Positions 1 to 64,000 of a stretch of 64,000 nt of DNA are shown in pieces. Position 1 is the stretch's first letter. Each line of letters starts with the position of its first letter. The position numbers and the translations under genes were made by a program. This DNA comes from a virus, in the IMG/VR virus record IMGVR_UViG_3300032304_000956, positions 1 to 64,000 of that record. The stretch is one strand, 5' to 3'. The notes under the pieces are model-generated. The model saw only the letters and a program-made list of their open reading frames with translations. It was not told the origin of the DNA and searched no databases.

Positions 1-240
1 GGAGATCATGATCCGCGCAAGTGGACTATCATGGTTGATCCTAACAATACAAGCTTGCTAATAACATGCTATGAAAACAAAGACTCTCAAGGTGAATTTA
101 TGTTTGAGTTCAATGACGGAGGTAATCTTTTCCCAAAGAACTTCAATTTGAAAACAAATTCTATGGAAGTCATCGTAACTGTATTGATCGAACGCAATGT
201 TAATCAAAAAGCAGACGACGATGAGTTTATTAAAAAATAA
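1..240 (+). CDS. 5'-truncated hypothetical protein
   Basis: The frame is open from the first base of the window, so the gene starts outside it; 79 residues are visible, ending FIKK before TAA. The Met at position 31 is probably internal because coding-like sequence (DPRKW) continues upstream of it. I recognise no domain. Alternating hydrophobic stretches (SLLITCYE, GEFMFEF, VIVTVLIE) suggest beta strands, and the C-terminus is charged. The next gene has its own late promoter, so this is probably the end of an upstream operon. Confidence 0.6.
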   Translation, partial: GDHDPRKWTIMVDPNNTSLLITCYENKDSQGEFMFEFNDGGNLFPKNFNLKTNSMEVIVTVLIERNVNQKADDDEFIKK

Positions 241-264
241 ACATGGATAAAGTTCTTTAACTTC

Positions 265-271
265 ATAAATA
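265..271 (+). promoter_or_regulatory. Late promoter ATAAATA
   Basis: ATAAATA ends 5 nt before ATG 277. It would drive the 277-2903 block, unless a middle promoter further upstream reads through. Confidence 0.5.
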
Positions 272-276
272 ATTAC

Positions 277-573
277 ATGGACGACGAGCCACCGGGAGAT
301 GAGAATGTCGATGACGACATTAAAAAAATTCTTATCGATTCTATCAAAATGAAAATTCGAGATACTCGAACAAAACCTTCAAAAGTTAGAACAAATCAAG
401 CTATTGTATCATCTCTCAGTGAGTTTTTGGTGTGTTTTAAATTAATTGGTTATGATATTGATGGAAATCCTGTGAATCTCACAGTTACTCATACAAAAAT
501 GGATAAATCCGCATTGGATAACGCTTTTGTGGAAGAAATTACCCAATTCATGACCGATAGAATGATGGATTAA
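277..573 (+). CDS. Hypothetical acidic protein, 98 aa
   Basis: An unrecognised protein. The N-terminal 20 residues are very acidic (DDEPPGDENVDDD). A basic stretch follows (KMKIRDTRTKPSKVRTNQ), and the C-terminal half is mixed alpha/beta (FLVCFKLIGYDIDGNP). The start is fixed by the late promoter 5 nt upstream. The TAA stop shares its last A with the next ATG (TAATG), so translation of the two genes is probably coupled. Its position before primase suggests a replication or accessory role, but nothing in the sequence shows one. Confidence 0.6.
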   Translation: MDDEPPGDENVDDDIKKILIDSIKMKIRDTRTKPSKVRTNQAIVSSLSEFLVCFKLIGYDIDGNPVNLTVTHTKMDKSALDNAFVEEITQFMTDRMMD

Positions 574-869
574 TGAAGATTCCTAAAATAATAACAAATA
601 TTCTAACAAAAAAGAAAACATCACCTAAATTTGGTGATGTTTTTGCTGTTAGTATGGGGGACTATGCAGGCCAAATGCTAGTTTTTATCAAAAAAACAGA
701 TGACAATCTCTGGTTTTTGTCAATGCCCAAAATGCAAAATCAAGAAATCCCGTTGGACAAGTTTGACTTCGGGTTGGAGCATGGTATAATAGAGTATGTT
801 GAACGCCTCCCTAAGTCTGTCCGCGATATTACAAGGGCTCAATTCTCGCAAAACGAGACAGCGCATTGA
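573..869 (+). CDS. Hypothetical protein, 98 aa
   Basis: An unrecognised protein with a Lys-rich N-terminus (KIPKIITNILTKKK) followed by a compact beta-rich body (FGDVFAVSMGDYAG, DNLWFLSMPK) that could be a small barrel. It is coupled to the preceding gene through TAATG. The longest primase frame overlaps its last 74 nt. That is unusually long for this genome and makes a later primase start likely. Confidence 0.55.
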   Translation: MKIPKIITNILTKKKTSPKFGDVFAVSMGDYAGQMLVFIKKTDDNLWFLSMPKMQNQEIPLDKFDFGLEHGIIEYVERLPKSVRDITRAQFSQNETAH

Positions 870-1905
870 TTTGCCAGATGATTATGTGGTAGCGAAGTTC
901 TATGAATTTGGATTTCAACCACAACACAACAAATACAATGGCACCTATCAATGTGGGTGCCCTATTTGTAGAGAAGGTAAGAGTCTAGGACGCAAGAAAA
1001 GATGCTTCTATATTCCAGATCAGGATCTTATATACTGCCATAACTGCGGCTGGAGCAGTCAGCCCCTAAAATGGGTCATGAAGGTGTCTGGATTAGAAGA
1101 ATTTGAGATTCTAAATGAATTGGAAGATGAGTCTTATGACTTGATGGATGCGTCCACATTGAATGAACCCGTCAAAACAGTTGTAAAACAGCCAAGTTTA
1201 CCCGATGACTGTATTAATTTGTATGATCCAGCGCAAATTGCGTATCATTCAAAGAATTCTATGGTAAAAGCAGCGTTAGACTATGCAACTAGACGGCATT
1301 TGTTTACTGCTGTTAATAAATGCGATGCATTATACTTCTCTTTGACTGATAAAACACATAAACATAGACTCATATTGCCATTCAAAGACGAAAATAACAA
1401 GATTGTCTTCTATCAAAGTCGAAAAATCTTCGATTGGGATGAAAGACCAACGTATTTGTCTAAAATGAATGCTGATAAGACACTTTTTGGTATAGATAGG
1501 GTAGATGGAAGCCTAAATGATAGTATTTTCATCTTTGAAGGCCCTATCGATGCTTGTTTTGTGCAGAATGGTCTTGCCGTTGGGGGTATTACTAAGGGAG
1601 ATATACTGTTTAACCCTCTTCAAAACGAACAAATGGTCGGTTTGAAGCTATTTGACCATATTTGGTGCCTTGATAGTCAATATTTGGACGAAACCAGTCG
1701 AGAAAAGAGCTTGCATCTACTCCAAAATGGAGAAAGGGTGTTTATTTGGCCTGAAAATATCGGAACACTGTATAAAGACCTCAATCAAGTGTGTGTTGAG
1801 CAGAATATCAACAAGATTCCATGCTCATTCATCAAAAAGCACACATACGAAGGCCCACAGGGCATAGTTAAATTAAATTTGATAACAGGAAAGATAAAAA
1901 AATGA
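796..1905 (+). CDS. DNA primase (T4 gp61-like, zinc finger plus Toprim)
   Basis: It should make RNA primers for lagging-strand synthesis. At residues 53-85 a four-cysteine zinc ribbon is visible (CPIC, then CHNC). In the C-terminal half there is a Toprim core: IFIFEGPIDACF supplies the catalytic Glu (EGPIDA) and IWCLDSQYLDE the acidic Asp patch. The 369 aa length is close to gp61 (about 340). The ATG at 796 overlaps the previous gene by 74 nt. A TTG at 871, just after that gene's stop, would leave 27 residues before the zinc ribbon and is a plausible true start. The stop overlaps the methyltransferase start by 4 nt (ATGA). The family assignment is firm; the start is not. Confidence 0.85.
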   Translation: MLNASLSLSAILQGLNSRKTRQRIDLPDDYVVAKFYEFGFQPQHNKYNGTYQCGCPICREGKSLGRKKRCFYIPDQDLIYCHNCGWSSQPLKWVMKVSGLEEFEILNELEDESYDLMDASTLNEPVKTVVKQPSLPDDCINLYDPAQIAYHSKNSMVKAALDYATRRHLFTAVNKCDALYFSLTDKTHKHRLILPFKDENNKIVFYQSRKIFDWDERPTYLSKMNADKTLFGIDRVDGSLNDSIFIFEGPIDACFVQNGLAVGGITKGDILFNPLQNEQMVGLKLFDHIWCLDSQYLDETSREKSLHLLQNGERVFIWPENIGTLYKDLNQVCVEQNINKIPCSFIKKHTYEGPQGIVKLNLITGKIKK

Positions 1906-2903
1906 GTAAACTTAAAGTATTGAGTCTGTTTAGTGGTATCGGAGCCTTTGAGAAGGCTTTGACCAACAAAGATGTGGATTTTGAAGTCGTAGGTTTTAGC
2001 GATATTGATAAATATACAGTCCAAAGCTACTGTGCTATACATAATGTAGATGAATCTCTTAATCTTGGAGACGTTACAGAGATTAAAACCGATGAATTGC
2101 CCGATTTTGACCTATTGGTGGGCGGAAGCCCTTGTCAAAACATCAGCAAATGCGGGAATGTCAAAGGTTTGAAGGGTGATGAGTCCAAATTGTTCTATGA
2201 TTATGCTAGAATACTCAATGATAAGCTTCCAAAGTATTTTATCTTCGAAAATGTTGATAATTTGCTCCAAGTTAATGATGGAGAAGACTGGAAGATCGTT
2301 TCAGCTGAATTATCCAAGAATTACAAGATAAAATCTCAAGTCTTAGACTCCAAATACTACAATATACCTCAAAGTCGTAAAAGATTGTTCGTTGTGGGTG
2401 TTAGAAACGATATAGACGAAGAATTTAGCTTCACACCGAGCTTAATACCCACTTCTTTGACCATGAATGACATAATGGACGAGGATGCTGCTGAAAGCCT
2501 GTTTATAACCAACTTTAACGGTCGATATGATGACATTATCGAGAATAACGAGGTCGTATCTGTTAATAAAGGCAATAAAATCAAAAAAGTTGGCAATATC
2601 TACCCAAAGAACGGTCAGAATGGCAATATTTACTCTCCTCACGGCCTATCACCCACCCTTAGAAGCGGTCAGGGCGTTGTAGGCAATGGCATTGGCAGTA
2701 ATAACGCCCCAAAGGTGCTATTAGACGATGGAACTGTGAGAAAGCTTAGTTCTAAGGAGTGTTGGAGGCTTATGGGCTTCTCAGATGCTGATTACGAAAA
2801 TTGCGTTGCGAAAAATGTATCCGCAACGCAATTATACAAGCAATCAGGTAATGCTATAGTCGTTAATGTAATCGAATCTATAGTGGATGACCTTTTAAAG
2901 TAG
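1902..2903 (+). CDS. DNA (cytosine-5) methyltransferase
   Basis: A Dcm-type C5 methyltransferase of 333 aa. The family motifs appear in order: I, LSLFSGIGAFEKAL (SAM binding); IV, GGSPCQNIS with the catalytic Cys; VI, FENVDNLL; VIII, QSRKRLFVVGV; and X near the C-terminus, QSGNAIVVNVIES. All key residues are present, so it should be active. No restriction partner is adjacent, which suggests an orphan enzyme protecting phage DNA or marking it. The start overlaps the primase stop (ATGA). The 3' end overlaps a convergent endonuclease gene by 26 nt. Confidence 0.93.
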   Translation: MSKLKVLSLFSGIGAFEKALTNKDVDFEVVGFSDIDKYTVQSYCAIHNVDESLNLGDVTEIKTDELPDFDLLVGGSPCQNISKCGNVKGLKGDESKLFYDYARILNDKLPKYFIFENVDNLLQVNDGEDWKIVSAELSKNYKIKSQVLDSKYYNIPQSRKRLFVVGVRNDIDEEFSFTPSLIPTSLTMNDIMDEDAAESLFITNFNGRYDDIIENNEVVSVNKGNKIKKVGNIYPKNGQNGNIYSPHGLSPTLRSGQGVVGNGIGSNNAPKVLLDDGTVRKLSSKECWRLMGFSDADYENCVAKNVSATQLYKQSGNAIVVNVIESIVDDLLK

Positions 2904-3924
2904 GTGCTGGTTGGTTGAATTTTAATATTTCTAAGATTTCATCACCCGAATTACTGAATATTATAGTAATATAATTATATCCTTTGTTTACAGCGGCTGT
3001 TCGTTTAGCTTTATTTAAATCAAACATATCGTTATATGTGAATTGGCATTTAACTTCGACTAATAAATTTTTATTTTTTATGTATATATCTGGGAAATAT
3101 GTTTTATTTTTCCCTTTAAATTTATATCGAATATTTGGAACTTTTCTACCAGTTTGAATGTCATTAACATCAATTTTCATGGTTTCAATCAGGTATTTAA
3201 TACCTTGAGGTTCGAACCCTTGTAAATGACTGAACCTACGACCATGAATATCAGATGATTTAAATTTATATCTATTAATATTTGATTTTTCATAAATTTC
3301 AGGATGCTGCATTGGATTTTCAACGCCATACTTGGCAATATATGCGTCCTTTTTTCGTTCGTGTGTAGTTGGAAGATTCGCAGATTCAGTTGATGTCCTT
3401 AAACATATACCCAATTTTAAAAATTTTGATCTTAACCCAGTTGGTGTTATATTATATTTTTGTCCTATCACCTCTAATGTGCTCCCACTTTCATACATTT
3501 CAATAGCATCTTTCAAATCATCTTTATTCTGAAGTTTTCTTGCAATATTTTTAACTTTACCATCTTCTGTTTTACGACTCTCATCAGCTGACCGTATCTC
3601 AACATTTGATTTTTTTAAAAAAGTCTTAATTGCGCCATATGAACATCCTATTATTTTCCGAATAGTTTGAATTGTTAGCTTATCTACGGTATACATTTTA
3701 ATAATATTAGTTTCATGCCCATCTATTTTAGGACTTGCTGCTGATCTAGGTAATTTTCCATTTTTAATTATAATATTTTTAATTGCCTTTCTATCACATT
3801 GATATATTTTAGATAATTTTGATACAGATATTTTATCATCTAGGTGCTGTTTAATTATTTCTTCTTCTTTACCTTGCAAACACAGCAGTTTGCTTTTCCA
3901 AACTACGTCATACTTTAACTTCAT
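2878..3924 (-). CDS. Free-standing homing-type endonuclease, PD-(D/E)xK fold
   Basis: A 348 aa protein. The N-terminal two thirds contain several helix-turn-helix-like repeats (VSKLSKIYQCDRKAIKN, LTIQTIRKIIGCSYGAIKTF, LEVIGQKYNITPTGLRSK), suited to binding a long DNA site. The segment KYGVENPMQHPEIYEKS is typical of phage endonucleases. A nuclease core follows: YFPDIYIKNKNLLVEVKC gives the PD and ExK residues. ATG 3924 is chosen over ATG 3957 because a late promoter ends 5 nt upstream of it and ATG 3957 lies inside a terminator hairpin. It is on the opposite strand to the methyltransferase and overlaps its 3' end, as expected for an invading gene. Very AT-rich. Confidence 0.7.
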   Translation of the reverse strand: MKLKYDVVWKSKLLCLQGKEEEIIKQHLDDKISVSKLSKIYQCDRKAIKNIIIKNGKLPRSAASPKIDGHETNIIKMYTVDKLTIQTIRKIIGCSYGAIKTFLKKSNVEIRSADESRKTEDGKVKNIARKLQNKDDLKDAIEMYESGSTLEVIGQKYNITPTGLRSKFLKLGICLRTSTESANLPTTHERKKDAYIAKYGVENPMQHPEIYEKSNINRYKFKSSDIHGRRFSHLQGFEPQGIKYLIETMKIDVNDIQTGRKVPNIRYKFKGKNKTYFPDIYIKNKNLLVEVKCQFTYNDMFDLNKAKRTAAVNKGYNYITIIFSNSGDEILEILKFNQPAPTLKGHPL

Positions 3925-3929
3925 GTTAA

Positions 3930-3936
3930 TATTTAG
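3930..3936 (-). promoter_or_regulatory. Late promoter CTAAATA
   Basis: 5 nt before ATG 3924 of the endonuclease; decides its start. Confidence 0.6.
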
Positions 3937-3944
3937 AGCAAGCA

Positions 3945-3979
3945 AAAAAAAACTCAACGTATATCGTTGAGTTTTTTTA
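3945..3979. terminator. Bidirectional rho-independent terminator
   Basis: Stem ACTCAACG / CGTTGAGT with a 5-nt loop, flanked by an A-tract on the left and a T-tract on the right, so it can stop transcription either way. It ends the leftward 4510-4004 transcript just before the endonuclease promoter. Confidence 0.85.
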
Positions 3980-4003
3980 TTTTTTAATTTTATTAGTTAG
4001 AGG

Positions 4004-4510
4004 TTAACAAAACATGTTTAATCCTTGAGCACCAAATTGCAATAAACTCAAACCGGATGATACTGCCCAAATTACATACTTATACTTGGCATTCTTAGTC
4101 TGAGCCATGAATCCAAGGAAGTTTTGGTGCAATGCAGCCAAGTCAGAAGCAACACGGGATATTTTGGTCTGTTGAGATTGCTTCATCTTATCAAGAACGG
4201 TATCAGCTTCGGCATTTGCCAAACGAGATTGAATACTATTAGGATCTTCGCTGTTCAAAACAACGAGGAAGTTCTCAATTTGGTCAATCCAGCCTTGTAA
4301 TTCATTAACAATTTGTGAATTTCTCTTGGAAATAGCGTCTGCTAGTTCACTGTGCGCTGTTGTGACATCAGGACCGTTCATAGTGGTGTCATACTCACTT
4401 GGATCTACACCATCATCAATGGATTGCTCCATAGCTTGACGTTCCAACATATCATCTTCGGCAGCTTCATTCAAGAAATACATGAATCTTTCAGCAAATA
4501 GTCTATTCAT
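4004..4510 (-). CDS. Helical protein with candidate capsid-targeting N-terminus
   Basis: A 168 aa, mostly helical protein (QSRLANAEADTVLDKMKQSQ, RVASDLAALHQNFLGFMAQ) with an acidic region near residues 15-45 and a hydrophobic C-terminus ending FGAQGLNMFC. The start at 4510 follows the fixed 5-nt spacing from the late promoter; ATG 4516 overlaps the promoter. The N-terminus MNRLFAERFMYFLNEAA contains LNE before Ala, matching the T4 prohead-protease (L/I)xE rule, so it may be an internal head protein. This is inferred from the tag and from similar tags on other genes here. No family is recognised. Confidence 0.6.
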   Translation of the reverse strand: MNRLFAERFMYFLNEAAEDDMLERQAMEQSIDDGVDPSEYDTTMNGPDVTTAHSELADAISKRNSQIVNELQGWIDQIENFLVVLNSEDPNSIQSRLANAEADTVLDKMKQSQQTKISRVASDLAALHQNFLGFMAQTKNAKYKYVIWAVSSGLSLLQFGAQGLNMFC

Positions 4511-4515
4511 ACTCA

Positions 4516-4522
4516 TATTTAG
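4516..4522 (-). promoter_or_regulatory. Late promoter CTAAATA (divergent pair, left)
   Basis: 5 nt before ATG 4510; back to back with the rightward promoter at 4533. Confidence 0.6.
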
Positions 4523-4532
4523 TCTCGGGAAG

Positions 4533-4539
4533 ATAAATA
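4533..4539 (+). promoter_or_regulatory. Late promoter ATAAATA (divergent pair, right)
   Basis: 5 nt before ATG 4545; only about 10 nt separates it from the leftward promoter. Confidence 0.6.
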
Positions 4540-4544
4540 ATGTT

Positions 4545-4913
4545 ATGGCTAAAGGAGATTCTCCATATTCAACAGGTTTTTTATCATCAAACATTGATTA
4601 TGATACAGATACAAAGAATGCATTTGAACAAATCAAGGATGAGGAGAATATGACATCGCAGGGACCGATGACTTTGCCGTTTGAATTGACTCTAATTCCT
4701 CAATATCTTGGAACTATCGTTCTAAATGCTGTAGAAGCATCTAAAACAATCTCAAAAATTGAAGATTCTGAAAATTTTGGAAATATTGATGATTTATTGA
4801 AGCTCAGAGACGGAATTGACAAGATAATACACTATTTGGTCCGAAATACCGACAAAACGCTTGCAAAATACGCAATTGGTGCTAGAGTAAGGGCTGATGA
4901 AGATGAAGAATGA
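4545..4913 (+). CDS. Hypothetical virion-associated protein, 122 aa
   Basis: The frame is open further upstream, but the late promoter places the start at MAKGDSPYS (4545). The N-terminus is polar. The centre (FELTLIPQYLGTIVLNAVEASKTISKIED) and the C-terminal half are helical, and it ends RADEDEE. No family is recognised. Late transcription suggests a structural or assembly role. It overlaps the next gene by 17 nt. Confidence 0.6.
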   Translation: MAKGDSPYSTGFLSSNIDYDTDTKNAFEQIKDEENMTSQGPMTLPFELTLIPQYLGTIVLNAVEASKTISKIEDSENFGNIDDLLKLRDGIDKIIHYLVRNTDKTLAKYAIGARVRADEDEE

Positions 4914-5376
4914 TCCAGACTGGAAGCTGATTGGAGCTAAAATCGTCGCTGCGCTATTAATTGCCTATAGTTTGACGACTTTTAAGATTCCATTTACGAA
5001 TACATTTAGTTTATTAACAGCTTTAATAATACTATTCGAATCTTTCTTTCCAAGAAAGACTCTCATTCCTCCCGCTCCTGAACTTCAGGTATCAGATCTT
5101 CAAAAATTTGAAGAATTACTGCAAGAAAAGGACGAAGTGATCGCGTCTTATGAAACTATGCTGGATGAGCAAGTGGTTTCAATTCCATGTAATTGCGGAT
5201 CTACTCTTTTTAAAGGTATTTTGATCCCAAATGCTGAAAATCTTTGTAAATGTGCCAAATGTTCGGAAACATACAAGGTTTTTGTGAGCTATGACAGCAT
5301 TTTGATTGCAGAACCCCTCACAACAGAAGCAGTTTTTGACAATATTAAATCTATTGTTCCTGAATCTATTGATTAA
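4897..5376 (+). CDS. Membrane protein with zinc-ribbon-like C-terminus
   Basis: A 159 aa protein. Residues about 10-48 form two hydrophobic segments (IGAKIVAALLIAYSLT and FSLLTALIILFESFF). A short coiled region follows (LQKFEELLQEKDEVIASYE). The C-terminal third has paired cysteines, CNCGS and CKCAKC, consistent with a zinc ribbon facing the cytoplasm. No named family. It is co-transcribed with the preceding gene. ATG 4903 is an alternative start. Confidence 0.6.
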   Translation: MKMKNDPDWKLIGAKIVAALLIAYSLTTFKIPFTNTFSLLTALIILFESFFPRKTLIPPAPELQVSDLQKFEELLQEKDEVIASYETMLDEQVVSIPCNCGSTLFKGILIPNAENLCKCAKCSETYKVFVSYDSILIAEPLTTEAVFDNIKSIVPESID

Positions 5377-5382
5377 ACACTG
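5375..5382 (+). promoter_or_regulatory. AAACACTG box upstream of ATG 5400
   Basis: One of five AAACACTG copies found 15-18 nt before a start codon, often 3 nt before a TANNNT hexamer. Candidate non-late promoter element; role inferred only from position and recurrence. Confidence 0.35.
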
Positions 5383-5399
5383 TGGGATAGTAACATTCT

Positions 5400-5636
5400 A
5401 TGAACACCGTTACCCTAACCAGAAAAGCAGGAATTGTAGAAGAAATGAGCCTTTCATCGTTTGCTCGATGGGCTTGTTTGATAGAAGCATTTGAATTTAT
5501 TGATGAAAAAGCAGGTGAATTGGGTCTTAATCTGGAAGATGTTGTAAAACCTCTTGCAATCGACCAGTATATTAATGAAAGATTCCCTGCTATGCTACAT
5601 GACGTTACTATAGAGTCAAAATCAGGTAATATTTGA
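5400..5636 (+). CDS. Hypothetical helical protein, 78 aa
   Basis: A small protein of unknown family. After a short strand (NTVTLTRKAGIVEEM) it is predicted largely helical (FARWACLIEAFEFIDEKAGEL). It has an AAACACTG box rather than a late promoter in front, so it may be expressed earlier than its neighbours. Its 3' end overlaps the convergent glycosyltransferase by 15 nt. Confidence 0.55.
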   Translation: MNTVTLTRKAGIVEEMSLSSFARWACLIEAFEFIDEKAGELGLNLEDVVKPLAIDQYINERFPAMLHDVTIESKSGNI

Positions 5637-6455
5637 TTTGATTTCCTCTTCAATAGACAAAATGTAATCATCATCGACCACTTCTTTAAAGTGGTCTTTC
5701 AATTCATCGAGTGGAAGCCCCAATTCTTTGAACCCGATCATATAATTACGGAATCGGGCTTTTAAATTATTGGGGTAGGACACTCCATTTGGGCGTTGGA
5801 ACCTATGCATCCATCTTAAAAACGGTAAACAGAGTGTTGTTTTACCGTGTTTTTTGTATTTGGTGTGAATGTATCCTTCTTCTCCTCCAAATCCTCTGAA
5901 ATTCTTGTTGAAACCGAGCCAACTATCTTTTCTACAAGCAAAAAGCCCCAATCCTTGCGATGCAATTTCAAAAGGCTCATTATTAGGATCAATTCCTCGG
6001 TCATCAGTTCCCCATGTTCCCCACATATGCGAACGCCACTCTAAATTAAAGTGGGTTGATATGTTTTTCATGTCATCATACAACAATGGACCTTGTAAAA
6101 GATTACCTCGATCCTTCCCAGCATCAAAAAACTCAATTAATTTCTTAATAGCGCCTGATTCTACGAACACATGGCTGTCCATACACAATACATAAGGAGT
6201 ATCAGCCAATTCAAACACTTTATTTCGAACAATTGTTGAATTATACTTCGTAAATGGCAAATATTGAACAGGTTCTTGTATCCATTCAATATATTCGCGT
6301 AATGATTTACCGTGTTTGCTCGTTGGGTTGTTATCAATGATAATAAACTCAACATCATCCAATATTTCCTTATGAAACATTCGAATTGATTGCAATGTAA
6401 AATAAATACCGTCAAAATCATCATGGACAGCCATGCCTATTGTTAATTTTTTCAC
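5622..6455 (-). CDS. GT-A fold glycosyltransferase with DSH motif (GT2/GT27-like)
   Basis: A 277 aa protein starting at GTG 6455. The N-terminus KKLTIGMAVHDDFDGIYFTL is a GT2-type nucleotide-sugar fold start, followed by FIIIDNNP. At about residue 115, LCMDSHVF contains DSH, the metal-binding triad typical of polypeptide GalNAc-transferases (most GT2 enzymes have DxD). Around residue 190, GFGGEEGYIHTKYKKHG resembles the WGGEN acceptor region of that family. It lies 11 nt downstream of a Thr/Ser-rich mucin-like gene in the same direction, so the acceptor could be that protein. The GT-A call is firm; donor and acceptor are inferred. No lectin domain is attached. Confidence 0.8.
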   Translation of the reverse strand: MKKLTIGMAVHDDFDGIYFTLQSIRMFHKEILDDVEFIIIDNNPTSKHGKSLREYIEWIQEPVQYLPFTKYNSTIVRNKVFELADTPYVLCMDSHVFVESGAIKKLIEFFDAGKDRGNLLQGPLLYDDMKNISTHFNLEWRSHMWGTWGTDDRGIDPNNEPFEIASQGLGLFACRKDSWLGFNKNFRGFGGEEGYIHTKYKKHGKTTLCLPFLRWMHRFQRPNGVSYPNNLKARFRNYMIGFKELGLPLDELKDHFKEVVDDDYILSIEEEIKSNIT

Positions 6456-6466
6456 TTCTGTAATTA

Positions 6467-6838
6467 TCAGAATCCTAATTTATTGCAACTGCCAGTTTTA
6501 ATAGAACATTCTAACACCAACGGAGATATTGTGGTGACTTTAGCGGTTGTTGTGCTTGTAGTGATGTAAATTACAGGACGTAGGGTCGTTGATATGCTAG
6601 AAGGGCTTGTAAAGCTTGGTGGTAGGACGAATGGACGTATCGTTGTTGTTGGAGATAATGTGACTGTTGATACAGGAGGAAATACAGTAGGTGTTGTAGT
6701 GGATGTATCTGTAGTGCCAGTTGATGTATTTGTGGTGCTCTCCGTAGTAGTATTTGTGGTCGGTCCTGCTGTAGTGCTAGTGCTAGTGCTGGTGCTAGTT
6801 GAAGTTTCCGGTGGGAATGATGTAGGGTCATCGGCCAT
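6467..6838 (-). CDS. Mucin-like Thr/Ser/Pro-rich protein
   Basis: A 123 aa protein in which 40 residues are Thr and 20 are Ser. Residues 12-60 are almost pure S/T repeats (TSTSTSTST, then TTNTTTESTTNTST) and Pro-rich spacers follow. The C-terminus is different (LVLECSIKTGSCNKLGF) and carries two cysteines. It sits in the leftward tail operon, 3 nt after the lectin-like gene and 11 nt before the glycosyltransferase. Such a composition is a classic O-glycan acceptor, so I infer a glycosylated extended stalk at the tail periphery. The reverse complement is also open (Val-rich) but is a shadow. Confidence 0.7.
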   Translation of the reverse strand: MADDPTSFPPETSTSTSTSTSTTAGPTTNTTTESTTNTSTGTTDTSTTTPTVFPPVSTVTLSPTTTIRPFVLPPSFTSPSSISTTLRPVIYITTSTTTAKVTTISPLVLECSIKTGSCNKLGF

Positions 6839-6841
6839 ATG

Positions 6842-7654
6842 TTACGGATATACTCCAGATAAAGTGTTATAGGTTAATGATCCCAATGATTGTATCTTTG
6901 CAAAAGGAACAATTTCAGTAGTGGTATCTTGGGCGGTGCCTTGAACATGGAAATTCTTAAAAAACATAGTCGCTGGACTATTTAAAGATGATATTGGGGA
7001 ACAGAATGTAAATCCAGCCTTCAATCCAACTTTCTGCGTCAGATAATCTCCAATATATACAGATGTTAAAGTCTGATAAGATGAATCTGTATCATATTTA
7101 AAATCTATCGATATTGTATCTGTGTTTGCATATCTAAATCGCAACGTTTTGTAAGTTTTGGTAGATGAAAGTATTGAAAATGTTGAGTTAAGACTGGATA
7201 ATGACACATTGTAAATTACATTATCTGATCCTTCTCTTATTATGATACTGTTGCGCTTAGTTTGATCCAATCCAACTCCTCCTCTGTTTGCTGATGACAA
7301 CGCGAACAATCCAGTAGTGTCAAATGCAATACAAAGATCACCAACTGTATCATTTCCGTTATTGCCTTCTAATACAATTCGATTGTAATCTTCAGTAAGA
7401 ATAAAATCACCAGATTCAGTTACTAAAAACGCAGATGCTGGTAAATTATCGCTATATCCGAGATACTGGCCCGGAATGGCGGATGTGTTTTGCGTTCTTG
7501 ATGTTAAAAACGTGCAAAATCCAGCTTCAGTTCCAGTCAACGCATATTGAAAACTCCAAGTTATATCATAGCTTGGGTTATATTCATTATTGTTATCAAC
7601 AAACGCGAAGTATTTCGCATTTGCTGGTAATTTTATGTCCGCTGGGAAGCTCAT
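6842..7654 (-). CDS. Beta-rich, lectin-like tail protein
   Basis: A 270 aa beta-strand protein. The pattern DITWSFQYAL, EAGFCTFLT, GQYLGYSDNL and FAKIQSLG resembles a concanavalin/L-type lectin sandwich, although I see no complete metal-binding signature. ATG overlaps the preceding fibre gene stop by 4 nt (ATGA). Its place at the distal end of the baseplate and fibre operon suggests a carbohydrate-binding adhesin or fibre tip. Family membership is tentative. Confidence 0.55.
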   Translation of the reverse strand: MSFPADIKLPANAKYFAFVDNNNEYNPSYDITWSFQYALTGTEAGFCTFLTSRTQNTSAIPGQYLGYSDNLPASAFLVTESGDFILTEDYNRIVLEGNNGNDTVGDLCIAFDTTGLFALSSANRGGVGLDQTKRNSIIIREGSDNVIYNVSLSSLNSTFSILSSTKTYKTLRFRYANTDTISIDFKYDTDSSYQTLTSVYIGDYLTQKVGLKAGFTFCSPISSLNSPATMFFKNFHVQGTAQDTTTEIVPFAKIQSLGSLTYNTLSGVYP

Positions 7655-8793
7655 ATAGTATCTTTAATCAATACAGTAACAGGTAAGTCATAACGAGCTA
7701 ATAGATTAGCCAATGAAAAAACTTCAACAACACAATATGCGCTGGTCGCTTCAGTAACTTTAGCAAACCAACCAAGTCTATCTGAAATTGTATCTGCGGT
7801 TACAAAAGGCATTTGTAGATTAGTAGCAGGATAAGAGAAGCGGAATGTGCCTCTTGACAATCTTGTTGCTGTTAAAGCTGTGGTATTTGATGTGAAAGTT
7901 GATAGTGGAGTAGTGAATGGTCCAACGTCTTGAATATTAAGAACACCCCATTTTTCACTCCATAGAAGACCGGAAGTTGTTTCAAATATAGTAGTAGCTG
8001 CGTTAATAGTTGACAATATGCTAGTATCAAGTCCCAAAACAATGGTGCTCGTCAATGGGTTTGTCGCCACTCCAGTTATGTTAATACCATTACCAGTTGC
8101 AGTTAGACCATTAGTGACTGTTATTGTATTTGTGGATATGTCAACAGCTGATAATTTTGTCCAATTAAGAGTTCCATCGGCCTGTATTCTAGCAAAAGTA
8201 TTATTAACTAATGTAGTCGATGGAAACGTATAAACACTTCCATTGATTCGCAGATTAGTTGGTAATGTTAGATCTGCTGCGCCTGCTGTTGTGATAACAT
8301 TAACTGGGATAGTTGAAGACAGTGATAATTTATTACTATTAGATGGATTTATGTAAATCGGCGCTGCGGCTGCACTTGGATGAATATTATCTGCTGATAT
8401 TTGACCTACTCTTACAGAAGTGTTTGAAATTAAGATACTTCCGTCACCTGCTGTATAAACTCCACCGATAACTGTCCAGTTTCCAGAAATGCTTCCCGGC
8501 AACGCAGTTAATTTGTATAGATACCCCTCATTGGTCGCAAATGCTAAATCTCCAACTTCCGAAGCTTGATAATCGGTTGCGATATTAGCCAATGTGGTTT
8601 GTTCGCCTCTGAATACATTACCAGCTGGAACTCCACCGTAAGTTGATCCATCTCCAATATATAATCTCTTGGTATCGGTGGAATACCCAAGTTCCCCGAC
8701 ACTTAAAACAATTTGTTTTCGTTGAGAGTCTGGACCCTGACGAACAATCAATTTCAGGAGAGTGTTTTCGTATATTTCAATAGATTTTGCCAT
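7651..8793 (-). CDS. Tail fibre protein with Mtd-type N-terminal domain (copy 2)
   Basis: A 380 aa protein. The first 45 residues (KLIVRQGPDSQRKQIV, VGELGYSTDTKRLYIGDG) match the short N-terminal attachment domain of phage tropism-determinant-like fibres, with the GE-x-GY-x-TDT-x-R core. The rest is beta-rich, with Thr/Asn-rich shaft sequence and a C-terminal globular part. It is a diverged paralogue of the upstream gene at 8802-9899, sharing only the N-terminal module. Probable host-recognition fibre. Gap to the upstream gene is 8 nt. Confidence 0.65.
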   Translation of the reverse strand: MAKSIEIYENTLLKLIVRQGPDSQRKQIVLSVGELGYSTDTKRLYIGDGSTYGGVPAGNVFRGEQTTLANIATDYQASEVGDLAFATNEGYLYKLTALPGSISGNWTVIGGVYTAGDGSILISNTSVRVGQISADNIHPSAAAAPIYINPSNSNKLSLSSTIPVNVITTAGAADLTLPTNLRINGSVYTFPSTTLVNNTFARIQADGTLNWTKLSAVDISTNTITVTNGLTATGNGINITGVATNPLTSTIVLGLDTSILSTINAATTIFETTSGLLWSEKWGVLNIQDVGPFTTPLSTFTSNTTALTATRLSRGTFRFSYPATNLQMPFVTADTISDRLGWFAKVTEATSAYCVVEVFSLANLLARYDLPVTVLIKDTI

Positions 8794-8801
8794 ACAATTA
8801 A

Positions 8802-9899
8802 TTAGTAAGCGAAGACTGGAATTGCAAATCGTCCAACCGTTTTATCTCCAAGTCTGGTGGATGTATCCCCTTCAAATACTAGGAATCCAGCAGATGACAA
8901 TTGAAGAACAGCTGAAGACAATCCACTTACAGAAAGCGCAGTAACAACAGTTCTTGTATAACCGGGAAATGCAGTTAGCCCTTTTGTGATCACACCGTTG
9001 TAATTGAAATTGGCACCGTCAACACCTGATAAGATATCATAAATAGATGATCTAATAGCAGCAATTCTACCATATTTATCTGACGATATAGCAGCCATTT
9101 CATTATAAAATGGGGCTCCCGCTCCCGTTTTTAAATCTAATGTGCCATTTGCATTTAAATCGAATGCGTCAGTATTGATGCCTGTAATAGCTGTTCTGAT
9201 GGTAGATGTTGCGTTATCAAGTCGTAATCCATTACCAATCCAAGAGCCTGTTAATGTAGGATAACTGAGAGTAGCAACATCCAAATTACCAGTCGCGTCT
9301 ATCTTCAAGTTGGAAGCTAATTTAAGACCCACTTTTCCTCCATTACCACCACTCAAACCATTTGTGAATGATGCGGATGCCAATTCAAATTCTGTGACAC
9401 CTTGATTGTTAATTTGAAGAGCACTCAATCCACTTAATTTGAATTGAGTAGAATCGTAGTTGACTTTAAGAATACCAGAATCAATTTTAAGACCGCCAGT
9501 TACATAAGATGGATTGATTTTAATTGGAAGTATTCCATTATCTTTTAACGTTATGTAATTGTTTGATGACAATTCAAAAAACCTATTGTCAATTCTTGGA
9601 CCGACTGGATACCAAGATGATATTGAGGTGTAGGAAGAACCTGTTAATTGATAGAATTGGTTATTAGCATATACCAAATCGCCAACTTGAGAGTTTGTGC
9701 TAGTCAAAGAGGCATAACTGTTTGAAACAGGATGCACTTTTGATCCCACTACAATACCACCAGATAGCGTTCCAGTCCCTACGAACACTCTACGAGTATC
9801 AACAGTATATCCCAACTCACCCTCATCTAAAATGACGGATTTGCGTTGAGAATCCAGTCCTCTACGAACTTTAAATTTTGTAATTTGAATACTTGACAT
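8802..9899 (-). CDS. Tail fibre protein with Mtd-type N-terminal domain (copy 1)
   Basis: A 365 aa protein. The N-terminal module FKVRRGLDSQRKSVI, then GELGYTVDTRRVFVGTG, is the same attachment domain as in its downstream paralogue. The middle is repetitive beta sequence (LKIDATGNLDVATLSYP) typical of a trimeric fibre shaft, and the C-terminus (FLVFEGDTSTRLGDKTVGRF) may be the tip. It follows the collar-domain gene by 3 nt. A host-adhesion role is inferred from architecture and position. Confidence 0.65.
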   Translation of the reverse strand: MSSIQITKFKVRRGLDSQRKSVILDEGELGYTVDTRRVFVGTGTLSGGIVVGSKVHPVSNSYASLTSTNSQVGDLVYANNQFYQLTGSSYTSISSWYPVGPRIDNRFFELSSNNYITLKDNGILPIKINPSYVTGGLKIDSGILKVNYDSTQFKLSGLSALQINNQGVTEFELASASFTNGLSGGNGGKVGLKLASNLKIDATGNLDVATLSYPTLTGSWIGNGLRLDNATSTIRTAITGINTDAFDLNANGTLDLKTGAGAPFYNEMAAISSDKYGRIAAIRSSIYDILSGVDGANFNYNGVITKGLTAFPGYTRTVVTALSVSGLSSAVLQLSSAGFLVFEGDTSTRLGDKTVGRFAIPVFAY

Positions 9900-9902
9900 A
9901 TA

Positions 9903-10592
9903 TTAAGCGGTTCTTTTCCAAATGTAGAGACCAAATGAAGGAGGCGTGAGAGATACTGGTGATCCAAGACCGTCAGTTGCTGCTGTATTTCCTACTGTGG
10001 ATGTTCTACCAAGAGTCGGCGCAGTTGTGCTACCTCTCAACAAATAAGCTTGGTCAAGTGATACAGCCGCACCGACAGCGACTGACTTACTTTCTGTGAG
10101 AGCATTTGCTGATGTCGCTTGAACTATGTCTGCATTTGAAACATAGTGATAATGCGGAGGCAGATTAGTAGAATCTAGTGACGTTTGGTATTTTCCTTGG
10201 TTACTACCAGCGACAACTGTATTTTGATTACCTGTTGAATCTGTTCCTGTTCCAACACCAGCGACAAATCGACCATCTGCAATAATTGTCCAAGCACCAC
10301 CCATGAATGTAGATGGGTTTTGATTTACAGCAGTAAAATAAACACTTCCAACAGGGAACAACACATCAATCAACGGTTTGATATCTGTAGATGTTGGGTA
10401 TGTCACATTACCAGCTGTAAAAGGACCGCTGATAACGGCCCCTTTATCTTTAGCTCCAAGAGATAGCGCGGTTTGTTTGCCATCGCCATCATAGATATCA
10501 TCAACTCCTGATGAAGGAACTCCGTCGTTGGACAAAGTATGTAACAGTGATTTGTAAGTGTCAGAAATAAACTGGTTTTCCAAAGATTTCAT
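9903..10592 (-). CDS. Tail-collar-domain protein (short tail fibre gp12-like)
   Basis: A 229 aa protein. Residues about 75-115 (FPVGSVYFTA, NPSTFMGGAWTII, GRFVAGVG) match the phage tail-collar domain. LPPHYHYV supplies an HxH motif like that coordinating metal in T4 gp12. The C-terminus (SLTPPSFGLYIWKRTA) closes the collar fold. It begins a late-promoter unit and heads the adhesin genes. The likely role is an irreversible-adsorption fibre or baseplate-attached spike. At less than half the length of gp12, it probably lacks most of the shaft. Confidence 0.75.
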   Translation of the reverse strand: MKSLENQFISDTYKSLLHTLSNDGVPSSGVDDIYDGDGKQTALSLGAKDKGAVISGPFTAGNVTYPTSTDIKPLIDVLFPVGSVYFTAVNQNPSTFMGGAWTIIADGRFVAGVGTGTDSTGNQNTVVAGSNQGKYQTSLDSTNLPPHYHYVSNADIVQATSANALTESKSVAVGAAVSLDQAYLLRGSTTAPTLGRTSTVGNTAATDGLGSPVSLTPPSFGLYIWKRTA

Positions 10593-10598
10593 TAGTTG

Positions 10599-10605
10599 TA
10601 TTTAA
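10599..10605 (-). promoter_or_regulatory. Late promoter TTAAATA
   Basis: 6 nt before ATG 10592; heads the collar, fibre, lectin-like, mucin-like and glycosyltransferase operon. Confidence 0.5.
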
Positions 10606-10623
10606 GTTACAGATTTGATTATG

Positions 10624-12411
10624 TCAAACTAAATTTAGTATTTTAGATTGAATTGCTACTATAGCAAGAAAAATTCTTTGAATAGAAACGATGTTTATCG
10701 TTTCGTTTCCGTTGATTAGTGTGTTTTCCAATTCAAATATTAAATTTTCGATTGGGATTGCATTGAAGCGGGGATCTGTTGATTTTTTAACCTTTGATGA
10801 ATCTCTCGTTGTCCACAATAATTCATTCTTGTCGATTGATATGTTTGTTATTTTCCAGATATAATCATCAACTGTTATATTTTTAATAGATTTATAATCT
10901 TTGATCTGATAAGCAGTTGTATACAACGATAGTAAGTCTTTAATCAGATTCAATATTCCAATATTGAACGCTATCCCTATACTATTGCCGCTACAGTTGA
11001 ATTGTTTAAATTTTTTAGCCAAGTTTGTATCTATTGTAGATGAATACATATCATACCTACCCTTAGAGGCATAAATTCGTCCTATGTTATGCACTATGGA
11101 GTATGCATGTCCATTATTTTGAACAGTATTGAATGTTAAATTATTAAATCTATTAGATTGCATAGCATTTGAGTTATGCTTAATTTGAATTGTGTTCCAA
11201 GTATTCAATGTATCTTTCCAAAGATAATCTCGAAGATAAAAATAACTAACATCTCCAGTAACTCCTATTGTGGCGTCAGGATTTGATATGATTCTGGATT
11301 CTATTCGTTTCTCAGTATCGACGGTGTGTGTTATCAAAAACACATCTGAATCCTCTGTTGAGAACGATAAATTATTAACAACATTTATTGTGGAAATTTG
11401 TGTTTTTTGTAAACTATTAGTAACATCTTCAACATCAAAAAAAATAAAATAATCAGAATCTCCATCATTTCCAATTAATATGATAGCGTCGTCATTTTTT
11501 CTAATGTCTAATGCTTTTATTGAACTTATACCTAGGTCAAAATAGGTTACAGTCTGATAAATTTCATTCGAGTATCTATTTTTTATGTAAATGATATTAT
11601 CTTTAACTTCAGTTCTCTTATCAGATCCCATTTTGAAAAAATTTTTAGTTTCTGGTGTTATGGTAGTTGATAAAGAATCTTTAAGAGTCAATGATCCACA
11701 TATTGCGTATTTAGAAAAATCATATATTGAAATTTTATCCGTATGATAATAATACAATTCATTATTTGAATAGTCTCCATCAATTCTCAAAACATTTTCA
11801 TTAGGCGATTGAGTTAGTAATTGGATAGCTTCTTTATTAACAAAGTCGCCACCTATTGAATAGGTGTTTGTATTGTTCATACAGTAGTATACAAAACTTT
11901 CATTTTCACCCATTACAAAAAATCCATCTGTAATAGTATCTAAAAACGCCCAATCAGGATTACCGGAAAAAGGATCGCTATGAGTATATACATTTTTACC
12001 AGTTGGTATGTCATCAGGAGTTCTAATATCCAATTCAGTAGATGATAATGTATAAAAATGATTATTGTTGTAATCATATTTGATGAACTCTGGATTTAAA
12101 TACACATGAGTCTTGAATATTTTTAAATTATTATCATTTATATTTTGAAATAGATAATTTAAATTGGTTTCATCTAAAATATCAAATGCGTTTGGTGTAA
12201 AAATTGTTAAATCTTCAAAATTACCATCGAATATTGTCTCTTTCAAAAACAATTCAGTTAAAAATATTGATTTCGGAGTCAATTTCGCGGATTTGTTGGT
12301 TGGTTTCTTTTCCGAGTATGCCACACCGCTCAAGACATGAAAATATCCAGAGTAATCATTACCATTTAAGGTAAATGCATTTCCATTGTCGTATTTGAAG
12401 TAATAAATCAT
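10624..12411 (-). CDS. Large tail/baseplate-associated structural protein, 595 aa
   Basis: Unrecognised. The sequence begins MIYYFKYDNGNAFTLNGNDYSGYFHV and is beta-rich with many short repeats of aromatic strands (FDVEDVTNSLQ, YFYLRDYLWKD), suggestive of a propeller or stacked sandwiches. The C-terminal 60 residues are helical (ENTLINGNETINIVSIQRIFLAIVAIQSKILNL). Its start overlaps the upstream gene stop by 4 nt. Size, late expression and position between wedge genes and the collar protein suggest a baseplate periphery or long-fibre subunit. Confidence 0.55.
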   Translation of the reverse strand: MIYYFKYDNGNAFTLNGNDYSGYFHVLSGVAYSEKKPTNKSAKLTPKSIFLTELFLKETIFDGNFEDLTIFTPNAFDILDETNLNYLFQNINDNNLKIFKTHVYLNPEFIKYDYNNNHFYTLSSTELDIRTPDDIPTGKNVYTHSDPFSGNPDWAFLDTITDGFFVMGENESFVYYCMNNTNTYSIGGDFVNKEAIQLLTQSPNENVLRIDGDYSNNELYYYHTDKISIYDFSKYAICGSLTLKDSLSTTITPETKNFFKMGSDKRTEVKDNIIYIKNRYSNEIYQTVTYFDLGISSIKALDIRKNDDAIILIGNDGDSDYFIFFDVEDVTNSLQKTQISTINVVNNLSFSTEDSDVFLITHTVDTEKRIESRIISNPDATIGVTGDVSYFYLRDYLWKDTLNTWNTIQIKHNSNAMQSNRFNNLTFNTVQNNGHAYSIVHNIGRIYASKGRYDMYSSTIDTNLAKKFKQFNCSGNSIGIAFNIGILNLIKDLLSLYTTAYQIKDYKSIKNITVDDYIWKITNISIDKNELLWTTRDSSKVKKSTDPRFNAIPIENLIFELENTLINGNETINIVSIQRIFLAIVAIQSKILNLV

Positions 12412-14615
12412 ATGTAGTTGGTGAACTCAATTTTATTTATGGTTGTTGTAGCTGGAATATGATTTTTTATATTGGCTTCGATAGTATTTTTTAGAGAATC
12501 TAGGATTTCTGGATTTGAAATGTTCAAATTGTCAATCGATACATTGATATAGTTACTTTTATTGGTATTCTTTTTACAGAATGATTGCAGATAGGACACA
12601 TCATCAATGGAATTTCTCATACCACAAGGTAATGTCAGAACAATATCATCAATTTTTTGTTTTCCTTGCAGTATCGGAAGACTAAATGCTAAATCTTTAT
12701 CAATAACATCATCCATCAAAATGATATTTGATATGTTGCGGGTAGGTAGCAACATATCTTGATCATTGTAATCAAAACGTCCATATAGGATCGTTTTATT
12801 TGCAAATTGACCAATTACTGTATTGAATTCATACACAACTTCATTGTTCATGAAGAAGAATCCCTCACCTGTAAGACTATCATATGCAATACATACAAAG
12901 TTATCCTTCAGATATTTGAATTCGAGAGTCTTTTCAAATTTTAACACGTTGTTTGTAGAGTTATCGAATAAGTTAAGTTGAAATGTGACTGTAGTTGCTG
13001 TTTTAGTTACAGTAACTCCACCATCAACGCTATTTCTTAAGCTTTTTATAGTCCAAGAATCACCATTGCCAACAAAGTAAAACGAAAATGTCATTTTACC
13101 AGATGTGTTTATGTTATCTTGATAATTATACGATAAAGTATTACAAGTGATTAAGTTATTATACGAAAACGTATTCTTAAAACGCTCATATACATATTTT
13201 GTATTGGGAACAAACGTCAAATCACTTTTTTTATCAAATATTTTATTTGCCACGATACTTCCACTCAAAACAGAGTTTGAAGATATCAAATTTTCTAAAA
13301 GTTGATCATATGTTACGTCAAACACGCCTTTTGATTGCAATGCTTCTTGTTTTGATATAAAGTCTGGATAATAATATCTATCAACCCACACCTTCTCAGT
13401 TCCTGACGGAGAACCAGATAACCAAGTGCATAAAAATACTCGACCATCATCAGAGTAGTCGTTTCTTTCAAGTCGAAAGACCTTATCAGCATAAAATGGA
13501 GTTTGAAATGAGAATGATCCGCTTCTTATGAACTTGGTATCATTGACATTCAATGCGCTGAAAGGATACATACTAGATGGTGATACAAACGTGGTTGATC
13601 CTGTTGTTATATTATATGGTTGGTTATAAAACACGTAGCTCAACGCCAATTCAGATGAATTTTCTGAATCAATTGGATTTGTAATAGCACTGTAATCACG
13701 AAATTCTTGAACAGCGTTCGTTTCAGAAGAAGATATCAGGTTCTGACCAGTTGTAAATACATCATCAACTGTAAGTTGATTCTTCAATACTAGAAATTCT
13801 TTGTATTCTGATGTATATGGCGAATGAAACAGATAATTGTTAGTCAAATTGAAATCGCTTTTAGCATAATCAATAGAATTTGTATTGTTTTGATATGTTA
13901 TGAACGATGTGTTGAGGTTAAAATCAAATGTATATTTACGTGATCTTATAGTTTCGAATTTGTTAATCAATAATAATGACTTATCAGCACCTGATATAGC
14001 ACTCAACGCTAAACTATTATTATTTTTATTCAATATTTTATTGCCACTCGCTTCTGGTTTTATAAAGTAGATATAATTATTTGAATTATCAAATATAAAG
14101 ATAAATGTTTGAGGTTGAATATCAGAACCGTCGTCAGTTAAAAATATATCCCAAATAAAGAATATGTTGTCGTTATTATCAGATACTAGATAATATTTTC
14201 TACCCTCATAATCAAATGATATTGTGCAAGTTTGATCATCTGCAAATTCTAAAAGAAAATAACAGTCGTTGTCGAGAGTATCTGTGAATTGTTGTTCAAC
14301 ATACGAAATGCTTTCGGATATTAAGCTGCTTTTTTGTAGATATGAATCTCCAAATTTCAAATAGGTCAGCATTTTTTTATTGACGAACGTGTCAAAATTA
14401 ATATCCAAGAACTCGTCCACCGTTTGATCGGTTGATAAGTAAAAATTACTATATTCTTTCGTATTAAAGTCTGTAAATCCTGACAATGCAAGAGGGAAAT
14501 TGAAAGAATACCCCCCTTGATACTTTCTAAACACTTGCTTGTATGCAATATCATCCGAGCTTGATTTCCAAGATTTAGATAATAAGTCAGACAATGACTT
14601 TACAATAGTTTCCAT
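12408..14615 (-). CDS. Large structural protein with lectin-like domain, 735 aa
   Basis: Residues about 500-650 (SGKMTFSFYFVGNGDSWTI, TFQLNLFDNSTNNVLKF, GEGFFFMNNEVVYEFN) look like a LamG/concanavalin-type sandwich that could bind sugars. The C-terminus is helical and polar. The N-terminal half (KYQGGYSFNFPLALSGF) is beta-rich and unrecognised. It has its own late promoter and is coupled to the next gene by ATGA. Probably a baseplate-attached fibre or wedge extension. Confidence 0.55.
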   Translation of the reverse strand: METIVKSLSDLLSKSWKSSSDDIAYKQVFRKYQGGYSFNFPLALSGFTDFNTKEYSNFYLSTDQTVDEFLDINFDTFVNKKMLTYLKFGDSYLQKSSLISESISYVEQQFTDTLDNDCYFLLEFADDQTCTISFDYEGRKYYLVSDNNDNIFFIWDIFLTDDGSDIQPQTFIFIFDNSNNYIYFIKPEASGNKILNKNNNSLALSAISGADKSLLLINKFETIRSRKYTFDFNLNTSFITYQNNTNSIDYAKSDFNLTNNYLFHSPYTSEYKEFLVLKNQLTVDDVFTTGQNLISSSETNAVQEFRDYSAITNPIDSENSSELALSYVFYNQPYNITTGSTTFVSPSSMYPFSALNVNDTKFIRSGSFSFQTPFYADKVFRLERNDYSDDGRVFLCTWLSGSPSGTEKVWVDRYYYPDFISKQEALQSKGVFDVTYDQLLENLISSNSVLSGSIVANKIFDKKSDLTFVPNTKYVYERFKNTFSYNNLITCNTLSYNYQDNINTSGKMTFSFYFVGNGDSWTIKSLRNSVDGGVTVTKTATTVTFQLNLFDNSTNNVLKFEKTLEFKYLKDNFVCIAYDSLTGEGFFFMNNEVVYEFNTVIGQFANKTILYGRFDYNDQDMLLPTRNISNIILMDDVIDKDLAFSLPILQGKQKIDDIVLTLPCGMRNSIDDVSYLQSFCKKNTNKSNYINVSIDNLNISNPEILDSLKNTIEANIKNHIPATTTINKIEFTNYI

Positions 14616-14621
14616 TTGAAA

Positions 14622-14628
14622 TATTTAG
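14622..14628 (-). promoter_or_regulatory. Late promoter CTAAATA
   Basis: 6 nt before ATG 14615; lies over the stop codon of the preceding gene. Confidence 0.5.
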
Positions 14629-15134
14629 GATTCGGATTCTATTAAGAAGCCACCGCGATCCACAGAAAATACAAATTGTTTTTTGTTGGTGTCTGTTGGT
14701 AGAATGTTTGTTTTAAGATGCTTCATATCACCAACAGTTTCGAAATAGTCGCCTGTTGTGATTTTGAATGGCTGGACAATCGAACAAACCGATCCATCTA
14801 TATATTGTATCAATATTTCAGCGGATAATTGCTTGAATCTAGCTGATACAGATGGATAATATGTGTGAGATGCTACGTTTAGCAAAACAGAACTTCTAAC
14901 ATTATACAAAACTTCATTGAAAATACTTTCGGTTCTGTAATTTCTGTATAGTGTGTTATCAAAATACTCTATATTTCCATCGCCCCAGTTGATTGTGAGG
15001 TAAAGTGGAATGATTTGTTCAGATATTCTACTAAGAGTTAAGTTGACTGTGGTTAAATCATACAAATTCTGTTCAGCCTCAATCGCAGTTACGGCTGGTG
15101 TTGTTGTGTAGTAAGATAAATCTAAAGTATTCAT
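14625..15134 (-). CDS. PKD-like single-domain tail protein, 169 aa
   Basis: The pattern LTINWGDGNIEYF followed by SHTYYPSVSARF is the WGDG...HTY signature of PKD-like immunoglobulin folds. The rest is short beta strands and a polar C-terminus (KQFVFSVDRGGFLIES). Its ATG overlaps the stop of the 900 aa gene. It may be a small decoration or linker in the baseplate, related in fold to the larger PKD-bearing protein two genes upstream. Confidence 0.55.
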   Translation of the reverse strand: MNTLDLSYYTTTPAVTAIEAEQNLYDLTTVNLTLSRISEQIIPLYLTINWGDGNIEYFDNTLYRNYRTESIFNEVLYNVRSSVLLNVASHTYYPSVSARFKQLSAEILIQYIDGSVCSIVQPFKITTGDYFETVGDMKHLKTNILPTDTNKKQFVFSVDRGGFLIESES

Positions 15135-17833
15135 ATGATAATTTCTTCGTTGATTGAAGTTACAGAAGTTGCGGATAGATAAACACCAACTGTGCTATTG
15201 TAATTAGTGTTCATTATGTTTGAATAGCTTTCAAATGTAGAGAAATACACATTATGCTTCAAGAACTCAACCGAAGGGCTTAGTATGAAATCATATTCGT
15301 GCAATGCTATCATATCATTCTGATCCTTTAACAAGAATGATATGTTGAAGATATTATTCTTCTTAGCATATGTAAATGTCGGCTTTTCCGCTTTTGTAAA
15401 TCGGATATCTCCTCCAGAAACGCTGAAGAATTGTGTATTGTTGAGATAATCTGATGCTGTAACTGGGAATATCTTATGATTTCTATGAGACAATGTATCA
15501 AACTTGTATATTTCAGGATACAGTATATAATTATTGGATGTTATAGTTGGTGTGTTTGTTTGCAACACACAGTAATATACATCAGACCCAACTTTAAATC
15601 GGTTTGATAGTTTATTAATCGGTGATGCGTTGTGTTCTATCTCATATACAACAGCAACTGGTGGATTGAATTTAGAATTTTCGTAATTTATTTTTTCAAA
15701 TACAAGATAATTATCAGTTTCAATAAACAATGTATCAAAACTCATTTCAAATTTTGAAATTGCTGATAATTGAGCAAACGCGCTTGGTGTGTATCTTGAT
15801 GATAAGTAATAAAACTCGCTAGTCAAATCATTTACAGTTTGTGTGTTGATGTTCTTGACGAATATATTACCATTTAAATCAATACGGTCATTGTAAGTGG
15901 TTGATGCTGTTACATCAACATTGTATTGACTATTAACCAATACAGTATCATCGTAATAATACGATATTGTTGGCAATCTATATGTGAAATCAAATTCATC
16001 ATTAAAATAACCACAATCGTTGCTTATAATACCGTTTGTTCTTGTGTATTGAGCGTTCTGAGTGAAATTAGCAGAACTCAATCCTGTCGGTTTTATCAAT
16101 GGACTGTAGCTGGACAGACCGCATTCCATCAAAATACTGTAATAATAATTCAATGATCCCGGATATGATGGATCATCTGATGAAATAGGATCTAAAAATG
16201 GATCGCCTGATGATTTTGTGAAAAACCCACCATCTCGCATCACAAGCTCATTGACGATTACATCCTCTGTAGGCGCTTTTAACTCTTGATATGGAGTGAA
16301 GTATCGGAAGAACAGCGTATTGACGCCTGAGAGGGCGCTGGCACCGCTAAATGTGCTTGTGTATGCCGACAGTCCTGACCTTTTCAGTTCATTGAATGAT
16401 GATAAATTTTGAGTAGCGAAATTGAAGTTGTATCCTTGATCAAAAATATCATCATAAAAACGATAACCATTCAATTCAAGGCTTTTGATTGTTGTTGGCT
16501 CAACAACTTTAATTCCTTTTACAAAATTAATATTATTTTTGAACAACCCGTAGACGTTTCCATAAACATCTTCTTTTTGATCCTGCACAAAGCCAGAATC
16601 AAAAATGGATTCCAAGTTACAATCAAATTTATTGATCTTTTCAGTTACATAACCGTAATATTTGGTGTCATTTTTATTAGATATCGGTTTGTTAACAGCA
16701 TTTGATGATGTTAAGTTACGTTTTAAATCCTCATCGTTGACATAAAATGTGATAATGTCCGCATTTCCCCCGAAAACATTTGGATCTGGGAAATAATATA
16801 TGGAATTTGGTTCCAACTTATCGATATTGAATTGAAACGATTGATTTTTACCATCGACCAACACAATAGAGGTCTTTGAAGTTTTGAAAAATCCTATTTC
16901 ATAGGTATCAATCAAAGTTCCTTGTAAAGTCGCTGGTATTGTCGGATAATTTCTGTTTAACAGACTTCTCGCCTTATTATCAGCTTCAAATAGAAGACCT
17001 GATACAAATTCAGATGTAGTTGGGCCTGTTGAAAGGTAATAGAAGTCAACTCCCATGCTTTGCTTGGTCAATTGACGCTTATTATCAAACAATTGATCAA
17101 CTTCTTTGAGATTTTTAAGTTCATCACTAACGCCAGCGAAGATAGTTGAAATCAACGAAGCGTTATCCTTTAAAAAGATATCAGCACCGTAATCCAAATC
17201 CTTATTATCATAGATTTGTTCATTTGGAACTTGATTGTAGTAGCTGCTATACACATTGTATAATTCGCTAACATCAACCTTCAATTTGGTTTTGATTTCT
17301 TCGATATCGTAATCGATAAGTGCGGTTTCTCTGTTATCTAAGAATGATATCGTCTTTTCGAAGATGGTTTTCTCCAAACCAGCGACACTGCCCATCGCTT
17401 TTTTTCGAGTTAGTTCATATTTTACATCATCTCGCTTAGAATTGTAGTAATTTGCAATATCTACAAGCTTTTTGCTGTATAATCCGAGAACAGTATCCAA
17501 ATCGTATGGATCGTTGAAGTCAATTTTCTTTAAATACTCTTGCTCTTCGATAGTTGTGTATTTCAGAGTGATATCTTTTATGAATTCTCTATACTTTTCA
17601 ACTATCAACGCATCGTCATCAACTTGCTGGTTGTTCTTTTTTAAGTTCCACCTCTTCAAATACTCGGTATAATATGTTTGAAGAACTTCTGGATCAAAAT
17701 TTACTGTAATTGTCTTGATGAAGACAAGGAATGACATTGGACTATTCAAGTCCAATGCATCATTCGCGTATACATTAGCATTTGTTATGCTTTTTGGGAC
17801 TGGAGGATATCCATATTGCAAATTTGAAGACAT
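15131..17833 (-). CDS. Large baseplate wedge-region protein, 900 aa
   Basis: The longest protein in the window. The N-terminal 270 residues are helical and charged (EYLKRWNLKKNNQQVDDDAL, YYNSKRDDVKYELTRKKAMG); the remainder is beta-rich with Ser/Tyr-rich strands. No motif identifies a family. Position after the gp6-like and PKD genes corresponds to gp7/gp8/gp10 in T4, so a wedge component is a reasonable inference, not a homology call. It has its own late promoter. Confidence 0.6.
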   Translation of the reverse strand: MSSNLQYGYPPVPKSITNANVYANDALDLNSPMSFLVFIKTITVNFDPEVLQTYYTEYLKRWNLKKNNQQVDDDALIVEKYREFIKDITLKYTTIEEQEYLKKIDFNDPYDLDTVLGLYSKKLVDIANYYNSKRDDVKYELTRKKAMGSVAGLEKTIFEKTISFLDNRETALIDYDIEEIKTKLKVDVSELYNVYSSYYNQVPNEQIYDNKDLDYGADIFLKDNASLISTIFAGVSDELKNLKEVDQLFDNKRQLTKQSMGVDFYYLSTGPTTSEFVSGLLFEADNKARSLLNRNYPTIPATLQGTLIDTYEIGFFKTSKTSIVLVDGKNQSFQFNIDKLEPNSIYYFPDPNVFGGNADIITFYVNDEDLKRNLTSSNAVNKPISNKNDTKYYGYVTEKINKFDCNLESIFDSGFVQDQKEDVYGNVYGLFKNNINFVKGIKVVEPTTIKSLELNGYRFYDDIFDQGYNFNFATQNLSSFNELKRSGLSAYTSTFSGASALSGVNTLFFRYFTPYQELKAPTEDVIVNELVMRDGGFFTKSSGDPFLDPISSDDPSYPGSLNYYYSILMECGLSSYSPLIKPTGLSSANFTQNAQYTRTNGIISNDCGYFNDEFDFTYRLPTISYYYDDTVLVNSQYNVDVTASTTYNDRIDLNGNIFVKNINTQTVNDLTSEFYYLSSRYTPSAFAQLSAISKFEMSFDTLFIETDNYLVFEKINYENSKFNPPVAVVYEIEHNASPINKLSNRFKVGSDVYYCVLQTNTPTITSNNYILYPEIYKFDTLSHRNHKIFPVTASDYLNNTQFFSVSGGDIRFTKAEKPTFTYAKKNNIFNISFLLKDQNDMIALHEYDFILSPSVEFLKHNVYFSTFESYSNIMNTNYNSTVGVYLSATSVTSINEEIII

Positions 17834-17839
17834 TAACTC

Positions 17840-17846
17840 TATTTAT
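17840..17846 (-). promoter_or_regulatory. Late promoter ATAAATA
   Basis: 6 nt before ATG 17833. Confidence 0.5.
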
Positions 17847-17867
17847 TTTGCAGATCACGAAATGTAA

Positions 17868-19997
17868 TCACAAAGATAGCGATTGATAAAGAACATCCAA
17901 AAACATCGTTTCGAAAACACCGTTATCGCCCATCAAATATTGTGTAGATGGGTTAGCTGATATAATCGTGGTGTTGGTGTTGTTGAAATCGATCACATTA
18001 TCAAATACTGTGCCGTCGTATTGATTGTTGAATTCAAAAAATAGATAATACTTTTCGAAATCTGATGTTTTGAACGGTGATGGTAGCACTAATGGCCAAC
18101 CCCATGAATCAGAGTATGCTGACAGCTTGTAAAAGTTAGCAACTCCAGCGCACAGCGGTTGATAAGTGTTCAACTTAACATATTCGTTACCGAATTTCTC
18201 AAGTGCTACAATAGGAACGCCCGCTGTGATTGTATATGTGGTTGTATTGATCTGGTTGCCCAAATTCACGCCAAATTTAGTCTTTTGAACTTGTCCTTTG
18301 GTGTCAAAGTTCTCTACGAACTTATTTGTAGTTCCTCTGAGCTTGTTTGTCTTGATTGATGCTAGATTTGTGATTCTTTTTATCTTTTCAGGATAATTGA
18401 AGAACCCTTTATCAAATTGAAGGTCATCAATATTCAAAAATGTAGTATCTGAGATGATAGCCTTGATATTTTCAGTATCAATGTCTCTATTGTTCATCAC
18501 AAAGTTCTCAATACCTTCGTAAGTCTTAACACCGATTGAATCGTGGTCATATGTGGTCGAACCCATTATAGATCCGATGAAATCTTCAAAAAATACAGGA
18601 TTGTTTTTGATACTTTCTTGGAAAGCCAAGTCATTTAACGTTTCAGAAGCGTTAAAGTTCTCATTGACTTTGAATATGTCATAGGCTCCTTTTTCCAAAA
18701 CATCAAATCGACCACTCACACCAGATAATGAGAATGATGATAGATTTTCATTTGTTAAAGTAGCTCTAGCTGACAATTGAACGCCAGTTACAGATATTCC
18801 ACTCTCTTTGAATTGAATGTAAGCTCTCGCTGATCCATTATGGTCAATATCACCCAATGTATCGTTGATAGACGACAATGTGTAGTAAGCAGAAGGCACA
18901 ACACCAGTTGTCAGGATTGTTCTTTGCTTATTAGGAGCGGAAAGCACGTAATAACCATTGGAATCTTTCAAATATGTGGCAGAAAGAACAGATACAGTAA
19001 AATTGGTAATGGACAACTCGTTGAAATTTTTCAATGAGAAGTTATCCACATCTTTGATCTTTATCACAAACGGTATTTTGACATTATTGAACTTGATAGG
19101 TGATATGTTGAATGTGTCAATAGACACACCTTCACCATCAAGACCGTTTGATGTGATTGTTAAACCAGATGCTGAGTTGTTAGGAACCACAACAACACTC
19201 AAAGAAATGTTTGTGTTGTTTAGATAGTTTTGATTGACTCCTTGAATGTAATTGTTTCTGGAATCGAACTTAAATCTCAAAACACCAGAAGAAACCGAAT
19301 CGTCTTTGAAATATGTAGCGTTTACAGCAGACAATCCGACAAAGAATGCATTAAGATCGTTCTTTGAGCAGTTCACGATGGATGTTCCATCTATTCTAGC
19401 GTAAAGTTCAACTGGATTTGATATGGTAATTGATGGAACTTCTTTGTATTGTGTCGCTGATAGATAATAATTGCTTACTGGATCAAAAATAGCGTATGTT
19501 TTTTGAAGTTGGGCGAATTTACTATCAGATACAGCAAAGTAATCAACACTGTCGCTGCCTTCATAGACGTAGTTTATCTTGGTTACAGGCTGATACAATG
19601 GAAAATATGAAGCGACATACCACGGACCGTGTATTTTAGACTGTTGTAATGTCAAAAACTTATTAGTTGATGATAAATTTGTGAAATTGAACGTGTAAGG
19701 CACATAATCATGAATTATGATGTCTTGAGAATACACAGAAACACTTGCATTGTTGGCGCAATCGTAAACAACCAAATTTACGGTGTAAGTTCCGGGGAAA
19801 TCGTAGTATTTGGAAGCGCACAGCATCTTTGACGTAGTGCCATCTCCAAAACTCCACACAACATCATGGTTAGAGTTTGGTGGTAGATCTGGAACGAATA
19901 GTAATGGCGTTGCCGACAATGCATAAGAACTCAATACGTTCTCATTCTTGTAGTCGAATACGTCAAAATTTGAAAATGTTGTTTTAAGATTAGCCAT
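17868..19997 (-). CDS. PKD-domain baseplate protein, 709 aa
   Basis: Residues about 40-90 form a PKD domain: DVVWSFGDGTTSKML, then YDFPGTYTVNLVVYD, with the canonical FGDG and GTYTV. The remainder is a long chain of beta domains with occasional helices (ENFNASETLNDLAFQESIKN). The start overlaps the gp6-like gene stop by 8 nt, so the two are co-translated. I infer a structural wedge or adhesin arm attached to the baseplate. No enzymatic motif is visible. Confidence 0.65.
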   Translation of the reverse strand: MANLKTTFSNFDVFDYKNENVLSSYALSATPLLFVPDLPPNSNHDVVWSFGDGTTSKMLCASKYYDFPGTYTVNLVVYDCANNASVSVYSQDIIIHDYVPYTFNFTNLSSTNKFLTLQQSKIHGPWYVASYFPLYQPVTKINYVYEGSDSVDYFAVSDSKFAQLQKTYAIFDPVSNYYLSATQYKEVPSITISNPVELYARIDGTSIVNCSKNDLNAFFVGLSAVNATYFKDDSVSSGVLRFKFDSRNNYIQGVNQNYLNNTNISLSVVVVPNNSASGLTITSNGLDGEGVSIDTFNISPIKFNNVKIPFVIKIKDVDNFSLKNFNELSITNFTVSVLSATYLKDSNGYYVLSAPNKQRTILTTGVVPSAYYTLSSINDTLGDIDHNGSARAYIQFKESGISVTGVQLSARATLTNENLSSFSLSGVSGRFDVLEKGAYDIFKVNENFNASETLNDLAFQESIKNNPVFFEDFIGSIMGSTTYDHDSIGVKTYEGIENFVMNNRDIDTENIKAIISDTTFLNIDDLQFDKGFFNYPEKIKRITNLASIKTNKLRGTTNKFVENFDTKGQVQKTKFGVNLGNQINTTTYTITAGVPIVALEKFGNEYVKLNTYQPLCAGVANFYKLSAYSDSWGWPLVLPSPFKTSDFEKYYLFFEFNNQYDGTVFDNVIDFNNTNTTIISANPSTQYLMGDNGVFETMFLDVLYQSLSL

Positions 19998-21801
19998 CTA
20001 CGATATCTATTTTATTTATCAATGATTGAGGTGAATAAAAATAAGGGAACTTATAGAATGGCAACGTTATTGTCTGATTGACGATTTCATTGTCCAAATC
20101 TGGATAGATTGGGTTCCATGCTATGAAAGAAACGCCGTTGAAGAATATACCTTCGACTGTGTTTTCAGTTCTCAACGAGGCAACACCTTCAATACTTAAG
20201 ATAGTAGAAGTTAAATCAGATAGATTCAATGTTTGACCAAGTTGATTGTTTGAAGATTTGAAGAAATCCAAAATTGCACTGGAAACTCTTGATTTGATAG
20301 TGCTGTTGCTGATCTTATTGTTTCTTTCTTTAACAATCACTAATTTGGTTTGATTTGTAATATCAACAGATGTGTTGGTGTTACTAAAACCGATATCAAA
20401 AGCGTTGTAGATAGGATCTCTTGGAATAACCTCATTTGTCACCATTTTTTTGTCTCTGGTGATATCTATGATCATGTTCTTGAATGTTTCGCTGATGTAT
20501 GTTGGATATTGAGCATCCAATTGAATATCAAACTTCGGAACACAGAAGACGTTGATGTTATTGAAATCGCAAGTGTCTGCAAAATTGACTTGGTTGATCA
20601 AAACTCTATTTGCTTTGTTTGGATCGACGCAAATTCTGTAGAAGTAATTGATGTATTCTGCAATAAACACATCGTTATCAACTACCTTAACTGAATTTAC
20701 GATATTTGGTAATGTTTTACCGATATACTTTTCGTAATCTTGAGCAGTTACAAGACGATTTTGAGCAGTTATAAAGAATGGGACGTTACTTCTGATCTGA
20801 TCAACTGTTTCAGCGTCGTAGATGGCTGTTGAGTTCAACGAGTTCACAAACGTCAAGCTGTTTCCAATTGTAGTTGTTACGATTTGAGAAGATGAAGATG
20901 CGGTATCGGCGTAGATTTGGTCAAACTCTGAAGATGTGTAGTTGAATATCTTGTTTCCGTTGATTACATTCTTGCTTATGACTCCTTTGAGTCCATCACT
21001 CAAGATGTAAATCACTTTGACAATATCATTAGCGTCCAAACGCTTACTAAATACATTATTTCCAAACTTAACTTCATAATGACCATTTTCATTAAGTCTA
21101 AGTTCATATGACTTAGAAGTTGAAGTTGTCAAATACAAGTTATCAACTTCGGTGTATTCTACCCATGTGTTTGTGTTGGATTCTTTCACATACACTGAAA
21201 TAGTGCCATCTGCGATGAACCTAGAATCAGTTGCTACTAAATTCTCCACAACAATAGGAAAGCTTTCAAAATCAACACCTTCTGCGGTGTAGTTTGGATA
21301 TTCGTTTACCGTTCCTTGATATAGAATCAAGTTCTTGTTGATCGAATCGATAATCTCAGATGCTGTTGTGGTTTTTTCAAATGGAAAGTCTTCCAATACT
21401 GTGAATTGGATGTTGTCCACCAAGAAATAGCTGTATTTCTTTAGAAGATAATCACCAATTGCCAAATCTGCACTGGCTGTGCAGTTGATAGGAAGAATAG
21501 ATGTTTGTTTTCCAGTTGGTTTGTAACCAATCAACTTCACAATACGGTTCATGTTTTCATAAATCGTAGCTTGGTCGAATAAACTCTCAGAACTGTTTTG
21601 GTTTAAGTAAAACAACAATACGTGAGTGTAATAAGCAAGTATCTCTATTAAAAATGAAAGATTGCTACCTTCGTAGTTTTGATCTGTAAAGGTTGAATTT
21701 TCATTTAATCTATCGATTATGAAGCTTTTCAATGAAACAGCGTCGAAATTTACGTAAGCATCTTGCGGTAGGTCGTATGCTAATGTGTTGTTATCACTCA
21801 T
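19990..21801 (-). CDS. Baseplate wedge protein, gp6-like (J-type)
   Basis: A 603 aa protein. The N-terminal region has the gp6/baseplate-J pattern: NYEGSNLSFLIEILAYYTHVL, then YLNQNSSESLFDQATIYENM and IVKLIGYKPTGKQTS. T4 gp6 is 660 aa. The C-terminal part includes VSSAILDFFKSSNNQLGQTLNLSDL, typical of the J-like domain that dimerises around the hub. It should form the inner wedge ring together with gp25 and gp53 homologues, both also in this window. Confidence 0.8.
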   Translation of the reverse strand: MSDNNTLAYDLPQDAYVNFDAVSLKSFIIDRLNENSTFTDQNYEGSNLSFLIEILAYYTHVLLFYLNQNSSESLFDQATIYENMNRIVKLIGYKPTGKQTSILPINCTASADLAIGDYLLKKYSYFLVDNIQFTVLEDFPFEKTTTASEIIDSINKNLILYQGTVNEYPNYTAEGVDFESFPIVVENLVATDSRFIADGTISVYVKESNTNTWVEYTEVDNLYLTTSTSKSYELRLNENGHYEVKFGNNVFSKRLDANDIVKVIYILSDGLKGVISKNVINGNKIFNYTSSEFDQIYADTASSSSQIVTTTIGNSLTFVNSLNSTAIYDAETVDQIRSNVPFFITAQNRLVTAQDYEKYIGKTLPNIVNSVKVVDNDVFIAEYINYFYRICVDPNKANRVLINQVNFADTCDFNNINVFCVPKFDIQLDAQYPTYISETFKNMIIDITRDKKMVTNEVIPRDPIYNAFDIGFSNTNTSVDITNQTKLVIVKERNNKISNSTIKSRVSSAILDFFKSSNNQLGQTLNLSDLTSTILSIEGVASLRTENTVEGIFFNGVSFIAWNPIYPDLDNEIVNQTITLPFYKFPYFYSPQSLINKIDIVDG

Positions 21802-21809
21802 TTTGAGAA

Positions 21810-21816
21810 TATTTAA
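21810..21816 (-). promoter_or_regulatory. Late promoter TTAAATA
   Basis: 8 nt before ATG 21801, one of the few spacings other than 5-6. Confidence 0.4.
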
Positions 21817-21825
21817 TGGCCCGAC

Positions 21826-22311
21826 TTACAAAATAACGTATCCTGTATTCGATAGTTGTGATTTTAACTGCAATCCATAAACATTCAGAGAAGCAACGTC
21901 GATTTGAAACTCAATATCAATTTGATTTTCATCTGGAATTCCATTTACTTGTATGTTTGATACAGTAACTCTCGGTTCCATTATAGGAAGCTTGCTTGAA
22001 ATCTCAGATCGGATGATATCTGTTGTGAAAACGGTAATAGGCTGGAAAAGAAAGCGTCTAAGATCAATTCCGTATGTTGGATTGAGTAATTTTTCTCCCG
22101 GTGATGTCAAAAACGCATTTTTTATGCTGTTTTTCACAGATTCTATGTCAAACAACGCCTGAATATCCTTGACATATTCTTTTTTATGCAGTTGTTTGTT
22201 GTAACTGTATTGAGGAGAGATATCAAGAAACAAATCTTTATACAAGAATCCATTTTTAAGGGATTCTTTGGAAAGTTTATCAACTTCTAAGGATTTAATT
22301 TTGATAGCCAT
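21826..22311 (-). CDS. Baseplate wedge protein, gp25-like
   Basis: A 161 aa protein of the GPW/gp25 family. The core is SVKNSIKNAFLTSPGEKLLNP, YGIDLRRFLFQP and the conserved EPR in LPIMEPRVTVSNIQV. It has about 30 extra N-terminal residues compared with T4 gp25 (132 aa). gp25 connects the wedge to the sheath's first ring. It is the first gene of the leftward baseplate block with its own late promoter. Confidence 0.85.
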   Translation of the reverse strand: MAIKIKSLEVDKLSKESLKNGFLYKDLFLDISPQYSYNKQLHKKEYVKDIQALFDIESVKNSIKNAFLTSPGEKLLNPTYGIDLRRFLFQPITVFTTDIIRSEISSKLPIMEPRVTVSNIQVNGIPDENQIDIEFQIDVASLNVYGLQLKSQLSNTGYVIL

Positions 22312-22317
22312 TGATAA

Positions 22318-22324
22318 TATTTAT
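22318..22324 (-). promoter_or_regulatory. Late promoter ATAAATA
   Basis: 6 nt before ATG 22311. Confidence 0.5.
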
Positions 22325-22334
22325 CAAATGGATA

Positions 22335-22661
22335 TTATTCTGATTTCTTTTTCGGAGTTTTCCAAGATACTCGTTCAGAACTTTTCTTTTTATACATTTT
22401 ACCTTTAATCTTCTTACACTGTGCTTTTGTAGGGCGACATGCAGGATAAGATCCTTTTGAAGTGTTGTTTCTTCCACATGGACCACCTGTTTTGCAATTG
22501 ATCCATCCTTTGAATTTCTTGCCTTTTTTATCAACATGCGGAGCAAACCAATCTCTTAGGTTTTCCAACAATTGCAGTTGTGTGTATTCTTCTACTGTGG
22601 ATTCAGAAAAAGTTAAACGCTCTTCAATTACAGAGTTGTATAATTTATCGAATGTATTCAT
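22335..22661 (-). CDS. Small basic protein (DUF5872-like) with candidate capsid-targeting tag
   Basis: 108 aa from ATG 22661, which overlaps the preceding stop (TAATG). The body LRDWFAPHVDKKGKKFKGW, then GGPCGRNNTSKGSYPACRP resembles the small DUF5872-type proteins of phages and giant viruses. The C-terminus is Lys-rich. The N-terminus MNTFDKLYNSVIEERL repeats the FDKLYN tag of the intein-bearing neighbour and contains IEE, a possible prohead-protease site. I infer a packaged basic head protein. The longer upstream frame belongs to the neighbour's other frame. Confidence 0.65.
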   Translation of the reverse strand: MNTFDKLYNSVIEERLTFSESTVEEYTQLQLLENLRDWFAPHVDKKGKKFKGWINCKTGGPCGRNNTSKGSYPACRPTKAQCKKIKGKMYKKKSSERVSWKTPKKKSE

Positions 22662-23683
22662 TATTTCATTTTGCCTTTTCGTTTTACACACTTCTGAACA
22701 TAACCAGAGTTGCCAGTTATTGATATAATTCCACGACCATCTGTTTCTTGCATCATGACCCATGTGTTATTCTTAGTTTGGGGACACCAAACATCGCAAT
22801 TATTTATGGTTTGTAATTTGAAATTTGATGTGTTTTTATGACGTTTATTTGATATGTAAGTGCATGAATAAATATCTTTAGTTTTTGATTTTATCCAAGT
22901 TACAGATCCACCGTTTAAAAAAGCTGATAATAAAAATGCATCTCTGTGCATTATATCTTTCTGTTTGAATGCAAAATGTTGTTTACCATGATGTCCATCA
23001 TATTCCCATTCAAGAGGATCTACATTTTCAGTATTTTCTAACACACGTTCTGTTTTTTGTTGATTTCCATCATACACAATAGCACTAAATAGCCATGCTT
23101 GTCGCTGTCCAACATCACAGTCTAATAAATATTTTATCCAATTATCACCGTATTTGTATATTTTATTTTTAGTCAAACTTTCACCGCCATGATATGGAGC
23201 GGACACTACGATATTTTTGTTATGTCTATGATTTAATATACTGTCAGTATCTTCCAACCTAATTGTTCTATGGTCTGTTGAATCATTATTTTTTTTACTT
23301 GTTCTTTTTTTTGCAGATTTGACAACCCAGTTATGATTTCCCGTGCTTTCAAATATAAAACCAGTATGACCACTTCTTACAATTTTTGTCTCAGCGTCTT
23401 TGTAACGGTGTATGTTTTCAATTGGCTGAAACTCTAATTCATCTTTTTCTATATTGTAAGTTAATATATCCTCATTTATAGATAATTCATTTACTGATTT
23501 CCAACCATCTCTGGTCAACGCTTTCGAAGAAGACTCAGGAACACAAGCATATGCGCTGGGCCATACATCATACTTAGCTTTCGCTTTGGCCTGACAAGAC
23601 GCTCTCACTTTCGAAACTTTCTTCTTTTTCTTCTTTGTATACTTTTCAAGAAGAAGATTGTATAATTTATCAAAATTGCTCAT
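22661..23683 (-). CDS. Small basic head-cargo protein interrupted by an intein
   Basis: 340 aa precursor. Residues 1-46 (MSNFDKLYNLLLEKYTKKK ... YDVWPSAYA) and 326-340 (SGYVQKCVKRKGKMK) are the two halves of a 61 aa basic phage protein; joined, they rebuild the family motif YDVWPSAYASG. Between them is a 279-residue intein. The N-terminus has the FDKLYN tag with LLE, a candidate prohead-protease site. Start 23683 is chosen because the tag matches that of neighbouring genes; an in-frame ATG 23728 directly abuts an ATAAATA. Mature function is unknown: likely a DNA-associated or packaged protein. Confidence 0.75.
   Translation of the reverse strand: MSNFDKLYNLLLEKYTKKKKKKVSKVRASCQAKAKAKYDVWPSAYACVPESSSKALTRDGWKSVNELSINEDILTYNIEKDELEFQPIENIHRYKDAETKIVRSGHTGFIFESTGNHNWVVKSAKKRTSKKNNDSTDHRTIRLEDTDSILNHRHNKNIVVSAPYHGGESLTKNKIYKYGDNWIKYLLDCDVGQRQAWLFSAIVYDGNQQKTERVLENTENVDPLEWEYDGHHGKQHFAFKQKDIMHRDAFLLSAFLNGGSVTWIKSKTKDIYSCTYISNKRHKNTSNFKLQTINNCDVWCPQTKNNTWVMMQETDGRGIISITGNSGYVQKCVKRKGKMK
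22709..23545 (-). mobile_element. Intein with degenerate LAGLIDADG region
   Basis: Starts with Cys1 in CVPESSSKALTRDGWKSV (block A), then ESTGNHNWVV (block B, TxxH). It ends NTWVMMQETDGRGIISITGN with terminal Asn followed by extein Ser+1. The penultimate residue is Gly rather than the usual His, as in other phage inteins ending TGN. Between the blocks, WLFSAIVYDGNQQ and AFLLSAFLNGGSVTW sit where two LAGLIDADG helices would be but lack the usual acidic pairs, so homing activity is doubtful. Total 279 residues. Confidence 0.85.
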
Positions 23684-23775
23684 AAGTGTGGATTTTTTAC
23701 TTCGAAGAATATTTAATTTATGTTCCATTATTTATGATTATTTTGTATAATATTTTTAACACCAATCTCTACAAG

Positions 23776-23782
23776 CTAAATA
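23776..23782 (+). promoter_or_regulatory. Late promoter CTAAATA
   Basis: 5 nt before ATG 23788; decides the GIY-YIG start. Confidence 0.55.
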
Positions 23783-23787
23783 ATAGT

Positions 23788-24591
23788 ATGGATAAAAAAT
23801 ATTATGTTTATGGATTGTTTGAAGAAGATAAAGACACGCCATTTTATATAGGGAAAGGATCTGGTAGACGAATTATTAGATATTCTTTAGATGATACTAG
23901 ACATGGATATATGTTAGTGTGTAAATTTAAAAATTTAAAAGCTAAAAATAAAAAATTAGATAGGAAAATATTATTTAATGATCTTTCAGAACAAGAAGCA
24001 TTTGATATAGAGAAGGAACTCATCAGTAAATATGGTAAAAGATGTGATAATACTGGAATATTATTCAATGTCACAAATGGAGGAGATCAACCACCATCTG
24101 TAGAATTTATTAAAAAACTTTACGGTGAAAAAAAATACATACAGCAACAAAATAAAAGAAATCACACTTTTTATGAAAATTATTATATTAAAAATTTTGA
24201 AAATGCTTTATTAATTGAAAAGATGCTTTCAGATAACATGTTAATAAAAGATATAGCTAAAAAAATTGCAAAACATAGAAACACTATTTCAAAATGGATT
24301 AAACTTTATAATATAAAATATGATAATACTTATAAAAAATTATTGGAGATAGATAGATTAAATTTATATAGAGGTGATAATATGAAAAAAATCGATAAAA
24401 AGTCCAAAACTTATATTGTAGTAAATCCTATGGGTGAAGAGATAAAGGTTCTAAGATTGGTCAAATTTTGTAATGATAATAATTTAGATTATAGATCACT
24501 GAGAAATACTTACAAAAGATTTTGTAAAAATGGAAAACAAAGAAAATGTAAAAAGTTTTGGATCAAAGAACAAACTGACCCATCGACTTAA
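23788..24591 (+). CDS. GIY-YIG homing endonuclease
   Basis: 267 aa from ATG 23788 (the frame is open 102 nt upstream, but the promoter sets the start). YYVYGLFEEDKDTPFYIGKGSGRR is a GIY-YIG domain start (VYG...YIGKG, then Arg), followed by EKELISKYG and NVTNGGD typical of this clan. The C-terminal half has an HTH (IKDIAKKIAKHRNTISKWIK) and a Lys-rich NUMOD-like tail. It is on the opposite strand to flanking cargo genes and overlaps the next gene's end by 4 nt. The AT content is very high, consistent with recent arrival. Confidence 0.85.
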   Translation: MDKKYYVYGLFEEDKDTPFYIGKGSGRRIIRYSLDDTRHGYMLVCKFKNLKAKNKKLDRKILFNDLSEQEAFDIEKELISKYGKRCDNTGILFNVTNGGDQPPSVEFIKKLYGEKKYIQQQNKRNHTFYENYYIKNFENALLIEKMLSDNMLIKDIAKKIAKHRNTISKWIKLYNIKYDNTYKKLLEIDRLNLYRGDNMKKIDKKSKTYIVVNPMGEEIKVLRLVKFCNDNNLDYRSLRNTYKRFCKNGKQRKCKKFWIKEQTDPST

Positions 24592-24923
24592 TTCCAATCA
24601 CGACAACTTTGATAATTTGGAGTTCCCGGTTTAGCATTCCCGCAATGATGTCTCGCTTTAAAGCTCTTCTTTCTCTTTGTGTTGCCTGATTTACCAGTTA
24701 CACGAACACCAGCTTGTCCCCAATGGATTCTCTTGTAAGAACCGTCTGATTGACGAGCGCACTTCATCCACTTCTTGCCTTTTCTTGTGCTGTGTGCTTT
24801 TTTAGTAGCTCCAGTGCATTTAGATGACTTCTTTTCCATGATTTGCATCAAGTCCAATTCGTAATCGTCTTGATCAAATTCCAAAGATTCCATAATTGAG
24901 TCCACTACTTTATTAAAATTCAT
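24588..24923 (-). CDS. Small basic Cys-containing cargo-like protein
   Basis: 111 aa. After an N-terminal tag (MNFNKVVDSIMESLEFD, with IME before Ser) and an acidic linker, the body is basic (CTGATKKAHSTRKGKKW, KRIHWGQAGVRV, KKSFKARHHC, NYQSCRDW). KKSFKARHHC and the final CRDW resemble small phage proteins with regularly spaced Cys, perhaps metal-binding. Late promoter 5 nt upstream. It is convergent with the GIY-YIG gene. Function unknown; packaging with DNA is inferred from the tag and charge. Confidence 0.65.
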   Translation of the reverse strand: MNFNKVVDSIMESLEFDQDDYELDLMQIMEKKSSKCTGATKKAHSTRKGKKWMKCARQSDGSYKRIHWGQAGVRVTGKSGNTKRKKSFKARHHCGNAKPGTPNYQSCRDWN

Positions 24924-24928
24924 ATCTT

Positions 24929-24935
24929 TATTTAT
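24929..24935 (-). promoter_or_regulatory. Late promoter ATAAATA (divergent pair, left)
   Basis: 5 nt before ATG 24923; opposite-facing partner at 24944. Confidence 0.55.
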
Positions 24936-24943
24936 CGAATGCG

Positions 24944-24950
24944 CTAAATA
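24944..24950 (+). promoter_or_regulatory. Late promoter CTAAATA (divergent pair, right)
   Basis: 6 nt before ATG 24957. Confidence 0.55.
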
Positions 24951-24956
24951 AATTAC

Positions 24957-25520
24957 ATGGGAAAATTATTTGATGAAATTTATGAATCGGTTGTAGCATC
25001 TACTAATCGTGGTGGTTACGTAGCAGGTCAATTGGTTAAGTTCAAACCCGGATATAAAAAGACTCCAGCTTATCAAAACATGACTTCACAATTGCAGAAG
25101 TCAGTTGATGAATTGGCTTCATCTGGCCTCAATATTCATATCATTGAGGTTGGAGACAATCAATCTGGAGCTAGTGCAGGAAACCAAAACAAAACAGCCA
25201 ATGAAATTGTGTTGACAATTGCAGGCGATCAAGGTGGTCGTAGATATTACGGTTCTGTTACTGTATCTCCTGATATGGTCGAAGTTTTCGAAGATGATGG
25301 CTTTAATTTACCAAAGGTTCCAGATCAATTCAAGAAGGTTGATAAGATCACTATCAAACCAGAACCAGTTCAAGATTTCAGCGGTGAAACAAATCGCCAA
25401 ACTGATAAAGGCGACGGTAAGAACACTCCAGCCAATTACAGATTGCCAGAAAGCACCATATTGAAAATGGATAATGCTAATATGGCGATGTTACTCGAAG
25501 ATATCTTAACAAAAAACTAA
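24957..25520 (+). CDS. Hypothetical late protein with candidate capsid-targeting tag, 187 aa
   Basis: The N-terminus MGKLFDEIYESVVAS resembles the cargo tags (IYE before Ser). The middle GQLVKFKPGYKKTPAYQNM and GDQGGRRYYGSVTVSPDMVEV is a beta-rich domain that I do not recognise. The C-terminus is polar and ends in an amphipathic helix (NANMAMLLEDILTKN). It is followed 8 nt later by another late-promoter gene. A head or core role is inferred from context. Confidence 0.6.
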   Translation: MGKLFDEIYESVVASTNRGGYVAGQLVKFKPGYKKTPAYQNMTSQLQKSVDELASSGLNIHIIEVGDNQSGASAGNQNKTANEIVLTIAGDQGGRRYYGSVTVSPDMVEVFEDDGFNLPKVPDQFKKVDKITIKPEPVQDFSGETNRQTDKGDGKNTPANYRLPESTILKMDNANMAMLLEDILTKN

Positions 25521-25523
25521 ATA
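25517..25523 (+). promoter_or_regulatory. Late promoter CTAAATA
   Basis: 5 nt before ATG 25529; overlaps the stop of the preceding gene. Confidence 0.55.
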
Positions 25524-25528
25524 CTATT

Positions 25529-26167
25529 ATGTCACGTTTATCTAAACTCGATCAGGTGCTTCTTGCTGAAGCATATTCCGTTCAACTTTTTGAAGAATCC
25601 GCTCAATATATGACTATTGGCGAGCTTCAATCACGTATCCCAACTATGACCATTGAAGAAGCTCAAGTTATCGAAGAACTTTTTGGTAAGTTTGGTGATA
25701 AATTAGCACAAGCAGCTTCTGGCGCTAGTGCTCTTAAGAATGTTGCTGGAAATGCCCTTAAGCAAACTGTCGGTGGTGCCCTTAACAAGGCCAAGCAAGT
25801 CGGAGCAGGCACTTTAGCAGCTGGTAAACAAGTTGCTAGTAATGTCAAGGAAATCGCCAGCAGCGGTGCCGTTGAAAGAGAAGCACAACAAAGCATTTTA
25901 AAGGCTGCTGAGTTGATGAATCAGGTCACAGATTTGGTCGCTAAAGCTCAACAACAAAAACTTATCAAGTCACAGAAGCCTGTAACTGATATGTCTTTGT
26001 CTGAAATCATGAATGAATTGAAAACCGCTCAACAATCAGCCCAAACCTTTAAGCAAAATGCTAATGCAGGTGGTTTTACTGGCGGAATCGGTAAAGCTTA
26101 CCAACAAGGCGCACAATCAGTTAAGCCATCCCAACCAATGGGCATGGGAACTCGTCAAACCGCTTAA
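25529..26167 (+). CDS. Ala/Gln-rich helical late protein with candidate capsid-targeting tag
   Basis: 212 aa. The N-terminus MSRLSKLDQVLLAEAYS contains LAE before Ala, the closest match in the window to the T4 prohead cleavage rule. Residues about 55-120 are Ala/Gly/Lys-rich amphipathic helix (ALKNVAGNALKQTVGGALNK), and the C-terminus is disordered. It could be an internal head or scaffold-associated protein. The 3' end overlaps the convergent clamp-loader gene by 4 nt. Confidence 0.6.
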   Translation: MSRLSKLDQVLLAEAYSVQLFEESAQYMTIGELQSRIPTMTIEEAQVIEELFGKFGDKLAQAASGASALKNVAGNALKQTVGGALNKAKQVGAGTLAAGKQVASNVKEIASSGAVEREAQQSILKAAELMNQVTDLVAKAQQQKLIKSQKPVTDMSLSEIMNELKTAQQSAQTFKQNANAGGFTGGIGKAYQQGAQSVKPSQPMGMGTRQTA

Positions 26168-27075
26168 TTAACAATATCTTCCAATGCAAGGATACATGCG
26201 AAAGCGTTGATTTCCTTGTCAATAACGGAAAAACTCCTAAACAGGCTATCTGCAATTTGTATGATAGCCTGTTTCTTTTGTAGCTCGTTCATACTTACAT
26301 CGTAGATGTAGTTGAGCAGATCAGTAAGTAATTGATCATAGTCGCTATCAAAAGTATGATCATTCTCGATCAAATACTTTCTGGTTTGCAAAGACGACTT
26401 GTTCAAAATGCCTGTCCAAATGTAACTACACAGATCATTTGTGTTGGTTTTCTCACCAATGCTCAAAACACCACCAATGCAATGCTTTTGCATTTCGTTG
26501 ATGCACTTACGAAGATCAGGAAACTGATCTTTAACAAGACGAACAAGAAGTTTTTGCTGTTCTGCTGAAACTTTAATGTCTTCGTTTTTCAGAATATTCA
26601 AACATCTAAGCACAGCACTTTTTAAAGTTGGCTTGATATCCACACTTTGGCATCGACTTTGAAGAGGGGCGATGATTCTATGCTTATAGTTAGCTGTAAG
26701 GATGAATCTAGCGACTTTATGGTAATCTTCCATGAGATTACGCAAACAACGCTGAGCATCCTTACTGAGTCCGTCAGCTTCGTCAAGAACAACGACCTTA
26801 ATACCGCCATCGAAACTTTTTGTCTGAACAAATCCAGTCACTTTGGTTCGAATATTATCAATACCAGTTTCATCAGAAGCATTGATATACAAGTAGTCAC
26901 ATTTCAACACATCTTGAACTAGAATTCTAGCGATTGTGGTTTTACCAGTTCCCGCATGACCTGCGAACAGGTAATGGGGAATATCGGTCGTGATTTCATT
27001 GAAGATTTTCCTAGCAGCGTCTGATAAGCAAACTTCGTCAAATTTCGTTGGGCGGTATTTCTCGGTCCAGATCAT
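26164..27075 (-). CDS. Sliding-clamp loader ATPase, gp44/RFC-small-like
   Basis: A 303 aa AAA+ protein. Visible motifs: N-terminal WTEKYRPTKFDEV; Walker A GHAGTGKTT; Walker B VVVLDEADGL; sensor 1 FILTANY; and the SRC arginine-finger motif QSRCQ. Length agrees with T4 gp44 (319 aa). It should load the phage sliding clamp for replication and, in T4-like phages, for late transcription. Its start overlaps the RmlA stop by 4 nt. The gp62 partner is not in the window. Confidence 0.92.
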   Translation of the reverse strand: MIWTEKYRPTKFDEVCLSDAARKIFNEITTDIPHYLFAGHAGTGKTTIARILVQDVLKCDYLYINASDETGIDNIRTKVTGFVQTKSFDGGIKVVVLDEADGLSKDAQRCLRNLMEDYHKVARFILTANYKHRIIAPLQSRCQSVDIKPTLKSAVLRCLNILKNEDIKVSAEQQKLLVRLVKDQFPDLRKCINEMQKHCIGGVLSIGEKTNTNDLCSYIWTGILNKSSLQTRKYLIENDHTFDSDYDQLLTDLLNYIYDVSMNELQKKQAIIQIADSLFRSFSVIDKEINAFACILALEDIVN

Positions 27076-27815
27076 ATTTCTTGTAGTCCTAGTTTTTTGT
27101 TGGATCGATGCGTTATTGTTCTAACCAAGTTAGCGCAATCTAAGAGGCTATCAAACGATCCAACGTCAAACCAGAGGATATCACGCAATTCTTCAACGTC
27201 AACACCCTCAACCACATTTAATTCTTTGATCAAATCGACAATTTCAAGCTCTTTTCGTTTGGATGGCTTTAAAGTTTTAGCAATTTGAACTGCTGCGTTC
27301 GTAAACACATACAACCCAACAACAGCATCATCACTAACATACTCAGTAGGCTTTTCCACAATGTCAATCAAACTACCATTTTCATCAATAGATGCAACGC
27401 CATAAGCTTCTGGATTTTTGACTTTATATGTGTAGATGGTATTTGGCTGAATTGAAAGAGTTTGATCACCGATGAAGATATTATCACCCAAAATGAGAGT
27501 AACATCATCTCCTCCGATCCATTTATCAGCTATGATGAACGCTTCAGGTAATCCATTTGGTTTGTCTTGGATTCTGTATTCAAAACGCATACCATATTTT
27601 TTACCATTGCCAAGCAAATCATAAAACATGGTGAGTTGGTGCTTATCAGCGCAGATGATCATAACATCAACATATCCCATCTTCTGCAAAGTGCCAAGAC
27701 TATACATAATAACAGGCTTGTCATAAATTGGAAGAAGTTGTTTACTAATTCCAAATTGAGTTAGTGGATACAATCTGGTTGCTTTGCCACCAGCAAGAAC
27801 AATTGCCTTACCCAT
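27072..27815 (-). CDS. rmlA: Glucose-1-phosphate thymidylyltransferase (RmlA)
   Basis: A 247 aa protein. GKAIVLAGGKATRLYPLTQ is the nucleotide-binding loop of sugar-phosphate nucleotidylyltransferases. SKQLLPIYDKPVIMYSL and LILGDNIFIGD (catalytic Asp region) are RmlA-specific, as are VEKP and the late WFDVGSFDSLLD. It makes dTDP-glucose from dTTP and Glc-1-P. Slightly shorter than bacterial RmlA (about 290), lacking part of the C-terminal helices. It has an AGGAGG Shine-Dalgarno, rare in this window. Followed by the clamp loader. Confidence 0.92.
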   Translation of the reverse strand: MGKAIVLAGGKATRLYPLTQFGISKQLLPIYDKPVIMYSLGTLQKMGYVDVMIICADKHQLTMFYDLLGNGKKYGMRFEYRIQDKPNGLPEAFIIADKWIGGDDVTLILGDNIFIGDQTLSIQPNTIYTYKVKNPEAYGVASIDENGSLIDIVEKPTEYVSDDAVVGLYVFTNAAVQIAKTLKPSKRKELEIVDLIKELNVVEGVDVEELRDILWFDVGSFDSLLDCANLVRTITHRSNKKLGLQEI

Positions 27816-28692
27816 TTAGCACCTCCTGTAGAATTTCTTTTTCACTTCTCATACGATGAATTTTCATAGCTTTTTCGTTGTTTAATACACAGTTACTGCG
27901 TCCAGCAATGATCGGAATATCTTCAATTGGAACAAACTCCCATTCTGGATTGCCTTCTCCAAATGAATTTACAATTCGCACCAACTCTTTAGTGTCTAAA
28001 GGTTCTGGATTGACAACATTGTAAATGTCCTGTCCAGTCCATTTAGTGTCTGGATTGCTTATGAGCTTGTTTACAAAAATACAAAGATCTGGAATGTATG
28101 TTTTGCTGTTTTTGTAATCGATCAGCTTGTTATACTTCTTTATTTTTGATAGATAGCTGCGGGAATCGTTCAAACTACTGATCGGCATTCGAATTCTTAC
28201 TATCTTAACTGGCAGATGCCTCGTCATCAATTCAAAGGCGTGTTTTGTTTTGCTATAGAATGAGCTTTCGTTGTCAAATAGACCGAAATTTGGAGCATCC
28301 TCTTCTGTGTATTCTTTGGTGTAATCAGTATAAATGCAACCGCTGCCTATGTGGATGTATCGTTTGCCAGCTTTTTGACAAAGTTCAGCGCATTGAAATG
28401 GGGACGTTACATTAAGATGCCAACAAAGATCCTTTTTGGATTCAGCTTCGTCAATATTTGGTCTTCCTGTAAATCCACTGCAATTGATAACGATCAATGG
28501 ATCGTAATTGGCGATCAGTTCCATCCACAAATCGCGGCGATTGTGATAATCAAGATCAGAGGAATCTACAATTTTAACGGTGTGTCCTTGAATTGACAGG
28601 TAACTTTGAAGGTAATTGCCGATATAGCCGTTACCCAAAATTAGTATTTTACTCAGGATCGTATTCTTCTTCGATGAAGGTTCGGATATCAT
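27808..28692 (-). CDS. NAD(P)-dependent sugar-nucleotide reductase/epimerase (RmlD-like SDR)
   Basis: A 294 aa extended SDR. KILILGNGYIGNYLQSYL is the Rossmann GxGxxG. ESSFYSKTKHAFE gives the catalytic YxxxK, with GSGCIYTD supplying the Ser region. The overall pattern fits dTDP-4-dehydrorhamnose reductase-like enzymes acting after RmlA/RmlB, although another dTDP-sugar is possible. It overlaps rmlA by 8 nt. The ATG start overlaps the upstream gene by 44 nt; a non-ATG start closer to KILILG cannot be excluded. Confidence 0.75.
   Translation of the reverse strand: MISEPSSKKNTILSKILILGNGYIGNYLQSYLSIQGHTVKIVDSSDLDYHNRRDLWMELIANYDPLIVINCSGFTGRPNIDEAESKKDLCWHLNVTSPFQCAELCQKAGKRYIHIGSGCIYTDYTKEYTEEDAPNFGLFDNESSFYSKTKHAFELMTRHLPVKIVRIRMPISSLNDSRSYLSKIKKYNKLIDYKNSKTYIPDLCIFVNKLISNPDTKWTGQDIYNVVNPEPLDTKELVRIVNSFGEGNPEWEFVPIEDIPIIAGRSNCVLNNEKAMKIHRMRSEKEILQEVLNG
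27822..27827 (-). promoter_or_regulatory. Shine-Dalgarno AGGAGG before rmlA
   Basis: A perfect AGGAGG, 6 nt before ATG 27815. Most starts here lack any such sequence, so rmlA is an exception. Confidence 0.7.
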
Positions 28693-28870
28693 ATATGTTC
28701 AATGTATCGTTGTTTTGCAAAAAGTCAACTACCATTGAATACAATTCGTTGCCCATGCTCGAAAGTTCTTCATCTTCAGTAGAATCCAAAAAGGTCTGTA
28801 AATCTTCGATTGCGTCAAGAATTTTTTCTTCTTTTTGTGTGAGTCCTTTTAAAAGTTTTGTTTTGTTCAT
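28649..28870 (-). CDS. Small acidic helical protein, 73 aa
   Basis: Mostly helical and acidic (QKEEKILDAIEDLQTFLDSTEDEEL). Unrecognised. A CTAAATA lies 12 nt before its ATG, a looser spacing than usual. Its 3' end overlaps the RmlD-like start, so it leads the RmlD-RmlA-clamp-loader transcript. Confidence 0.55.
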   Translation of the reverse strand: MNKTKLLKGLTQKEEKILDAIEDLQTFLDSTEDEELSSMGNELYSMVVDFLQNNDTLNIYDIRTFIEEEYDPE

Positions 28871-28882
28871 GATATTTGATGT

Positions 28883-28889
28883 TATTTAG
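28883..28889 (-). promoter_or_regulatory. Late-type promoter CTAAATA (divergent pair, left)
   Basis: 12 nt before ATG 28870; weaker case because of spacing. Confidence 0.35.
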
Positions 28890-28899
28890 GTAGTTAATA

Positions 28900-28906
28900 A
28901 TAAATA
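28900..28906 (+). promoter_or_regulatory. Late promoter ATAAATA (divergent pair, right)
   Basis: 5 nt before ATG 28912. Confidence 0.55.
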
Positions 28907-28911
28907 TTAAC

Positions 28912-30162
28912 ATGTCAACAAAAATCTCTGAACTTAACGTAAATAGTTCCGGTTATACTGGAGCGGAACTTATACCGTTGGTCAAAAATGGGCAGACTGT
29001 TTCGGGAGCGGTTAGCGGTCTTCCATTTGCAAGGACCACAGTTAATAATAATTTTACAACAAGTCAGACCATTTTTGGTTCTTTAACATCAAGTTCTGTT
29101 GTATTGAGTGGAAACATTTTAAATTTAAAAAGCATAGGAAGCTCATCTATCGGAATTACTAATACCAATATAACAGGTTTGACTGATTCATTTTTTGTTG
29201 GTCGAGGCGCAGGCAGTAATGCATCTGGAGCAAATAGATCGACGTTTATTGGATTAAGTGCTGGTCAAGATGCTACAAATGCATCTAATTCTAATTTCTT
29301 AGGTCAAAATGCTGGTCAGAGTGCTAGAAATGCTAGCAATTCTAATTTCTTAGGGTTATCCGCTGGTAGTGGTGCTACAGATGCTAGTAGTTCTAATTTC
29401 TTAGGATATTATGCTGGTTATAATGCTACAGATGCTAGTAGTTCTAATTTCTTAGGATATTATGCTGGTTATAATGCTACAAATGCTAATGGTTCTAATT
29501 TCTTAGGGAGTGATGCTGGTAGTGATGCTACATATGCTAGTTATTCTAATTTCTTAGGGAATGCTGCTGGTATTGGTGCTACACTTGCTAATGGTTCTAA
29601 TTTCTTAGGGAGTGATGCTGGTAATGGTGCTACAAATGCTAGTTATTCTAATTTCTTAGGGAGTGAGGCTGGTAGTGGTGCTACTAATGCTAATAATTCT
29701 AATTTCTTAGGGGCTAATGCTGGTTATGATGCTATAGATGCCTCAAGTTCCAATTTCTTCGGACGAAATGCTGGTAAAAGTGCAAGCTACGGCGTTGCCT
29801 CTAATTTTATTGGAAATTATGCTGGTGAAAATGCTACCTATGCCTCATTTTCCAATTTTATCGGTTTAAGTGCTGGTGCTAATAGCACCACTGCATCAGA
29901 ATCAGTCTTTATTGGAGCTTATTCTGGTGGTGGTGTTACTGGTGCTCGTAATACATTTCTTGGAGCGACCACTAAAACGACTTCTCCCAGTTTTTCTGGA
30001 TGTTTAGCATTAGGTTATGGTGCGCAAGCAAATAGAAACAATCAACTGGCAATAGGATCAACTCAAGTCCCTCTTGTAACAGCTAATACAGGAACTTCGA
30101 CTGGAAGTTATCTTATAGTTCGTATAAACGGTGTTGATAGAAAGCTTTTAATTTTTGATTAA
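28912..30162 (+). CDS. Repetitive tail-fibre/adhesin protein (17-residue repeats)
   Basis: 416 aa. The N-terminus (STKISELNVNSSGYTGAELIPLV) is typical of phage tail appendage proteins. Residues 93-364 are sixteen tandem 17-residue units built on SNFLG-x(2)-AG-x(2)-AT-x-A, in exact register, like the beta-roll repeats of trimeric YadA-type adhesins (compare CLALGYGAQANRNNQLAIGS after the repeats). A short C-terminal domain ends VDRKLLIFD. Probably a trimeric fibre shaft. It is outside the main fibre cluster and on the opposite strand. Confidence 0.7.
   Translation: MSTKISELNVNSSGYTGAELIPLVKNGQTVSGAVSGLPFARTTVNNNFTTSQTIFGSLTSSSVVLSGNILNLKSIGSSSIGITNTNITGLTDSFFVGRGAGSNASGANRSTFIGLSAGQDATNASNSNFLGQNAGQSARNASNSNFLGLSAGSGATDASSSNFLGYYAGYNATDASSSNFLGYYAGYNATNANGSNFLGSDAGSDATYASYSNFLGNAAGIGATLANGSNFLGSDAGNGATNASYSNFLGSEAGSGATNANNSNFLGANAGYDAIDASSSNFFGRNAGKSASYGVASNFIGNYAGENATYASFSNFIGLSAGANSTTASESVFIGAYSGGGVTGARNTFLGATTKTTSPSFSGCLALGYGAQANRNNQLAIGSTQVPLVTANTGTSTGSYLIVRINGVDRKLLIFD
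29188..30003 (+). repeat. 51-nt tandem repeats (16 units) within the fibre gene
   Basis: Units start every 51 nt. Those between about 29290 and 29750 are near-identical at DNA level (TCTAATTTCTTAGG recurs), and outer units are diverged. This allows unequal recombination to change fibre length. Confidence 0.85.
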
Positions 30163-30166
30163 ACAA

Positions 30167-30173
30167 GTAAATA
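30167..30173 (+). promoter_or_regulatory. Late promoter GTAAATA
   Basis: 5 nt before ATG 30179; decides the start over an upstream in-frame ATG at 30155. Confidence 0.5.
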
Positions 30174-30178
30174 ATGCT

Positions 30179-30526
30179 ATGAGCTTACTAACGCAAACTC
30201 CACAAACCCCATCAGATTCTGAAAAATTGAAAAGAATTTCAAACAATATCAAATCAATTTCATCCAGAACTTACAATGATCTTGTAAGAGTTCAAAAAAC
30301 AGGCATTGATTCTGTTTGGAATAATAGAGAATTCACACCACAACAAATTATCGATGCGTTGGGAGACGACGCTATTAAGATTTTTGATGTTCATGGCAAA
30401 TTGACTGATTATTTGGTAAGCATCAGCGCAATTGATGGAATCGATTATGTCCCAGCACTACCAACCAACGCATTCATAGTCGAAGACGGTAAGATAACAA
30501 TTACCGATTTGCCATACATTCCATAA
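30179..30526 (+). CDS. Hypothetical late structural protein, 115 aa
   Basis: The N-terminal half is helical (SDSEKLKRISNNIKSISSRTY), the rest mixed (FTPQQIIDALGDDAIKIFDVHGKL), ending in short strands (IVEDGKITITDLPYIP). Unrecognised. It directly follows the repeat fibre and precedes a strong terminator, so it may be a partner or chaperone of that fibre. Confidence 0.6.
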   Translation: MSLLTQTPQTPSDSEKLKRISNNIKSISSRTYNDLVRVQKTGIDSVWNNREFTPQQIIDALGDDAIKIFDVHGKLTDYLVSISAIDGIDYVPALPTNAFIVEDGKITITDLPYIP

Positions 30527-30551
30527 GTTTTTCACTATTCATACGGTAAAC

Positions 30552-30586
30552 AAAAAACGCTCACTTAACTGTGAGCGTTTTTTTTT
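30552..30586. terminator. Bidirectional rho-independent terminator
   Basis: Stem CGCTCAC / GTGAGCG with A-tract before and T-tract after, between convergent genes ending at 30526 and 30589. Confidence 0.88.
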
Positions 30587-30588
30587 GT

Positions 30589-31389
30589 TTAAAAGTAATC
30601 TCCGTAGATTGACGTATCATTTACTGAATTGTCAAACACTTTCTCTTTGACAATTTTATCAACATCCATCGGATATGATTTCGGCCAGCTACTCAATTGA
30701 GTTGTGGACAATTGATCCAATAATGTTATTGAACTTGAAAGAACGCCACTGAATGAATTCTCATAAACCTGAACGTTATTGTCTTCTCCTTCAAAACCGG
30801 GTTCAAAGCTGTAATCGTATCTCTTAGCTGTTATTTTCCATACATAATGGCCAGCTAATGGGTTGATCGTTGTGCTATCTTCATCAATAGCTTCTGTAAT
30901 CACGAATCGTTTAGCGACTCTACCGTTGGGGCGATCACAACCAAATGGAGTCAATACCATTCCATCATCGGCTTTTGGTTCAACTCGTTGACCGTTAATC
31001 TGATGTATGTTAATGTTTGCAAAAGCAGCTTGAAATCCTTTAATGTGGATATACATTGTGATGGTATCGTCTGGTTCCCATCCATAAGTCTGTAAAGGAA
31101 CGCCATTCATAGCATATTGCACATATGCTCTGATGGTAACAGGACCATAATAAGGAGCTATTGTGTGTTCACCATAAAAGTTGTTGGCACTTGATAAGTT
31201 ATAAGTGTGAACATAGTAATCAATGTCCACGCCGTAATTATTAATCTGTTCAGCAAACCCACTGCTATAGATAGCGCGTTCTGCTTGAAATTTAGACGGA
31301 TCAGCAAAACCAGCACAAGCAGGTTTATACAACCCAGCGAAAATATTAGCTGGTTCAAGACATGATAGTGGTGTTGTTGGGCATCCCAT
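30589..31389 (-). CDS. Virion protein, possibly neck (gp14-like)
   Basis: 266 aa. RAIYSSGFAEQINNYGVDIDY, YNLSSANNFYGEH and DDTITMYIHIKGFQAAF recall the T4-type neck protein gp14 (a YG-x-D/E Y segment, then an IHI strand), but similarity is weak and judged by eye. The C-terminus is polar and ends VNDTSIYGDYF. Late promoter 5 nt upstream. It could equally be another head-tail connector subunit. Confidence 0.45.
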   Translation of the reverse strand: MGCPTTPLSCLEPANIFAGLYKPACAGFADPSKFQAERAIYSSGFAEQINNYGVDIDYYVHTYNLSSANNFYGEHTIAPYYGPVTIRAYVQYAMNGVPLQTYGWEPDDTITMYIHIKGFQAAFANINIHQINGQRVEPKADDGMVLTPFGCDRPNGRVAKRFVITEAIDEDSTTINPLAGHYVWKITAKRYDYSFEPGFEGEDNNVQVYENSFSGVLSSSITLLDQLSTTQLSSWPKSYPMDVDKIVKEKVFDNSVNDTSIYGDYF

Positions 31390-31393
31390 ATTC

Positions 31394-31738
31394 TTATTTA
31401 ACTTGAATTACCTGAGCTTTGTTACCTTGTGGAGTTACAAACATCTGCAATGCATATGGACTGCTTTTTATCTTGGATATTTTACCATCTTTGAATTCCA
31501 AGTTGTATGTCACCAACACATCAGTAAGTTCATTGCCGACAAATACATAACCAAGCTTATGAACTTTTGCGTTGAGCGGTTTGTATGGTCCCTTAGTAGT
31601 GACATATTTACGTGTCATGTCATTTGGTTTTGCGATGTCTCTACTTCCCTTTTTATTACTTGCATATATAGTAAGTTTAGGGGTGCCATCTGCCATGTTA
31701 TGAGCATATTCTAAGAAGAATGTTTGGAAGGATACCAT
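31394..31738 (-). CDS. Late cargo-like protein with tag MVSFQTFFLEY, 114 aa
   Basis: The N-terminal 11 residues are identical, at DNA level too, to those of the next gene upstream. They align with the T4 internal-protein leader MKTYQEFIAEA (shared Q, F and E positions). The body is a small basic beta-rich domain (LTIYASNKKGSRDIAK, KLGYVFVGNELTDVLVTYNL), unrecognised. I infer an internal head protein processed after the Glu. Confidence 0.6.
   Translation of the reverse strand: MVSFQTFFLEYAHNMADGTPKLTIYASNKKGSRDIAKPNDMTRKYVTTKGPYKPLNAKVHKLGYVFVGNELTDVLVTYNLEFKDGKISKIKSSPYALQMFVTPQGNKAQVIQVK
31395..31401 (-). promoter_or_regulatory. Late promoter TTAAATA
   Basis: 5 nt before ATG 31389; lies over the end of the upstream gene. 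Confidence 0.5.
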
Positions 31739-31749
31739 ATTTTTATTTA
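31706..31749 (-). repeat. 44-bp perfect direct repeat, copy 1 (promoter plus leader)
   Basis: Identical to 32107-32150. It covers most of the late promoter, the 5-nt spacer, ATG and the first 10-11 codons. Confidence 0.9.
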
Positions 31750-31750
31750 G
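31744..31750 (-). promoter_or_regulatory. Late promoter CTAAATA
   Basis: 5 nt before ATG 31738; inside the duplicated 44-bp cassette except its outermost base. Confidence 0.55.
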
Positions 31751-32139
31751 GCGATTGCACGCGGGTCATAAATTAATTCTGAGTTTTTAGAAATGCAAAA
31801 CTCTATTAATTTTTCTCTTTGTATTGGATTAGGATCATTTTTACTACCCCGAACATATACAATTTTATTAGTTATATCAAATACTATGAATAAAAGATTA
31901 TTTTCTACTTTATAATCTATCATCCAATCTGATATCCATTCCCAATCTTTATCCCAATCTGGATCTTCTCCGAATTGAGCATTCCAAAATGAAGTAATGT
32001 CATCTTCTAAATCAAAATCTTCAATCACCTGTGATAGATGGTCAGTATGGACATCATGGATGACACCATCTGAAGTCATATAATACGCTTTCGCATTATC
32101 TATAAAATATTCTAAGAAGAATGTTTGGAAGGATACCAT
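31747..32139 (-). CDS. Late cargo-like protein with tag MVSFQTFFLEY, 130 aa
   Basis: Shares its leader with the downstream gene but has an unrelated acidic body (FDLEDDITSFWNAQFGEDPD, DKDWEWISDWMIDYKVENN, LLFIVFDITNKIVYVRGS). Unrecognised. The leader-plus-different-body arrangement is what is seen for T4 internal proteins carrying capsid-targeting sequences. Confidence 0.6.
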   Translation of the reverse strand: MVSFQTFFLEYFIDNAKAYYMTSDGVIHDVHTDHLSQVIEDFDLEDDITSFWNAQFGEDPDWDKDWEWISDWMIDYKVENNLLFIVFDITNKIVYVRGSKNDPNPIQREKLIEFCISKNSELIYDPRAIA

Positions 32140-32150
32140 ATTTTTATTTA
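32107..32150 (-). repeat. 44-bp perfect direct repeat, copy 2 (promoter plus leader)
   Basis: See copy at 31706-31749. Confidence 0.9.
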
Positions 32151-32151
32151 A
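32145..32151 (-). promoter_or_regulatory. Late promoter TTAAATA
   Basis: 5 nt before ATG 32139. Confidence 0.5.
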
Positions 32152-32153
32152 TA

Positions 32154-32183
32154 AAAAAGGGAGCCATTTACGGCTCCCTTTTT
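32154..32183 (-). terminator. Rho-independent terminator
   Basis: Stem AAAGGGAGCC / GGCTCCCTTT, 6-nt loop, T-tract in the leftward direction (also A/T-flanked the other way). It ends the transcript of the acidic protein gene that stops at 32207. Confidence 0.85.
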
Positions 32184-32206
32184 CGGTCTTTAATTATCTA
32201 AATTGT

Positions 32207-32770
32207 TTATTGGAAGTAACCAGAACCCGGCTTGTATGCCTTGCCGACCTTGTTTCCAGAACCAGTTCCCATGTTAACATTGGTTCCAAAGTTTTCCTTG
32301 GTTCCAACTTCATCAGTTACCTTAGCGGAAGCGGAAGACTTCTTAGCCTTACCAAGAGTTCCACCAACCTTGTTGTTCTTACCAGTCAAGGAGTGTCCGG
32401 CGGTAGATGGAAGTTCAGAAGCTTCACCTTCTTCATCTTCTTCATTTTCACCGTATTCACCATCATCTTCACCACCAAAATCGAGATCATCATCACCTTC
32501 GTAATCGTCGTCTTCACCACCGAAGTCACCTTCGAGATTGTCATCCAACACTCCAGCGAAGATATTGTGGAATTGCTGTGCAAGAGACTTTGGCAGAGTA
32601 ATGGTAACTTCTTCGTCATCGCCGCCTTCTTCACCACCGAATTCATCATCCATTGGCTTATCTTCAAGGCCGAGAGCGTCGATAGATTCATCTTCTGCAT
32701 CTTCCATGCCCCAGTTTTCTTTAATAACACGGGCATACAACTTATCAAAACTTAGTGTTTTCTTGGTCAT
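32207..32770 (-). CDS. Nested in-frame product with capsid-targeting-like tag, 187 aa
   Basis: Internal ATG 32770 lies 5 nt after a CTAAATA on the same strand, the same geometry as bona fide late starts. The encoded N-terminus carries the FDKLY tag and IKE before Asn, a candidate prohead-protease site. The frame is shared with the longer gene, so this is an alternative product rather than an overlapping frame. Confidence 0.5.
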   Translation of the reverse strand: MTKKTLSFDKLYARVIKENWGMEDAEDESIDALGLEDKPMDDEFGGEEGGDDEEVTITLPKSLAQQFHNIFAGVLDDNLEGDFGGEDDDYEGDDDLDFGGEDDGEYGENEEDEEGEASELPSTAGHSLTGKNNKVGGTLGKAKKSSASAKVTDEVGTKENFGTNVNMGTGSGNKVGKAYKPGSGYFQ

Positions 32771-33091
32771 AACAGTATTTAGTATTTGTTTTCCAATTTT
32801 TCTACTTTCTTCTTTAATTTCTTCCTGATCATCGTCTTCCTTTTCGATATCATCGTCTTCAAGCTCTTCGTCTTCAAGCTCTTCGTCCTCTTCATTGTGT
32901 TTGGAACAACCACAATCATCCAGAGCAACGTGGAAACCATCCACATGTGGACCTTTTCCATCGAGCGGCATACCATCATTGAAATCGTTACCTCCCTTTT
33001 TGATTTTACCTTCTTTTACTAGATTATACTTAAAAGTGTTCAACATACCACCGTATATATCACCTAAGTTATTGATATCGCGTTTTGCCAT
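32207..33091 (-). CDS. Highly acidic late protein with internal tagged start, 294 aa
   Basis: The N-terminal 107 residues (KRDINNLGDIYGGMLNTFKY, then an E/D-rich run) are followed in frame by MTKKTLSFDKLYARVIKENW. That segment has its own ATG (32770) and its own late promoter. The C-terminal body contains a folded stretch (EEVTITLPKSLAQQFHNIFAGVL), Asp/Glu/Gly-rich repeats and a Ser/Gly/Lys tail. It may encode two proteins, 294 and 187 aa, or be a fusion of two genes. The charge resembles T4 core proteins such as gp67. No family is recognised. Confidence 0.6.
   Translation of the reverse strand: MAKRDINNLGDIYGGMLNTFKYNLVKEGKIKKGGNDFNDGMPLDGKGPHVDGFHVALDDCGCSKHNEEDEELEDEELEDDDIEKEDDDQEEIKEESRKIGKQILNTVMTKKTLSFDKLYARVIKENWGMEDAEDESIDALGLEDKPMDDEFGGEEGGDDEEVTITLPKSLAQQFHNIFAGVLDDNLEGDFGGEDDDYEGDDDLDFGGEDDGEYGENEEDEEGEASELPSTAGHSLTGKNNKVGGTLGKAKKSSASAKVTDEVGTKENFGTNVNMGTGSGNKVGKAYKPGSGYFQ
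32776..32782 (-). promoter_or_regulatory. Internal late promoter CTAAATA
   Basis: Inside the 294 aa gene, 5 nt before the internal ATG 32770. Confidence 0.5.
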
Positions 33092-33096
33092 ATTGT

Positions 33097-33103
33097 TATT
33101 TAT
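33097..33103 (-). promoter_or_regulatory. Late promoter ATAAATA (divergent pair, left)
   Basis: 5 nt before ATG 33091. Confidence 0.55.
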
Positions 33104-33114
33104 GCGTTTTGATC

Positions 33115-33121
33115 TTAAATA
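33115..33121 (+). promoter_or_regulatory. Late promoter TTAAATA (divergent pair, right)
   Basis: 7 nt before ATG 33129 of the terminase. Confidence 0.45.
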
Positions 33122-33128
33122 ATCAATT

Positions 33129-34901
33129 ATGGCGAAAAAACAAGAAGCTAAATTTTATATGGGTAATGCGAACCTTCCTTCAAAAGGTTCTACATTCGCA
33201 TATACAGAAGCTGAAATCAAAGAATTCGACAAATGCACCAAGAATATCTTGCATTTCGCTGAGAACTATTTCTTCATTTTGAAAGTTGGTAAGGGTAAGG
33301 AAAAGATCAAACTATACAAGGCTCAGAAAAGAGCACTGAAGAAAATGATGGACAATCCATACTTTGTTTTACTTGCTAGTAGACAAGTGGGCAAAAGTAC
33401 CCTTATGACAATTTACATTCTATGGATGGCGAACTTCTTCCCAGACCAAAGAATTCTTCTGGTTGCCAACAAAGAAGCAACTGCTATTGAAATTTTCAGT
33501 CGAGTTCGTATGGCATATGAGTTATTGCCAAACTGGCTCAAGTCCCCTGTTGTTGAATATGCCAAGACAAGTATGGAGCTTGAAAACGGAAGCCGTATCA
33601 GTATTACAACAACAACTGGAACTGCTGCCCGTGGTCAGAGCGTCTCGGTTTTGATCATTGATGAGGTTGCGTTTATCGAACCCCACTTAATGGAACCATT
33701 CTGGGCATCTGTATTTCCTATTGTATCATCGTCTCCAGATTCAAAGGTATTCATGTGCTCCACTCCAAATGGAACTGGTAATTTGTTTTATGATATTTAT
33801 ACAGGAGCTATAGAGGGCACTAATGGATGGGCACATGATAAAATTTTATGGAGCGAAATTCCCGGAAGAGATGAAAAATGGGTTAAAAAAATCAAAAGCG
33901 GTCTAGCGTCTGAAGAAAAGTTTCGCCAAGAATTCGAATGTGAGTTTGTAAATGCTGGAACTGGTTCATTGAGTGAGGAAGTATATAACAAACTCAAATC
34001 AAACATCGCAGATCCTGTTGAAACTTTAATGGATGGCAAATACAAGATATTTGAACTCTATGATCCTGAGAAAATCTATGTAGCAGGCGTTGATACCGCT
34101 GACGGTATCGGCAAAGACTTCAGCTGTATTAAGATTTTGGACATTACAGATCCTTGTGAAATCATCGAAGCTGCTGAATACTATGATAATACAATGCCAG
34201 TTGCTGAATTTTCCAATAAGGTGTATGAAATACTATGCCATTGGGGTAAACCTGTTGTGTGTATTGAAAGAAACAACCAAGGTGGACAAGTTGCTGACCG
34301 TTTGGGTATAGATATGGGCTACATGGATCGTGTTGTTTCTTGGGGAAGTAAACTAGCTGGTCGTAAAAACACTCAATTGTTGGGTATGATCAGTTCAAGA
34401 AACACAAAATACAATGCTGTTGCGAATGCACGTTACTATTATAGTGAAAAAATGGCATTGGTTTTCAAAAATAAAGATTCATTGGATGAAGTTTGTAAAG
34501 ATTTCGTCAAATTGCCAAATGATTCGTGGGGTGCTGTATCTGGAAAGCACGATGATAGAACAATGGCGCTTGTTTGGGCGCTTATGGTCCTTCATGACGA
34601 AATTATCGATCAATACTTCACAGTTGATGAGGTTGATGATTGCGGAAAACCCGCAAAAATATCCCGTTTGCCATTTGGTCTTACATTTGAAAAGGCAACT
34701 TCAATTTATACCAATGAATTTGTCGATGGTATTGAAAATAGCTTCATAGCACCTATTGCATTTGGAACTCGATCAGCATTGAGCGATGATTTGGCTGAAT
34801 TGGAAGCTGAAGGTTGGGTATGTCTAAATGGATCAGCATATGGTGATGGATATAGAGAATTGAACGACTATGAAACAACATTTTTTGATAAATACTTTTA
34901 A
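33129..34901 (+). CDS. Terminase large subunit, gp17-like
   Basis: A 590 aa packaging motor. N-terminal ATPase: Walker A SRQVGKST, Walker B VLIIDEVAFI with catalytic Glu, coupling motif CSTPNGTG. C-terminal RNase H-like nuclease: VAGVDTADGIGKDFS (first Asp), VCIERNNQGG (Glu), HDDRTMALVWAL (last Asp). The length agrees with T4 gp17 (610). It would cut and pump DNA into proheads at the portal. The tube gene follows after 2 nt. No intron or intein is seen. Confidence 0.96.
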   Translation: MAKKQEAKFYMGNANLPSKGSTFAYTEAEIKEFDKCTKNILHFAENYFFILKVGKGKEKIKLYKAQKRALKKMMDNPYFVLLASRQVGKSTLMTIYILWMANFFPDQRILLVANKEATAIEIFSRVRMAYELLPNWLKSPVVEYAKTSMELENGSRISITTTTGTAARGQSVSVLIIDEVAFIEPHLMEPFWASVFPIVSSSPDSKVFMCSTPNGTGNLFYDIYTGAIEGTNGWAHDKILWSEIPGRDEKWVKKIKSGLASEEKFRQEFECEFVNAGTGSLSEEVYNKLKSNIADPVETLMDGKYKIFELYDPEKIYVAGVDTADGIGKDFSCIKILDITDPCEIIEAAEYYDNTMPVAEFSNKVYEILCHWGKPVVCIERNNQGGQVADRLGIDMGYMDRVVSWGSKLAGRKNTQLLGMISSRNTKYNAVANARYYYSEKMALVFKNKDSLDEVCKDFVKLPNDSWGAVSGKHDDRTMALVWALMVLHDEIIDQYFTVDEVDDCGKPAKISRLPFGLTFEKATSIYTNEFVDGIENSFIAPIAFGTRSALSDDLAELEAEGWVCLNGSAYGDGYRELNDYETTFFDKYF

Positions 34902-34903
34902 TA

Positions 34904-35482
34904 ATGAGTGAAGAAATCAGACAAAGCCCATTGAATCAAGCAGCAAAAGATAAATTCCTTTTGGTGTTTGATTTGCCTCCTATTCTAAAGACATTTTCGA
35001 AGACTTATGAAAGGAACAACAGTTCTGTGATTCCTGATAACGTTCAATTCTCTATTTGGGGAACTAGCGTTCCTGAAATCACAGTTCCCGGTGTTGAAAC
35101 TAGATACTCAGGTTCTACATTGTATGTATCAAGCCACAACAAGAATAGTTACCCTCCAGTTTCAATTGACTTTGCGATTGATGACCAATACAACAACTAT
35201 TGGTGTATATATCAATGGTTGAACTTGATGCATGACCAAAAGACAGGGCAATATGACGAAAGACAAGTATTTGTAGATGCCAACTTCAACGATTACCAAA
35301 CAGACATAACAGTTTACGGATTGGATGAATATGGCAAAAAGAAAATCAAATTCGTTTATAAAAAAGCATTCCCAACCACTCTAAAAGGAATTGAGTATAA
35401 TTATCAAGCAACTGGTGATATGCGAATTACAAGCGGTTTTGTGTTCTTGTATAGTCAATTGCATGTAGAATTAATTGATTGA
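34904..35482 (+). CDS. Tail-tube-like protein (paralogue 1)
   Basis: 192 aa. QSPLNQAAKDKFLLVFDLPPIL, VQFSIWGTSVPEITVPGVETRYSG and YQTDITVYGLDEYGKK match the beta-barrel tube fold of T4-like myoviruses; the final segment (GFVFLYSQLHVELID) closes the barrel. It sits between terminase and sheath, where T4 has gp18/gp19. An ATAAATA lies 9 nt before the ATG inside the terminase gene. It could be the tube or a tube-end protein, since two more tube-like genes follow the sheath. Confidence 0.6.
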   Translation: MSEEIRQSPLNQAAKDKFLLVFDLPPILKTFSKTYERNNSSVIPDNVQFSIWGTSVPEITVPGVETRYSGSTLYVSSHNKNSYPPVSIDFAIDDQYNNYWCIYQWLNLMHDQKTGQYDERQVFVDANFNDYQTDITVYGLDEYGKKKIKFVYKKAFPTTLKGIEYNYQATGDMRITSGFVFLYSQLHVELID

Positions 35483-35507
35483 ATTGAAAAAACATGCGAC
35501 GATTTTT

Positions 35508-35514
35508 CTAAATA
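35508..35514 (+). promoter_or_regulatory. Late promoter CTAAATA
   Basis: 5 nt before ATG 35520; shows that the in-frame ATG 35475 is not the sheath start. Confidence 0.6.
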
Positions 35515-35519
35515 ATAGC

Positions 35520-37847
35520 ATGGCAACAAGAACAATTAATAGCGCGGGGGTCCAAATCCTTGAGCGTGATCTTTCCTTGAGACTGCCACAAAACGTTGGA
35601 ACAAACGTTTTTGTGACTGGATTTACAAATCAAGGACCGACTGACGAAGTTATAAAGATTTCAACAAGGGACGAATTCGAACAAATTTACGGCACTCCTA
35701 CAAATAGTGCTGAACGTTACTTCTATTACTCTGTGAGAGAGCTTCTCAACTCTCCTGCAAACATCTACACCTATCGTTTACCTTACGGTGCTAACTCTGG
35801 TGATGGATTTGGAAGTCAATACTCCGCTTTGCTTTACCCAGTTCAATCAGTTGATCTCAACAGTCCAACTGCTGGTTCTTCTAACCTTGACTTGAGTGGT
35901 AATTGCGCTTATTTCTTAGGTGAACCAACACACATTGATTTGAACGAAGCTCAATATAACCAAGCTTTGGAAGGAACTTTATTCGATTGGAGCACAACTG
36001 CTACTAACGCAGCATCTTTCAGCGCAACTTCAGCATATGGTAAAGCTGGTGTTATCGTCCTTAACAAGGCGAAAACTACCATCAATAGCCAATTTGAAGG
36101 ATATTATATTGGTCTTGCAGACAACACAAACATCAACCCAGCGACTGACTACGATGCAATTAAGGGTGTTCAGACTTTGAGCCTTACAGGAAACTATGTC
36201 AACAACCTTTCTGGTGCGTTTACATACACCCCAGTTCCTGTTGGCACTCTTCAGTTTAGCCTCACTGCAACTCCAACTGGTGTTGCTAACAGCGTTTCTC
36301 AAATCATGGAGAACCTTACTGACTATAACATCGATGACAGAGAAGATGATGACCTTCTTAATCTCGGTGTGTTCAAGCTTCGTAAGAGTCTTTATGCTAC
36401 CGAGAGCTTCAAGTTGGATTATCTTCTTGAAGATGCTATCGTTGGTTCCATCGACAGCTTCAGAACTCAGTTGAACCCAAGCGGTGGTCCAGCAATTCCA
36501 TTCTTCTTGGAACAGCAAGACACAAACAGCCGCAACGTTGAGATTTTGGTTAACCCATACATCTCCAATAAGTTCCGTCAGTCCAGCTTGGATTCAAGTG
36601 GTATCCCAACTAAGAAGGTTAGAGTGTTGACAAGTGGTATGATCACCAACTATGCAAAAATCTCATCCTCTCTTAACAGCATCCCACTCTCAACTATCCA
36701 ATCCCTAAGCTCAACACTTGGTTTTGCTGATAATCTTTATCCGCTTGGCGCTTACAGCAACACTGTAATCAAGCAAAAGCTTATCGGTAGCATCCCAAGC
36801 AAAATTGATCGTGCTTTGGATAGCATCAGAAATGATGAAGTTTACGACATTGATGTTATTGCAGAAGCTGGTCTTGGCACCATCTTTGCAGTTGCTTCAG
36901 CGGCAGGAACTGAATACTATGATGATACTCTCTACACTTCGGCTCTTAAAACTAAGATCGATGCGATGAGAACATCGCAAGATCTCACGAATACTGATAT
37001 CCGTGCTAACTACACTAACATCTTCAACAAGTTTGAAAACTTCTGTAACCTTCCAAGTAACACTGGTGGTCGTGGAGACTGCGTGTTTATCGCTGACCCA
37101 ATCCGCCACTTCCTTGTAACTGGAAGAAACACTAAGATTCTTAGCGATAAGAATAAGAATTTCCAAACTGATGTTTACTGGCCGATCAGACACCAATTCG
37201 AATTGACAAACTCTTCATATGCCATCACCTACGGAAACTGGGTGTTGATCTATGATGACTTTACTGGTGAAAATGTCTGGATTCCATTCTCTCCATTTGC
37301 AGCTTCTGCAATGGCAAGAACAGATGCCAATGAATATCCATGGAGTGCGCCCGCTGGTTACACCAGAGGTATCGTAACAACAGCACTTGATATCGCTGTC
37401 AACCCTAACCAAAAGCAACGTGATGAACTCTACAAGAGCAACATCAACCCGCTTACATTCAGCGCATCAGATGGTATCGTTATCATCGGTCAAAAGACCC
37501 TTAATAAGAAGCCAAGTGCATTCGACAGAATCAACGTTCGCCGCTTGTTCTTGACACTTGAACGTCCAACCAAGAAAGTAGCCAAATACTTCTTGTTTGA
37601 GCCGAACAACGACTTCACAAGAACTCGCTTCGTGAATACTTTGACTCCGCTCTTTGAATACGCGAAGCAAAACGGTGGTTGCTATGATTACTTGATTGTT
37701 TGTGACGAAAGGAATAATACAGCGGAAGTGATTGACGCTAATGAATTACATGCTGATGTGTTTATCAAACCAACTAAAACAGCAGAATTTATAACAGTAA
37801 CATTCACAGCGACAAGAACAGACGCCAACTTTAACGAAATTATATAA
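35520..37847 (+). CDS. Contractile tail sheath protein, gp18-like
   Basis: 775 aa from ATG 35520. The N-terminus TRTINSAGVQILERDLSLR is the sheath arm. Domain I follows with VFVTGFTNQGPTDEVIKISTRDEF and GTPTNSAERYFYYSVRELL. The C-terminal part (NINPLTFSASDGIVIIGQKTL, INVRRLFLTLERPTKKVAKYFLFEPN) is the conserved sheath domain. Longer than T4 gp18 (659), with extra surface domains in the middle. Codon use is richer in C-ending codons than its neighbours, as expected for a very abundant protein. A terminator follows directly. Confidence 0.93.
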   Translation: MATRTINSAGVQILERDLSLRLPQNVGTNVFVTGFTNQGPTDEVIKISTRDEFEQIYGTPTNSAERYFYYSVRELLNSPANIYTYRLPYGANSGDGFGSQYSALLYPVQSVDLNSPTAGSSNLDLSGNCAYFLGEPTHIDLNEAQYNQALEGTLFDWSTTATNAASFSATSAYGKAGVIVLNKAKTTINSQFEGYYIGLADNTNINPATDYDAIKGVQTLSLTGNYVNNLSGAFTYTPVPVGTLQFSLTATPTGVANSVSQIMENLTDYNIDDREDDDLLNLGVFKLRKSLYATESFKLDYLLEDAIVGSIDSFRTQLNPSGGPAIPFFLEQQDTNSRNVEILVNPYISNKFRQSSLDSSGIPTKKVRVLTSGMITNYAKISSSLNSIPLSTIQSLSSTLGFADNLYPLGAYSNTVIKQKLIGSIPSKIDRALDSIRNDEVYDIDVIAEAGLGTIFAVASAAGTEYYDDTLYTSALKTKIDAMRTSQDLTNTDIRANYTNIFNKFENFCNLPSNTGGRGDCVFIADPIRHFLVTGRNTKILSDKNKNFQTDVYWPIRHQFELTNSSYAITYGNWVLIYDDFTGENVWIPFSPFAASAMARTDANEYPWSAPAGYTRGIVTTALDIAVNPNQKQRDELYKSNINPLTFSASDGIVIIGQKTLNKKPSAFDRINVRRLFLTLERPTKKVAKYFLFEPNNDFTRTRFVNTLTPLFEYAKQNGGCYDYLIVCDERNNTAEVIDANELHADVFIKPTKTAEFITVTFTATRTDANFNEII

Positions 37848-37852
37848 TAACA

Positions 37853-37884
37853 AGAAAAAGTCAAGATTTAATCTTGACTTTTTC
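37853..37884 (+). terminator. Rho-independent terminator after sheath
   Basis: Near-perfect hairpin AAAAAGTCAAGAT / ATCTTGACTTTTT with a short loop, immediately after the sheath stop. Confidence 0.88.
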
Positions 37885-37929
37885 TTTAGTTGATTGATAA
37901 TTATGAAAATTACAAAGTATTAAGAAATC

Positions 37930-39633
37930 ATGAATTTAAAAAATGAAATACGTAAATGTTTTGATGTTAAGGGCAACTTAAGTTTTAAAAAAATATCAAA
38001 AAATTTATTAAATGAGATAATAAAAGCAACGTCATTTCTCGATGAATATAATGCGAAGCCCCAAGAGCGAGTTTATTGCATACTTAATGATATTAAAGAA
38101 ATTATAAAATGTCCAATTACAAATAAAAAATTAAGATATTCTCCGCAGAATAAAAAATACAACAATTCATTTAATTATAGTCAAAAAAACAAAGTTGTAA
38201 AAAATAAATTCAATTACACAGAAAAAAACAAAAGATCATCTGATGAATTGAAACAAAAATATTTAAATTCTGATTATAGTTTAATGAGTAAAGAAGAGTG
38301 TTCTGCATTTTTTCATAAACATTCAACCCAAGATAATGTTTCGTTTAGCATCTCTCGACTATCAAAATATCCTAATTTTGCATGTAGTGTTTTTTATTAC
38401 ACTCCATTCATTACATTGGATGATTTTTCAATATCTGAACGTGTTTATTGCATAGAACATAATATACAGACAACCCCAACAGATGATGAAAATAATCCTC
38501 TACCATTTATAAACAGGAAAAAAGGATATAGTAAATATGCATCCCGCAAAGACATGCATGAAAAACAAATGATAACTATATCATCTCAAATAGAAGAAAA
38601 ATTTGAAATCTTATCGTTCATTAAAGACCAAAATACGACTACAACATCCAGAGTTGAAGTTAAATGCAAACAATGTGAACACATTTTCAAACCATTATTT
38701 AAAAATAAATTATGGAGCGTTATATATTGCCCTAATTGCAATGGTCATTCTGGCAGATCAAGAGAAGAAAATGAAGTTGTTGACTTTTTAAAAACTTTAG
38801 GGGTTGATAATATCATTTTAAATGACAGAAACGTGCTTAATGGACATGAATTGGATATTTATCTCCCCGACCATTCATTGGCAATTGAATACAATGGAAT
38901 TTTGTGGCATTCATTCGGAACAACATTTCCGAATAACGCGGAAGATGAATCATATAAAAAACATAAACATTTAAAAAAGTATGAACAATGTTTAGATCAA
39001 GGGATATCTTTGATTACGATATTTGACAATGAATGGAAATTGAAAAAAGATATAATAAAATCGATATTGTGTAATAAATTGAAAAAAACGTCTAATAAAA
39101 TATATGCTCGTAAATGTAAATACAGTGAGGTTGGTTTGGATATTGCTAAAAAATTTCTTGATGTAAATCATAGACAAGGTTCTTGTAAATTTACAAAAGC
39201 TATTGGGTTATATTACAATAATGAACTGGTATCTTTGATGTGTTTTGGAAATAGAAAAATTACCAGAGGGGCATCAACATATGAATTAATTCGATTTTGT
39301 AATTTATTAAATACTCAAGTTATTGGGGGTGCTAGTAAAATTTTAAAACATTCAAACATTAAAAAATTTATATCTTATTGCGATTTGAGATACAGTAATG
39401 GCGAATTATATAAAAAATTAAATATGAAATTAATATCAAAATCAAAACCAAACTATTATTATACATCAGACAACATCGTTCTATTACATAGAATGAATTT
39501 TCAAAAACACACATTGATAAAAACGGCGTCTGATAAAGAGAAAACAGAAAGAGAATTAATGTATGAAAGGGGTTACAGGAGAATCTACGATTGCGGCAAT
39601 CTGGTATTTTTGTATGACGCGGACGCTTTTTGA
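37930..39633 (+). CDS. Free-standing homing endonuclease, Vsr-like (EDxHD-type) fold
   Basis: 567 aa. The middle has a zinc ribbon (CKQCEHIF ... CPNCNG) leading into GRSREENEVVDFLKTLGV, then HELDIYLPDHSLAIEYNGILWHS and KKHKHLKKYEQCLDQGISLITIFDNEW. This is the catalytic core of the phage EDxHD/very-short-patch-repair-like homing endonucleases. The C-terminal 170 residues (ARKCKYSEV, GASTYELIRFCNL) are a typical partner domain. It is inserted between sheath and tube genes downstream of a terminator; no canonical late promoter is seen. Very AT-rich. Confidence 0.85.
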   Translation: MNLKNEIRKCFDVKGNLSFKKISKNLLNEIIKATSFLDEYNAKPQERVYCILNDIKEIIKCPITNKKLRYSPQNKKYNNSFNYSQKNKVVKNKFNYTEKNKRSSDELKQKYLNSDYSLMSKEECSAFFHKHSTQDNVSFSISRLSKYPNFACSVFYYTPFITLDDFSISERVYCIEHNIQTTPTDDENNPLPFINRKKGYSKYASRKDMHEKQMITISSQIEEKFEILSFIKDQNTTTTSRVEVKCKQCEHIFKPLFKNKLWSVIYCPNCNGHSGRSREENEVVDFLKTLGVDNIILNDRNVLNGHELDIYLPDHSLAIEYNGILWHSFGTTFPNNAEDESYKKHKHLKKYEQCLDQGISLITIFDNEWKLKKDIIKSILCNKLKKTSNKIYARKCKYSEVGLDIAKKFLDVNHRQGSCKFTKAIGLYYNNELVSLMCFGNRKITRGASTYELIRFCNLLNTQVIGGASKILKHSNIKKFISYCDLRYSNGELYKKLNMKLISKSKPNYYYTSDNIVLLHRMNFQKHTLIKTASDKEKTERELMYERGYRRIYDCGNLVFLYDADAF

Positions 39634-39644
39634 TAATCACATAA

Positions 39645-39651
39645 CTAAATA
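39645..39651 (+). promoter_or_regulatory. Late promoter CTAAATA
   Basis: 5 nt before ATG 39657. Confidence 0.55.
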
Positions 39652-39656
39652 ACTAT

Positions 39657-40226
39657 ATGCCAGCGAATATTGAAACATTCTTCTCTCAAGCTTCCCAAAA
39701 GCAATTTGCCAGAGACTTCCTATTTAGAATCAAAGACATTTCCTTTCCGGGTCTTTCCTTAAGGGGAGAAACCGATCTTGTTTATGCCAAGGCGGGAACT
39801 TTACCGGGCCGAACAATTGAAAACAAAACTGTCAGTTATGCTGGTCAAGTTTTCAATATCGGAGGTAGAGCTACCTATGAAGGTGCTGAAGGTTATTCCA
39901 TCAGCTTCTATTCAGACCAAGCCCTTGATCTTAGAACAAAGCTTGAAAACGCTTCCCGAGTAGCGTTCAACAACGAAGACACTACTGCGAATCTTTGTAT
40001 GCCCGGACCAGAAAGCTCCATCACTCTTGATATTCTTGCAATTCCTTGCACAAGAGATATCAATGCAACTTCAGGTCAACCACTTCAAATCGTCAAGACC
40101 ATCAAGTTGATTGGTGTTGGCATTCGTAATATCGGAGCTTTGACTTATTCTATCGCAGAAGGAACTGGTGATATTGTATCATTTGATGCTACATTTAGTT
40201 ATCACTGGTATGAAGATTTCAGTTGA
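39657..40226 (+). CDS. Tail tube protein, gp19-like (paralogue 2)
   Basis: 189 aa. FARDFLFRIKDISFPGLSLRG, ENKTVSYAGQVFNIGGRATY and GYSISFYSDQALDLRTKLE follow the gp19 pattern, and ATFSYHWYEDFS ends with the typical tube strand. T4 gp19 is 163 aa. As the copy closest to the sheath and the most gp19-like, it is my candidate for the main tube subunit. Confidence 0.7.
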   Translation: MPANIETFFSQASQKQFARDFLFRIKDISFPGLSLRGETDLVYAKAGTLPGRTIENKTVSYAGQVFNIGGRATYEGAEGYSISFYSDQALDLRTKLENASRVAFNNEDTTANLCMPGPESSITLDILAIPCTRDINATSGQPLQIVKTIKLIGVGIRNIGALTYSIAEGTGDIVSFDATFSYHWYEDFS

Positions 40227-40229
40227 TCA

Positions 40230-40236
40230 CTAAATA
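40230..40236 (+). promoter_or_regulatory. Late promoter CTAAATA
   Basis: 6 nt before ATG 40243. Confidence 0.5.
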
Positions 40237-40242
40237 GTTGAT

Positions 40243-40863
40243 ATGGGAATGCCAATCCAAATCAACGATTTCTTACAATCATTTAGCAGGGAGGCCAAAT
40301 TTTGTTTGAGCCTCCCTGTCTTTTGGTCAATTTCAATTGATGGAGTTACAACAGGTGCGATAAATAATCAGTTGGAAAAAGCAGGTGAAAAATGGAAAGC
40401 TAATACAACGCCAAATGATATGAGTAAAGGTGATGCTGGCTCTATTTTAGTTGCTCAGAGTGTAACATTACCAACTGAATCATCAGAATTTGTAGCGTTG
40501 GACTTTGGCACAGGCAAAGGTGGTTTCTTACCAACTCATGCCCTGAATAATCGAATAAATTTCTTGAACAGAACTTTCTCTGTTAACATTTTGGAAACTG
40601 CCCAAGATTTGGAGCATGAATTTTTTAGACCTTGGATGATTGCAGTAGGTATAAAAGGACTTATCGAAGATGGATCTCCTAGCTTAAAAGCCACTATGGT
40701 TGTGAAGCAATATGATAACCAAGGAAACTTCAGAAAAGGTTATAAGCTTAATGGTGTTCATCCGACTGCTGTTGAGGGTTATACTTTAGATTATGATAAT
40801 ACCACGTTCACTATTAAAAGTGTAACGATGGCTTGTTTGAATTATGAACCAATAGTTGGATAA
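40243..40863 (+). CDS. Tail-tube-like protein (paralogue 3)
   Basis: 206 aa. IQINDFLQSFSREAKFCLSLP, then VAQSVTLPTESSEFVALDFG, FLNRTFSVNILETAQDLEHEFF and TFTIKSVTMACLNYEP keep the strand order of tube-like proteins, with one long loop (GEKWKANTTPNDMSKGDAGS). It could be a tube terminator or initiator. The stop shares its A with the next start (TAATG). Confidence 0.55.
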   Translation: MGMPIQINDFLQSFSREAKFCLSLPVFWSISIDGVTTGAINNQLEKAGEKWKANTTPNDMSKGDAGSILVAQSVTLPTESSEFVALDFGTGKGGFLPTHALNNRINFLNRTFSVNILETAQDLEHEFFRPWMIAVGIKGLIEDGSPSLKATMVVKQYDNQGNFRKGYKLNGVHPTAVEGYTLDYDNTTFTIKSVTMACLNYEPIVG

Positions 40864-41588
40864 TGTTATCATTCCGCAAATTAAAAGAAGTGTCCTCATT
40901 TATAGAAACGGGAAGAGATGATAAATTCTATGAATTTTTGAATGAATTTGAAGGAGATACCGTTCAAGAAAAATTTAAATCTATTTTAAATGCATGGGAA
41001 TATCATGTTAGCGATACTATAACATTTTCATTAGAAGGTAAAGAAATAACAATTCAATTATCTTATCTTGTAAATCAACTGTCTCAAAATTTAAATGATA
41101 TTGTTATTATAAAAGATAATGATAACACATATGAATTGGGGATACCAGAAGAATTCACGTTCAATACAAATGATGTAATGCCTATTTATAACTTATTGAA
41201 AGTAGTTAAGTTTTCTGATATATCTTTAAATTTATCATCGTTATCTAAATCTGATAAACAATTGGTTATCAATAAATTACCAGCCAAGGTATTCTCTAAG
41301 ATAGCAGAACATATTGCAAAAGACAAATCTAAAGTTTACAAACTTGATAATCCGCTGTTAAGTTCGATAACAATTAATTTTTACACAAACCAACCTTATA
41401 TTTTCTTAAAAGGATTGTTTTCTAATTACACAAAAGAATATTTCCAAGATGTTATTTTTTACTTATCCAAGCGCATCGATGGAAATATTTTAATGGACTC
41501 TGACATTAAAGATATCAGCTTCTACATGAAGAAATACAACGATGAAATGCAAAGTCAACAAAATAACACTCCAAGACTTGATTTCTAA
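40863..41588 (+). CDS. Hub-assembly or tail-chaperone-like protein, 241 aa (gp26/gp51 region)
   Basis: Mostly helical (FRKLKEVSSFIETGRDD, KFKSILNAWEYHV). SSLSKSDKQLVINKLPAKVFSKI resembles LAVRDRVKIVNNLPLVLNKEI of the next gene, so the two are probably diverged paralogues. In T4 the genes between tube and tape measure include gp26 and gp51, which act in hub assembly; this is the basis of the tentative call. Confidence 0.45.
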   Translation: MLSFRKLKEVSSFIETGRDDKFYEFLNEFEGDTVQEKFKSILNAWEYHVSDTITFSLEGKEITIQLSYLVNQLSQNLNDIVIIKDNDNTYELGIPEEFTFNTNDVMPIYNLLKVVKFSDISLNLSSLSKSDKQLVINKLPAKVFSKIAEHIAKDKSKVYKLDNPLLSSITINFYTNQPYIFLKGLFSNYTKEYFQDVIFYLSKRIDGNILMDSDIKDISFYMKKYNDEMQSQQNNTPRLDF

Positions 41589-41597
41589 AAGTTTCAG

Positions 41598-41604
41598 GTA
41601 AATA
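41598..41604 (+). promoter_or_regulatory. Late promoter GTAAATA
   Basis: 6 nt before ATG 41611. Confidence 0.45.
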
Positions 41605-41610
41605 GCAAAT

Positions 41611-42348
41611 ATGGACGACAACGTTAAGTCATTTCTTGAAAAAATCAACGAAATTAAATCTGATAAATTAAAGGTTGATGTAATATCTACTGGCAAACAA
41701 ATTGAATGCGAGCCTTTGACATTCAAACAACAAAAGGAAATCATTTCTACAATTACAGAAGGTATTGTAGGGGCTCTCAAGTTTCAAAAAGTAGTCAACG
41801 ATGCAATTTTGGAAAACACAGGAGATAAAAACCTAACGGTCGTTGATAGACTTTTAATCTCCCTTCAATTGCGCTCTAATAGCGTTGGAACGGTTGTTAA
41901 ATTTGACGATGAGAAATACGATGTGTTGTCTGAAGTTATTGAAAAATTGAAGTCGGTCAAGCCCACTACAACAAAAAAAATCCAAGGGATTATTAGCCTC
42001 GAATTGGAAATTCCTACATTGGTAGCAGAAAATCAAATTATAACATCTTGCGTCGATATTTTAAAGAAAGATGCTGATAAAGATATTGGTAAAAGCGTTG
42101 GAGATATTTACACATTTGAAATTGTCAAATACATCAAAAACGTGACGATTGGAGAAGATTCAATTAACTTTAGTAATTTAGCTGTTCGCGATAGAGTTAA
42201 GATCGTGAATAATCTACCCCTTGTCTTGAATAAAGAAATTACTGCATTCATTCAAGCTTACAAAACTCTTGAAAACGATGCTCTTACTGTTCGTATTAAG
42301 GATTCTGATCGTTTAATTGATGTTGATGTCGCTTTCTTTGATTCATGA
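41611..42348 (+). CDS. Baseplate hub-like protein (gp26-like), 245 aa
   Basis: KQIECEPLTFKQQKEIISTITEG is a recurring motif of T4-like gp26 hub/chaperone proteins; AVRDRVKIVNNLPLVLNKEI and the C-terminal IDVDVAFFDS complete the pattern. It lies directly before the tape-measure-like gene. It probably helps assemble the hub or tape measure. Similarity with the preceding gene suggests duplication. Confidence 0.55.
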   Translation: MDDNVKSFLEKINEIKSDKLKVDVISTGKQIECEPLTFKQQKEIISTITEGIVGALKFQKVVNDAILENTGDKNLTVVDRLLISLQLRSNSVGTVVKFDDEKYDVLSEVIEKLKSVKPTTTKKIQGIISLELEIPTLVAENQIITSCVDILKKDADKDIGKSVGDIYTFEIVKYIKNVTIGEDSINFSNLAVRDRVKIVNNLPLVLNKEITAFIQAYKTLENDALTVRIKDSDRLIDVDVAFFDS

Positions 42349-42350
42349 TT

Positions 42351-42357
42351 CTAAATA
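42351..42357 (+). promoter_or_regulatory. Late promoter CTAAATA
   Basis: 6 nt before GTG 42364; supports the GTG start over an out-of-frame ATG at 42362. Confidence 0.5.
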
Positions 42358-42363
42358 AGTAAT

Positions 42364-44409
42364 GTGGAATCAAATGTTGAAATATTACCTACTTTAAATC
42401 GAATTCTTGGTTTTTTACAAACCATGGAAGGTGATAAAGGTATGCCAAAACAAGATAAATTGGCAGAAACCAATATTATTAATTCATCGATTGGTAATAG
42501 AGAAGCTTCGAAAAATACATTATCATCTCAAGAAAAAAACAAAACTACTGAGTTTGCAAAAATATTCAGTGACGTATTTGTTGAAATACAAAATGCGAAA
42601 AAACCGGATGTTGCTGAGAAAACAATCGTAGGTAGTATTGCCAAATCACAAACCAAAGCAACCACACCGATATCTCAAAAGCCCAAAGAAGAAATGTCAT
42701 TACTGTCTGGTCTTGGAACTGGGTTGATGTTAATTGTTGGGGGCATAGCCGCTCTTGTGAGTGGTTTGATGAATGATGGTCCTTTTAGAGGAGCATTAAA
42801 AATTCTATCCAGAATAGGAATAGAAGGCGGGATAGCGATATTGAAAAGAGTCGTTTCAACTGTATTTACATTGCTTAAAGAATTACCTGAGAAACTTTTT
42901 GGAAAACTTGGAGGGAAGTTTACAAAATTTATAGGAGAATTTTCTGGTGGTTTGGGTGGTAAAGTTTTGGCCAAACTTGAAAAAGGATTTCTTGGAAAGA
43001 TGGCCGTTAAAGTGCTCAAACCGCTATCCAAGGTTTTAACAAAAATTCCACTTATTGGAACTCTTATATCATTAGGGTTTGCGTATATACGTTTTAAAGA
43101 CGGTGATATTGTCGGTGGTGTTATTGATACTGTAAGTGCTCTTGTTGGACTGTTGAGCTTAGTTCCCGGAGCAGCAGCATTTGTAATACCTATACAACTC
43201 GGTCTCGATGCGCTTAACGCTTTTCTCGATTATAAATCAGATCAAGGCGAAGGAAAGCCGAAACTTTCTAAATTGGATATATTGGGAGATATGGTTAAAT
43301 CGATTGGAAGTTTCTTGTGGGAAAACGCTAAAGATATTCCATTATTGGGAACATTTAAATATCTGGGAATGTCGTGGGATTCGTTTAAAAGTGGTAATCT
43401 TAATGAAGCTCTCAAATATCTCGCTTATGGTATAGTCGCTATCATACCGGGCGGCGGCTTGATAATACGAGGTATTGATACATTGATGGCTTATCTCAAT
43501 CCAGATGCCAAACCAGAAGAACCGAATCTTAATATAGCAGCTGCCGCTTCCTCCATATCATCATGGGCTAAGTCGATTGGCGATTGGATATGGTCAAACG
43601 GCGAAAAGATTCCAATTATTTCATCTTTTAAATATCTCTCAAAAGCTTGGGATTCATTTTCAAGTGGTGATATATTAAAGGGTCTTGAATACGTAGCACG
43701 TAGCATTCCGGGTATGGATATGCTTATACAAGGTTACAATATGTTGTCGTCTTTATTCTCAACTACTGAATCAACTGACACATCAATTGGAAATACTAAC
43801 ACTAACTGGATTGGTAAAGTTAAAGATTTTGTTCGTTCTAAAATGAAAGACTTACCAATGGTTTTAAGAAAGCCGTTGGAGTGGCTGGGTATTGTGTCTG
43901 AGGACGCCGCCTCTTCCATGCAAACATCGACAATGGTATCAAATTTAAAAGATTCTGTGAGTTCTGGTTTTGAGAAATCAAAAAACTTTTTCAAAAATGT
44001 TTGGAGCGGTATCTCCAACACTGTATCAACTAAGGTTGAACAAATAAAATCATTTGCATCTGGCACCTTAGATTCATTGAAGCCAGCTATCGAAGCACCT
44101 GTTAATAATGCACAAGCCATTCAAAACGGTAATGATAAGGTCGGTCAAAGAATGGCAAACATATCTTCTGTTCAAACTGAACGTTTGGGCTTAATGATAT
44201 CTTTGTCTCAAAAGCACTTAACCGCATTGAATAATCTTATTACAATAGGTAATATGAGCTTGAATGAGCTTAAGAGAATGAACTCCTCTGCACAAACAGC
44301 GGCTATTCCAAATATACCTCAAATAAATCCAATGCCAACAAAAGACATAATTGAATTTGATGATAATCGAGATGGTTATTTCACAAGTGTGTATAGATTG
44401 GGTGCCTAA
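42364..44409 (+). CDS. Tape-measure-like protein (gp29-like)
   Basis: 681 aa from GTG 42364. The N-terminus is polar and helical. Residues about 115-320 hold repeated hydrophobic segments (LSGLGTGLMLIVGGIAALVSG, LIGTLISLGFAYIRF, VVGLLSLVPGAAAFVIP-like), and an internal repeat is built on GDxxKGLEY / NLNEALKYLAYGI. The C-terminus is helical (TERLGLMISLSQKHLTALNN). This is the composition of a tape measure: long helix plus membrane-active segments. T4 gp29 is 590 aa. Confidence 0.65.
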   Translation: MESNVEILPTLNRILGFLQTMEGDKGMPKQDKLAETNIINSSIGNREASKNTLSSQEKNKTTEFAKIFSDVFVEIQNAKKPDVAEKTIVGSIAKSQTKATTPISQKPKEEMSLLSGLGTGLMLIVGGIAALVSGLMNDGPFRGALKILSRIGIEGGIAILKRVVSTVFTLLKELPEKLFGKLGGKFTKFIGEFSGGLGGKVLAKLEKGFLGKMAVKVLKPLSKVLTKIPLIGTLISLGFAYIRFKDGDIVGGVIDTVSALVGLLSLVPGAAAFVIPIQLGLDALNAFLDYKSDQGEGKPKLSKLDILGDMVKSIGSFLWENAKDIPLLGTFKYLGMSWDSFKSGNLNEALKYLAYGIVAIIPGGGLIIRGIDTLMAYLNPDAKPEEPNLNIAAAASSISSWAKSIGDWIWSNGEKIPIISSFKYLSKAWDSFSSGDILKGLEYVARSIPGMDMLIQGYNMLSSLFSTTESTDTSIGNTNTNWIGKVKDFVRSKMKDLPMVLRKPLEWLGIVSEDAASSMQTSTMVSNLKDSVSSGFEKSKNFFKNVWSGISNTVSTKVEQIKSFASGTLDSLKPAIEAPVNNAQAIQNGNDKVGQRMANISSVQTERLGLMISLSQKHLTALNNLITIGNMSLNELKRMNSSAQTAAIPNIPQINPMPTKDIIEFDDNRDGYFTSVYRLGA

Positions 44410-44412
44410 ATA
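44406..44412 (+). promoter_or_regulatory. Late promoter CTAAATA
   Basis: 5 nt before ATG 44418; overlaps the previous stop. Confidence 0.55.
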
Positions 44413-44417
44413 TTAAC

Positions 44418-45314
44418 ATGGCTTACGATATTATCAATGATTATGACTGGACAAGTATGCCAAAGGGCTCCCCTTTGCGTTATAATACTCCGCAGTTATT
44501 TGTTAAAGCGTATGATTTGGATAAAAATCTAACTATTAACAGGTTTAGAAATTACGTTACGGTAGTAACAGAACAAGATCCGTTGAAATTTTATGATAAG
44601 CTGTATAGTGATGCCACAACAGCAACAAATGATTATTACTTATTTCCATTTTTCGGAGATAATATAAGAAGCTTTACCAATTCATTTGGTGATACTTTTA
44701 AAAATGGTTTTGGAGGAAGCGGTGGTGTAGGAGAAGCATTAGATGCTGGAATACAATCACTTGGAGGAACCGCTGTAGATTTAGCTCAAACGGCAGCTGC
44801 TGGTGCTGGAATGTTGGGATCTTTTATAAAAAATAGTGGATACGATTTCGCCTCTATTGGATCTACTTTATCAAAATTAGATGGGGATGGCAATGCTGGA
44901 TCATATATTGAAACTCCTAAATTTTATGACTTTACGTCAGCTTCTGAAGGTCCATTAGAAGTTAACTTCGTTCTTTCTAACACAATAAATGCTGATTCTG
45001 TAGAACTTAACTATAAATTCATCACAGAATTCATGAAGCATAATAGACCAACGAGAAAAACATCAGTTGCAATGACCCCACCTAGAATATATGAAGTTAC
45101 ATTAAAGGGCTGGCGTTACATGCGTTGGGCATATTGCAGCGCATTGTCTATTCAGTTCTTGGGAGCACGTAAAATGATTGGAGCTAAAATCGTTCCCGAA
45201 GGTTATGGCATTACCATGGCATTCACTCCACTCACAATCGAACCTTCCAACTTCATCGATTATCTATCAAATACAACTGGTGGTGGATTTGCTGGTGCCG
45301 CTCCTCAACAATAA
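44418..45314 (+). CDS. Baseplate-tube junction protein (gp48/gp54-like)
   Basis: 298 aa. A helical and Gly-rich centre (GGSGGVGEALDAGIQSLGGT) separates the N-terminal part (LRYNTPQLFVKAYDLDKNLT) from a conserved C-terminal tube-like domain: PLEVNFVLSNTINADSVELNY, TPPRIYEVTLKGWRYMRWAYC and GYGITMAFTPLTIEPSN. This is how T4 gp48/gp54, the tube initiators on the baseplate, are built. The order next to gp53 supports it. Confidence 0.55.
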   Translation: MAYDIINDYDWTSMPKGSPLRYNTPQLFVKAYDLDKNLTINRFRNYVTVVTEQDPLKFYDKLYSDATTATNDYYLFPFFGDNIRSFTNSFGDTFKNGFGGSGGVGEALDAGIQSLGGTAVDLAQTAAAGAGMLGSFIKNSGYDFASIGSTLSKLDGDGNAGSYIETPKFYDFTSASEGPLEVNFVLSNTINADSVELNYKFITEFMKHNRPTRKTSVAMTPPRIYEVTLKGWRYMRWAYCSALSIQFLGARKMIGAKIVPEGYGITMAFTPLTIEPSNFIDYLSNTTGGGFAGAAPQQ

Positions 45315-45317
45315 ATA
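45311..45317 (+). promoter_or_regulatory. Late promoter ATAAATA
   Basis: 5 nt before ATG 45323; overlaps the previous stop. Confidence 0.5.
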
Positions 45318-45322
45318 ATATA

Positions 45323-45721
45323 ATGATCGACGTAGGACAATATAGGGACCAAATCTCAGCATTAGAAGCTTTGAATATCAAAAGCTATGAACGTATTTTC
45401 AAAGTGTTTACCCAATCACTCGATGATAAGGATTTCTACACATACAATACATTGAAGAAGATTGATTTTCCAGTAATTGATAGCGATTACCTCGGATTTT
45501 ACGATGTCAAAACTCGTATGGCGCTAACCACGATATCATACAAAATTTATGGCGATATTCAAAGTTGGTGGATACTTTATCTCCTAAATAAAGATAAGTT
45601 TGACGGAGCCCCATTTTATGTAAATGGGGGAGTTCAATTGTCTTACATCGATCCCGGTGTCACCACATTGATTTATTCTGATATAACCAATTCTACTATT
45701 TTCGGAGGACGACATTATTAA
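45323..45721 (+). CDS. Baseplate wedge protein, gp53-like
   Basis: 132 aa. The LysM-like segment TRMALTTISYKIYGDIQSWW, then ILYLLNKDKFDGAPFYVNGG is the hallmark of gp53 (T4 gp53 is 196 aa). It should clamp wedges into the baseplate ring with the gp6 and gp25 homologues. The stop shares one base with the next ATG (TTAATG). Confidence 0.75.
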   Translation: MIDVGQYRDQISALEALNIKSYERIFKVFTQSLDDKDFYTYNTLKKIDFPVIDSDYLGFYDVKTRMALTTISYKIYGDIQSWWILYLLNKDKFDGAPFYVNGGVQLSYIDPGVTTLIYSDITNSTIFGGRHY

Positions 45722-47121
45722 TGGAAACATTTAAAATAAATGGACTTGATTATGAATGTGAATTTAAACTTAAAAATGCCGATGGCTTAGAAGTTGAATT
45801 CACAAAATCAGCTATTCGAGGAATGACATTAGTTGATAACTTTTTCGAACCATTCGAAAGTGGCACCATAAGTATTGCAAATCCATATGACTTCATAGAA
45901 AACGATAAGTTTTTCTTAAGAGGTGATGGTAGAGATCGTATTAGAATTTACTTCAAATTGAAGACAGATCCAGATGAACGTAAATACGACAACACGTTTG
46001 CTATTATAGATGAGTCGAATCATGGCAATCCAGTTACTCGGTCTTCAAATATTAAAACTTTTAAGTTGGTAGATGAAAAAGCTATACCATTTATGGAACA
46101 AATTCCATACAATAAAAAATACGAAGGTAAAGTCGGTGATTTAATTAAAGAATTGTTTGTGGAGTTATTGGGTGGTAGTTATGTAAATTCTGGAAAATGG
46201 GAATCTGGTGATTTCACTTTAACTTATATACCTCCTGTAAACTGGAGATATCTCGATCTTCTTTATCATTTCTTGCGTATCTTTTACATGAAGTCCGGGG
46301 ACATTCATACAAAAGCATTTATAAATTACGATCATATCACCAAACAATTCTCGTTCACTTCTCTTACAAAAATATTCCAAGACAATCAAAAACCAGAAAA
46401 TCTACTGGACGCATTTGCCTTGGGCGATTTGTCGTATGGAGGCGCTGATACAAATAACCCAAACAACCCCCCTACTGGTGGTGAAGTTAATAGGAACAAG
46501 CCTGACCCCACCTCTAATATCAGTTATTCAACTCCTTTTTACTCAGTAACCAATGAATTCTTTGTTAGTCGATTGGTGCATGGATACGATCCAATTTCAG
46601 GAGAACAAAAAATTAAAAAAGTTGATATCTATAAATTGAAACCGAAATGGAAAACTCAATTTGTTGATGTGTTTAGATCTCTCGGAGGTGAAGTGTTGCC
46701 ATTCCTTGTTTTAAACGAGAGTAATAAGAAGAAATTCGTGCATTTCAGACTTCCATATCCTATCGAAGATAGTGTTAAATTAGTAGAAGCTGAAATGACA
46801 TCAGCGTTGGTATTTTATAATCTACAATCAACATTTAGCAATATCGGAGACTCTAAGCGAACTAGCGGAAAATTTATGGACATCTATTCTACTAGAGGCG
46901 CTGAGATATTTAGAAGTGATGAAAAATTATTAGGCCGATGGTTTGTGAGCGAACTTCGCCACGTTTTTGTAGGAGATCTTTATCAAAATCAAATGATGTG
47001 TTGTAAAACGTATGTTGGTCCGACCGCAACAAAGAGTAAAAATATATTGAAATTGAATTTAGAAAGAAATAAAGAGCTTGATACCAGAAAACAAAATTTG
47101 TATTCTGATACTGTGATATAA
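45721..47121 (+). CDS. Baseplate hub protein (gp27/gpD-like)
   Basis: 466 aa. The N-terminal barrel (LEVEFTKSAIRGMTLVDNFFEPFESGTI-type start, then FLRGDGRDRIRIYFKLK) and IPYNKKYEGKVGDLIKELFVELLGG resemble hub/late-control-D proteins that seat the spike below the tube. An insertion rich in Asn/Pro/Gly (GGADTNNPNNPPTGG) separates two domains, and the C-terminal half (RGAEIFRSDEKLLGRWFVSEL) ends the barrel. It is placed with gp53 as expected for a hub. No lysozyme or spike domain is seen. Confidence 0.6.
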   Translation: METFKINGLDYECEFKLKNADGLEVEFTKSAIRGMTLVDNFFEPFESGTISIANPYDFIENDKFFLRGDGRDRIRIYFKLKTDPDERKYDNTFAIIDESNHGNPVTRSSNIKTFKLVDEKAIPFMEQIPYNKKYEGKVGDLIKELFVELLGGSYVNSGKWESGDFTLTYIPPVNWRYLDLLYHFLRIFYMKSGDIHTKAFINYDHITKQFSFTSLTKIFQDNQKPENLLDAFALGDLSYGGADTNNPNNPPTGGEVNRNKPDPTSNISYSTPFYSVTNEFFVSRLVHGYDPISGEQKIKKVDIYKLKPKWKTQFVDVFRSLGGEVLPFLVLNESNKKKFVHFRLPYPIEDSVKLVEAEMTSALVFYNLQSTFSNIGDSKRTSGKFMDIYSTRGAEIFRSDEKLLGRWFVSELRHVFVGDLYQNQMMCCKTYVGPTATKSKNILKLNLERNKELDTRKQNLYSDTVI

Positions 47122-47129
47122 TTAATAAT

Positions 47130-48086
47130 ATGCGTAATCAAATAGAACTTCTAAGAACTGTGTTATTCACAAAGGATGATTTATCCAATGTGGAGAACTT
47201 AAACGTTCTTGCCAATTTCTCAGACAAAGAGATTGAATTCATGGAAGAGTTCAAAAAGGTATTTGAACTTGGGTTAAATCAATTGGAAAAATTCATCAAT
47301 AAATTAAACGATGAAGGTTCTCAATTAGACGAATACAGTATCAAATACTATGTATCCCAATTGTTGGCATCTCCATTGGCATCACATGCTGCTACTCTAG
47401 GTGAAGGTAAAAATTATTTCATTCAAACTCCTAGCTGTATGGGAAGCTGTGGTAATGTTCAGTTTGGATGCAGCAGCACCCCAATTACTCCAAAAGCCAA
47501 TGTTCCAAATGGCACATCAAATGATATTCAGAATAAACTGCCTCCATTTCTTAAAACTCTTATTAAGAACTCTGTGAGTCAGAGCGAAGAAGTTTTTAGA
47601 AGCGGTATGAGTGGTAGCATTTTTGCTGACAATACTTTACCTCTTGTAGACAAGAATCCTCAAGGTAGATATAATTCAGAATCGAGCGGTAGTTGGCTCA
47701 ATACAGCACACGGTTCGTATTGTGTTAAAGATACAGGCACAGCAGCCGTTTTAAACGCATCAAGTTCAAATATTTTTAATCAAGTATCCAATTACTTAAA
47801 CTCTGAGAATTATAGACTTTTTGTAGACAACAAGACCTATAATCCATTTGACATTAACAGTAACACTTCAAATTCTAAGAACTATGAAATCAATAAAAAA
47901 TACACTAACGAGAGCGGAGCCACAGAAACCCTTACATGCGACCTTTTTGGAAATGTCATTGATTCGTTTGATCAACGAAGTAAGTCTTTCAAGGTGGATG
48001 GTGTTGATAAGAATGTTGAATACTATCTGAACAGCAACCAAGGACAGCTTGGCGCAAAACCGTCAAATGTCAATAACGTCGTCTGA
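47130..48086 (+). CDS. Hypothetical baseplate/tail protein, 318 aa
   Basis: The N-terminal 90 residues are helical (SDKEIEFMEEFKKVFELGLNQ). A Cys-rich turn (SCMGSCGNVQFGCSS) follows, then Ser/Asn-rich low-complexity sequence and a short C-terminal domain. Unrecognised. It follows the hub gene by 8 nt without a good late promoter, so it is probably on the same transcript and may be a spike or hub accessory protein. It ends in a 24-nt convergent overlap with the next gene. Confidence 0.55.
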   Translation: MRNQIELLRTVLFTKDDLSNVENLNVLANFSDKEIEFMEEFKKVFELGLNQLEKFINKLNDEGSQLDEYSIKYYVSQLLASPLASHAATLGEGKNYFIQTPSCMGSCGNVQFGCSSTPITPKANVPNGTSNDIQNKLPPFLKTLIKNSVSQSEEVFRSGMSGSIFADNTLPLVDKNPQGRYNSESSGSWLNTAHGSYCVKDTGTAAVLNASSSNIFNQVSNYLNSENYRLFVDNKTYNPFDINSNTSNSKNYEINKKYTNESGATETLTCDLFGNVIDSFDQRSKSFKVDGVDKNVEYYLNSNQGQLGAKPSNVNNVV

Positions 48087-48569
48087 TGGTTTTGCATCTT
48101 TTGGCTGCTTATCAGCCAATTTTTGCTGAATCATGATTTTGAAAAGTTCCTCACGGCTCATTGTAATGCGATGATTTTCTTCGCGTTCTTGAGTTTCTTT
48201 CTTGCTTTCAATGTCCATCTCTTTGATCTTGATCGCAGTTTGATTTTTATTGTCAGCGATGTTTCTTTTCTGCAATACTTCAAGGTTTCCTTGGAATGAT
48301 TTAGCAAGCTCTGCAAGGGCTACAACCTGCTTGTCGTCTCCTGTTTGGCGAACTATTTCTGTCTGACTCTTAAGAGCGTCAGCAAGCTCTATGACCGCAA
48401 TGGAGCCGTATTTAAGCACAAACGCATCAACCTGTTCTGGAGTGAGTTCAGGATATTCACGTTCTACATTTTTCAAGCTTTTTGTTTGATTTTTGAGTTG
48501 GTTGATGATGTCATTGGCAACGTCGTCAAGTTCCGCATCTAAATCGTCATCGTCTGCAAAGTATTCCAT
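48063..48569 (-). CDS. Helical protein, possible small terminase (gp16-like)
   Basis: 168 aa from ATG 48569, set by the late promoter. Acidic N-terminus, a short globular part (PELTPEQVDAFVLKYGSIAVIEL), then long coiled-coil helices (AIKIKEMDIESKKETQEREE) and a final helix (REELFKIMIQQKL). This resembles the coiled-coil architecture of T4-like small terminases. It is 15 kb from, and on the opposite strand to, the large subunit, so the call is tentative. Confidence 0.45.
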   Translation of the reverse strand: MEYFADDDDLDAELDDVANDIINQLKNQTKSLKNVEREYPELTPEQVDAFVLKYGSIAVIELADALKSQTEIVRQTGDDKQVVALAELAKSFQGNLEVLQKRNIADNKNQTAIKIKEMDIESKKETQEREENHRITMSREELFKIMIQQKLADKQPKDAKPSDDVIDI

Positions 48570-48574
48570 AGTGT

Positions 48575-48581
48575 TATTTAA
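48575..48581 (-). promoter_or_regulatory. Late promoter TTAAATA
   Basis: 5 nt before ATG 48569. Confidence 0.5.
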
Positions 48582-48596
48582 CCACAGAAAAAGGAT

Positions 48597-48624
48597 TTGA
48601 CAAGTGAGCATTTGGTGCTAAATG
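48597..48624 (+). promoter_or_regulatory. Promoter before rmlB (TTGACA-N16-TAAATG)
   Basis: A sigma70-like -35 TTGACA at 48597 and -10 TAAATG at 48619. The -10 (as CTAAATG) again ends 5 nt before ATG 48630. Confidence 0.55.
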
Positions 48625-48629
48625 TAGGT

Positions 48630-49619
48630 ATGCTCAATCTGAATCACAAAAACATATTAATTACTGGAGGTAATGGATTTATTGGAAGTAATTTTATAGA
48701 ATATATTAATAAACATTATACTTATGTTAATATTATAAATATAGATAAACAAGGAGTGGGATGGAGAGAAATAAGGTCTATTAAGTTTATTAATCATAAT
48801 ACTTATACTGAAATAGTTCGTAGTGTATGTGATATTGATAATATTGGGGGATATATAGATACTATTGATTATGATTATGTATTCCATTTTGCAGCAGAAT
48901 CTCATGTAGATAGATCTATTACCAATCCATCATCCTTTGTATACAATAATTCTTATGGGACTGCTGTATTATTGGAATATCTATTAAAGAAAAAGTCTAA
49001 CGCTAGAATTATCTGTATTTCTACAGATGAAGTGTATGGCCATTTACACTTAGATGATCCTGCATTTACAGAGGATACTCCTCTCAATCCAAGAAGTCCA
49101 TATTCTTCTTCTAAAGCTGCTAGTGATTTAATTGCATTGTCATTCCAAAGCACATTTGGTATAGATATTATTGTTACTCGTTGTTGTAATAATTTTGGAC
49201 CGCATCAGAATGATGAGAAATTCATTCCTACCATTATTAAGAATGTTGTAAATGGTAAGAAGATTCCTGTTTATGGTCAAGGCACCAATATTAGAGAGTG
49301 GATTCACGTTGATGACCACAATAAGAGTATTCTTGAAATTGCTGAAAGTGGCGAATCTGGTAAAGTATACAACATTGGCAGCGGTGTGGAAAAAACAAAT
49401 TTGGAATTGATTCGAGAAATCATTGACATTCTGCATCCAGATGCTACGGTCGATTCAAATTCATTCATCGAATTCGTAGAAGATCGTAAAGGTCATGATT
49501 TTCGCTATGCTATTGATACAGTAAATTACACCAGAGCATTTGAACCAATGGACTTCAGCTATGCTTTAAAGGCGACCGTTGAATTCTACAAAAACAAATT
49601 CACCCCTAGCACATCATGA
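48630..49619 (+). CDS. rmlB: dTDP-glucose 4,6-dehydratase (RmlB)
   Basis: 329 aa from ATG 48630 (an ATG at 48597 overlaps the -35). NILITGGNGFIGSNFIEYI is the NAD-binding GxxGxxG. FHFAAESHVDRSI, ISTDEVYG and SPYSSSKAASD (catalytic Tyr-x3-Lys) are diagnostic for RmlB, as is GPHQNDEKFIPTII. It converts dTDP-glucose to dTDP-4-keto-6-deoxyglucose, the step between the RmlA and RmlD-like enzymes found 20 kb away. The first half is more AT-rich than the second. The stop overlaps the next small gene. Confidence 0.94.
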   Translation: MLNLNHKNILITGGNGFIGSNFIEYINKHYTYVNIINIDKQGVGWREIRSIKFINHNTYTEIVRSVCDIDNIGGYIDTIDYDYVFHFAAESHVDRSITNPSSFVYNNSYGTAVLLEYLLKKKSNARIICISTDEVYGHLHLDDPAFTEDTPLNPRSPYSSSKAASDLIALSFQSTFGIDIIVTRCCNNFGPHQNDEKFIPTIIKNVVNGKKIPVYGQGTNIREWIHVDDHNKSILEIAESGESGKVYNIGSGVEKTNLELIREIIDILHPDATVDSNSFIEFVEDRKGHDFRYAIDTVNYTRAFEPMDFSYALKATVEFYKNKFTPSTS

Positions 49620-49762
49620 CAGCAACAGAAGAATCCAAATTGATCGATTACATCGAAACCACGATCAATGAATTTAAAAAGATCGCAATCGTTGAGATCG
49701 AAGATTACGATGACGTTGTTTATAAAATTAAAATCGCTGTAGAAAACTATAAAAAAATATGA
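49616..49762 (+). CDS. Small helical protein, 48 aa
   Basis: ATG overlaps the rmlB stop (ATGA), and its own stop overlaps the next start (ATGA), a chain of coupled genes. Sequence TATEESKLIDYIETTINEFK, then acidic helix and KIAVENYKKI. Unrecognised, but the coupling and codon use make it credible. Confidence 0.55.
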   Translation: MTATEESKLIDYIETTINEFKKIAIVEIEDYDDVVYKIKIAVENYKKI

Positions 49763-50019
49763 GCAGGAATGATATTACAGGAGATGAAATCAAGTCCAAG
49801 GTGGCGTCCAACGAATACAGAACCAATTATGACAATATCTTTAAAAAGCAAAACGCTTTTAAATGGCTGGCGGAAATCTACGGCGAAACAGCGGAATTTG
49901 TGGATACCAAAGGTTGGTATATTGACAATACCGATCTTGTGTGTAAAATCACCAAATCTGAATTTGAACGTCGCTGTGACAACAGCCAAATCCAATTCAA
50001 TATGGATTACGATCAATAA
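49759..50019 (+). CDS. Hypothetical protein, 86 aa
   Basis: Helical N-terminus (DEIKSKVASNEYRTNYDNIF) and a small beta C-terminus (YIDNTDLVCKITKSEFERRC). Unrecognised. Translationally coupled with the preceding gene; the next gene is preceded by an AAACACTG box. Confidence 0.55.
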   Translation: MSRNDITGDEIKSKVASNEYRTNYDNIFKKQNAFKWLAEIYGETAEFVDTKGWYIDNTDLVCKITKSEFERRCDNSQIQFNMDYDQ

Positions 50020-50021
50020 TA

Positions 50022-50029
50022 AAACACTG
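50022..50029 (+). promoter_or_regulatory. AAACACTG box before ATG 50046
   Basis: Followed after 3 nt by TACTTT, and 16 nt before the start codon. Confidence 0.35.
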
Positions 50030-50045
50030 ACCTACTTTACGTTCC

Positions 50046-50483
50046 ATGGGCAAACTATTCGACAAACACAAAATCCTTCACGGGCTTCCGAAGGTCGGTC
50101 AAAAGATCAAGTTTCGAGAAGCTGCTAAGTTCGCGTTCATTCCACAAACCGCTCAAGCTGAGTTTAACTTGCTAGAGAAGGGTCAAGAATATACAGTTCG
50201 TGAAGTCGAACTGAACTCTTCAACCACTTACGTTTGGTTGGAAGAATTTCCCGATGATGGTCCAAGTGAAGTATTCTTCAACATGCATTCTTTTGAATGG
50301 GACGCACCTGAACTTGATCCTGAAGAGCTTATCGGTTTTTACGATAGCGATCTTGGTATTCTTAGATACAAGAGGCCAAATATTGGTATCGAAATTGACG
50401 GAGAACTTCGATATGAAGGAACGCCAACATACTCATTTGAGACGAAAGACTGTCGAATTATAAATGCTAAAATTAAAAATTGA
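50046..50483 (+). CDS. Hypothetical beta-rich protein, 145 aa
   Basis: PKVGQKIKFREAAKFAFIPQ and NLLEKGQEYTVREVELNSST suggest an SH3-like barrel; TYVWLEEFPDDGPSEVFFNM and GIEIDGELRYEGTPTYSFE follow. Acidic overall. Unrecognised; accessory gene of the early/middle type. Confidence 0.55.
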   Translation: MGKLFDKHKILHGLPKVGQKIKFREAAKFAFIPQTAQAEFNLLEKGQEYTVREVELNSSTTYVWLEEFPDDGPSEVFFNMHSFEWDAPELDPEELIGFYDSDLGILRYKRPNIGIEIDGELRYEGTPTYSFETKDCRIINAKIKN

Positions 50484-50521
50484 AAAGCATAAAAAGAATT
50501 TAGAGAATTTGGGCAAAGGCG

Positions 50522-50647
50522 ATGGGTCCGAAAGTAACTGATCATGATGGAGAAGCAGACATTGCTGCAATCATACGAACTGTGTTCTGGGTGGTTAACC
50601 TCATTACCTGCTTCTTTATTATCGCTAACACAATAAGACACTGGTAA
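50522..50647 (+). CDS. Small membrane protein, 41 aa
   Basis: MGPKVTDHDGEADIAAII leads into a single transmembrane helix (TVFWVVNLITCFFIIANTI) ending RHW. Fits between its neighbours with a 2-nt gap to the next gene. Likely inserted in the host inner membrane; function unknown. Confidence 0.55.
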   Translation: MGPKVTDHDGEADIAAIIRTVFWVVNLITCFFIIANTIRHW

Positions 50648-50649
50648 GC

Positions 50650-50862
50650 ATGAATACAATAGATGAACGAATCGTTGAGATTGAAAAATTGTTCCCTCAC
50701 GCCGAAGGAATTCATGGGACGACCATAACCCGAATTCTTACTCAAGACCGTGGACAAATTTGGTCTATTGGATTTGGCGCGATGTATCAACCGAAACGTT
50801 TTTTTGAAGGGTTGACAATCGAAGAAGCGTTGTATAATGCAGAGAAAGAATACTTCAATTAA
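50650..50862 (+). CDS. Hypothetical protein, 70 aa
   Basis: Sequence IVEIEKLFPHAEGIHGTTIT, then ILTQDRGQIWSIGFGAMYQP and an IEEALYNAEKEY helix: a compact alpha/beta fold. Unrecognised. Directly abuts the pth2-like gene. Confidence 0.55.
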   Translation: MNTIDERIVEIEKLFPHAEGIHGTTITRILTQDRGQIWSIGFGAMYQPKRFFEGLTIEEALYNAEKEYFN

Positions 50863-51273
50863 ATGGATACAAAACAAGTCATCGTAATGCGCAAAGATCT
50901 GAACATGCGCAAAGGAAAAATGATTGCGCAAGGCAGTCACGCCAGCATGGCATTCCTCACGAAAGGAATGTATTGGGCATCTGTGAATGATGGGTTCGAA
51001 TTTTCCACGGAGACAATTTACGATTGGCGAGAAGTAGAAGAAATCAATCACTGGCTTAACAATTCATTTCGTAAAATTTGTGTCTATGTGAACAGCGAAG
51101 AAGAACTTCGTGAATTACATCAGAAGGCACTTGACAATGGTTTGATCTCTCATATGATCACTGACAACGGAGCAACCGAATTCAATGGAGTTCCTACAAT
51201 GACATGCTGCGCAATCGGACCACATTTTTGTCATAAATTTGAAGGGTTGACTGATCATTTACCACTACTATAA
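50863..51273 (+). CDS. Peptidyl-tRNA hydrolase, PTH2 family
   Basis: A 136 aa protein. KQVIVMRKDLNMRKGKMIAQ, then GSHASMAFL is the PTH2 N-terminal signature with its catalytic Lys and His-containing region. NGATEFNGVPTMTCCAIGP is the conserved second half. It would release peptides from stalled peptidyl-tRNA, helping translation during infection, perhaps against tRNA-targeting defences. The 3' end borders a GIY-YIG gene, and a diverged copy of its last codons lies on the far side (52391-52429). Confidence 0.88.
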   Translation: MDTKQVIVMRKDLNMRKGKMIAQGSHASMAFLTKGMYWASVNDGFEFSTETIYDWREVEEINHWLNNSFRKICVYVNSEEELRELHQKALDNGLISHMITDNGATEFNGVPTMTCCAIGPHFCHKFEGLTDHLPLL

Positions 51274-52137
51274 GTAACTCCAATACAATTTCATAGACGT
51301 TCTCATGAAAGGTTTCGCTAAAGCTTGATTTATAGAGGATGAGTCACAATCATATTCTCTAGCAGCTTCGGAAATAAAATCAAATTCTTTGATCAAATTT
51401 TTCTGCTTATCATAACAAGCGACCCTTCTATGTTTCATATGAATTCTTTTTTCAATTTTTGGATCGTAGGTCGTCCACCCTTTGTGGCTTTTGTATCTAT
51501 CTGGCGTTGTAAATAGACGGTGTATGACTTTTTCATTTAAATTATATTTTCTGGCAAATGCGCACATATTTTCCCCAACTTTAACCTCTCCATAGTCTTT
51601 ATGATATAACACTCTATTTTTTCTGTTTAATTCAGATTGATCATATTCCAACTCTGCTGAACACCATCCTTTCATTTGTTTCTTTTTACCTTTTAATAAT
51701 TTTGCCATAGATGACCTATCAACATCTATATACTCAGATGCATTTGTTATACTCGAAAAGGTTAAAATTTCACCAGTATAGATATTTTTAATTTTACATG
51801 GTATCACTCCCTGTCCTAGAGTTCCATCTCCACCATCGGTTAAATTGAATAACAGAGTTCCATTAGATTTAAATTTTTTAATAGTGACAATTTCTTTAAG
51901 CTTTAATTCTTCAAAAGTTAAATTCTCACAAATCTCTAGGATGCTGAAAATTAAGTCTTCAAATCCATATTTATTAACATGATTCTGTAGAATAATATTT
52001 TTGTGTTTCTGAGATGCCAGCGAGTTTTTGTGATATTGCCATCTTCGATCTATAGAATTTGCAATCCCGATATAAACTCTTTTAGTTTGTTGACTTTCTA
52101 TTTTGTAGAGTCCTCGAATTTGTGGTCTTTTAGCCAT
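51268..52137 (-). CDS. GIY-YIG homing endonuclease with NUMOD repeats
   Basis: 289 aa from ATG 52137 (late promoter 5 nt upstream). IRGLYKIESQQTKRVYIGIA is GIY-YIG (GLYKI...YIG), with RRWQYHK supplying the Arg and NLTDGGDG near the end of the nuclease domain. Several NUMOD-like DNA-binding repeats follow (ITNASEYIDVDRSSMAKLLKG, ISEAAREYDCDSSSINQAL). It lies antisense to the accessory genes, overlapping the pth2 stop by 6 nt. Confidence 0.88.
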   Translation of the reverse strand: MAKRPQIRGLYKIESQQTKRVYIGIANSIDRRWQYHKNSLASQKHKNIILQNHVNKYGFEDLIFSILEICENLTFEELKLKEIVTIKKFKSNGTLLFNLTDGGDGTLGQGVIPCKIKNIYTGEILTFSSITNASEYIDVDRSSMAKLLKGKKKQMKGWCSAELEYDQSELNRKNRVLYHKDYGEVKVGENMCAFARKYNLNEKVIHRLFTTPDRYKSHKGWTTYDPKIEKRIHMKHRRVACYDKQKNLIKEFDFISEAAREYDCDSSSINQALAKPFMRTSMKLYWSYL

Positions 52138-52142
52138 ACATG

Positions 52143-52149
52143 TATTTAC
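52143..52149 (-). promoter_or_regulatory. Late promoter GTAAATA
   Basis: 5 nt before ATG 52137 of the GIY-YIG gene. Confidence 0.5.
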
Positions 52150-52151
52150 AC

Positions 52152-52179
52152 TTGACAATCCAAAAATCCATGATATTAT
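52152..52179 (+). promoter_or_regulatory. Sigma70-like promoter TTGACA-N16-TATTAT
   Basis: Drives rightward genes from 52190. The ATG at 52178 falls inside the -10, so the next in-frame ATG (52190) is more likely used. Confidence 0.6.
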
Positions 52180-52189
52180 GAATAAAAAT

Positions 52190-52378
52190 ATGAAACCGAT
52201 AAAGTCTGAACAAGAAATTAATATAATCCGAGGTAAAATGATGTGCGGTCATGCGACTGTCGAAGATCTCCACGATTTTTTATACTATGTTTCTAAATTG
52301 GAAAGTATGGTGCAAGAAGCGTCTGATGAAGATTTCTATGGCACTGAAGGATGGGAACATTACATCGGATGGTCTTAA
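52190..52378 (+). CDS. Hypothetical phage protein, 62 aa
   Basis: KPIKSEQEINIIRGKMMCGH and ATVEDLHDFLYYVSKLESMV, ending FYGTEGWEHYIGWS. The GHAT-x-EDLHDF and FGTEGW-type ending resemble small conserved phage proteins of unknown function. The start is chosen by the promoter just upstream. Confidence 0.6.
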   Translation: MKPIKSEQEINIIRGKMMCGHATVEDLHDFLYYVSKLESMVQEASDEDFYGTEGWEHYIGWS

Positions 52379-52390
52379 AAACTAAACTAC

Positions 52391-52429
52391 AATTTTGAAG
52401 GGATCACTGATAAACTACCATTACTATGA
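52391..52429 (+). pseudogene. Remnant of a second pth2 3' end
   Basis: Encodes NFEGITDKLPLL then stop, closely matching KFEGLTDHLPLL at the end of the intact pth2 gene on the other side of the GIY-YIG gene. Too short to be functional. It probably marks a duplication or replacement of the gene end linked to endonuclease insertion. Confidence 0.65.
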
Positions 52430-52899
52430 AACATATTTTAGATAGGCTAACGGCAAATTTCAATGAACGTCTTAAAGGTTTGGAGGTTGCATTTGAGAAA
52501 CACAAAGATTGGGAAGTTCTCAAACGAACATTAAACCTGCGTTCCCAAAGCTGTTATAAGTTGTTTGGTGTAGGCAACACAACACTTGAAGATGTTGAAT
52601 ACTTATTTGCACTATTCATTAATTGTTTTCTTGATGACTCTACAATGGTTATTAAGAAAATAACAAATTCTTACTATGAAGTTCGGCATTTTACTTATGG
52701 TGATGATGATTATATTGGAATTAGAGAATCTGAAATGCTTGAAGTTCTCAGTTTGATCGAAAGATACGAAGAATGTTACGATGAGAACGACAAATTCATT
52801 GACAATGACCAAGGTAAGCATTACTATTCACTCGTCCGCGCCGTCAAAGCAAAAATAAAAGAACTAGAAACAAAACAAGAAGAAACCAAATGGAGATGA
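52426..52899 (+). CDS. Hypothetical helical protein, 157 aa
   Basis: HILDRLTANFNERLKGLEVA, ALFINCFLDDSTMVIKKITN and FTYGDDDYIGIRESEMLEVL, with a C-terminal coiled helix (VRAVKAKIKELETKQEE). Unrecognised. ATG overlaps the stop of the pth2 remnant. Confidence 0.55.
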   Translation: MKHILDRLTANFNERLKGLEVAFEKHKDWEVLKRTLNLRSQSCYKLFGVGNTTLEDVEYLFALFINCFLDDSTMVIKKITNSYYEVRHFTYGDDDYIGIRESEMLEVLSLIERYEECYDENDKFIDNDQGKHYYSLVRAVKAKIKELETKQEETKWR

Positions 52900-52927
52900 A
52901 CAACACGCTCAAGACTTGAGAGATTTC

Positions 52928-53089
52928 ATGGTAGCGATGAATGACTTTGACAAAGAACATAAATTGATTGACTACAAATTTATGTCTGGTAGCGATGTCA
53001 ATTCTGCTACACCTGATCAATTTCTTATTGCCGCTGCAAAATTACTTCAGAGCGAAGGTGAACAATTCGAAGAAAGAGACAGACTATGA
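52928..53089 (+). CDS. Small acidic protein, 53 aa
   Basis: VAMNDFDKEHKLIDYKFMSG then a C-terminal helix (QFLIAAAKLLQSEGEQFEE). The stop overlaps the next ATG (ATGA). The frame is open upstream, so a TTG start slightly earlier is possible. Confidence 0.5.
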   Translation: MVAMNDFDKEHKLIDYKFMSGSDVNSATPDQFLIAAAKLLQSEGEQFEERDRL

Positions 53090-53352
53090 CAAGCACAATT
53101 AAAGAACTAATAAAATCACAAAACCTTCTTATCTGTCCAGCTTGTGATGGCGAAGGGGAAATCGGATATTTCTGTGGTCATGAGACGACCACGAATTGCT
53201 ATCATTGTGCAGGTCATGGAATGATCCGCTCTCTAAAGAAACAAAAGCAAAGTAAAAAATGTAGTATCTGCAAAGGTAGAGACGGTGGATGTGGAGGCTG
53301 CAACTCTAATCCTAAAGGGCTTATTGAATGGGAAAGTTACGAATTAATATGA
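53086..53352 (+). CDS. Zinc-finger protein with DnaJ-type CxxCxGxG motifs
   Basis: 88 aa. Cys clusters CPACDGEG, CYHCAGHG and CSICKGRDGGCGGC resemble the Cys-rich domain of DnaJ, binding probably two zinc ions. No J domain is present. It could be a chaperone-like adaptor or nucleic-acid binder. It is coupled on both sides by ATGA overlaps. Confidence 0.65.
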   Translation: MTSTIKELIKSQNLLICPACDGEGEIGYFCGHETTTNCYHCAGHGMIRSLKKQKQSKKCSICKGRDGGCGGCNSNPKGLIEWESYELI

Positions 53353-53522
53353 AAGAAAAAACATTATACTATCTTGTAGCATGGGCAGATGATCGGTCCA
53401 CATCATACAATTGGGTATCAATTGAAGATATTCAAAAGAATCCTGACAAATATTCACACAGTCGATGCACAATCTATCAAAAAGTAGACATAGAACAACT
53501 ATTAAAGAATGAAAAAAATTAA
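53349..53522 (+). CDS. Hypothetical protein, 57 aa
   Basis: Starts at ATG 53349 overlapping the previous stop. KEKTLYYLVAWADDRSTSYN and WVSIEDIQKNPDKYSHSRC suggest a small alpha/beta fold. Unrecognised. Confidence 0.5.
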   Translation: MKEKTLYYLVAWADDRSTSYNWVSIEDIQKNPDKYSHSRCTIYQKVDIEQLLKNEKN

Positions 53523-53799
53523 ATCTAAAGAACTGTTGAGGCTTGAAATTGAAGGTAGTCTTGACGACACTATAAAACAATTAGAAGATTACAAAAAGAG
53601 ATATTCTGAATATACAAATCTTAGAATTGTAGAAGAGAGTGTATATGAAGGTGGTTATTATTATGATCTGTATGGTGATAAACTTGAAACTGATTTAGAA
53701 GAAAGCAATCGAATTGCCGCTGAAAAAGAACGTGATGAACGTCGATTGGAATACGAACGCAAACAATACGAAGCGTTAAAGGCAAAATTTGAAAAATAA
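53509..53799 (+). CDS. Coiled-coil hypothetical protein, 96 aa
   Basis: Charged helices (LLRLEIEGSLDDTIKQLEDY and RIAAEKERDERRLEYERKQ) flank a Tyr/Gly stretch (YEGGYYYDLYGDKL). Probably oligomeric. Overlaps the previous gene by 14 nt. Confidence 0.55.
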   Translation: MKKIKSKELLRLEIEGSLDDTIKQLEDYKKRYSEYTNLRIVEESVYEGGYYYDLYGDKLETDLEESNRIAAEKERDERRLEYERKQYEALKAKFEK

Positions 53800-53801
53800 T
53801 C

Positions 53802-53945
53802 ATGATTGACTTTCTCACACACTCATATACAATAACAATGCCACTATGGGGCTGGGTGCTATCAGCATTGGCGGTTTCAGCAGCATTGATTGTTGGGACA
53901 TTTTTATTCATCTGTGCAACCTGCATGTCAGGCTTTAAATTCTAA
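53802..53945 (+). CDS. Small membrane protein, 47 aa
   Basis: One long hydrophobic helix (WVLSALAVSAALIVGTFLF) ending with two cysteines (ICATCMSGFKF). Gap of 2 nt from the previous gene. Function unknown. Confidence 0.5.
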   Translation: MIDFLTHSYTITMPLWGWVLSALAVSAALIVGTFLFICATCMSGFKF

Positions 53946-53956
53946 CTACTAAACAA

Positions 53957-54406
53957 ATGAACCTATTCTTAGACGACATCCGTTTTCCGAAAGACGCTTG
54001 GATCTACCCAAGACGAGACGAAAAAAAGCAAATCATTTCTGGTAAATCCCTCGAAAATATTTGTGGTATTCCCAATGGTAATTGGGATATTGTTCGAACT
54101 TATAAAGATTTCGTAGCGTATATTGAGAAGAACGGTATTCCTGATGTGATCAGCTTTGATCACGACTTATCCGATGAGATGAAGCGATATTACCATGTAG
54201 TAACAAGCAAAACTGGCATAATTAACTATGATGATATAACTACCAAAAGCGGCAAACATTGCGCTGAATATTTGATTGACAAGTGGAACGAGTCTGGTAG
54301 GATCAAAACTCCAACCTGCTACGTTCACAGCGCAAACCAATGGGGAGCGAAAAACATCAAAGAAGTCTTAAAGCAACTTTGGCTTGACGGAGAAGAAACA
54401 CAATAA
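53957..54406 (+). CDS. Cyclic-phosphate-processing receiver-like protein
   Basis: 149 aa. MNLFLDDIRFPKDAW, WDIVRTYKDFVAYIEKNGIP, DVISFDHDLSDEM and CYVHSANQWGAKNI are the characteristic blocks of receiver-like domains (LDD...SFDHDL...HSAN...GA.NI) proposed to process 2',3'-cyclic phosphates in RNA repair or nucleotide-signalling conflicts. Proposed catalytic residues (Asp, His) are present. A plausible role here is removing cyclic phosphates made by host RNA-cleaving defences; that is inference. Confidence 0.7.
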   Translation: MNLFLDDIRFPKDAWIYPRRDEKKQIISGKSLENICGIPNGNWDIVRTYKDFVAYIEKNGIPDVISFDHDLSDEMKRYYHVVTSKTGIINYDDITTKSGKHCAEYLIDKWNESGRIKTPTCYVHSANQWGAKNIKEVLKQLWLDGEETQ

Positions 54407-54418
54407 AACTAAATTACT

Positions 54419-54973
54419 ATGATAAACAAAATCTATTTTGATATCGACGAGACTATGATACATACACTTTGGGATGAACCAAACCAAAACCATGTTCAGT
54501 TTTCTCTTGGTGATGGTGGCTTTACATACCACACAATCATTCGTCCATGCAGTTATGCGCTGATTCGTTTCAGTCGTGAATTGGTCGGCAAGGAAAACGT
54601 GCATATTCTCACCACAGCAACCAGAGATTATGCTGAAAAAATCAACGAACTTGCTGGTTGGGATTTTGATCCAAAGGACATCTTTGCGCGTGAAGATCAA
54701 GAAGCTGCAAGAGTTTGGGTTTCTACAGCGTATGGTGGTAGATATGGTGCAATCACTCCACATGAATACGCCAATCCAAATAACGTTTTGATTGACAATC
54801 TTATACCTCGGGAAAATCAAGGTAAGATACAATTCATCGGTATTGATGATAACTACGAGACAAATTATCTCAAAATTCAAGATTACTACGGTGTTGATTT
54901 TCCTGAAGATCCATTTGAAGAGGATGTGAGAGAGTTTCTTATTGAGCGCCATAAAAATAAAACACTGCCATAA
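54419..54973 (+). CDS. HAD-superfamily phosphatase-like protein
   Basis: 184 aa. KIYFDIDETMIHTLWDEP is HAD motif I (DxDET), and VHILTTATRDYAEKI is motif II-like (T-T). VLIDN and FIGIDDNYE give the distal acidic motif. The composition fits FCP/NIF-like or 5'-nucleotidase HADs; the substrate is not deducible. Confidence 0.72.
   Translation: MINKIYFDIDETMIHTLWDEPNQNHVQFSLGDGGFTYHTIIRPCSYALIRFSRELVGKENVHILTTATRDYAEKINELAGWDFDPKDIFAREDQEAARVWVSTAYGGRYGAITPHEYANPNNVLIDNLIPRENQGKIQFIGIDDNYETNYLKIQDYYGVDFPEDPFEEDVREFLIERHKNKTLP
54960..54967 (+). promoter_or_regulatory. AAACACTG box before ATG 54986
   Basis: Lies in the last codons of the HAD gene, 18 nt before the small-peptide ATG. Confidence 0.3.
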
Positions 54974-54985
54974 CCTTCAAACATC

Positions 54986-55063
54986 ATGAACATCAGCGAA
55001 GTTATATTGACGATCTCGTTAAGTTTTGTAATATTATACAGTATCTACTTCAATCGATTGTAA
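54986..55063 (+). CDS. Very small membrane peptide, 25 aa
   Basis: MNISEVILTISLSFVILYS-type hydrophobic helix ending YFNRL. The reading frame is short, but its composition and the upstream box make it plausible. Low certainty. Confidence 0.35.
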   Translation: MNISEVILTISLSFVILYSIYFNRL

Positions 55064-55073
55064 TAAACAAAGC

Positions 55074-55102
55074 TTGACAAATCAAGGGAATGGGGGTATG
55101 AT
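55074..55102 (+). promoter_or_regulatory. Sigma70 promoter TTGACA-N17-TATGAT
   Basis: A perfect -35, ideal 17-bp spacing and a near-consensus -10, 18 nt before ATG 55121. The strongest host-type promoter in the window; probably early. Confidence 0.75.
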
Positions 55103-55120
55103 ATCTCCATTCTCTTTTTT

Positions 55121-55324
55121 ATGTGTGACAATAACCTATTAGATACTGACGCAGACCAACTATTTTTCAATAACTTCAAGAGCATGGCAATTGCCATATT
55201 GGAAGCAGGTGGTGAACCATTTAGTGTGCTTGAACCACACATCGAATGGATCAAATCAATGAGCAACAACAACATCGAAATATCATTCAAATACAAAAAT
55301 GAAAAGCATCTGGTTATCAATTAA
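55121..55324 (+). CDS. Hypothetical early protein, 67 aa
   Basis: CDNNLLDTDADQLFFNNFKS, AIAILEAGGEPFSVLEPHIE and a beta end (NIEISFKYKNEKHLVI). Unrecognised. First gene behind the strong sigma70 promoter, so likely expressed immediately on infection. Confidence 0.6.
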   Translation: MCDNNLLDTDADQLFFNNFKSMAIAILEAGGEPFSVLEPHIEWIKSMSNNNIEISFKYKNEKHLVIN

Positions 55325-55688
55325 AGAATTCTTCAGCCCTAAGCAACGCTGGTTGACCAAGAAGATTCCTAATCATTGGATGGATAAGCCTGAATTGATT
55401 CAGCTTGTTCTGTTTGAAACTCTCATCGATTATGTTGAGAATGAAGAAGGACTTAAGGATCAATTTGATTTCTCTGAAGATCTTCAAGCGGGCTACATTA
55501 AGCAGGAATATGTTGATAATGTAAAAGCTGTTGACGGAGAACTTCGAAGAGTTTACAACTACATCAAGAATGAACGTCCAAAACTTGAAGAAAATTGGGA
55601 TTGTTATAAAGATTTACAAGAGCTAGATCGTCGTGATTTAGACGCTATGACTACAATCGTCAAGTATTCAGGCTACCTCTGGACATGA
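55299..55688 (+). CDS. Hypothetical phage protein, 129 aa
   Basis: Trp/charged helices (WLTKKIPNHWMDKPELIQLV, LFETLIDYVENEEGLKDQF, RRVYNYIKNERPKLEENW). Similar helical proteins of unknown function occur in many large phages. Overlaps the preceding gene by 26 nt. Confidence 0.6.
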   Translation: MKSIWLSIKEFFSPKQRWLTKKIPNHWMDKPELIQLVLFETLIDYVENEEGLKDQFDFSEDLQAGYIKQEYVDNVKAVDGELRRVYNYIKNERPKLEENWDCYKDLQELDRRDLDAMTTIVKYSGYLWT

Positions 55689-55691
55689 ATT

Positions 55692-55699
55692 AAACACTG
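55692..55699 (+). promoter_or_regulatory. AAACACTG box before ATG 55715
   Basis: Followed after 3 nt by TATTCT, then 6 nt and ATG. Confidence 0.35.
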
Positions 55700-55714
55700 A
55701 CGTATTCTACTAAC

Positions 55715-56497
55715 ATGCCTAGAGAAACACTAATCATCGGTTCACACGCAATGCAAGCGTGGTTCCCGGATTTCAAACGAAATCCCAAAGACCTTGATGT
55801 TATTTCAAAAACTCCTCATATGTCTAGGGAGACGCAGCATTATTGGGTTGACAGCTTTCAATACATTCTTGATAACAACAAGAGTAATATTTACGTCGAT
55901 CCTAATTTTCTGCTAACGATTAAGCAATCACATTCGGGTTGGGATATTCACTGGGAGAAAACCATGGCAGACATTCTCTTTTTGAAAAAGCGGGGATGCG
56001 TGGTTGACAAAGAATTGTATTACCGTCTTGTTAAAGATTGGATTGGCGTTCACGGTAAGAAGTGGGCAAGTCTCAAAGGTAAGACGAGCACTACATTCTT
56101 CGAGGATGCAGTTCCTCGTAAATACATCCACGATGATATCCATGAAGTTGTTGCCGTTTACGACAAACCGCTTTATGAAAAACTGATTGTCGAAGGTGTA
56201 AATTGTTCTCAATCAGGATTTGACAAACTTTCATTTGATGATAAAATACTCATGACAAAAGAAGAAATTTGGGTAACTGCTCTTGAGCGTTATCACATTC
56301 CTTCTAATTTCACATGCGGTCATGCTGCTGCATATGGAAAAAGTCTCAAGAAACTTGCAACCACGATGTCATCCGGGTGGTTCAAGTTCTTCATTCTGGA
56401 TAATTTCCAGCATCTAACTGGATGCAAAGACAAAAACTACATTGAAAAATTTCAACAAGCAGAATCTCAAAACAAACTACGAAAATATGAAAACTAA
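55715..56497 (+). CDS. Nucleotidyltransferase-like phage protein, 260 aa
   Basis: The N-terminus ETLIIGSHAMQAWFPDFKRN, then PKDLDVIS has the GS...DxD pattern of minimal nucleotidyltransferases. Later segments (HWEKTMADILFLKKRGC, FDDKILMTKEEIWVTALER) are helical with conserved-looking Trp/His. This kind of protein is common in large phages and its role is unknown. The activity assignment is tentative. Confidence 0.55.
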   Translation: MPRETLIIGSHAMQAWFPDFKRNPKDLDVISKTPHMSRETQHYWVDSFQYILDNNKSNIYVDPNFLLTIKQSHSGWDIHWEKTMADILFLKKRGCVVDKELYYRLVKDWIGVHGKKWASLKGKTSTTFFEDAVPRKYIHDDIHEVVAVYDKPLYEKLIVEGVNCSQSGFDKLSFDDKILMTKEEIWVTALERYHIPSNFTCGHAAAYGKSLKKLATTMSSGWFKFFILDNFQHLTGCKDKNYIEKFQQAESQNKLRKYEN

Positions 56498-57011
56498 TAC
56501 TCCAGCATCAATCGACACCACTATCGAATCCCTCAATCAACAGCTTGCCAATCTTGAAGCTGTCAAGAAGAAGCAGGAAAAGGCATTGAAGGATGAAATC
56601 GCTCGACAGGAACAACTCAAGGCTGAAATCGCATCCAAGAATAAGTTCAATGGTTGGACTCCTACCGAGAAGAGCCTCATTAGTGTTATCCAAATGTCAG
56701 AAAATCAAGCCAATCTGCCATTCTTCAAGAATCTTAAATACACTTCTAGTGTGTATGGACTCGCTCATGACGATGTAGAGTTGAAATTTGGTGATGGTTG
56801 GAAGATTGAAAATCACTATCGTCATGGCGGCGGCGAAGGTGATGGATCAGAACATTATGTTGTTCTCAAGGTCACTCAGAATGACATCAATGAAACGTTC
56901 TGGATGGTTCCGGGATATTATGAATCCTACAACGGTAGTGAGCTAGAATTGGATTGTATTCATCAGGTCGAGCCATACCAAAAGACTGTTACCGACTACA
57001 GGGCGATCTAA
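56487..57011 (+). CDS. Coiled-coil plus globular hypothetical protein, 174 aa
   Basis: Start 56487 (an in-frame ATG 56442 lies deep in the preceding gene). The N-terminal coiled coil (TIESLNQQLANLEAVKKKQE, DEIARQEQLKAEIAS) is followed by a beta-rich domain (YGLAHDDVELKFGDGWKIEN, EHYVVLKVTQNDINETFWMV). Unrecognised. Confidence 0.55.
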   Translation: MKTNTPASIDTTIESLNQQLANLEAVKKKQEKALKDEIARQEQLKAEIASKNKFNGWTPTEKSLISVIQMSENQANLPFFKNLKYTSSVYGLAHDDVELKFGDGWKIENHYRHGGGEGDGSEHYVVLKVTQNDINETFWMVPGYYESYNGSELELDCIHQVEPYQKTVTDYRAI

Positions 57012-57012
57012 T

Positions 57013-57282
57013 ATGTCTACCGTTGATCGATACATCTTCCGGGTGAATTTCTCCCATGCTTATAAAATCACATCAGCTGGACTTTATACTCACCCGGAAG
57101 GTGATTATGTAAAATATTCAGATTACAAACATCTCTCCGATTATTGTGATCACCTTGTCAGCTTTAGTAAGCTTCCATGTCTTCCTAAAGATTTAGAAAA
57201 TCTCAGAAATGCAAATGCATTCTTCGCAACCGAAAACCAAAAACTAAAAGATGAAATTGAAAGACTCAAGCGTTCCATTTGA
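57013..57282 (+). CDS. Hypothetical protein, 89 aa
   Basis: STVDRYIFRVNFSHAYKITS and HPEGDYVKYSDYKHLSDYCD, ending in a coiled helix (FFATENQKLKDEIERLKRS). Unrecognised. Gap of 1 nt from the preceding stop; overlaps the next gene by 32 nt. Confidence 0.55.
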   Translation: MSTVDRYIFRVNFSHAYKITSAGLYTHPEGDYVKYSDYKHLSDYCDHLVSFSKLPCLPKDLENLRNANAFFATENQKLKDEIERLKRSI

Positions 57283-57904
57283 TGAATATTTAATTAAACG
57301 GTATCCCACTCTCTTTCCTAAAGATGAGCAGGGCAATCCAATTCAGCCATCATGTGGTATTTGGTGTCCTGTAGGTTGGGAGAATCTTGTGGATGATTTG
57401 TGTAAAGCTCTGTCATCATATTGCTGCATGCAGCAAGTGTATACGGAGAAATACAAGCCGATTCGAATTGTTAAAGAATGGTTCTATAAGAAGATTTTCT
57501 CAAAGGTCTTCGATCCTATCTACAATAGACTCAACCCATATAAGAAACAAATCTTCCTCACCGCTGCACAAAGAGCTAAGTTTCAAGAAGAAAATAAACT
57601 CAAAATGGGTATTTGGAATTGTCTGAATAAAATCAGAAAGATTTTCTATCCATACTACAAGTGGGATATCTCACCAGTTCCACCTGTTACGATTGATCAG
57701 ATCAAAGAAAAGTTCGGACAACTCCGAGTTTACTATGACGGTGGTGATAAAAAAGTTGCTGGTATGATTAGCTTCGCTGAATTTCTATCATCTACTATTT
57801 GTCAATATACTGGAAACAGAGGCAGTCTTTGTAAAAGGGGTGGATGGTATGCTACGCTGAGTCCAGAAGAAGCAGAAAAACATAATTACAAAAAACAAGC
57901 TTAA
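57251..57904 (+). CDS. Conserved-type phage protein of unknown function, 217 aa
   Basis: GIWCPVGWENLVDDLCKALS near the N-terminus and QIKEKFGQLRVYYDGGDKKV near the C-terminus are motifs that recur in a widespread phage family of unknown function. The final part (CQYTGNRGSLCKRGGWYATL) has paired Cys, perhaps metal-binding, followed by a Lys-rich end. Confidence 0.6.
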   Translation: MKLKDSSVPFDEYLIKRYPTLFPKDEQGNPIQPSCGIWCPVGWENLVDDLCKALSSYCCMQQVYTEKYKPIRIVKEWFYKKIFSKVFDPIYNRLNPYKKQIFLTAAQRAKFQEENKLKMGIWNCLNKIRKIFYPYYKWDISPVPPVTIDQIKEKFGQLRVYYDGGDKKVAGMISFAEFLSSTICQYTGNRGSLCKRGGWYATLSPEEAEKHNYKKQA

Positions 57905-57905
57905 T

Positions 57906-58163
57906 ATGCAACAAGAACAATACATATACATTAACAAATATGATCATAAGATTTACTACAAAGACCGAGCGATGACTATCTGTCACCGCCTAGATGGACC
58001 AGCAATTGAATATGCTAATGGATATAAAGAATGGTATGTCGATGGTAAACGTCTATCAAAAGAACAGTTCAATGCTCTTACAGCACCAGCATTAGAATTG
58101 ACATTGGAAGATATTGCAAGTAAGTTTGGTATTGATGTAAGCAAGATCAAGATCAAGAAGTAA
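57906..58163 (+). CDS. Small protein with HRLDGPA...W motif, 85 aa
   Basis: CHRLDGPAIEYANGYKEWYV, then DGKRLSKEQFN is a repeat-like motif often seen in phage and MORN-like proteins. The C-terminus is helical (ELTLEDIASKFGIDVSKIKI). Gap of 1 nt from the previous gene. Function unknown. Confidence 0.55.
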   Translation: MQQEQYIYINKYDHKIYYKDRAMTICHRLDGPAIEYANGYKEWYVDGKRLSKEQFNALTAPALELTLEDIASKFGIDVSKIKIKK

Positions 58164-58185
58164 GGAGCAGTAATAAAATAAACAT

Positions 58186-58572
58186 ATGCAATCAAAGGAA
58201 TACATTCTTATCACACGACCAATCAAACCTCTTGAATATTACAAAGGCGGCGAGGTGATTTCTGTAGAAAGAATCAGCGAAGATGAAAAATTGAATTTTG
58301 ATCCTGATTATGATTATTATCTCGCAAGAGATTATGATTATGATGATCCATTTGCTATGAAGTTGTTGAAGTCTGCAAAGCCAAACTTTAAAAATCCTAA
58401 TTACGAGCAGGAGAAAGCAAAGTATGACGATGATTATAGGCAATACAAGAGCCAATTAAAGAAATGGAACACTGCGAACAAACTGTATGAAGCTGAACAA
58501 GCAGAACTGACCAAGCAAAAGGAAATGCAACTGCTGAAACAACTCCAAGAAAAATACGGCAAAATCGATTAA
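58186..58572 (+). CDS. Hypothetical charged protein, 128 aa
   Basis: Beta N-terminus (SKEYILITRPIKPLEYYKGG), an Asp/Tyr-rich acidic centre (FDPDYDYYLARDYDYDD), then a long charged helix (AEQAELTKQKEMQLLKQLQE). Unrecognised. A GTAATAAAATAAA run upstream is shared with the region before 59500. Confidence 0.55.
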   Translation: MQSKEYILITRPIKPLEYYKGGEVISVERISEDEKLNFDPDYDYYLARDYDYDDPFAMKLLKSAKPNFKNPNYEQEKAKYDDDYRQYKSQLKKWNTANKLYEAEQAELTKQKEMQLLKQLQEKYGKID

Positions 58573-58589
58573 AAGCAAAGTAATGAATG

Positions 58590-59150
58590 TTATTTCGGGT
58601 TCTTCGACCAGTTACTGACAACCAACATGCAATAGTTTATAAAATCATCTTTGTTTAAATCTTTTTTCATTAAATTTATAACATGGGTGCATATCACAAT
58701 GTTATCAGGTTCGTAGCCCATTTTGGAATCGATTCTATCAATAGAAAAATGATCAGGGTTGTTGGGGGTCACTTTCATTTTCAATCCGGTGTAATAACAA
58801 TATCCTTGCTGTTTATTCCATTGATTTACAACGTCTTCAACTGTTAAATTAAACGCTCTCCCTTTTTGACCACTTCGATATTTTGCTTGATAGAATTTAT
58901 AACGTATAGCCTCTTCCAACGTTTGTGTTTTTCTGCTGTCGTGCCACCTCTTCTTGCCAATTTCATTTTCGCATTTTCTACATCGTCTTCTGTATAAATG
59001 TTTATTTTTTCCAAAATCTTCTAAATATTTCACATCTTTACAATTACAACATCGCCTAACTCCTATCTTAAATAATTCTCGTTGTGCTTTTTGTGGAGAT
59101 GGATAAGTATCTTCAATTATTTTTATTTGTTTTTCAATGTCATCATTCAT
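58590..59150 (-). CDS. HNH/endonuclease VII-like mobile endonuclease
   Basis: 186 aa. The N-terminal zinc finger (CCNCKDVKYLEDFG ... CRKCENE) is typical of phage HNH genes. GYCYYTGLKMKVT followed by FSIDRIDSKMGYEPDNIVIC is an HNH-like core (D-R-I-D, then N). Late promoter 5 nt upstream. Antisense within the accessory gene array, so probably a recent insertion. Confidence 0.8.
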   Translation of the reverse strand: MNDDIEKQIKIIEDTYPSPQKAQRELFKIGVRRCCNCKDVKYLEDFGKNKHLYRRRCRKCENEIGKKRWHDSRKTQTLEEAIRYKFYQAKYRSGQKGRAFNLTVEDVVNQWNKQQGYCYYTGLKMKVTPNNPDHFSIDRIDSKMGYEPDNIVICTHVINLMKKDLNKDDFINYCMLVVSNWSKNPK

Positions 59151-59155
59151 AATAT

Positions 59156-59162
59156 TATTTAG
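59156..59162 (-). promoter_or_regulatory. Late promoter CTAAATA
   Basis: 5 nt before ATG 59150 of the HNH gene. Confidence 0.55.
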
Positions 59163-59259
59163 TCAAATTTGTCATTTTTTTGCACGAAAGTTCGAATCTT
59201 TTGTTCAGATTCTGCGTCTTTGCAGAGTGGGCATTCAATTTTTCACCGATGGTCAATAC

Positions 59260-59478
59260 ATGGTGAATGTTAAAGAATTCAATCCTGAGTATCACAAACT
59301 GCTTATGGATATCAAGACCTGCCCTGAGAAATATGAAAGGGATCAACTTGAACAGATGGTGAATGATGAATTTGCCGAGCTTGAACAGGTGATTGATAAT
59401 ACCGATGTTGAATACAAATTTGATGATGAGCTTGCTGCTCAAATCATTCTTGATGGACGCAAGCATTTTATAGATTAA
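59260..59478 (+). CDS. Hypothetical acidic helical protein, 72 aa
   Basis: Start at MVNVKEFNPEYHKLL (the frame is open further upstream, but that stretch is poorly coding-like). It continues KYERDQLEQMVNDEFAELEQ and FDDELAAQIILDGRKHFID. Unrecognised. Confidence 0.5.
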   Translation: MVNVKEFNPEYHKLLMDIKTCPEKYERDQLEQMVNDEFAELEQVIDNTDVEYKFDDELAAQIILDGRKHFID

Positions 59479-59484
59479 ACACTG
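59477..59484 (+). promoter_or_regulatory. AAACACTG box before ATG 59500
   Basis: 15 nt before the start codon; TAAAAT lies about 6 nt before ATG. Confidence 0.35.
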
Positions 59485-59499
59485 TAATAAAATAAAGAA

Positions 59500-60150
59500 A
59501 TGAAAAAAACAACATACGGTATCATCATTGATACAGAACAATACGCTGGAAATTTTGAACGTGAACTTTGCGCATTTCTTACGGGAAGAGTCGGAGAATG
59601 TGGCGTCGGAGACGAATATGAAGATGAAAATCCTTTGTTTGAAAATGTAATCGACGTTCCTGATGAGGATGGTTGCGAACGACCATGTTCAATTTACCCA
59701 ACAAAAGGATGGTTTAATCATGGCTTTGGCGGGAATTTTAAAGAAGGTCAAGAACAGGAGGCACTTGAGGATTATAGAAAACAGGTATCAGCATATTATA
59801 ATCAAGGAATCAAGAATTTAAAGATAATCGAAAAAGATCTTAAAGCGGGTAAAACCGTTGGAAACTGGACTCTTGAAGCTATTGCGAGAGATCGAAAACA
59901 TAAAGAATCGGAAATTGAAAAAGCCGAAAAGCTCGAAACTGTTAATAAATATCCAGCAGCTTTAAGCGTGGTAATATACATGGACTCACCGCCAACACAA
60001 GAGCAAATCGATTACATCAAAAACAAAATTGGCGGATTTCGAGAAGCTTTCTTAAAAGAACATACTTACAAAGATGATTTCGAGTTTACCGTTACTGGCA
60101 TACGAACGATGAAATCTTCAACAAACGAAGAAACTTTTGACGTAGCATGA
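59500..60150 (+). CDS. Conserved-type phage protein of unknown function, 216 aa
   Basis: TTYGIIIDTEQYAGNFEREL, then CAFLTGRVGECGVGDEYEDE is a recurring N-terminal pattern in large phages. The middle is helical (EDYRKQVSAYYNQGIKNLKI) and the C-terminus alpha/beta (ALSVVIYMDSPPTQEQIDYI). Function unknown. The stop overlaps the first YopX gene by 4 nt. Confidence 0.6.
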   Translation: MKKTTYGIIIDTEQYAGNFERELCAFLTGRVGECGVGDEYEDENPLFENVIDVPDEDGCERPCSIYPTKGWFNHGFGGNFKEGQEQEALEDYRKQVSAYYNQGIKNLKIIEKDLKAGKTVGNWTLEAIARDRKHKESEIEKAEKLETVNKYPAALSVVIYMDSPPTQEQIDYIKNKIGGFREAFLKEHTYKDDFEFTVTGIRTMKSSTNEETFDVA

Positions 60151-60557
60151 GAGAACTTAAATTTCGCGTTTGGGACAATTTGAAAAAAGAATGGATCTCA
60201 AACAAACACATCTGGAGAATGCGAACAGATGAGCATGGCGTCGGAGAAATTCTTCCAAATACATTTTACTGGAAGCAACATCCAGATGGATTGACTTACC
60301 AGCAATACACTGGCTTGAAAGACAAAGACGGTGTTGAGATTTATGAAGGGGATATTATCGTGTTTCCATTGTTCGAAAATGATAATACTGTGTCATATAA
60401 TTATTTTCAAGTGATATGGGATAATTTTTATTCTGCTTGGTCTTTTGCAAAAAAAGACGGGAAGCCACTTACACATACAGGTTGGAGAATTTATTATAGC
60501 GATGCAACTGAAGTCATCGGAAACCTGTTTGAAAATCCCGAACTACTAGAACATTGA
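60147..60557 (+). CDS. YopX family protein, copy 1
   Basis: 136 aa. RELKFRVWDNLKKEWI at the start, QYTGLKDKDGVEIYEGDIIV in the middle and EVIGNLFENPELLEH at the end are the three YopX blocks. The middle block forms a small barrel; the molecular role is unknown across the family. Its stop overlaps the TTG start of the next gene. Confidence 0.9.
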   Translation: MRELKFRVWDNLKKEWISNKHIWRMRTDEHGVGEILPNTFYWKQHPDGLTYQQYTGLKDKDGVEIYEGDIIVFPLFENDNTVSYNYFQVIWDNFYSAWSFAKKDGKPLTHTGWRIYYSDATEVIGNLFENPELLEH

Positions 60558-60814
60558 AAAAGAAATCAGACAATCAAATAGCACTTGATCGTGCTCTCAA
60601 TGACATTGATGCGATGGGTATTCTCAGTCTGATGTCTTATATGAAAAGTGTTGTGGTGCAAGAATTTGATCGTGATAGAAATAAAATTCTACAGTATCAC
60701 TTAACTGGTTACGCTGATACAGCACTCTCAAATCTTGATAAAGTTAGAGATAAGTTTGAAGAGGTTTACGACCGAGAATTTAAAAAATTATACGACCAAA
60801 GAGAACAAGAATAA
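60554..60814 (+). CDS. Hypothetical helical protein, 86 aa (TTG start)
   Basis: TTG at 60554 overlaps the YopX stop. Helical throughout (DNQIALDRALNDIDAMGILS, YADTALSNLDKVRDKFEEVY). Unrecognised. Confidence 0.5.
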   Translation: MKKKSDNQIALDRALNDIDAMGILSLMSYMKSVVVQEFDRDRNKILQYHLTGYADTALSNLDKVRDKFEEVYDREFKKLYDQREQE

Positions 60815-60817
60815 ATC

Positions 60818-61027
60818 ATGAATATCAAAACACTAGATCAGGCAATTATTGAGACACTCGACAAAACCATTTCCTTACAAATCAAGGTATTGAATAAACT
60901 TCTCAAAAATAGTCAACTCAACCCCGGTCCTTTGCTTGAAAAGGTCAAGGAGTTATCTCAATCCCTTGTTGACCATGGATATGAACCTATTCCATATGTT
61001 GAAGAAATGCCAGAAGACAAGGTGTAA
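60818..61027 (+). CDS. Hypothetical helical protein, 69 aa
   Basis: KTLDQAIIETLDKTISLQIK, VLNKLLKNSQLNPGPLLEKV, ending PIPYVEEMPEDKV. Unrecognised. Confidence 0.5.
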   Translation: MNIKTLDQAIIETLDKTISLQIKVLNKLLKNSQLNPGPLLEKVKELSQSLVDHGYEPIPYVEEMPEDKV

Positions 61028-61045
61028 ACAAGTCTAATAGAACAA

Positions 61046-61147
61046 ATGAGAACCGTTTTAAACTACCTGATTCTTATTGCATGGTTTGTCGTTGCATTCG
61101 TTGAAATTTCCACATCATTAGTCATTGATAAATTTACAAAACGCTGA
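61046..61147 (+). CDS. Small membrane protein, 33 aa
   Basis: A single hydrophobic helix (VLNYLILIAWFVVAFVEI) with basic ends. The 3' end overlaps a GAACTACTAGAACA stretch that, in another frame, spells the ELLEQ tail of YopX proteins, suggesting a recombination scar. Confidence 0.45.
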   Translation: MRTVLNYLILIAWFVVAFVEISTSLVIDKFTKR

Positions 61148-61162
61148 ACTACTAGAACAGAA

Positions 61163-61630
61163 ATGAAGGAAATTAAATTTAGAGTGTGGTCGAAAGAGGA
61201 TAAATCATTTTTACATGCTGATGATATTGCTATCCGTAATAATGGCAATGTTCTCATTTATGATTGGCATCGCGATTACCGTAAATCATGGAGTTCATCA
61301 TATGACAATCATACCATTCAGCAATACACAGGTCTCAAAGACAAAGACGGCAACGAAATCTATGAAGGTGATATTGTTCGATTCAACGAACCTGTGGAAT
61401 TGTCAGACGGACTTTTTCTTTCGACTTTGTATGTTTTTGAATTTTACAATGGCTCTTTCTTGAGACCATACATTTACCAATCTCTCAACGGTGGCAAGTT
61501 CATAAACCTCGGGGAAAACAAACTGAATCCAACAGGAAGAGCGAAATTGGAGGATAATCCATATTTCGACTTGACTAAAGCAGAGATTGTTGGTAATATC
61601 TTCGAAACACCTTTTGAAATAGACTTATGA
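61163..61630 (+). CDS. YopX family protein, copy 2
   Basis: 155 aa. Opens KEIKFRVWSKEDKSF, core QQYTGLKDKDGNEIYEGDIV, closing AEIVGNIFETPFEIDL. It is the longest copy, with an extra loop (FEFYNGSFLRPYIYQSLNGG) after the core. Confidence 0.9.
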   Translation: MKEIKFRVWSKEDKSFLHADDIAIRNNGNVLIYDWHRDYRKSWSSSYDNHTIQQYTGLKDKDGNEIYEGDIVRFNEPVELSDGLFLSTLYVFEFYNGSFLRPYIYQSLNGGKFINLGENKLNPTGRAKLEDNPYFDLTKAEIVGNIFETPFEIDL

Positions 61631-61692
61631 GAGAACTAAAATTCAGAGTATATGCAAAAGTAAACGATAACGACGAAGATTATGATTCCTGA
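61627..61692 (+). pseudogene. Truncated YopX gene fragment
   Basis: 21 codons: RELKFRVYAKVNDNDEDYDS, then a stop. Only the first YopX block remains. It overlaps the previous copy by ATGA exactly as intact copies do, so it is probably a decayed array member replaced by the unrelated gene that follows. Confidence 0.7.
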
Positions 61693-61897
61693 AAAAGACA
61701 AGAAATACGCAATTGCTTTTTATCACCCTCACTGGCGTGAATGTGACTTTGTTGGAATTGCAACGTGTAACGGTGAGCTTGATGGATTTGGAGATGAAGA
61801 TAACTATGAGCAATGGTATGGCTTTACCAATCCAAAATATCCAACTGAAACTTTATGGTTTGCGTCTCAGGATATTGTATGTGAAGTGAATCCATAA
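61682..61897 (+). CDS. Hypothetical protein, 71 aa
   Basis: IPEKDKKYAIAFYHPHWREC, FVGIATCNGELDGFGDEDNY and ETLWFASQDIVCEVNP: beta-rich with His and Cys. It sits where the missing part of a YopX copy would be. Unrecognised. Confidence 0.5.
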   Translation: MIPEKDKKYAIAFYHPHWRECDFVGIATCNGELDGFGDEDNYEQWYGFTNPKYPTETLWFASQDIVCEVNP

Positions 61898-62271
61898 TGA
61901 GCAGAGAACTTAAATTTAGAATTTTCGACAAAGACGTTAAACGATTCTTAACAGAAGAGGATGTTAAAGATTTTGAATTATTCCTAACTACAAACGGTGA
62001 GGTATATAGTCAAAAGTTTGGAACCATTCACACATCATACAAAGCTCAACAATACACTGGCTTGAAAGACAAGAACGGCGTGGAGATTTACGAAGGGGAT
62101 ATTCTTAAACATGATATTGGACTTGGACCACTGTATTGGCAAGTGGTTTGGGACTCTGTAGCTGGTCAATGGAGAATTAACAAAGAACACGGGGGAAATA
62201 CTGGAGAATGGTTTGACAATTATTCGGTAGCTGGTAATATCTTCGAAAACCCTGAACTAATTAAACAATGA
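61897..62271 (+). CDS. YopX family protein, copy 3
   Basis: 124 aa. Begins SRELKFRIFDKDVKRF, core QQYTGLKDKNGVEIYEGDIL, ends SVAGNIFENPELIKQ. Start shares one base with the preceding stop; end overlaps copy 4 by 4 nt. Confidence 0.9.
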   Translation: MSRELKFRIFDKDVKRFLTEEDVKDFELFLTTNGEVYSQKFGTIHTSYKAQQYTGLKDKNGVEIYEGDILKHDIGLGPLYWQVVWDSVAGQWRINKEHGGNTGEWFDNYSVAGNIFENPELIKQ

Positions 62272-62699
62272 GCAGAGAAATTAAATTTAGAGTTTGGTCC
62301 AAAATTCGTAATAAGTTTACAAAATTTGTAAATGATTTAATCGGAAATGATATATACTTTACTATTTCTATCTATGGTGAGATTGTAGCTATTGATAGAT
62401 ATGGAGATGAAATAGACATAAATCAAAATGATTTCGAGATTCAACAATACACTGGCCTGAAAGACAAGAACGGTGTGGAGATTTATGAAGGTGATATCGT
62501 ATCCGAACAGTTTACCCAAGAAATGGCAGCAAATGGGGAGTCGGCAAATATAGGTCGTATTTTTTTTGCTGCTGGAACTTTTATGATTGATGGTGATGGG
62601 CCATTGTATGAACATACATTCTCACTCACACCAGATATACTTGAGGATTATGTTGTTATCGGCAACATCTACAAAAACCCTGAACTACTAGAACAATGA
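62268..62699 (+). CDS. YopX family protein, copy 4
   Basis: 143 aa. Begins SREIKFRVWSKIRNKF, core QQYTGLKDKNGVEIYEGDIV, ends VVIGNIYKNPELLEQ. The DNA of the core is nearly identical to that of copy 5, pointing to recent duplication or gene conversion. Confidence 0.9.
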   Translation: MSREIKFRVWSKIRNKFTKFVNDLIGNDIYFTISIYGEIVAIDRYGDEIDINQNDFEIQQYTGLKDKNGVEIYEGDIVSEQFTQEMAANGESANIGRIFFAAGTFMIDGDGPLYEHTFSLTPDILEDYVVIGNIYKNPELLEQ

Positions 62700-63151
62700 G
62701 CAGAGAAATTAAATTTAAAGTATGGGACAATGAATATAAAGAATATTCAAATTGGACTAACCGTGATCCTTTTTTTAGCGTATCTCATGGCAAATTATTC
62801 TTTTGGGAAAGAACTCAAAATGAAGATGGAAAATATAGCGGAGATATAATTTTAGAAGACAATGGTGATAGATTCACGCTGCTTCAATACACTGGTCTGA
62901 AAGACAAGAACGGTGTGGAGATTTATGAAGGTGATATTGTCAAAGCCCATCCCGCTGAACGTTGGGGAATGGGTATTGATCAGTCTCAATACGACTACTA
63001 TTTGCTGAAATCTCCAAAGGTGGTTTTGTATAAAAATCTATCATTTAAATTATTTGACAATAATGAAGACAATTCATATAGTTATTATTTGGATCAGCAC
63101 GTTGAAGTCATCGGAAACCTTTACGAAAATCCAGAACTATTAAAACAATGA
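62696..63151 (+). CDS. YopX family protein, copy 5
   Basis: 151 aa. Begins SREIKFKVWDNEYKEY, core LQYTGLKDKNGVEIYEGDIV, ends EVIGNLYENPELLKQ. The variable N-terminal part (PFFSVSHGKLFFWERTQNED) differs from all other copies. Confidence 0.9.
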   Translation: MSREIKFKVWDNEYKEYSNWTNRDPFFSVSHGKLFFWERTQNEDGKYSGDIILEDNGDRFTLLQYTGLKDKNGVEIYEGDIVKAHPAERWGMGIDQSQYDYYLLKSPKVVLYKNLSFKLFDNNEDNSYSYYLDQHVEVIGNLYENPELLKQ

Positions 63152-63498
63152 AAAGAGAAATTAAATTCCGAATCTGGATTAGCGATACTGCTCGCTTCAT
63201 CTATTTTAATGTATTGGATATATTGACCGATGTTAGAGAAAAAGATCGAGAAAATGTTCAACAATACACTGGCCTAAAAGACAAAAATGGTAAGGAAATC
63301 TATGAAGGTGATATTATCAATGGTGAAATTTGGATAAATGATCCAAATGGAAAAAGTGGATTTGCCAAAATTACAAATCGGAAGATCTACTTCCAAAGTG
63401 GAACTTTCATGGTTGATATTAGAGATTATATACATAATGTGTATAAGATCGAAGTGGTCGGCAACCTTTACGAAAACCCTGAACTACTAAAACAATGA
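63148..63498 (+). CDS. YopX family protein, copy 6
   Basis: 116 aa, the shortest intact copy. Begins KREIKFRIWISDTARF, core QQYTGLKDKNGKEIYEGDII, ends EVVGNLYENPELLKQ. Its stop overlaps the metallophosphoesterase start. Confidence 0.9.
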   Translation: MKREIKFRIWISDTARFIYFNVLDILTDVREKDRENVQQYTGLKDKNGKEIYEGDIINGEIWINDPNGKSGFAKITNRKIYFQSGTFMVDIRDYIHNVYKIEVVGNLYENPELLKQ

Positions 63499-64000
63499 GC
63501 AATTATATCAAACCCGTTCTCCTGATTGGAGACATTCATGGTGCTTTTGGTCGCTTGAAAAATCTTGTTCACCAACAAGGTATCGAAAACTGTTACCTTA
63601 TTTGTGTTGGTGATCTTGGCATTGGATTTAAAAGAACACAAAATGGTGAAATGCTTGCTTGTGGTGATCTTAATGATTATTTTGCCAAGAAGAATATCCA
63701 CTTCATGTCGATTCATGGCAACCACGATGATCCGGCTTATTTCAATGGTGAACATCGTATCAGAATGGGCAACTTTGAATTGCTGCCTGACTACGAAACC
63801 AAAGAGCTTAATGGTGAAAAATTCCTTTTTGTCGGAGGAGCTATCAGCATTGACCGTAAACACAGAGTTCCCGGTCAGAGTTATTGGCACGACGAAACAT
63901 TCGTTCTAAAGCCAGAATTGGTTACAGAATGTGATGTGCTGGTTACTCACTCTGGCCCGTCTTGGAATGGACCCATGGACAAGGACGGGTTATCAGGTTG
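63495..64000 (+). CDS. Calcineurin-like metallophosphoesterase (3' end outside window)
   Basis: 168 residues are visible before the window ends. KPVLLIGDIHGAFGRLKNLV gives the D-x-H metal ligands, CVGDLGIG the second Asp, SIHGNHDDPAYF the GNHD motif and VLVTHSGPS a later His: an intact binuclear metal site. Phage members include protein phosphatases (lambda-type) and nucleic-acid or nucleotide phosphoesterases; the substrate is not deducible. Coupled by ATGA to YopX copy 6. Confidence 0.88.
   Translation, partial: MSNYIKPVLLIGDIHGAFGRLKNLVHQQGIENCYLICVGDLGIGFKRTQNGEMLACGDLNDYFAKKNIHFMSIHGNHDDPAYFNGEHRIRMGNFELLPDYETKELNGEKFLFVGGAISIDRKHRVPGQSYWHDETFVLKPELVTECDVLVTHSGPSWNGPMDKDGLSG

Follow-up and report, generated by a model that had tools for sequence, protein, structure and literature searches.

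The window, that is, the whole stretch of DNA analysed here, covers 64 kb; the uncultured virus record from which it is taken measures 69.8 kb, and annotation of the window identified genes of T4-like type for terminase, sheath, tube and baseplate wedge. Within the window, two neighbouring genes lie on the minus strand: the gene for a mucin-like protein (6467–6838) comes first, and a 277-aa GT-A glycosyltransferase with a GTG start (5622–6455) is encoded 11 nt downstream, which confirms the gene order given in the first-pass annotation, where the enzyme was suggested to glycosylate its neighbour. Upstream of the pair are tail genes with Pfam-type domain matches, encoding a 270-aa protein, two Mtd_N proteins and a Gp10_C protein (6842–10592, minus strand), as well as a baseplate wedge gene, while a convergent 78-aa gene (5400–5636, plus strand) marks a site that is conserved with or without the enzyme. 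Since the enzyme gene is located between phage tail genes and replication genes, it is a phage-encoded glycosyltransferase. Elsewhere in the window, a tandem array of at least five YopX-like paralogues occupies 60147–63498 (plus strand; PF09643 confirmed in both paralogues scanned); a GIY-YIG/NUMOD homing-endonuclease-like gene is present at 51268–52158 (minus strand); a 416-aa protein with about a dozen SNFLGxxAGxxAT repeats (28912–30162, plus strand) has a fibre- or adhesin-like look and no Pfam or PHROG match; a 355-aa ORF (22661–23728, minus strand) resembles by eye an intein or Hint-type insertion, with no match in Pfam; and a gene for a DUF7487 protein (2878–3957, minus strand) adjoins a cytosine-5 DNA methyltransferase gene (1902–2903).

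The mucin-like protein is the proposed acceptor, and its relatives lie upstream of the enzyme in most loci. Translation of its gene yields 123 aa, with the 40 Thr and 20 Ser already counted in the first-pass annotation and 14 Pro, and the main Thr/Ser tract, read off the translation, covers residues 12–51 (6686–6805, minus strand). It is the sole convincing mucin-like ORF in the window; the remaining low-complexity matches are small plus-strand ORFs, two of which are antisense to an acidic gene. When the protein, a low-complexity sequence, was used as a search query, no match was obtained. In 39 distinct Thr tracts, the Thr codons are mixed, with a mean entropy of 1.47 bits and a longest identical run of about 3 of 15; threonine itself, and not a repeated DNA unit, therefore appears to be selected, and DNA slippage is unlikely to be the sole origin of the tracts.

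The protein ends in a conserved C-terminal tag, CSIKTGSCNKLGF (residues 111–123; 6470–6508, minus strand), which was not mentioned in the first-pass annotation. The tag follows the pattern C-x(2-14)-C-[N/K/D]-x-L-x-[F/Y/W]-stop, and almost every protein encoded immediately upstream of the enzyme ends in it. These upstream proteins range from 103 to 2431 aa and, their C-termini apart, have largely unrelated sequences; in several phages, two or three tandem tagged Thr-rich paralogues stand ahead of the enzyme. Scanning the collection for CNK[L/F]GF-stop returned 21 stretches, in nine of which a long tagged protein is immediately followed by the enzyme and in two of which (L080 and L095) a tagged protein occurs without it, the other ten being unrelated chance matches. 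The N-terminal parts of tagged proteins differ widely (in L218, L191 and L204 there is either none or a long chain of one of several kinds), which suggests that display is modular, with the C-terminal tag as the fixed part. The tag most likely attaches the protein to the tail; it is probably not a recognition signal for the enzyme, a role made unlikely by its retention in phages that lack the enzyme.

The enzyme matches PF00535 with 45.2 bits against a gathering cut-off of 23.3 (E 1e-11), and the same model matches all 46 aligned relatives (at E up to 1); because PF00535 also covers GT27, this match does not decide between GT2 and GT27. The first-pass annotation had based its assignment on two landmarks of polypeptide GalNAc-transferases, LCMDSHVF (residues 90–97) and GFGGEEGY (residues 188–195), both of which are present in the 277-aa sequence. 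In the former, DSH (residues 93–95; 6171–6179, minus strand) is a putative metal-binding DxH with D93 and H95 invariant, DxH occurs in 46 of the 46 relatives, and the GT2-type DxD metal motif is absent. In the latter, the acceptor loop reads FGGEE (residues 189–193; 5877–5891, minus strand) and not WGGEN; F189 is invariant, GGEE is kept in at least 90% of the relatives, and the core GGE of the site in more than 90% of the 46. A putative third metal ligand is H217 (5805–5807, minus strand) in a WxHxF motif, of which W215, H217 and F219 are invariant in the 46 relatives. These conserved positions are taken here to be the equivalents of DxH, WGGEN and the third His in GalNAc-T2, and the colinear alignment (1–277 to 135–416) appears consistent with this correspondence. 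A C-terminal ricin-type lectin domain is usual, not universal, in GT27; none was detected in the phage enzyme, whose 277 aa end with the GT-A domain and in which Pfam finds only PF00535 and weak GT2-like models. The dN/dS of the enzyme is 0.06 and 0.08 against the relatives in L002 and L003, indicating purifying selection and thus a real gene. In two other loci, a gene judged radical-SAM-like by eye overlaps the start of the enzyme's frame (L004, 8949–10004; L040, 8917–9999).

An AlphaFold2 model built on the alignment of the 46 relatives has a mean pLDDT of 95 and a pTM of 0.92, and its nearest folds in the PDB are those of ppGalNAc-transferases. All of the best 50 PDB matches obtained with Foldseek are ppGalNAc-transferase chains (E 4e-14), and with VIA-align 2 the 29 closest PDB entries are all GT27 ppGalNAc-transferases, with Z between 24.8 and 20.6; in a typical superposition, about 257 of 277 residues align at about 2.9 Å with 14–18% identity. 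After these come the K4 chondroitin polymerase K4CP (Z 18.8) and the TDP-rhamnose enzyme RmlT (Z 18.4). The comparison with GT27 and GT2 structures proposed in the first-pass annotation thus places the model nearest to GT27 by fold, but the sequence profile of the 46 relatives, when searched against the PDB, finds GT2 chains only and no GT27 chain. Because of this profile result and the missing lectin domain, the enzyme was not filed in GT27, and membership on the basis of the motif alone was rejected, as the profile and two features, WGGEN and the lectin domain, speak against it; going by its predicted fold, the enzyme is GT27-like, not a proven GT27 member.

Searches of IMG/VR yielded more than 110 loci with relatives of the enzyme, and the first 75 of these were grouped into 30 enzyme clusters at 80% identity. 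In 18 of the 30 clusters, the gene immediately before the enzyme is mucin-like, compared with 7 of 390 other genes of the same loci (Fisher p 2e-18, relatedness ignored), so that the co-occurrence in related phages on which the first-pass annotation had made its proposal depend is seen, with the pair conserved in many of them. Counting mucin-like genes within three genes of the enzyme gives 24 of 30 clusters, a measure that says little because its background is 27%. The gap between the tagged gene and the enzyme is 10–13 nt in 60 of the 61 pairs that could be measured (65 tagged pairs in all), and in L111 the two genes are convergent and still adjacent. In L128 and L134, the enzyme is convergent to a tail protein without a tract, and in L035, L043, L057, L068 and L070, where the enzyme has other contexts, no mucin-like gene lies within three genes of it. 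The pairing itself is real and conserved, and its specificity is such that an enzyme–substrate relation is its best explanation, one that we judge probable. Three enzyme queries against INPHARED matched none of 50,697 phage records, and none of 40 pattern matches in bacterial genome contigs was confirmed. Meanwhile, a GT60-like gene (PF11397, above cut-off) occurs near Thr/Pro-rich genes and the GT27-like enzyme at 13689–14990 in L004 and at 38994–39896 in G024 (the L005 record); as general support from a second polypeptide-type family this is weakened, because in Xanthomonas phage XacN1, which carries the nearest annotated relative, no mucin-like neighbour of that gene is annotated.

The site beside the 78-aa gene was also fetched with and without the enzyme by two primase-anchored searches, the second of which enlarged the sample because the first covariation test had contained only three enzyme-less clusters. 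A tract was scored when Ser and Thr together made up at least 45% of any 30-residue window within the last 120 residues. A tagged protein stands next to the 78-aa gene in 68 distinct loci; 51 of these contain both enzyme and tract, 7 the enzyme only and 10 neither, while a tract without the enzyme occurs in none; the tract is thus present in 51 of 58 loci with the enzyme and in 0 of 10 without it (Fisher p 7e-8, relatedness ignored). If the tract may lie at any point of the protein, 3 of the 10 enzyme-less tagged proteins have one. The enzyme changes five times on the primase tree, three of them on starred branches (three to five independent changes), and in independent pairs the tract moves in the same way as the enzyme or stays equal, never opposite, in a contrast that cannot reach significance with only three pairs. 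No copy of the enzyme was found elsewhere in the longest enzyme-less tagged records (fragments of 171 and 150 kb) by a search that recovered four of four positive controls. In addition, the enzyme occurs in 18 loci (a redundant count) whose site contains no tagged gene, and proteins of 1000–2350 aa with TP/SP repeats occupy the same site without enzyme or tag in L274, L283, L284 and L288. Tract and enzyme are associated but not inseparable, given the tract-less loci with the enzyme and the TP/SP-repeat proteins at enzyme-less sites.

Together, the nearest folds, the invariant DxH, H217 and F189, the linkage, the tract–enzyme association, the codon mixture and the dN/dS favour the reading of the two genes as an enzyme–substrate pair, in which the enzyme O-glycosylates the Thr/Ser stalk of its neighbour, and we consider this the probable one. 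In such a mechanism, the tail-region protein would consist of up to three modules, namely an optional N-terminal domain, a Thr/Ser-rich tract and the conserved Cys-containing C-terminal tag. The tract-bearing gene would be read first, and the GT27-like enzyme would be translated next from the same operon and transcript. In the host cytoplasm, the enzyme would hold a divalent metal through D93, H95 and H217 and transfer a sugar from a nucleotide-sugar to Thr and Ser residues in the tract of its neighbour; the product would be a stiff stalk, coated with sugar and resistant to proteases, which the tag would then attach to the tail of the virion. As regards the sugar donor, the window encodes an RmlA-like thymidylyltransferase and an RmlD-like reductase (27072–28692, minus strand; below equivalog cut-offs) and an RmlB-like dTDP-glucose 4,6-dehydratase (48597–49619, plus strand; below cut-off), all of which may contribute to its supply. 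RmlB-like matches, several of them weak, are present in 18 of 25 enzyme-bearing records, and an RmlC that would complete dTDP-rhamnose synthesis is found in none of the 25; a dTDP-deoxysugar is as open a donor candidate as UDP-GalNAc.

Glycosyltransferases are common in environmental phage genomes and have been read as modifiers of host surface sugars or of phage DNA. The main rival explanation is that the enzyme alters a host surface glycan (O-antigen or capsule) and so blocks superinfection or receptor re-binding, the tail-fibre region being a hotspot of host-interaction genes. The RmlA/B/D-like sugar-nucleotide genes of the phage, the position of RmlT, a TDP-rhamnose enzyme whose substrate is a wall polymer, at Z 18.4, the relatives without a mucin-like neighbour, and the interpretation published for glycosyltransferases in the host-recognition region of pelagimyophages (PMC7029224) all agree with this, but it does not predict the fixed spot 10–13 nt behind a Thr-rich gene, the missing tract where the enzyme is missing, or a fold nearer to polypeptide than to polysaccharide transferases, and no membrane anchor was noticed when the enzyme sequence was read by eye; we regard it as unlikely. 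Still less probable is an enzyme that glycosylates another phage molecule, whether another virion protein or DNA, and shares only ancestry and position with the Thr tract: one syntenic arrangement is common to many loci, so that the linkage is partly inherited, and enzyme-bearing loci without a tract exist, but the linkage also holds in different contexts (L004, L005, L038, L073, L076 and the convergent L111), and the predicted fold is of the polypeptide-transferase type. A role as a flexible linker for an unmodified tract, with the linkage due to coincidence, is very improbable in view of 18 of 30 against 7 of 390 upstream genes and 51 of 58 against 0 of 10 tracts, even though the TP/SP-repeat proteins at enzyme-less sites imply that such tracts do not need the enzyme.

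The enzyme–substrate pair offers a specific, testable alternative to the readings given so far, in which a phage would glycosylate its own tail-region protein, with enzyme and acceptor both defined and with a built-in control in the same tagged protein, which lacks the tract where the enzyme is missing. If this holds, GT27-type polypeptide O-glycosylation would extend to phages, mucin-like proteins could be produced in bacteria with a compact enzyme, and the finding would bear on the origin of the animal enzyme family. The wider proposition, to which we give even chances, is that a widespread lineage of uncultured T4-like phages has its own mucin-type O-glycosylation, with a GT27-like transferase and dedicated Thr-rich stalks anchored to the tail by the C-terminal tag, which is undescribed in cultured phages. 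No account of a phage that pairs a GT27-like enzyme with a mucin-like protein was found in the literature covered, which leaves out most subscription journals.

Animal ppGalNAc-transferases (GT27) start the sugar chains of mucins. The phage enzyme is like them in its GT-A fold, nearest by structure, in its DxH, GGE and third His, and in having a Thr/Ser-rich acceptor candidate, but it differs in having no lectin domain, FGGEE in place of WGGEN and no sequence-level GT27 match, and in being phage-encoded and linked to its putative substrate. Bacterial serine-rich-repeat adhesins likewise have a Ser/Thr-rich stalk with its enzymes encoded beside it; there, dedicated linked glycosyltransferases, GtfA/GtfB, act together with accessory export, whereas the phage gene pair has one GT27-like enzyme. 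The marine pelagimyophages are also T4-like phages with glycosyltransferase genes, most commonly GT8, near tail-fibre genes, but these have been interpreted as modifiers of host O-chains, and the words mucin and threonine are absent from the text (PMC7029224). According to the passages of PMC11256854 and PMC12619734 that cite Freeman et al. 2023, mycobacteriophage enzymes glycosylate virion proteins, with the reported glycans located at the C-terminal ends of capsid and tail-tube subunits. Phage-encoded glycosyltransferases are thus common to both systems; as described in those passages, a virion protein is decorated there, whereas here the decoration is putative, with a dedicated mucin-like protein of the tail region as its candidate acceptor and a GT27-like transferase as the enzyme.
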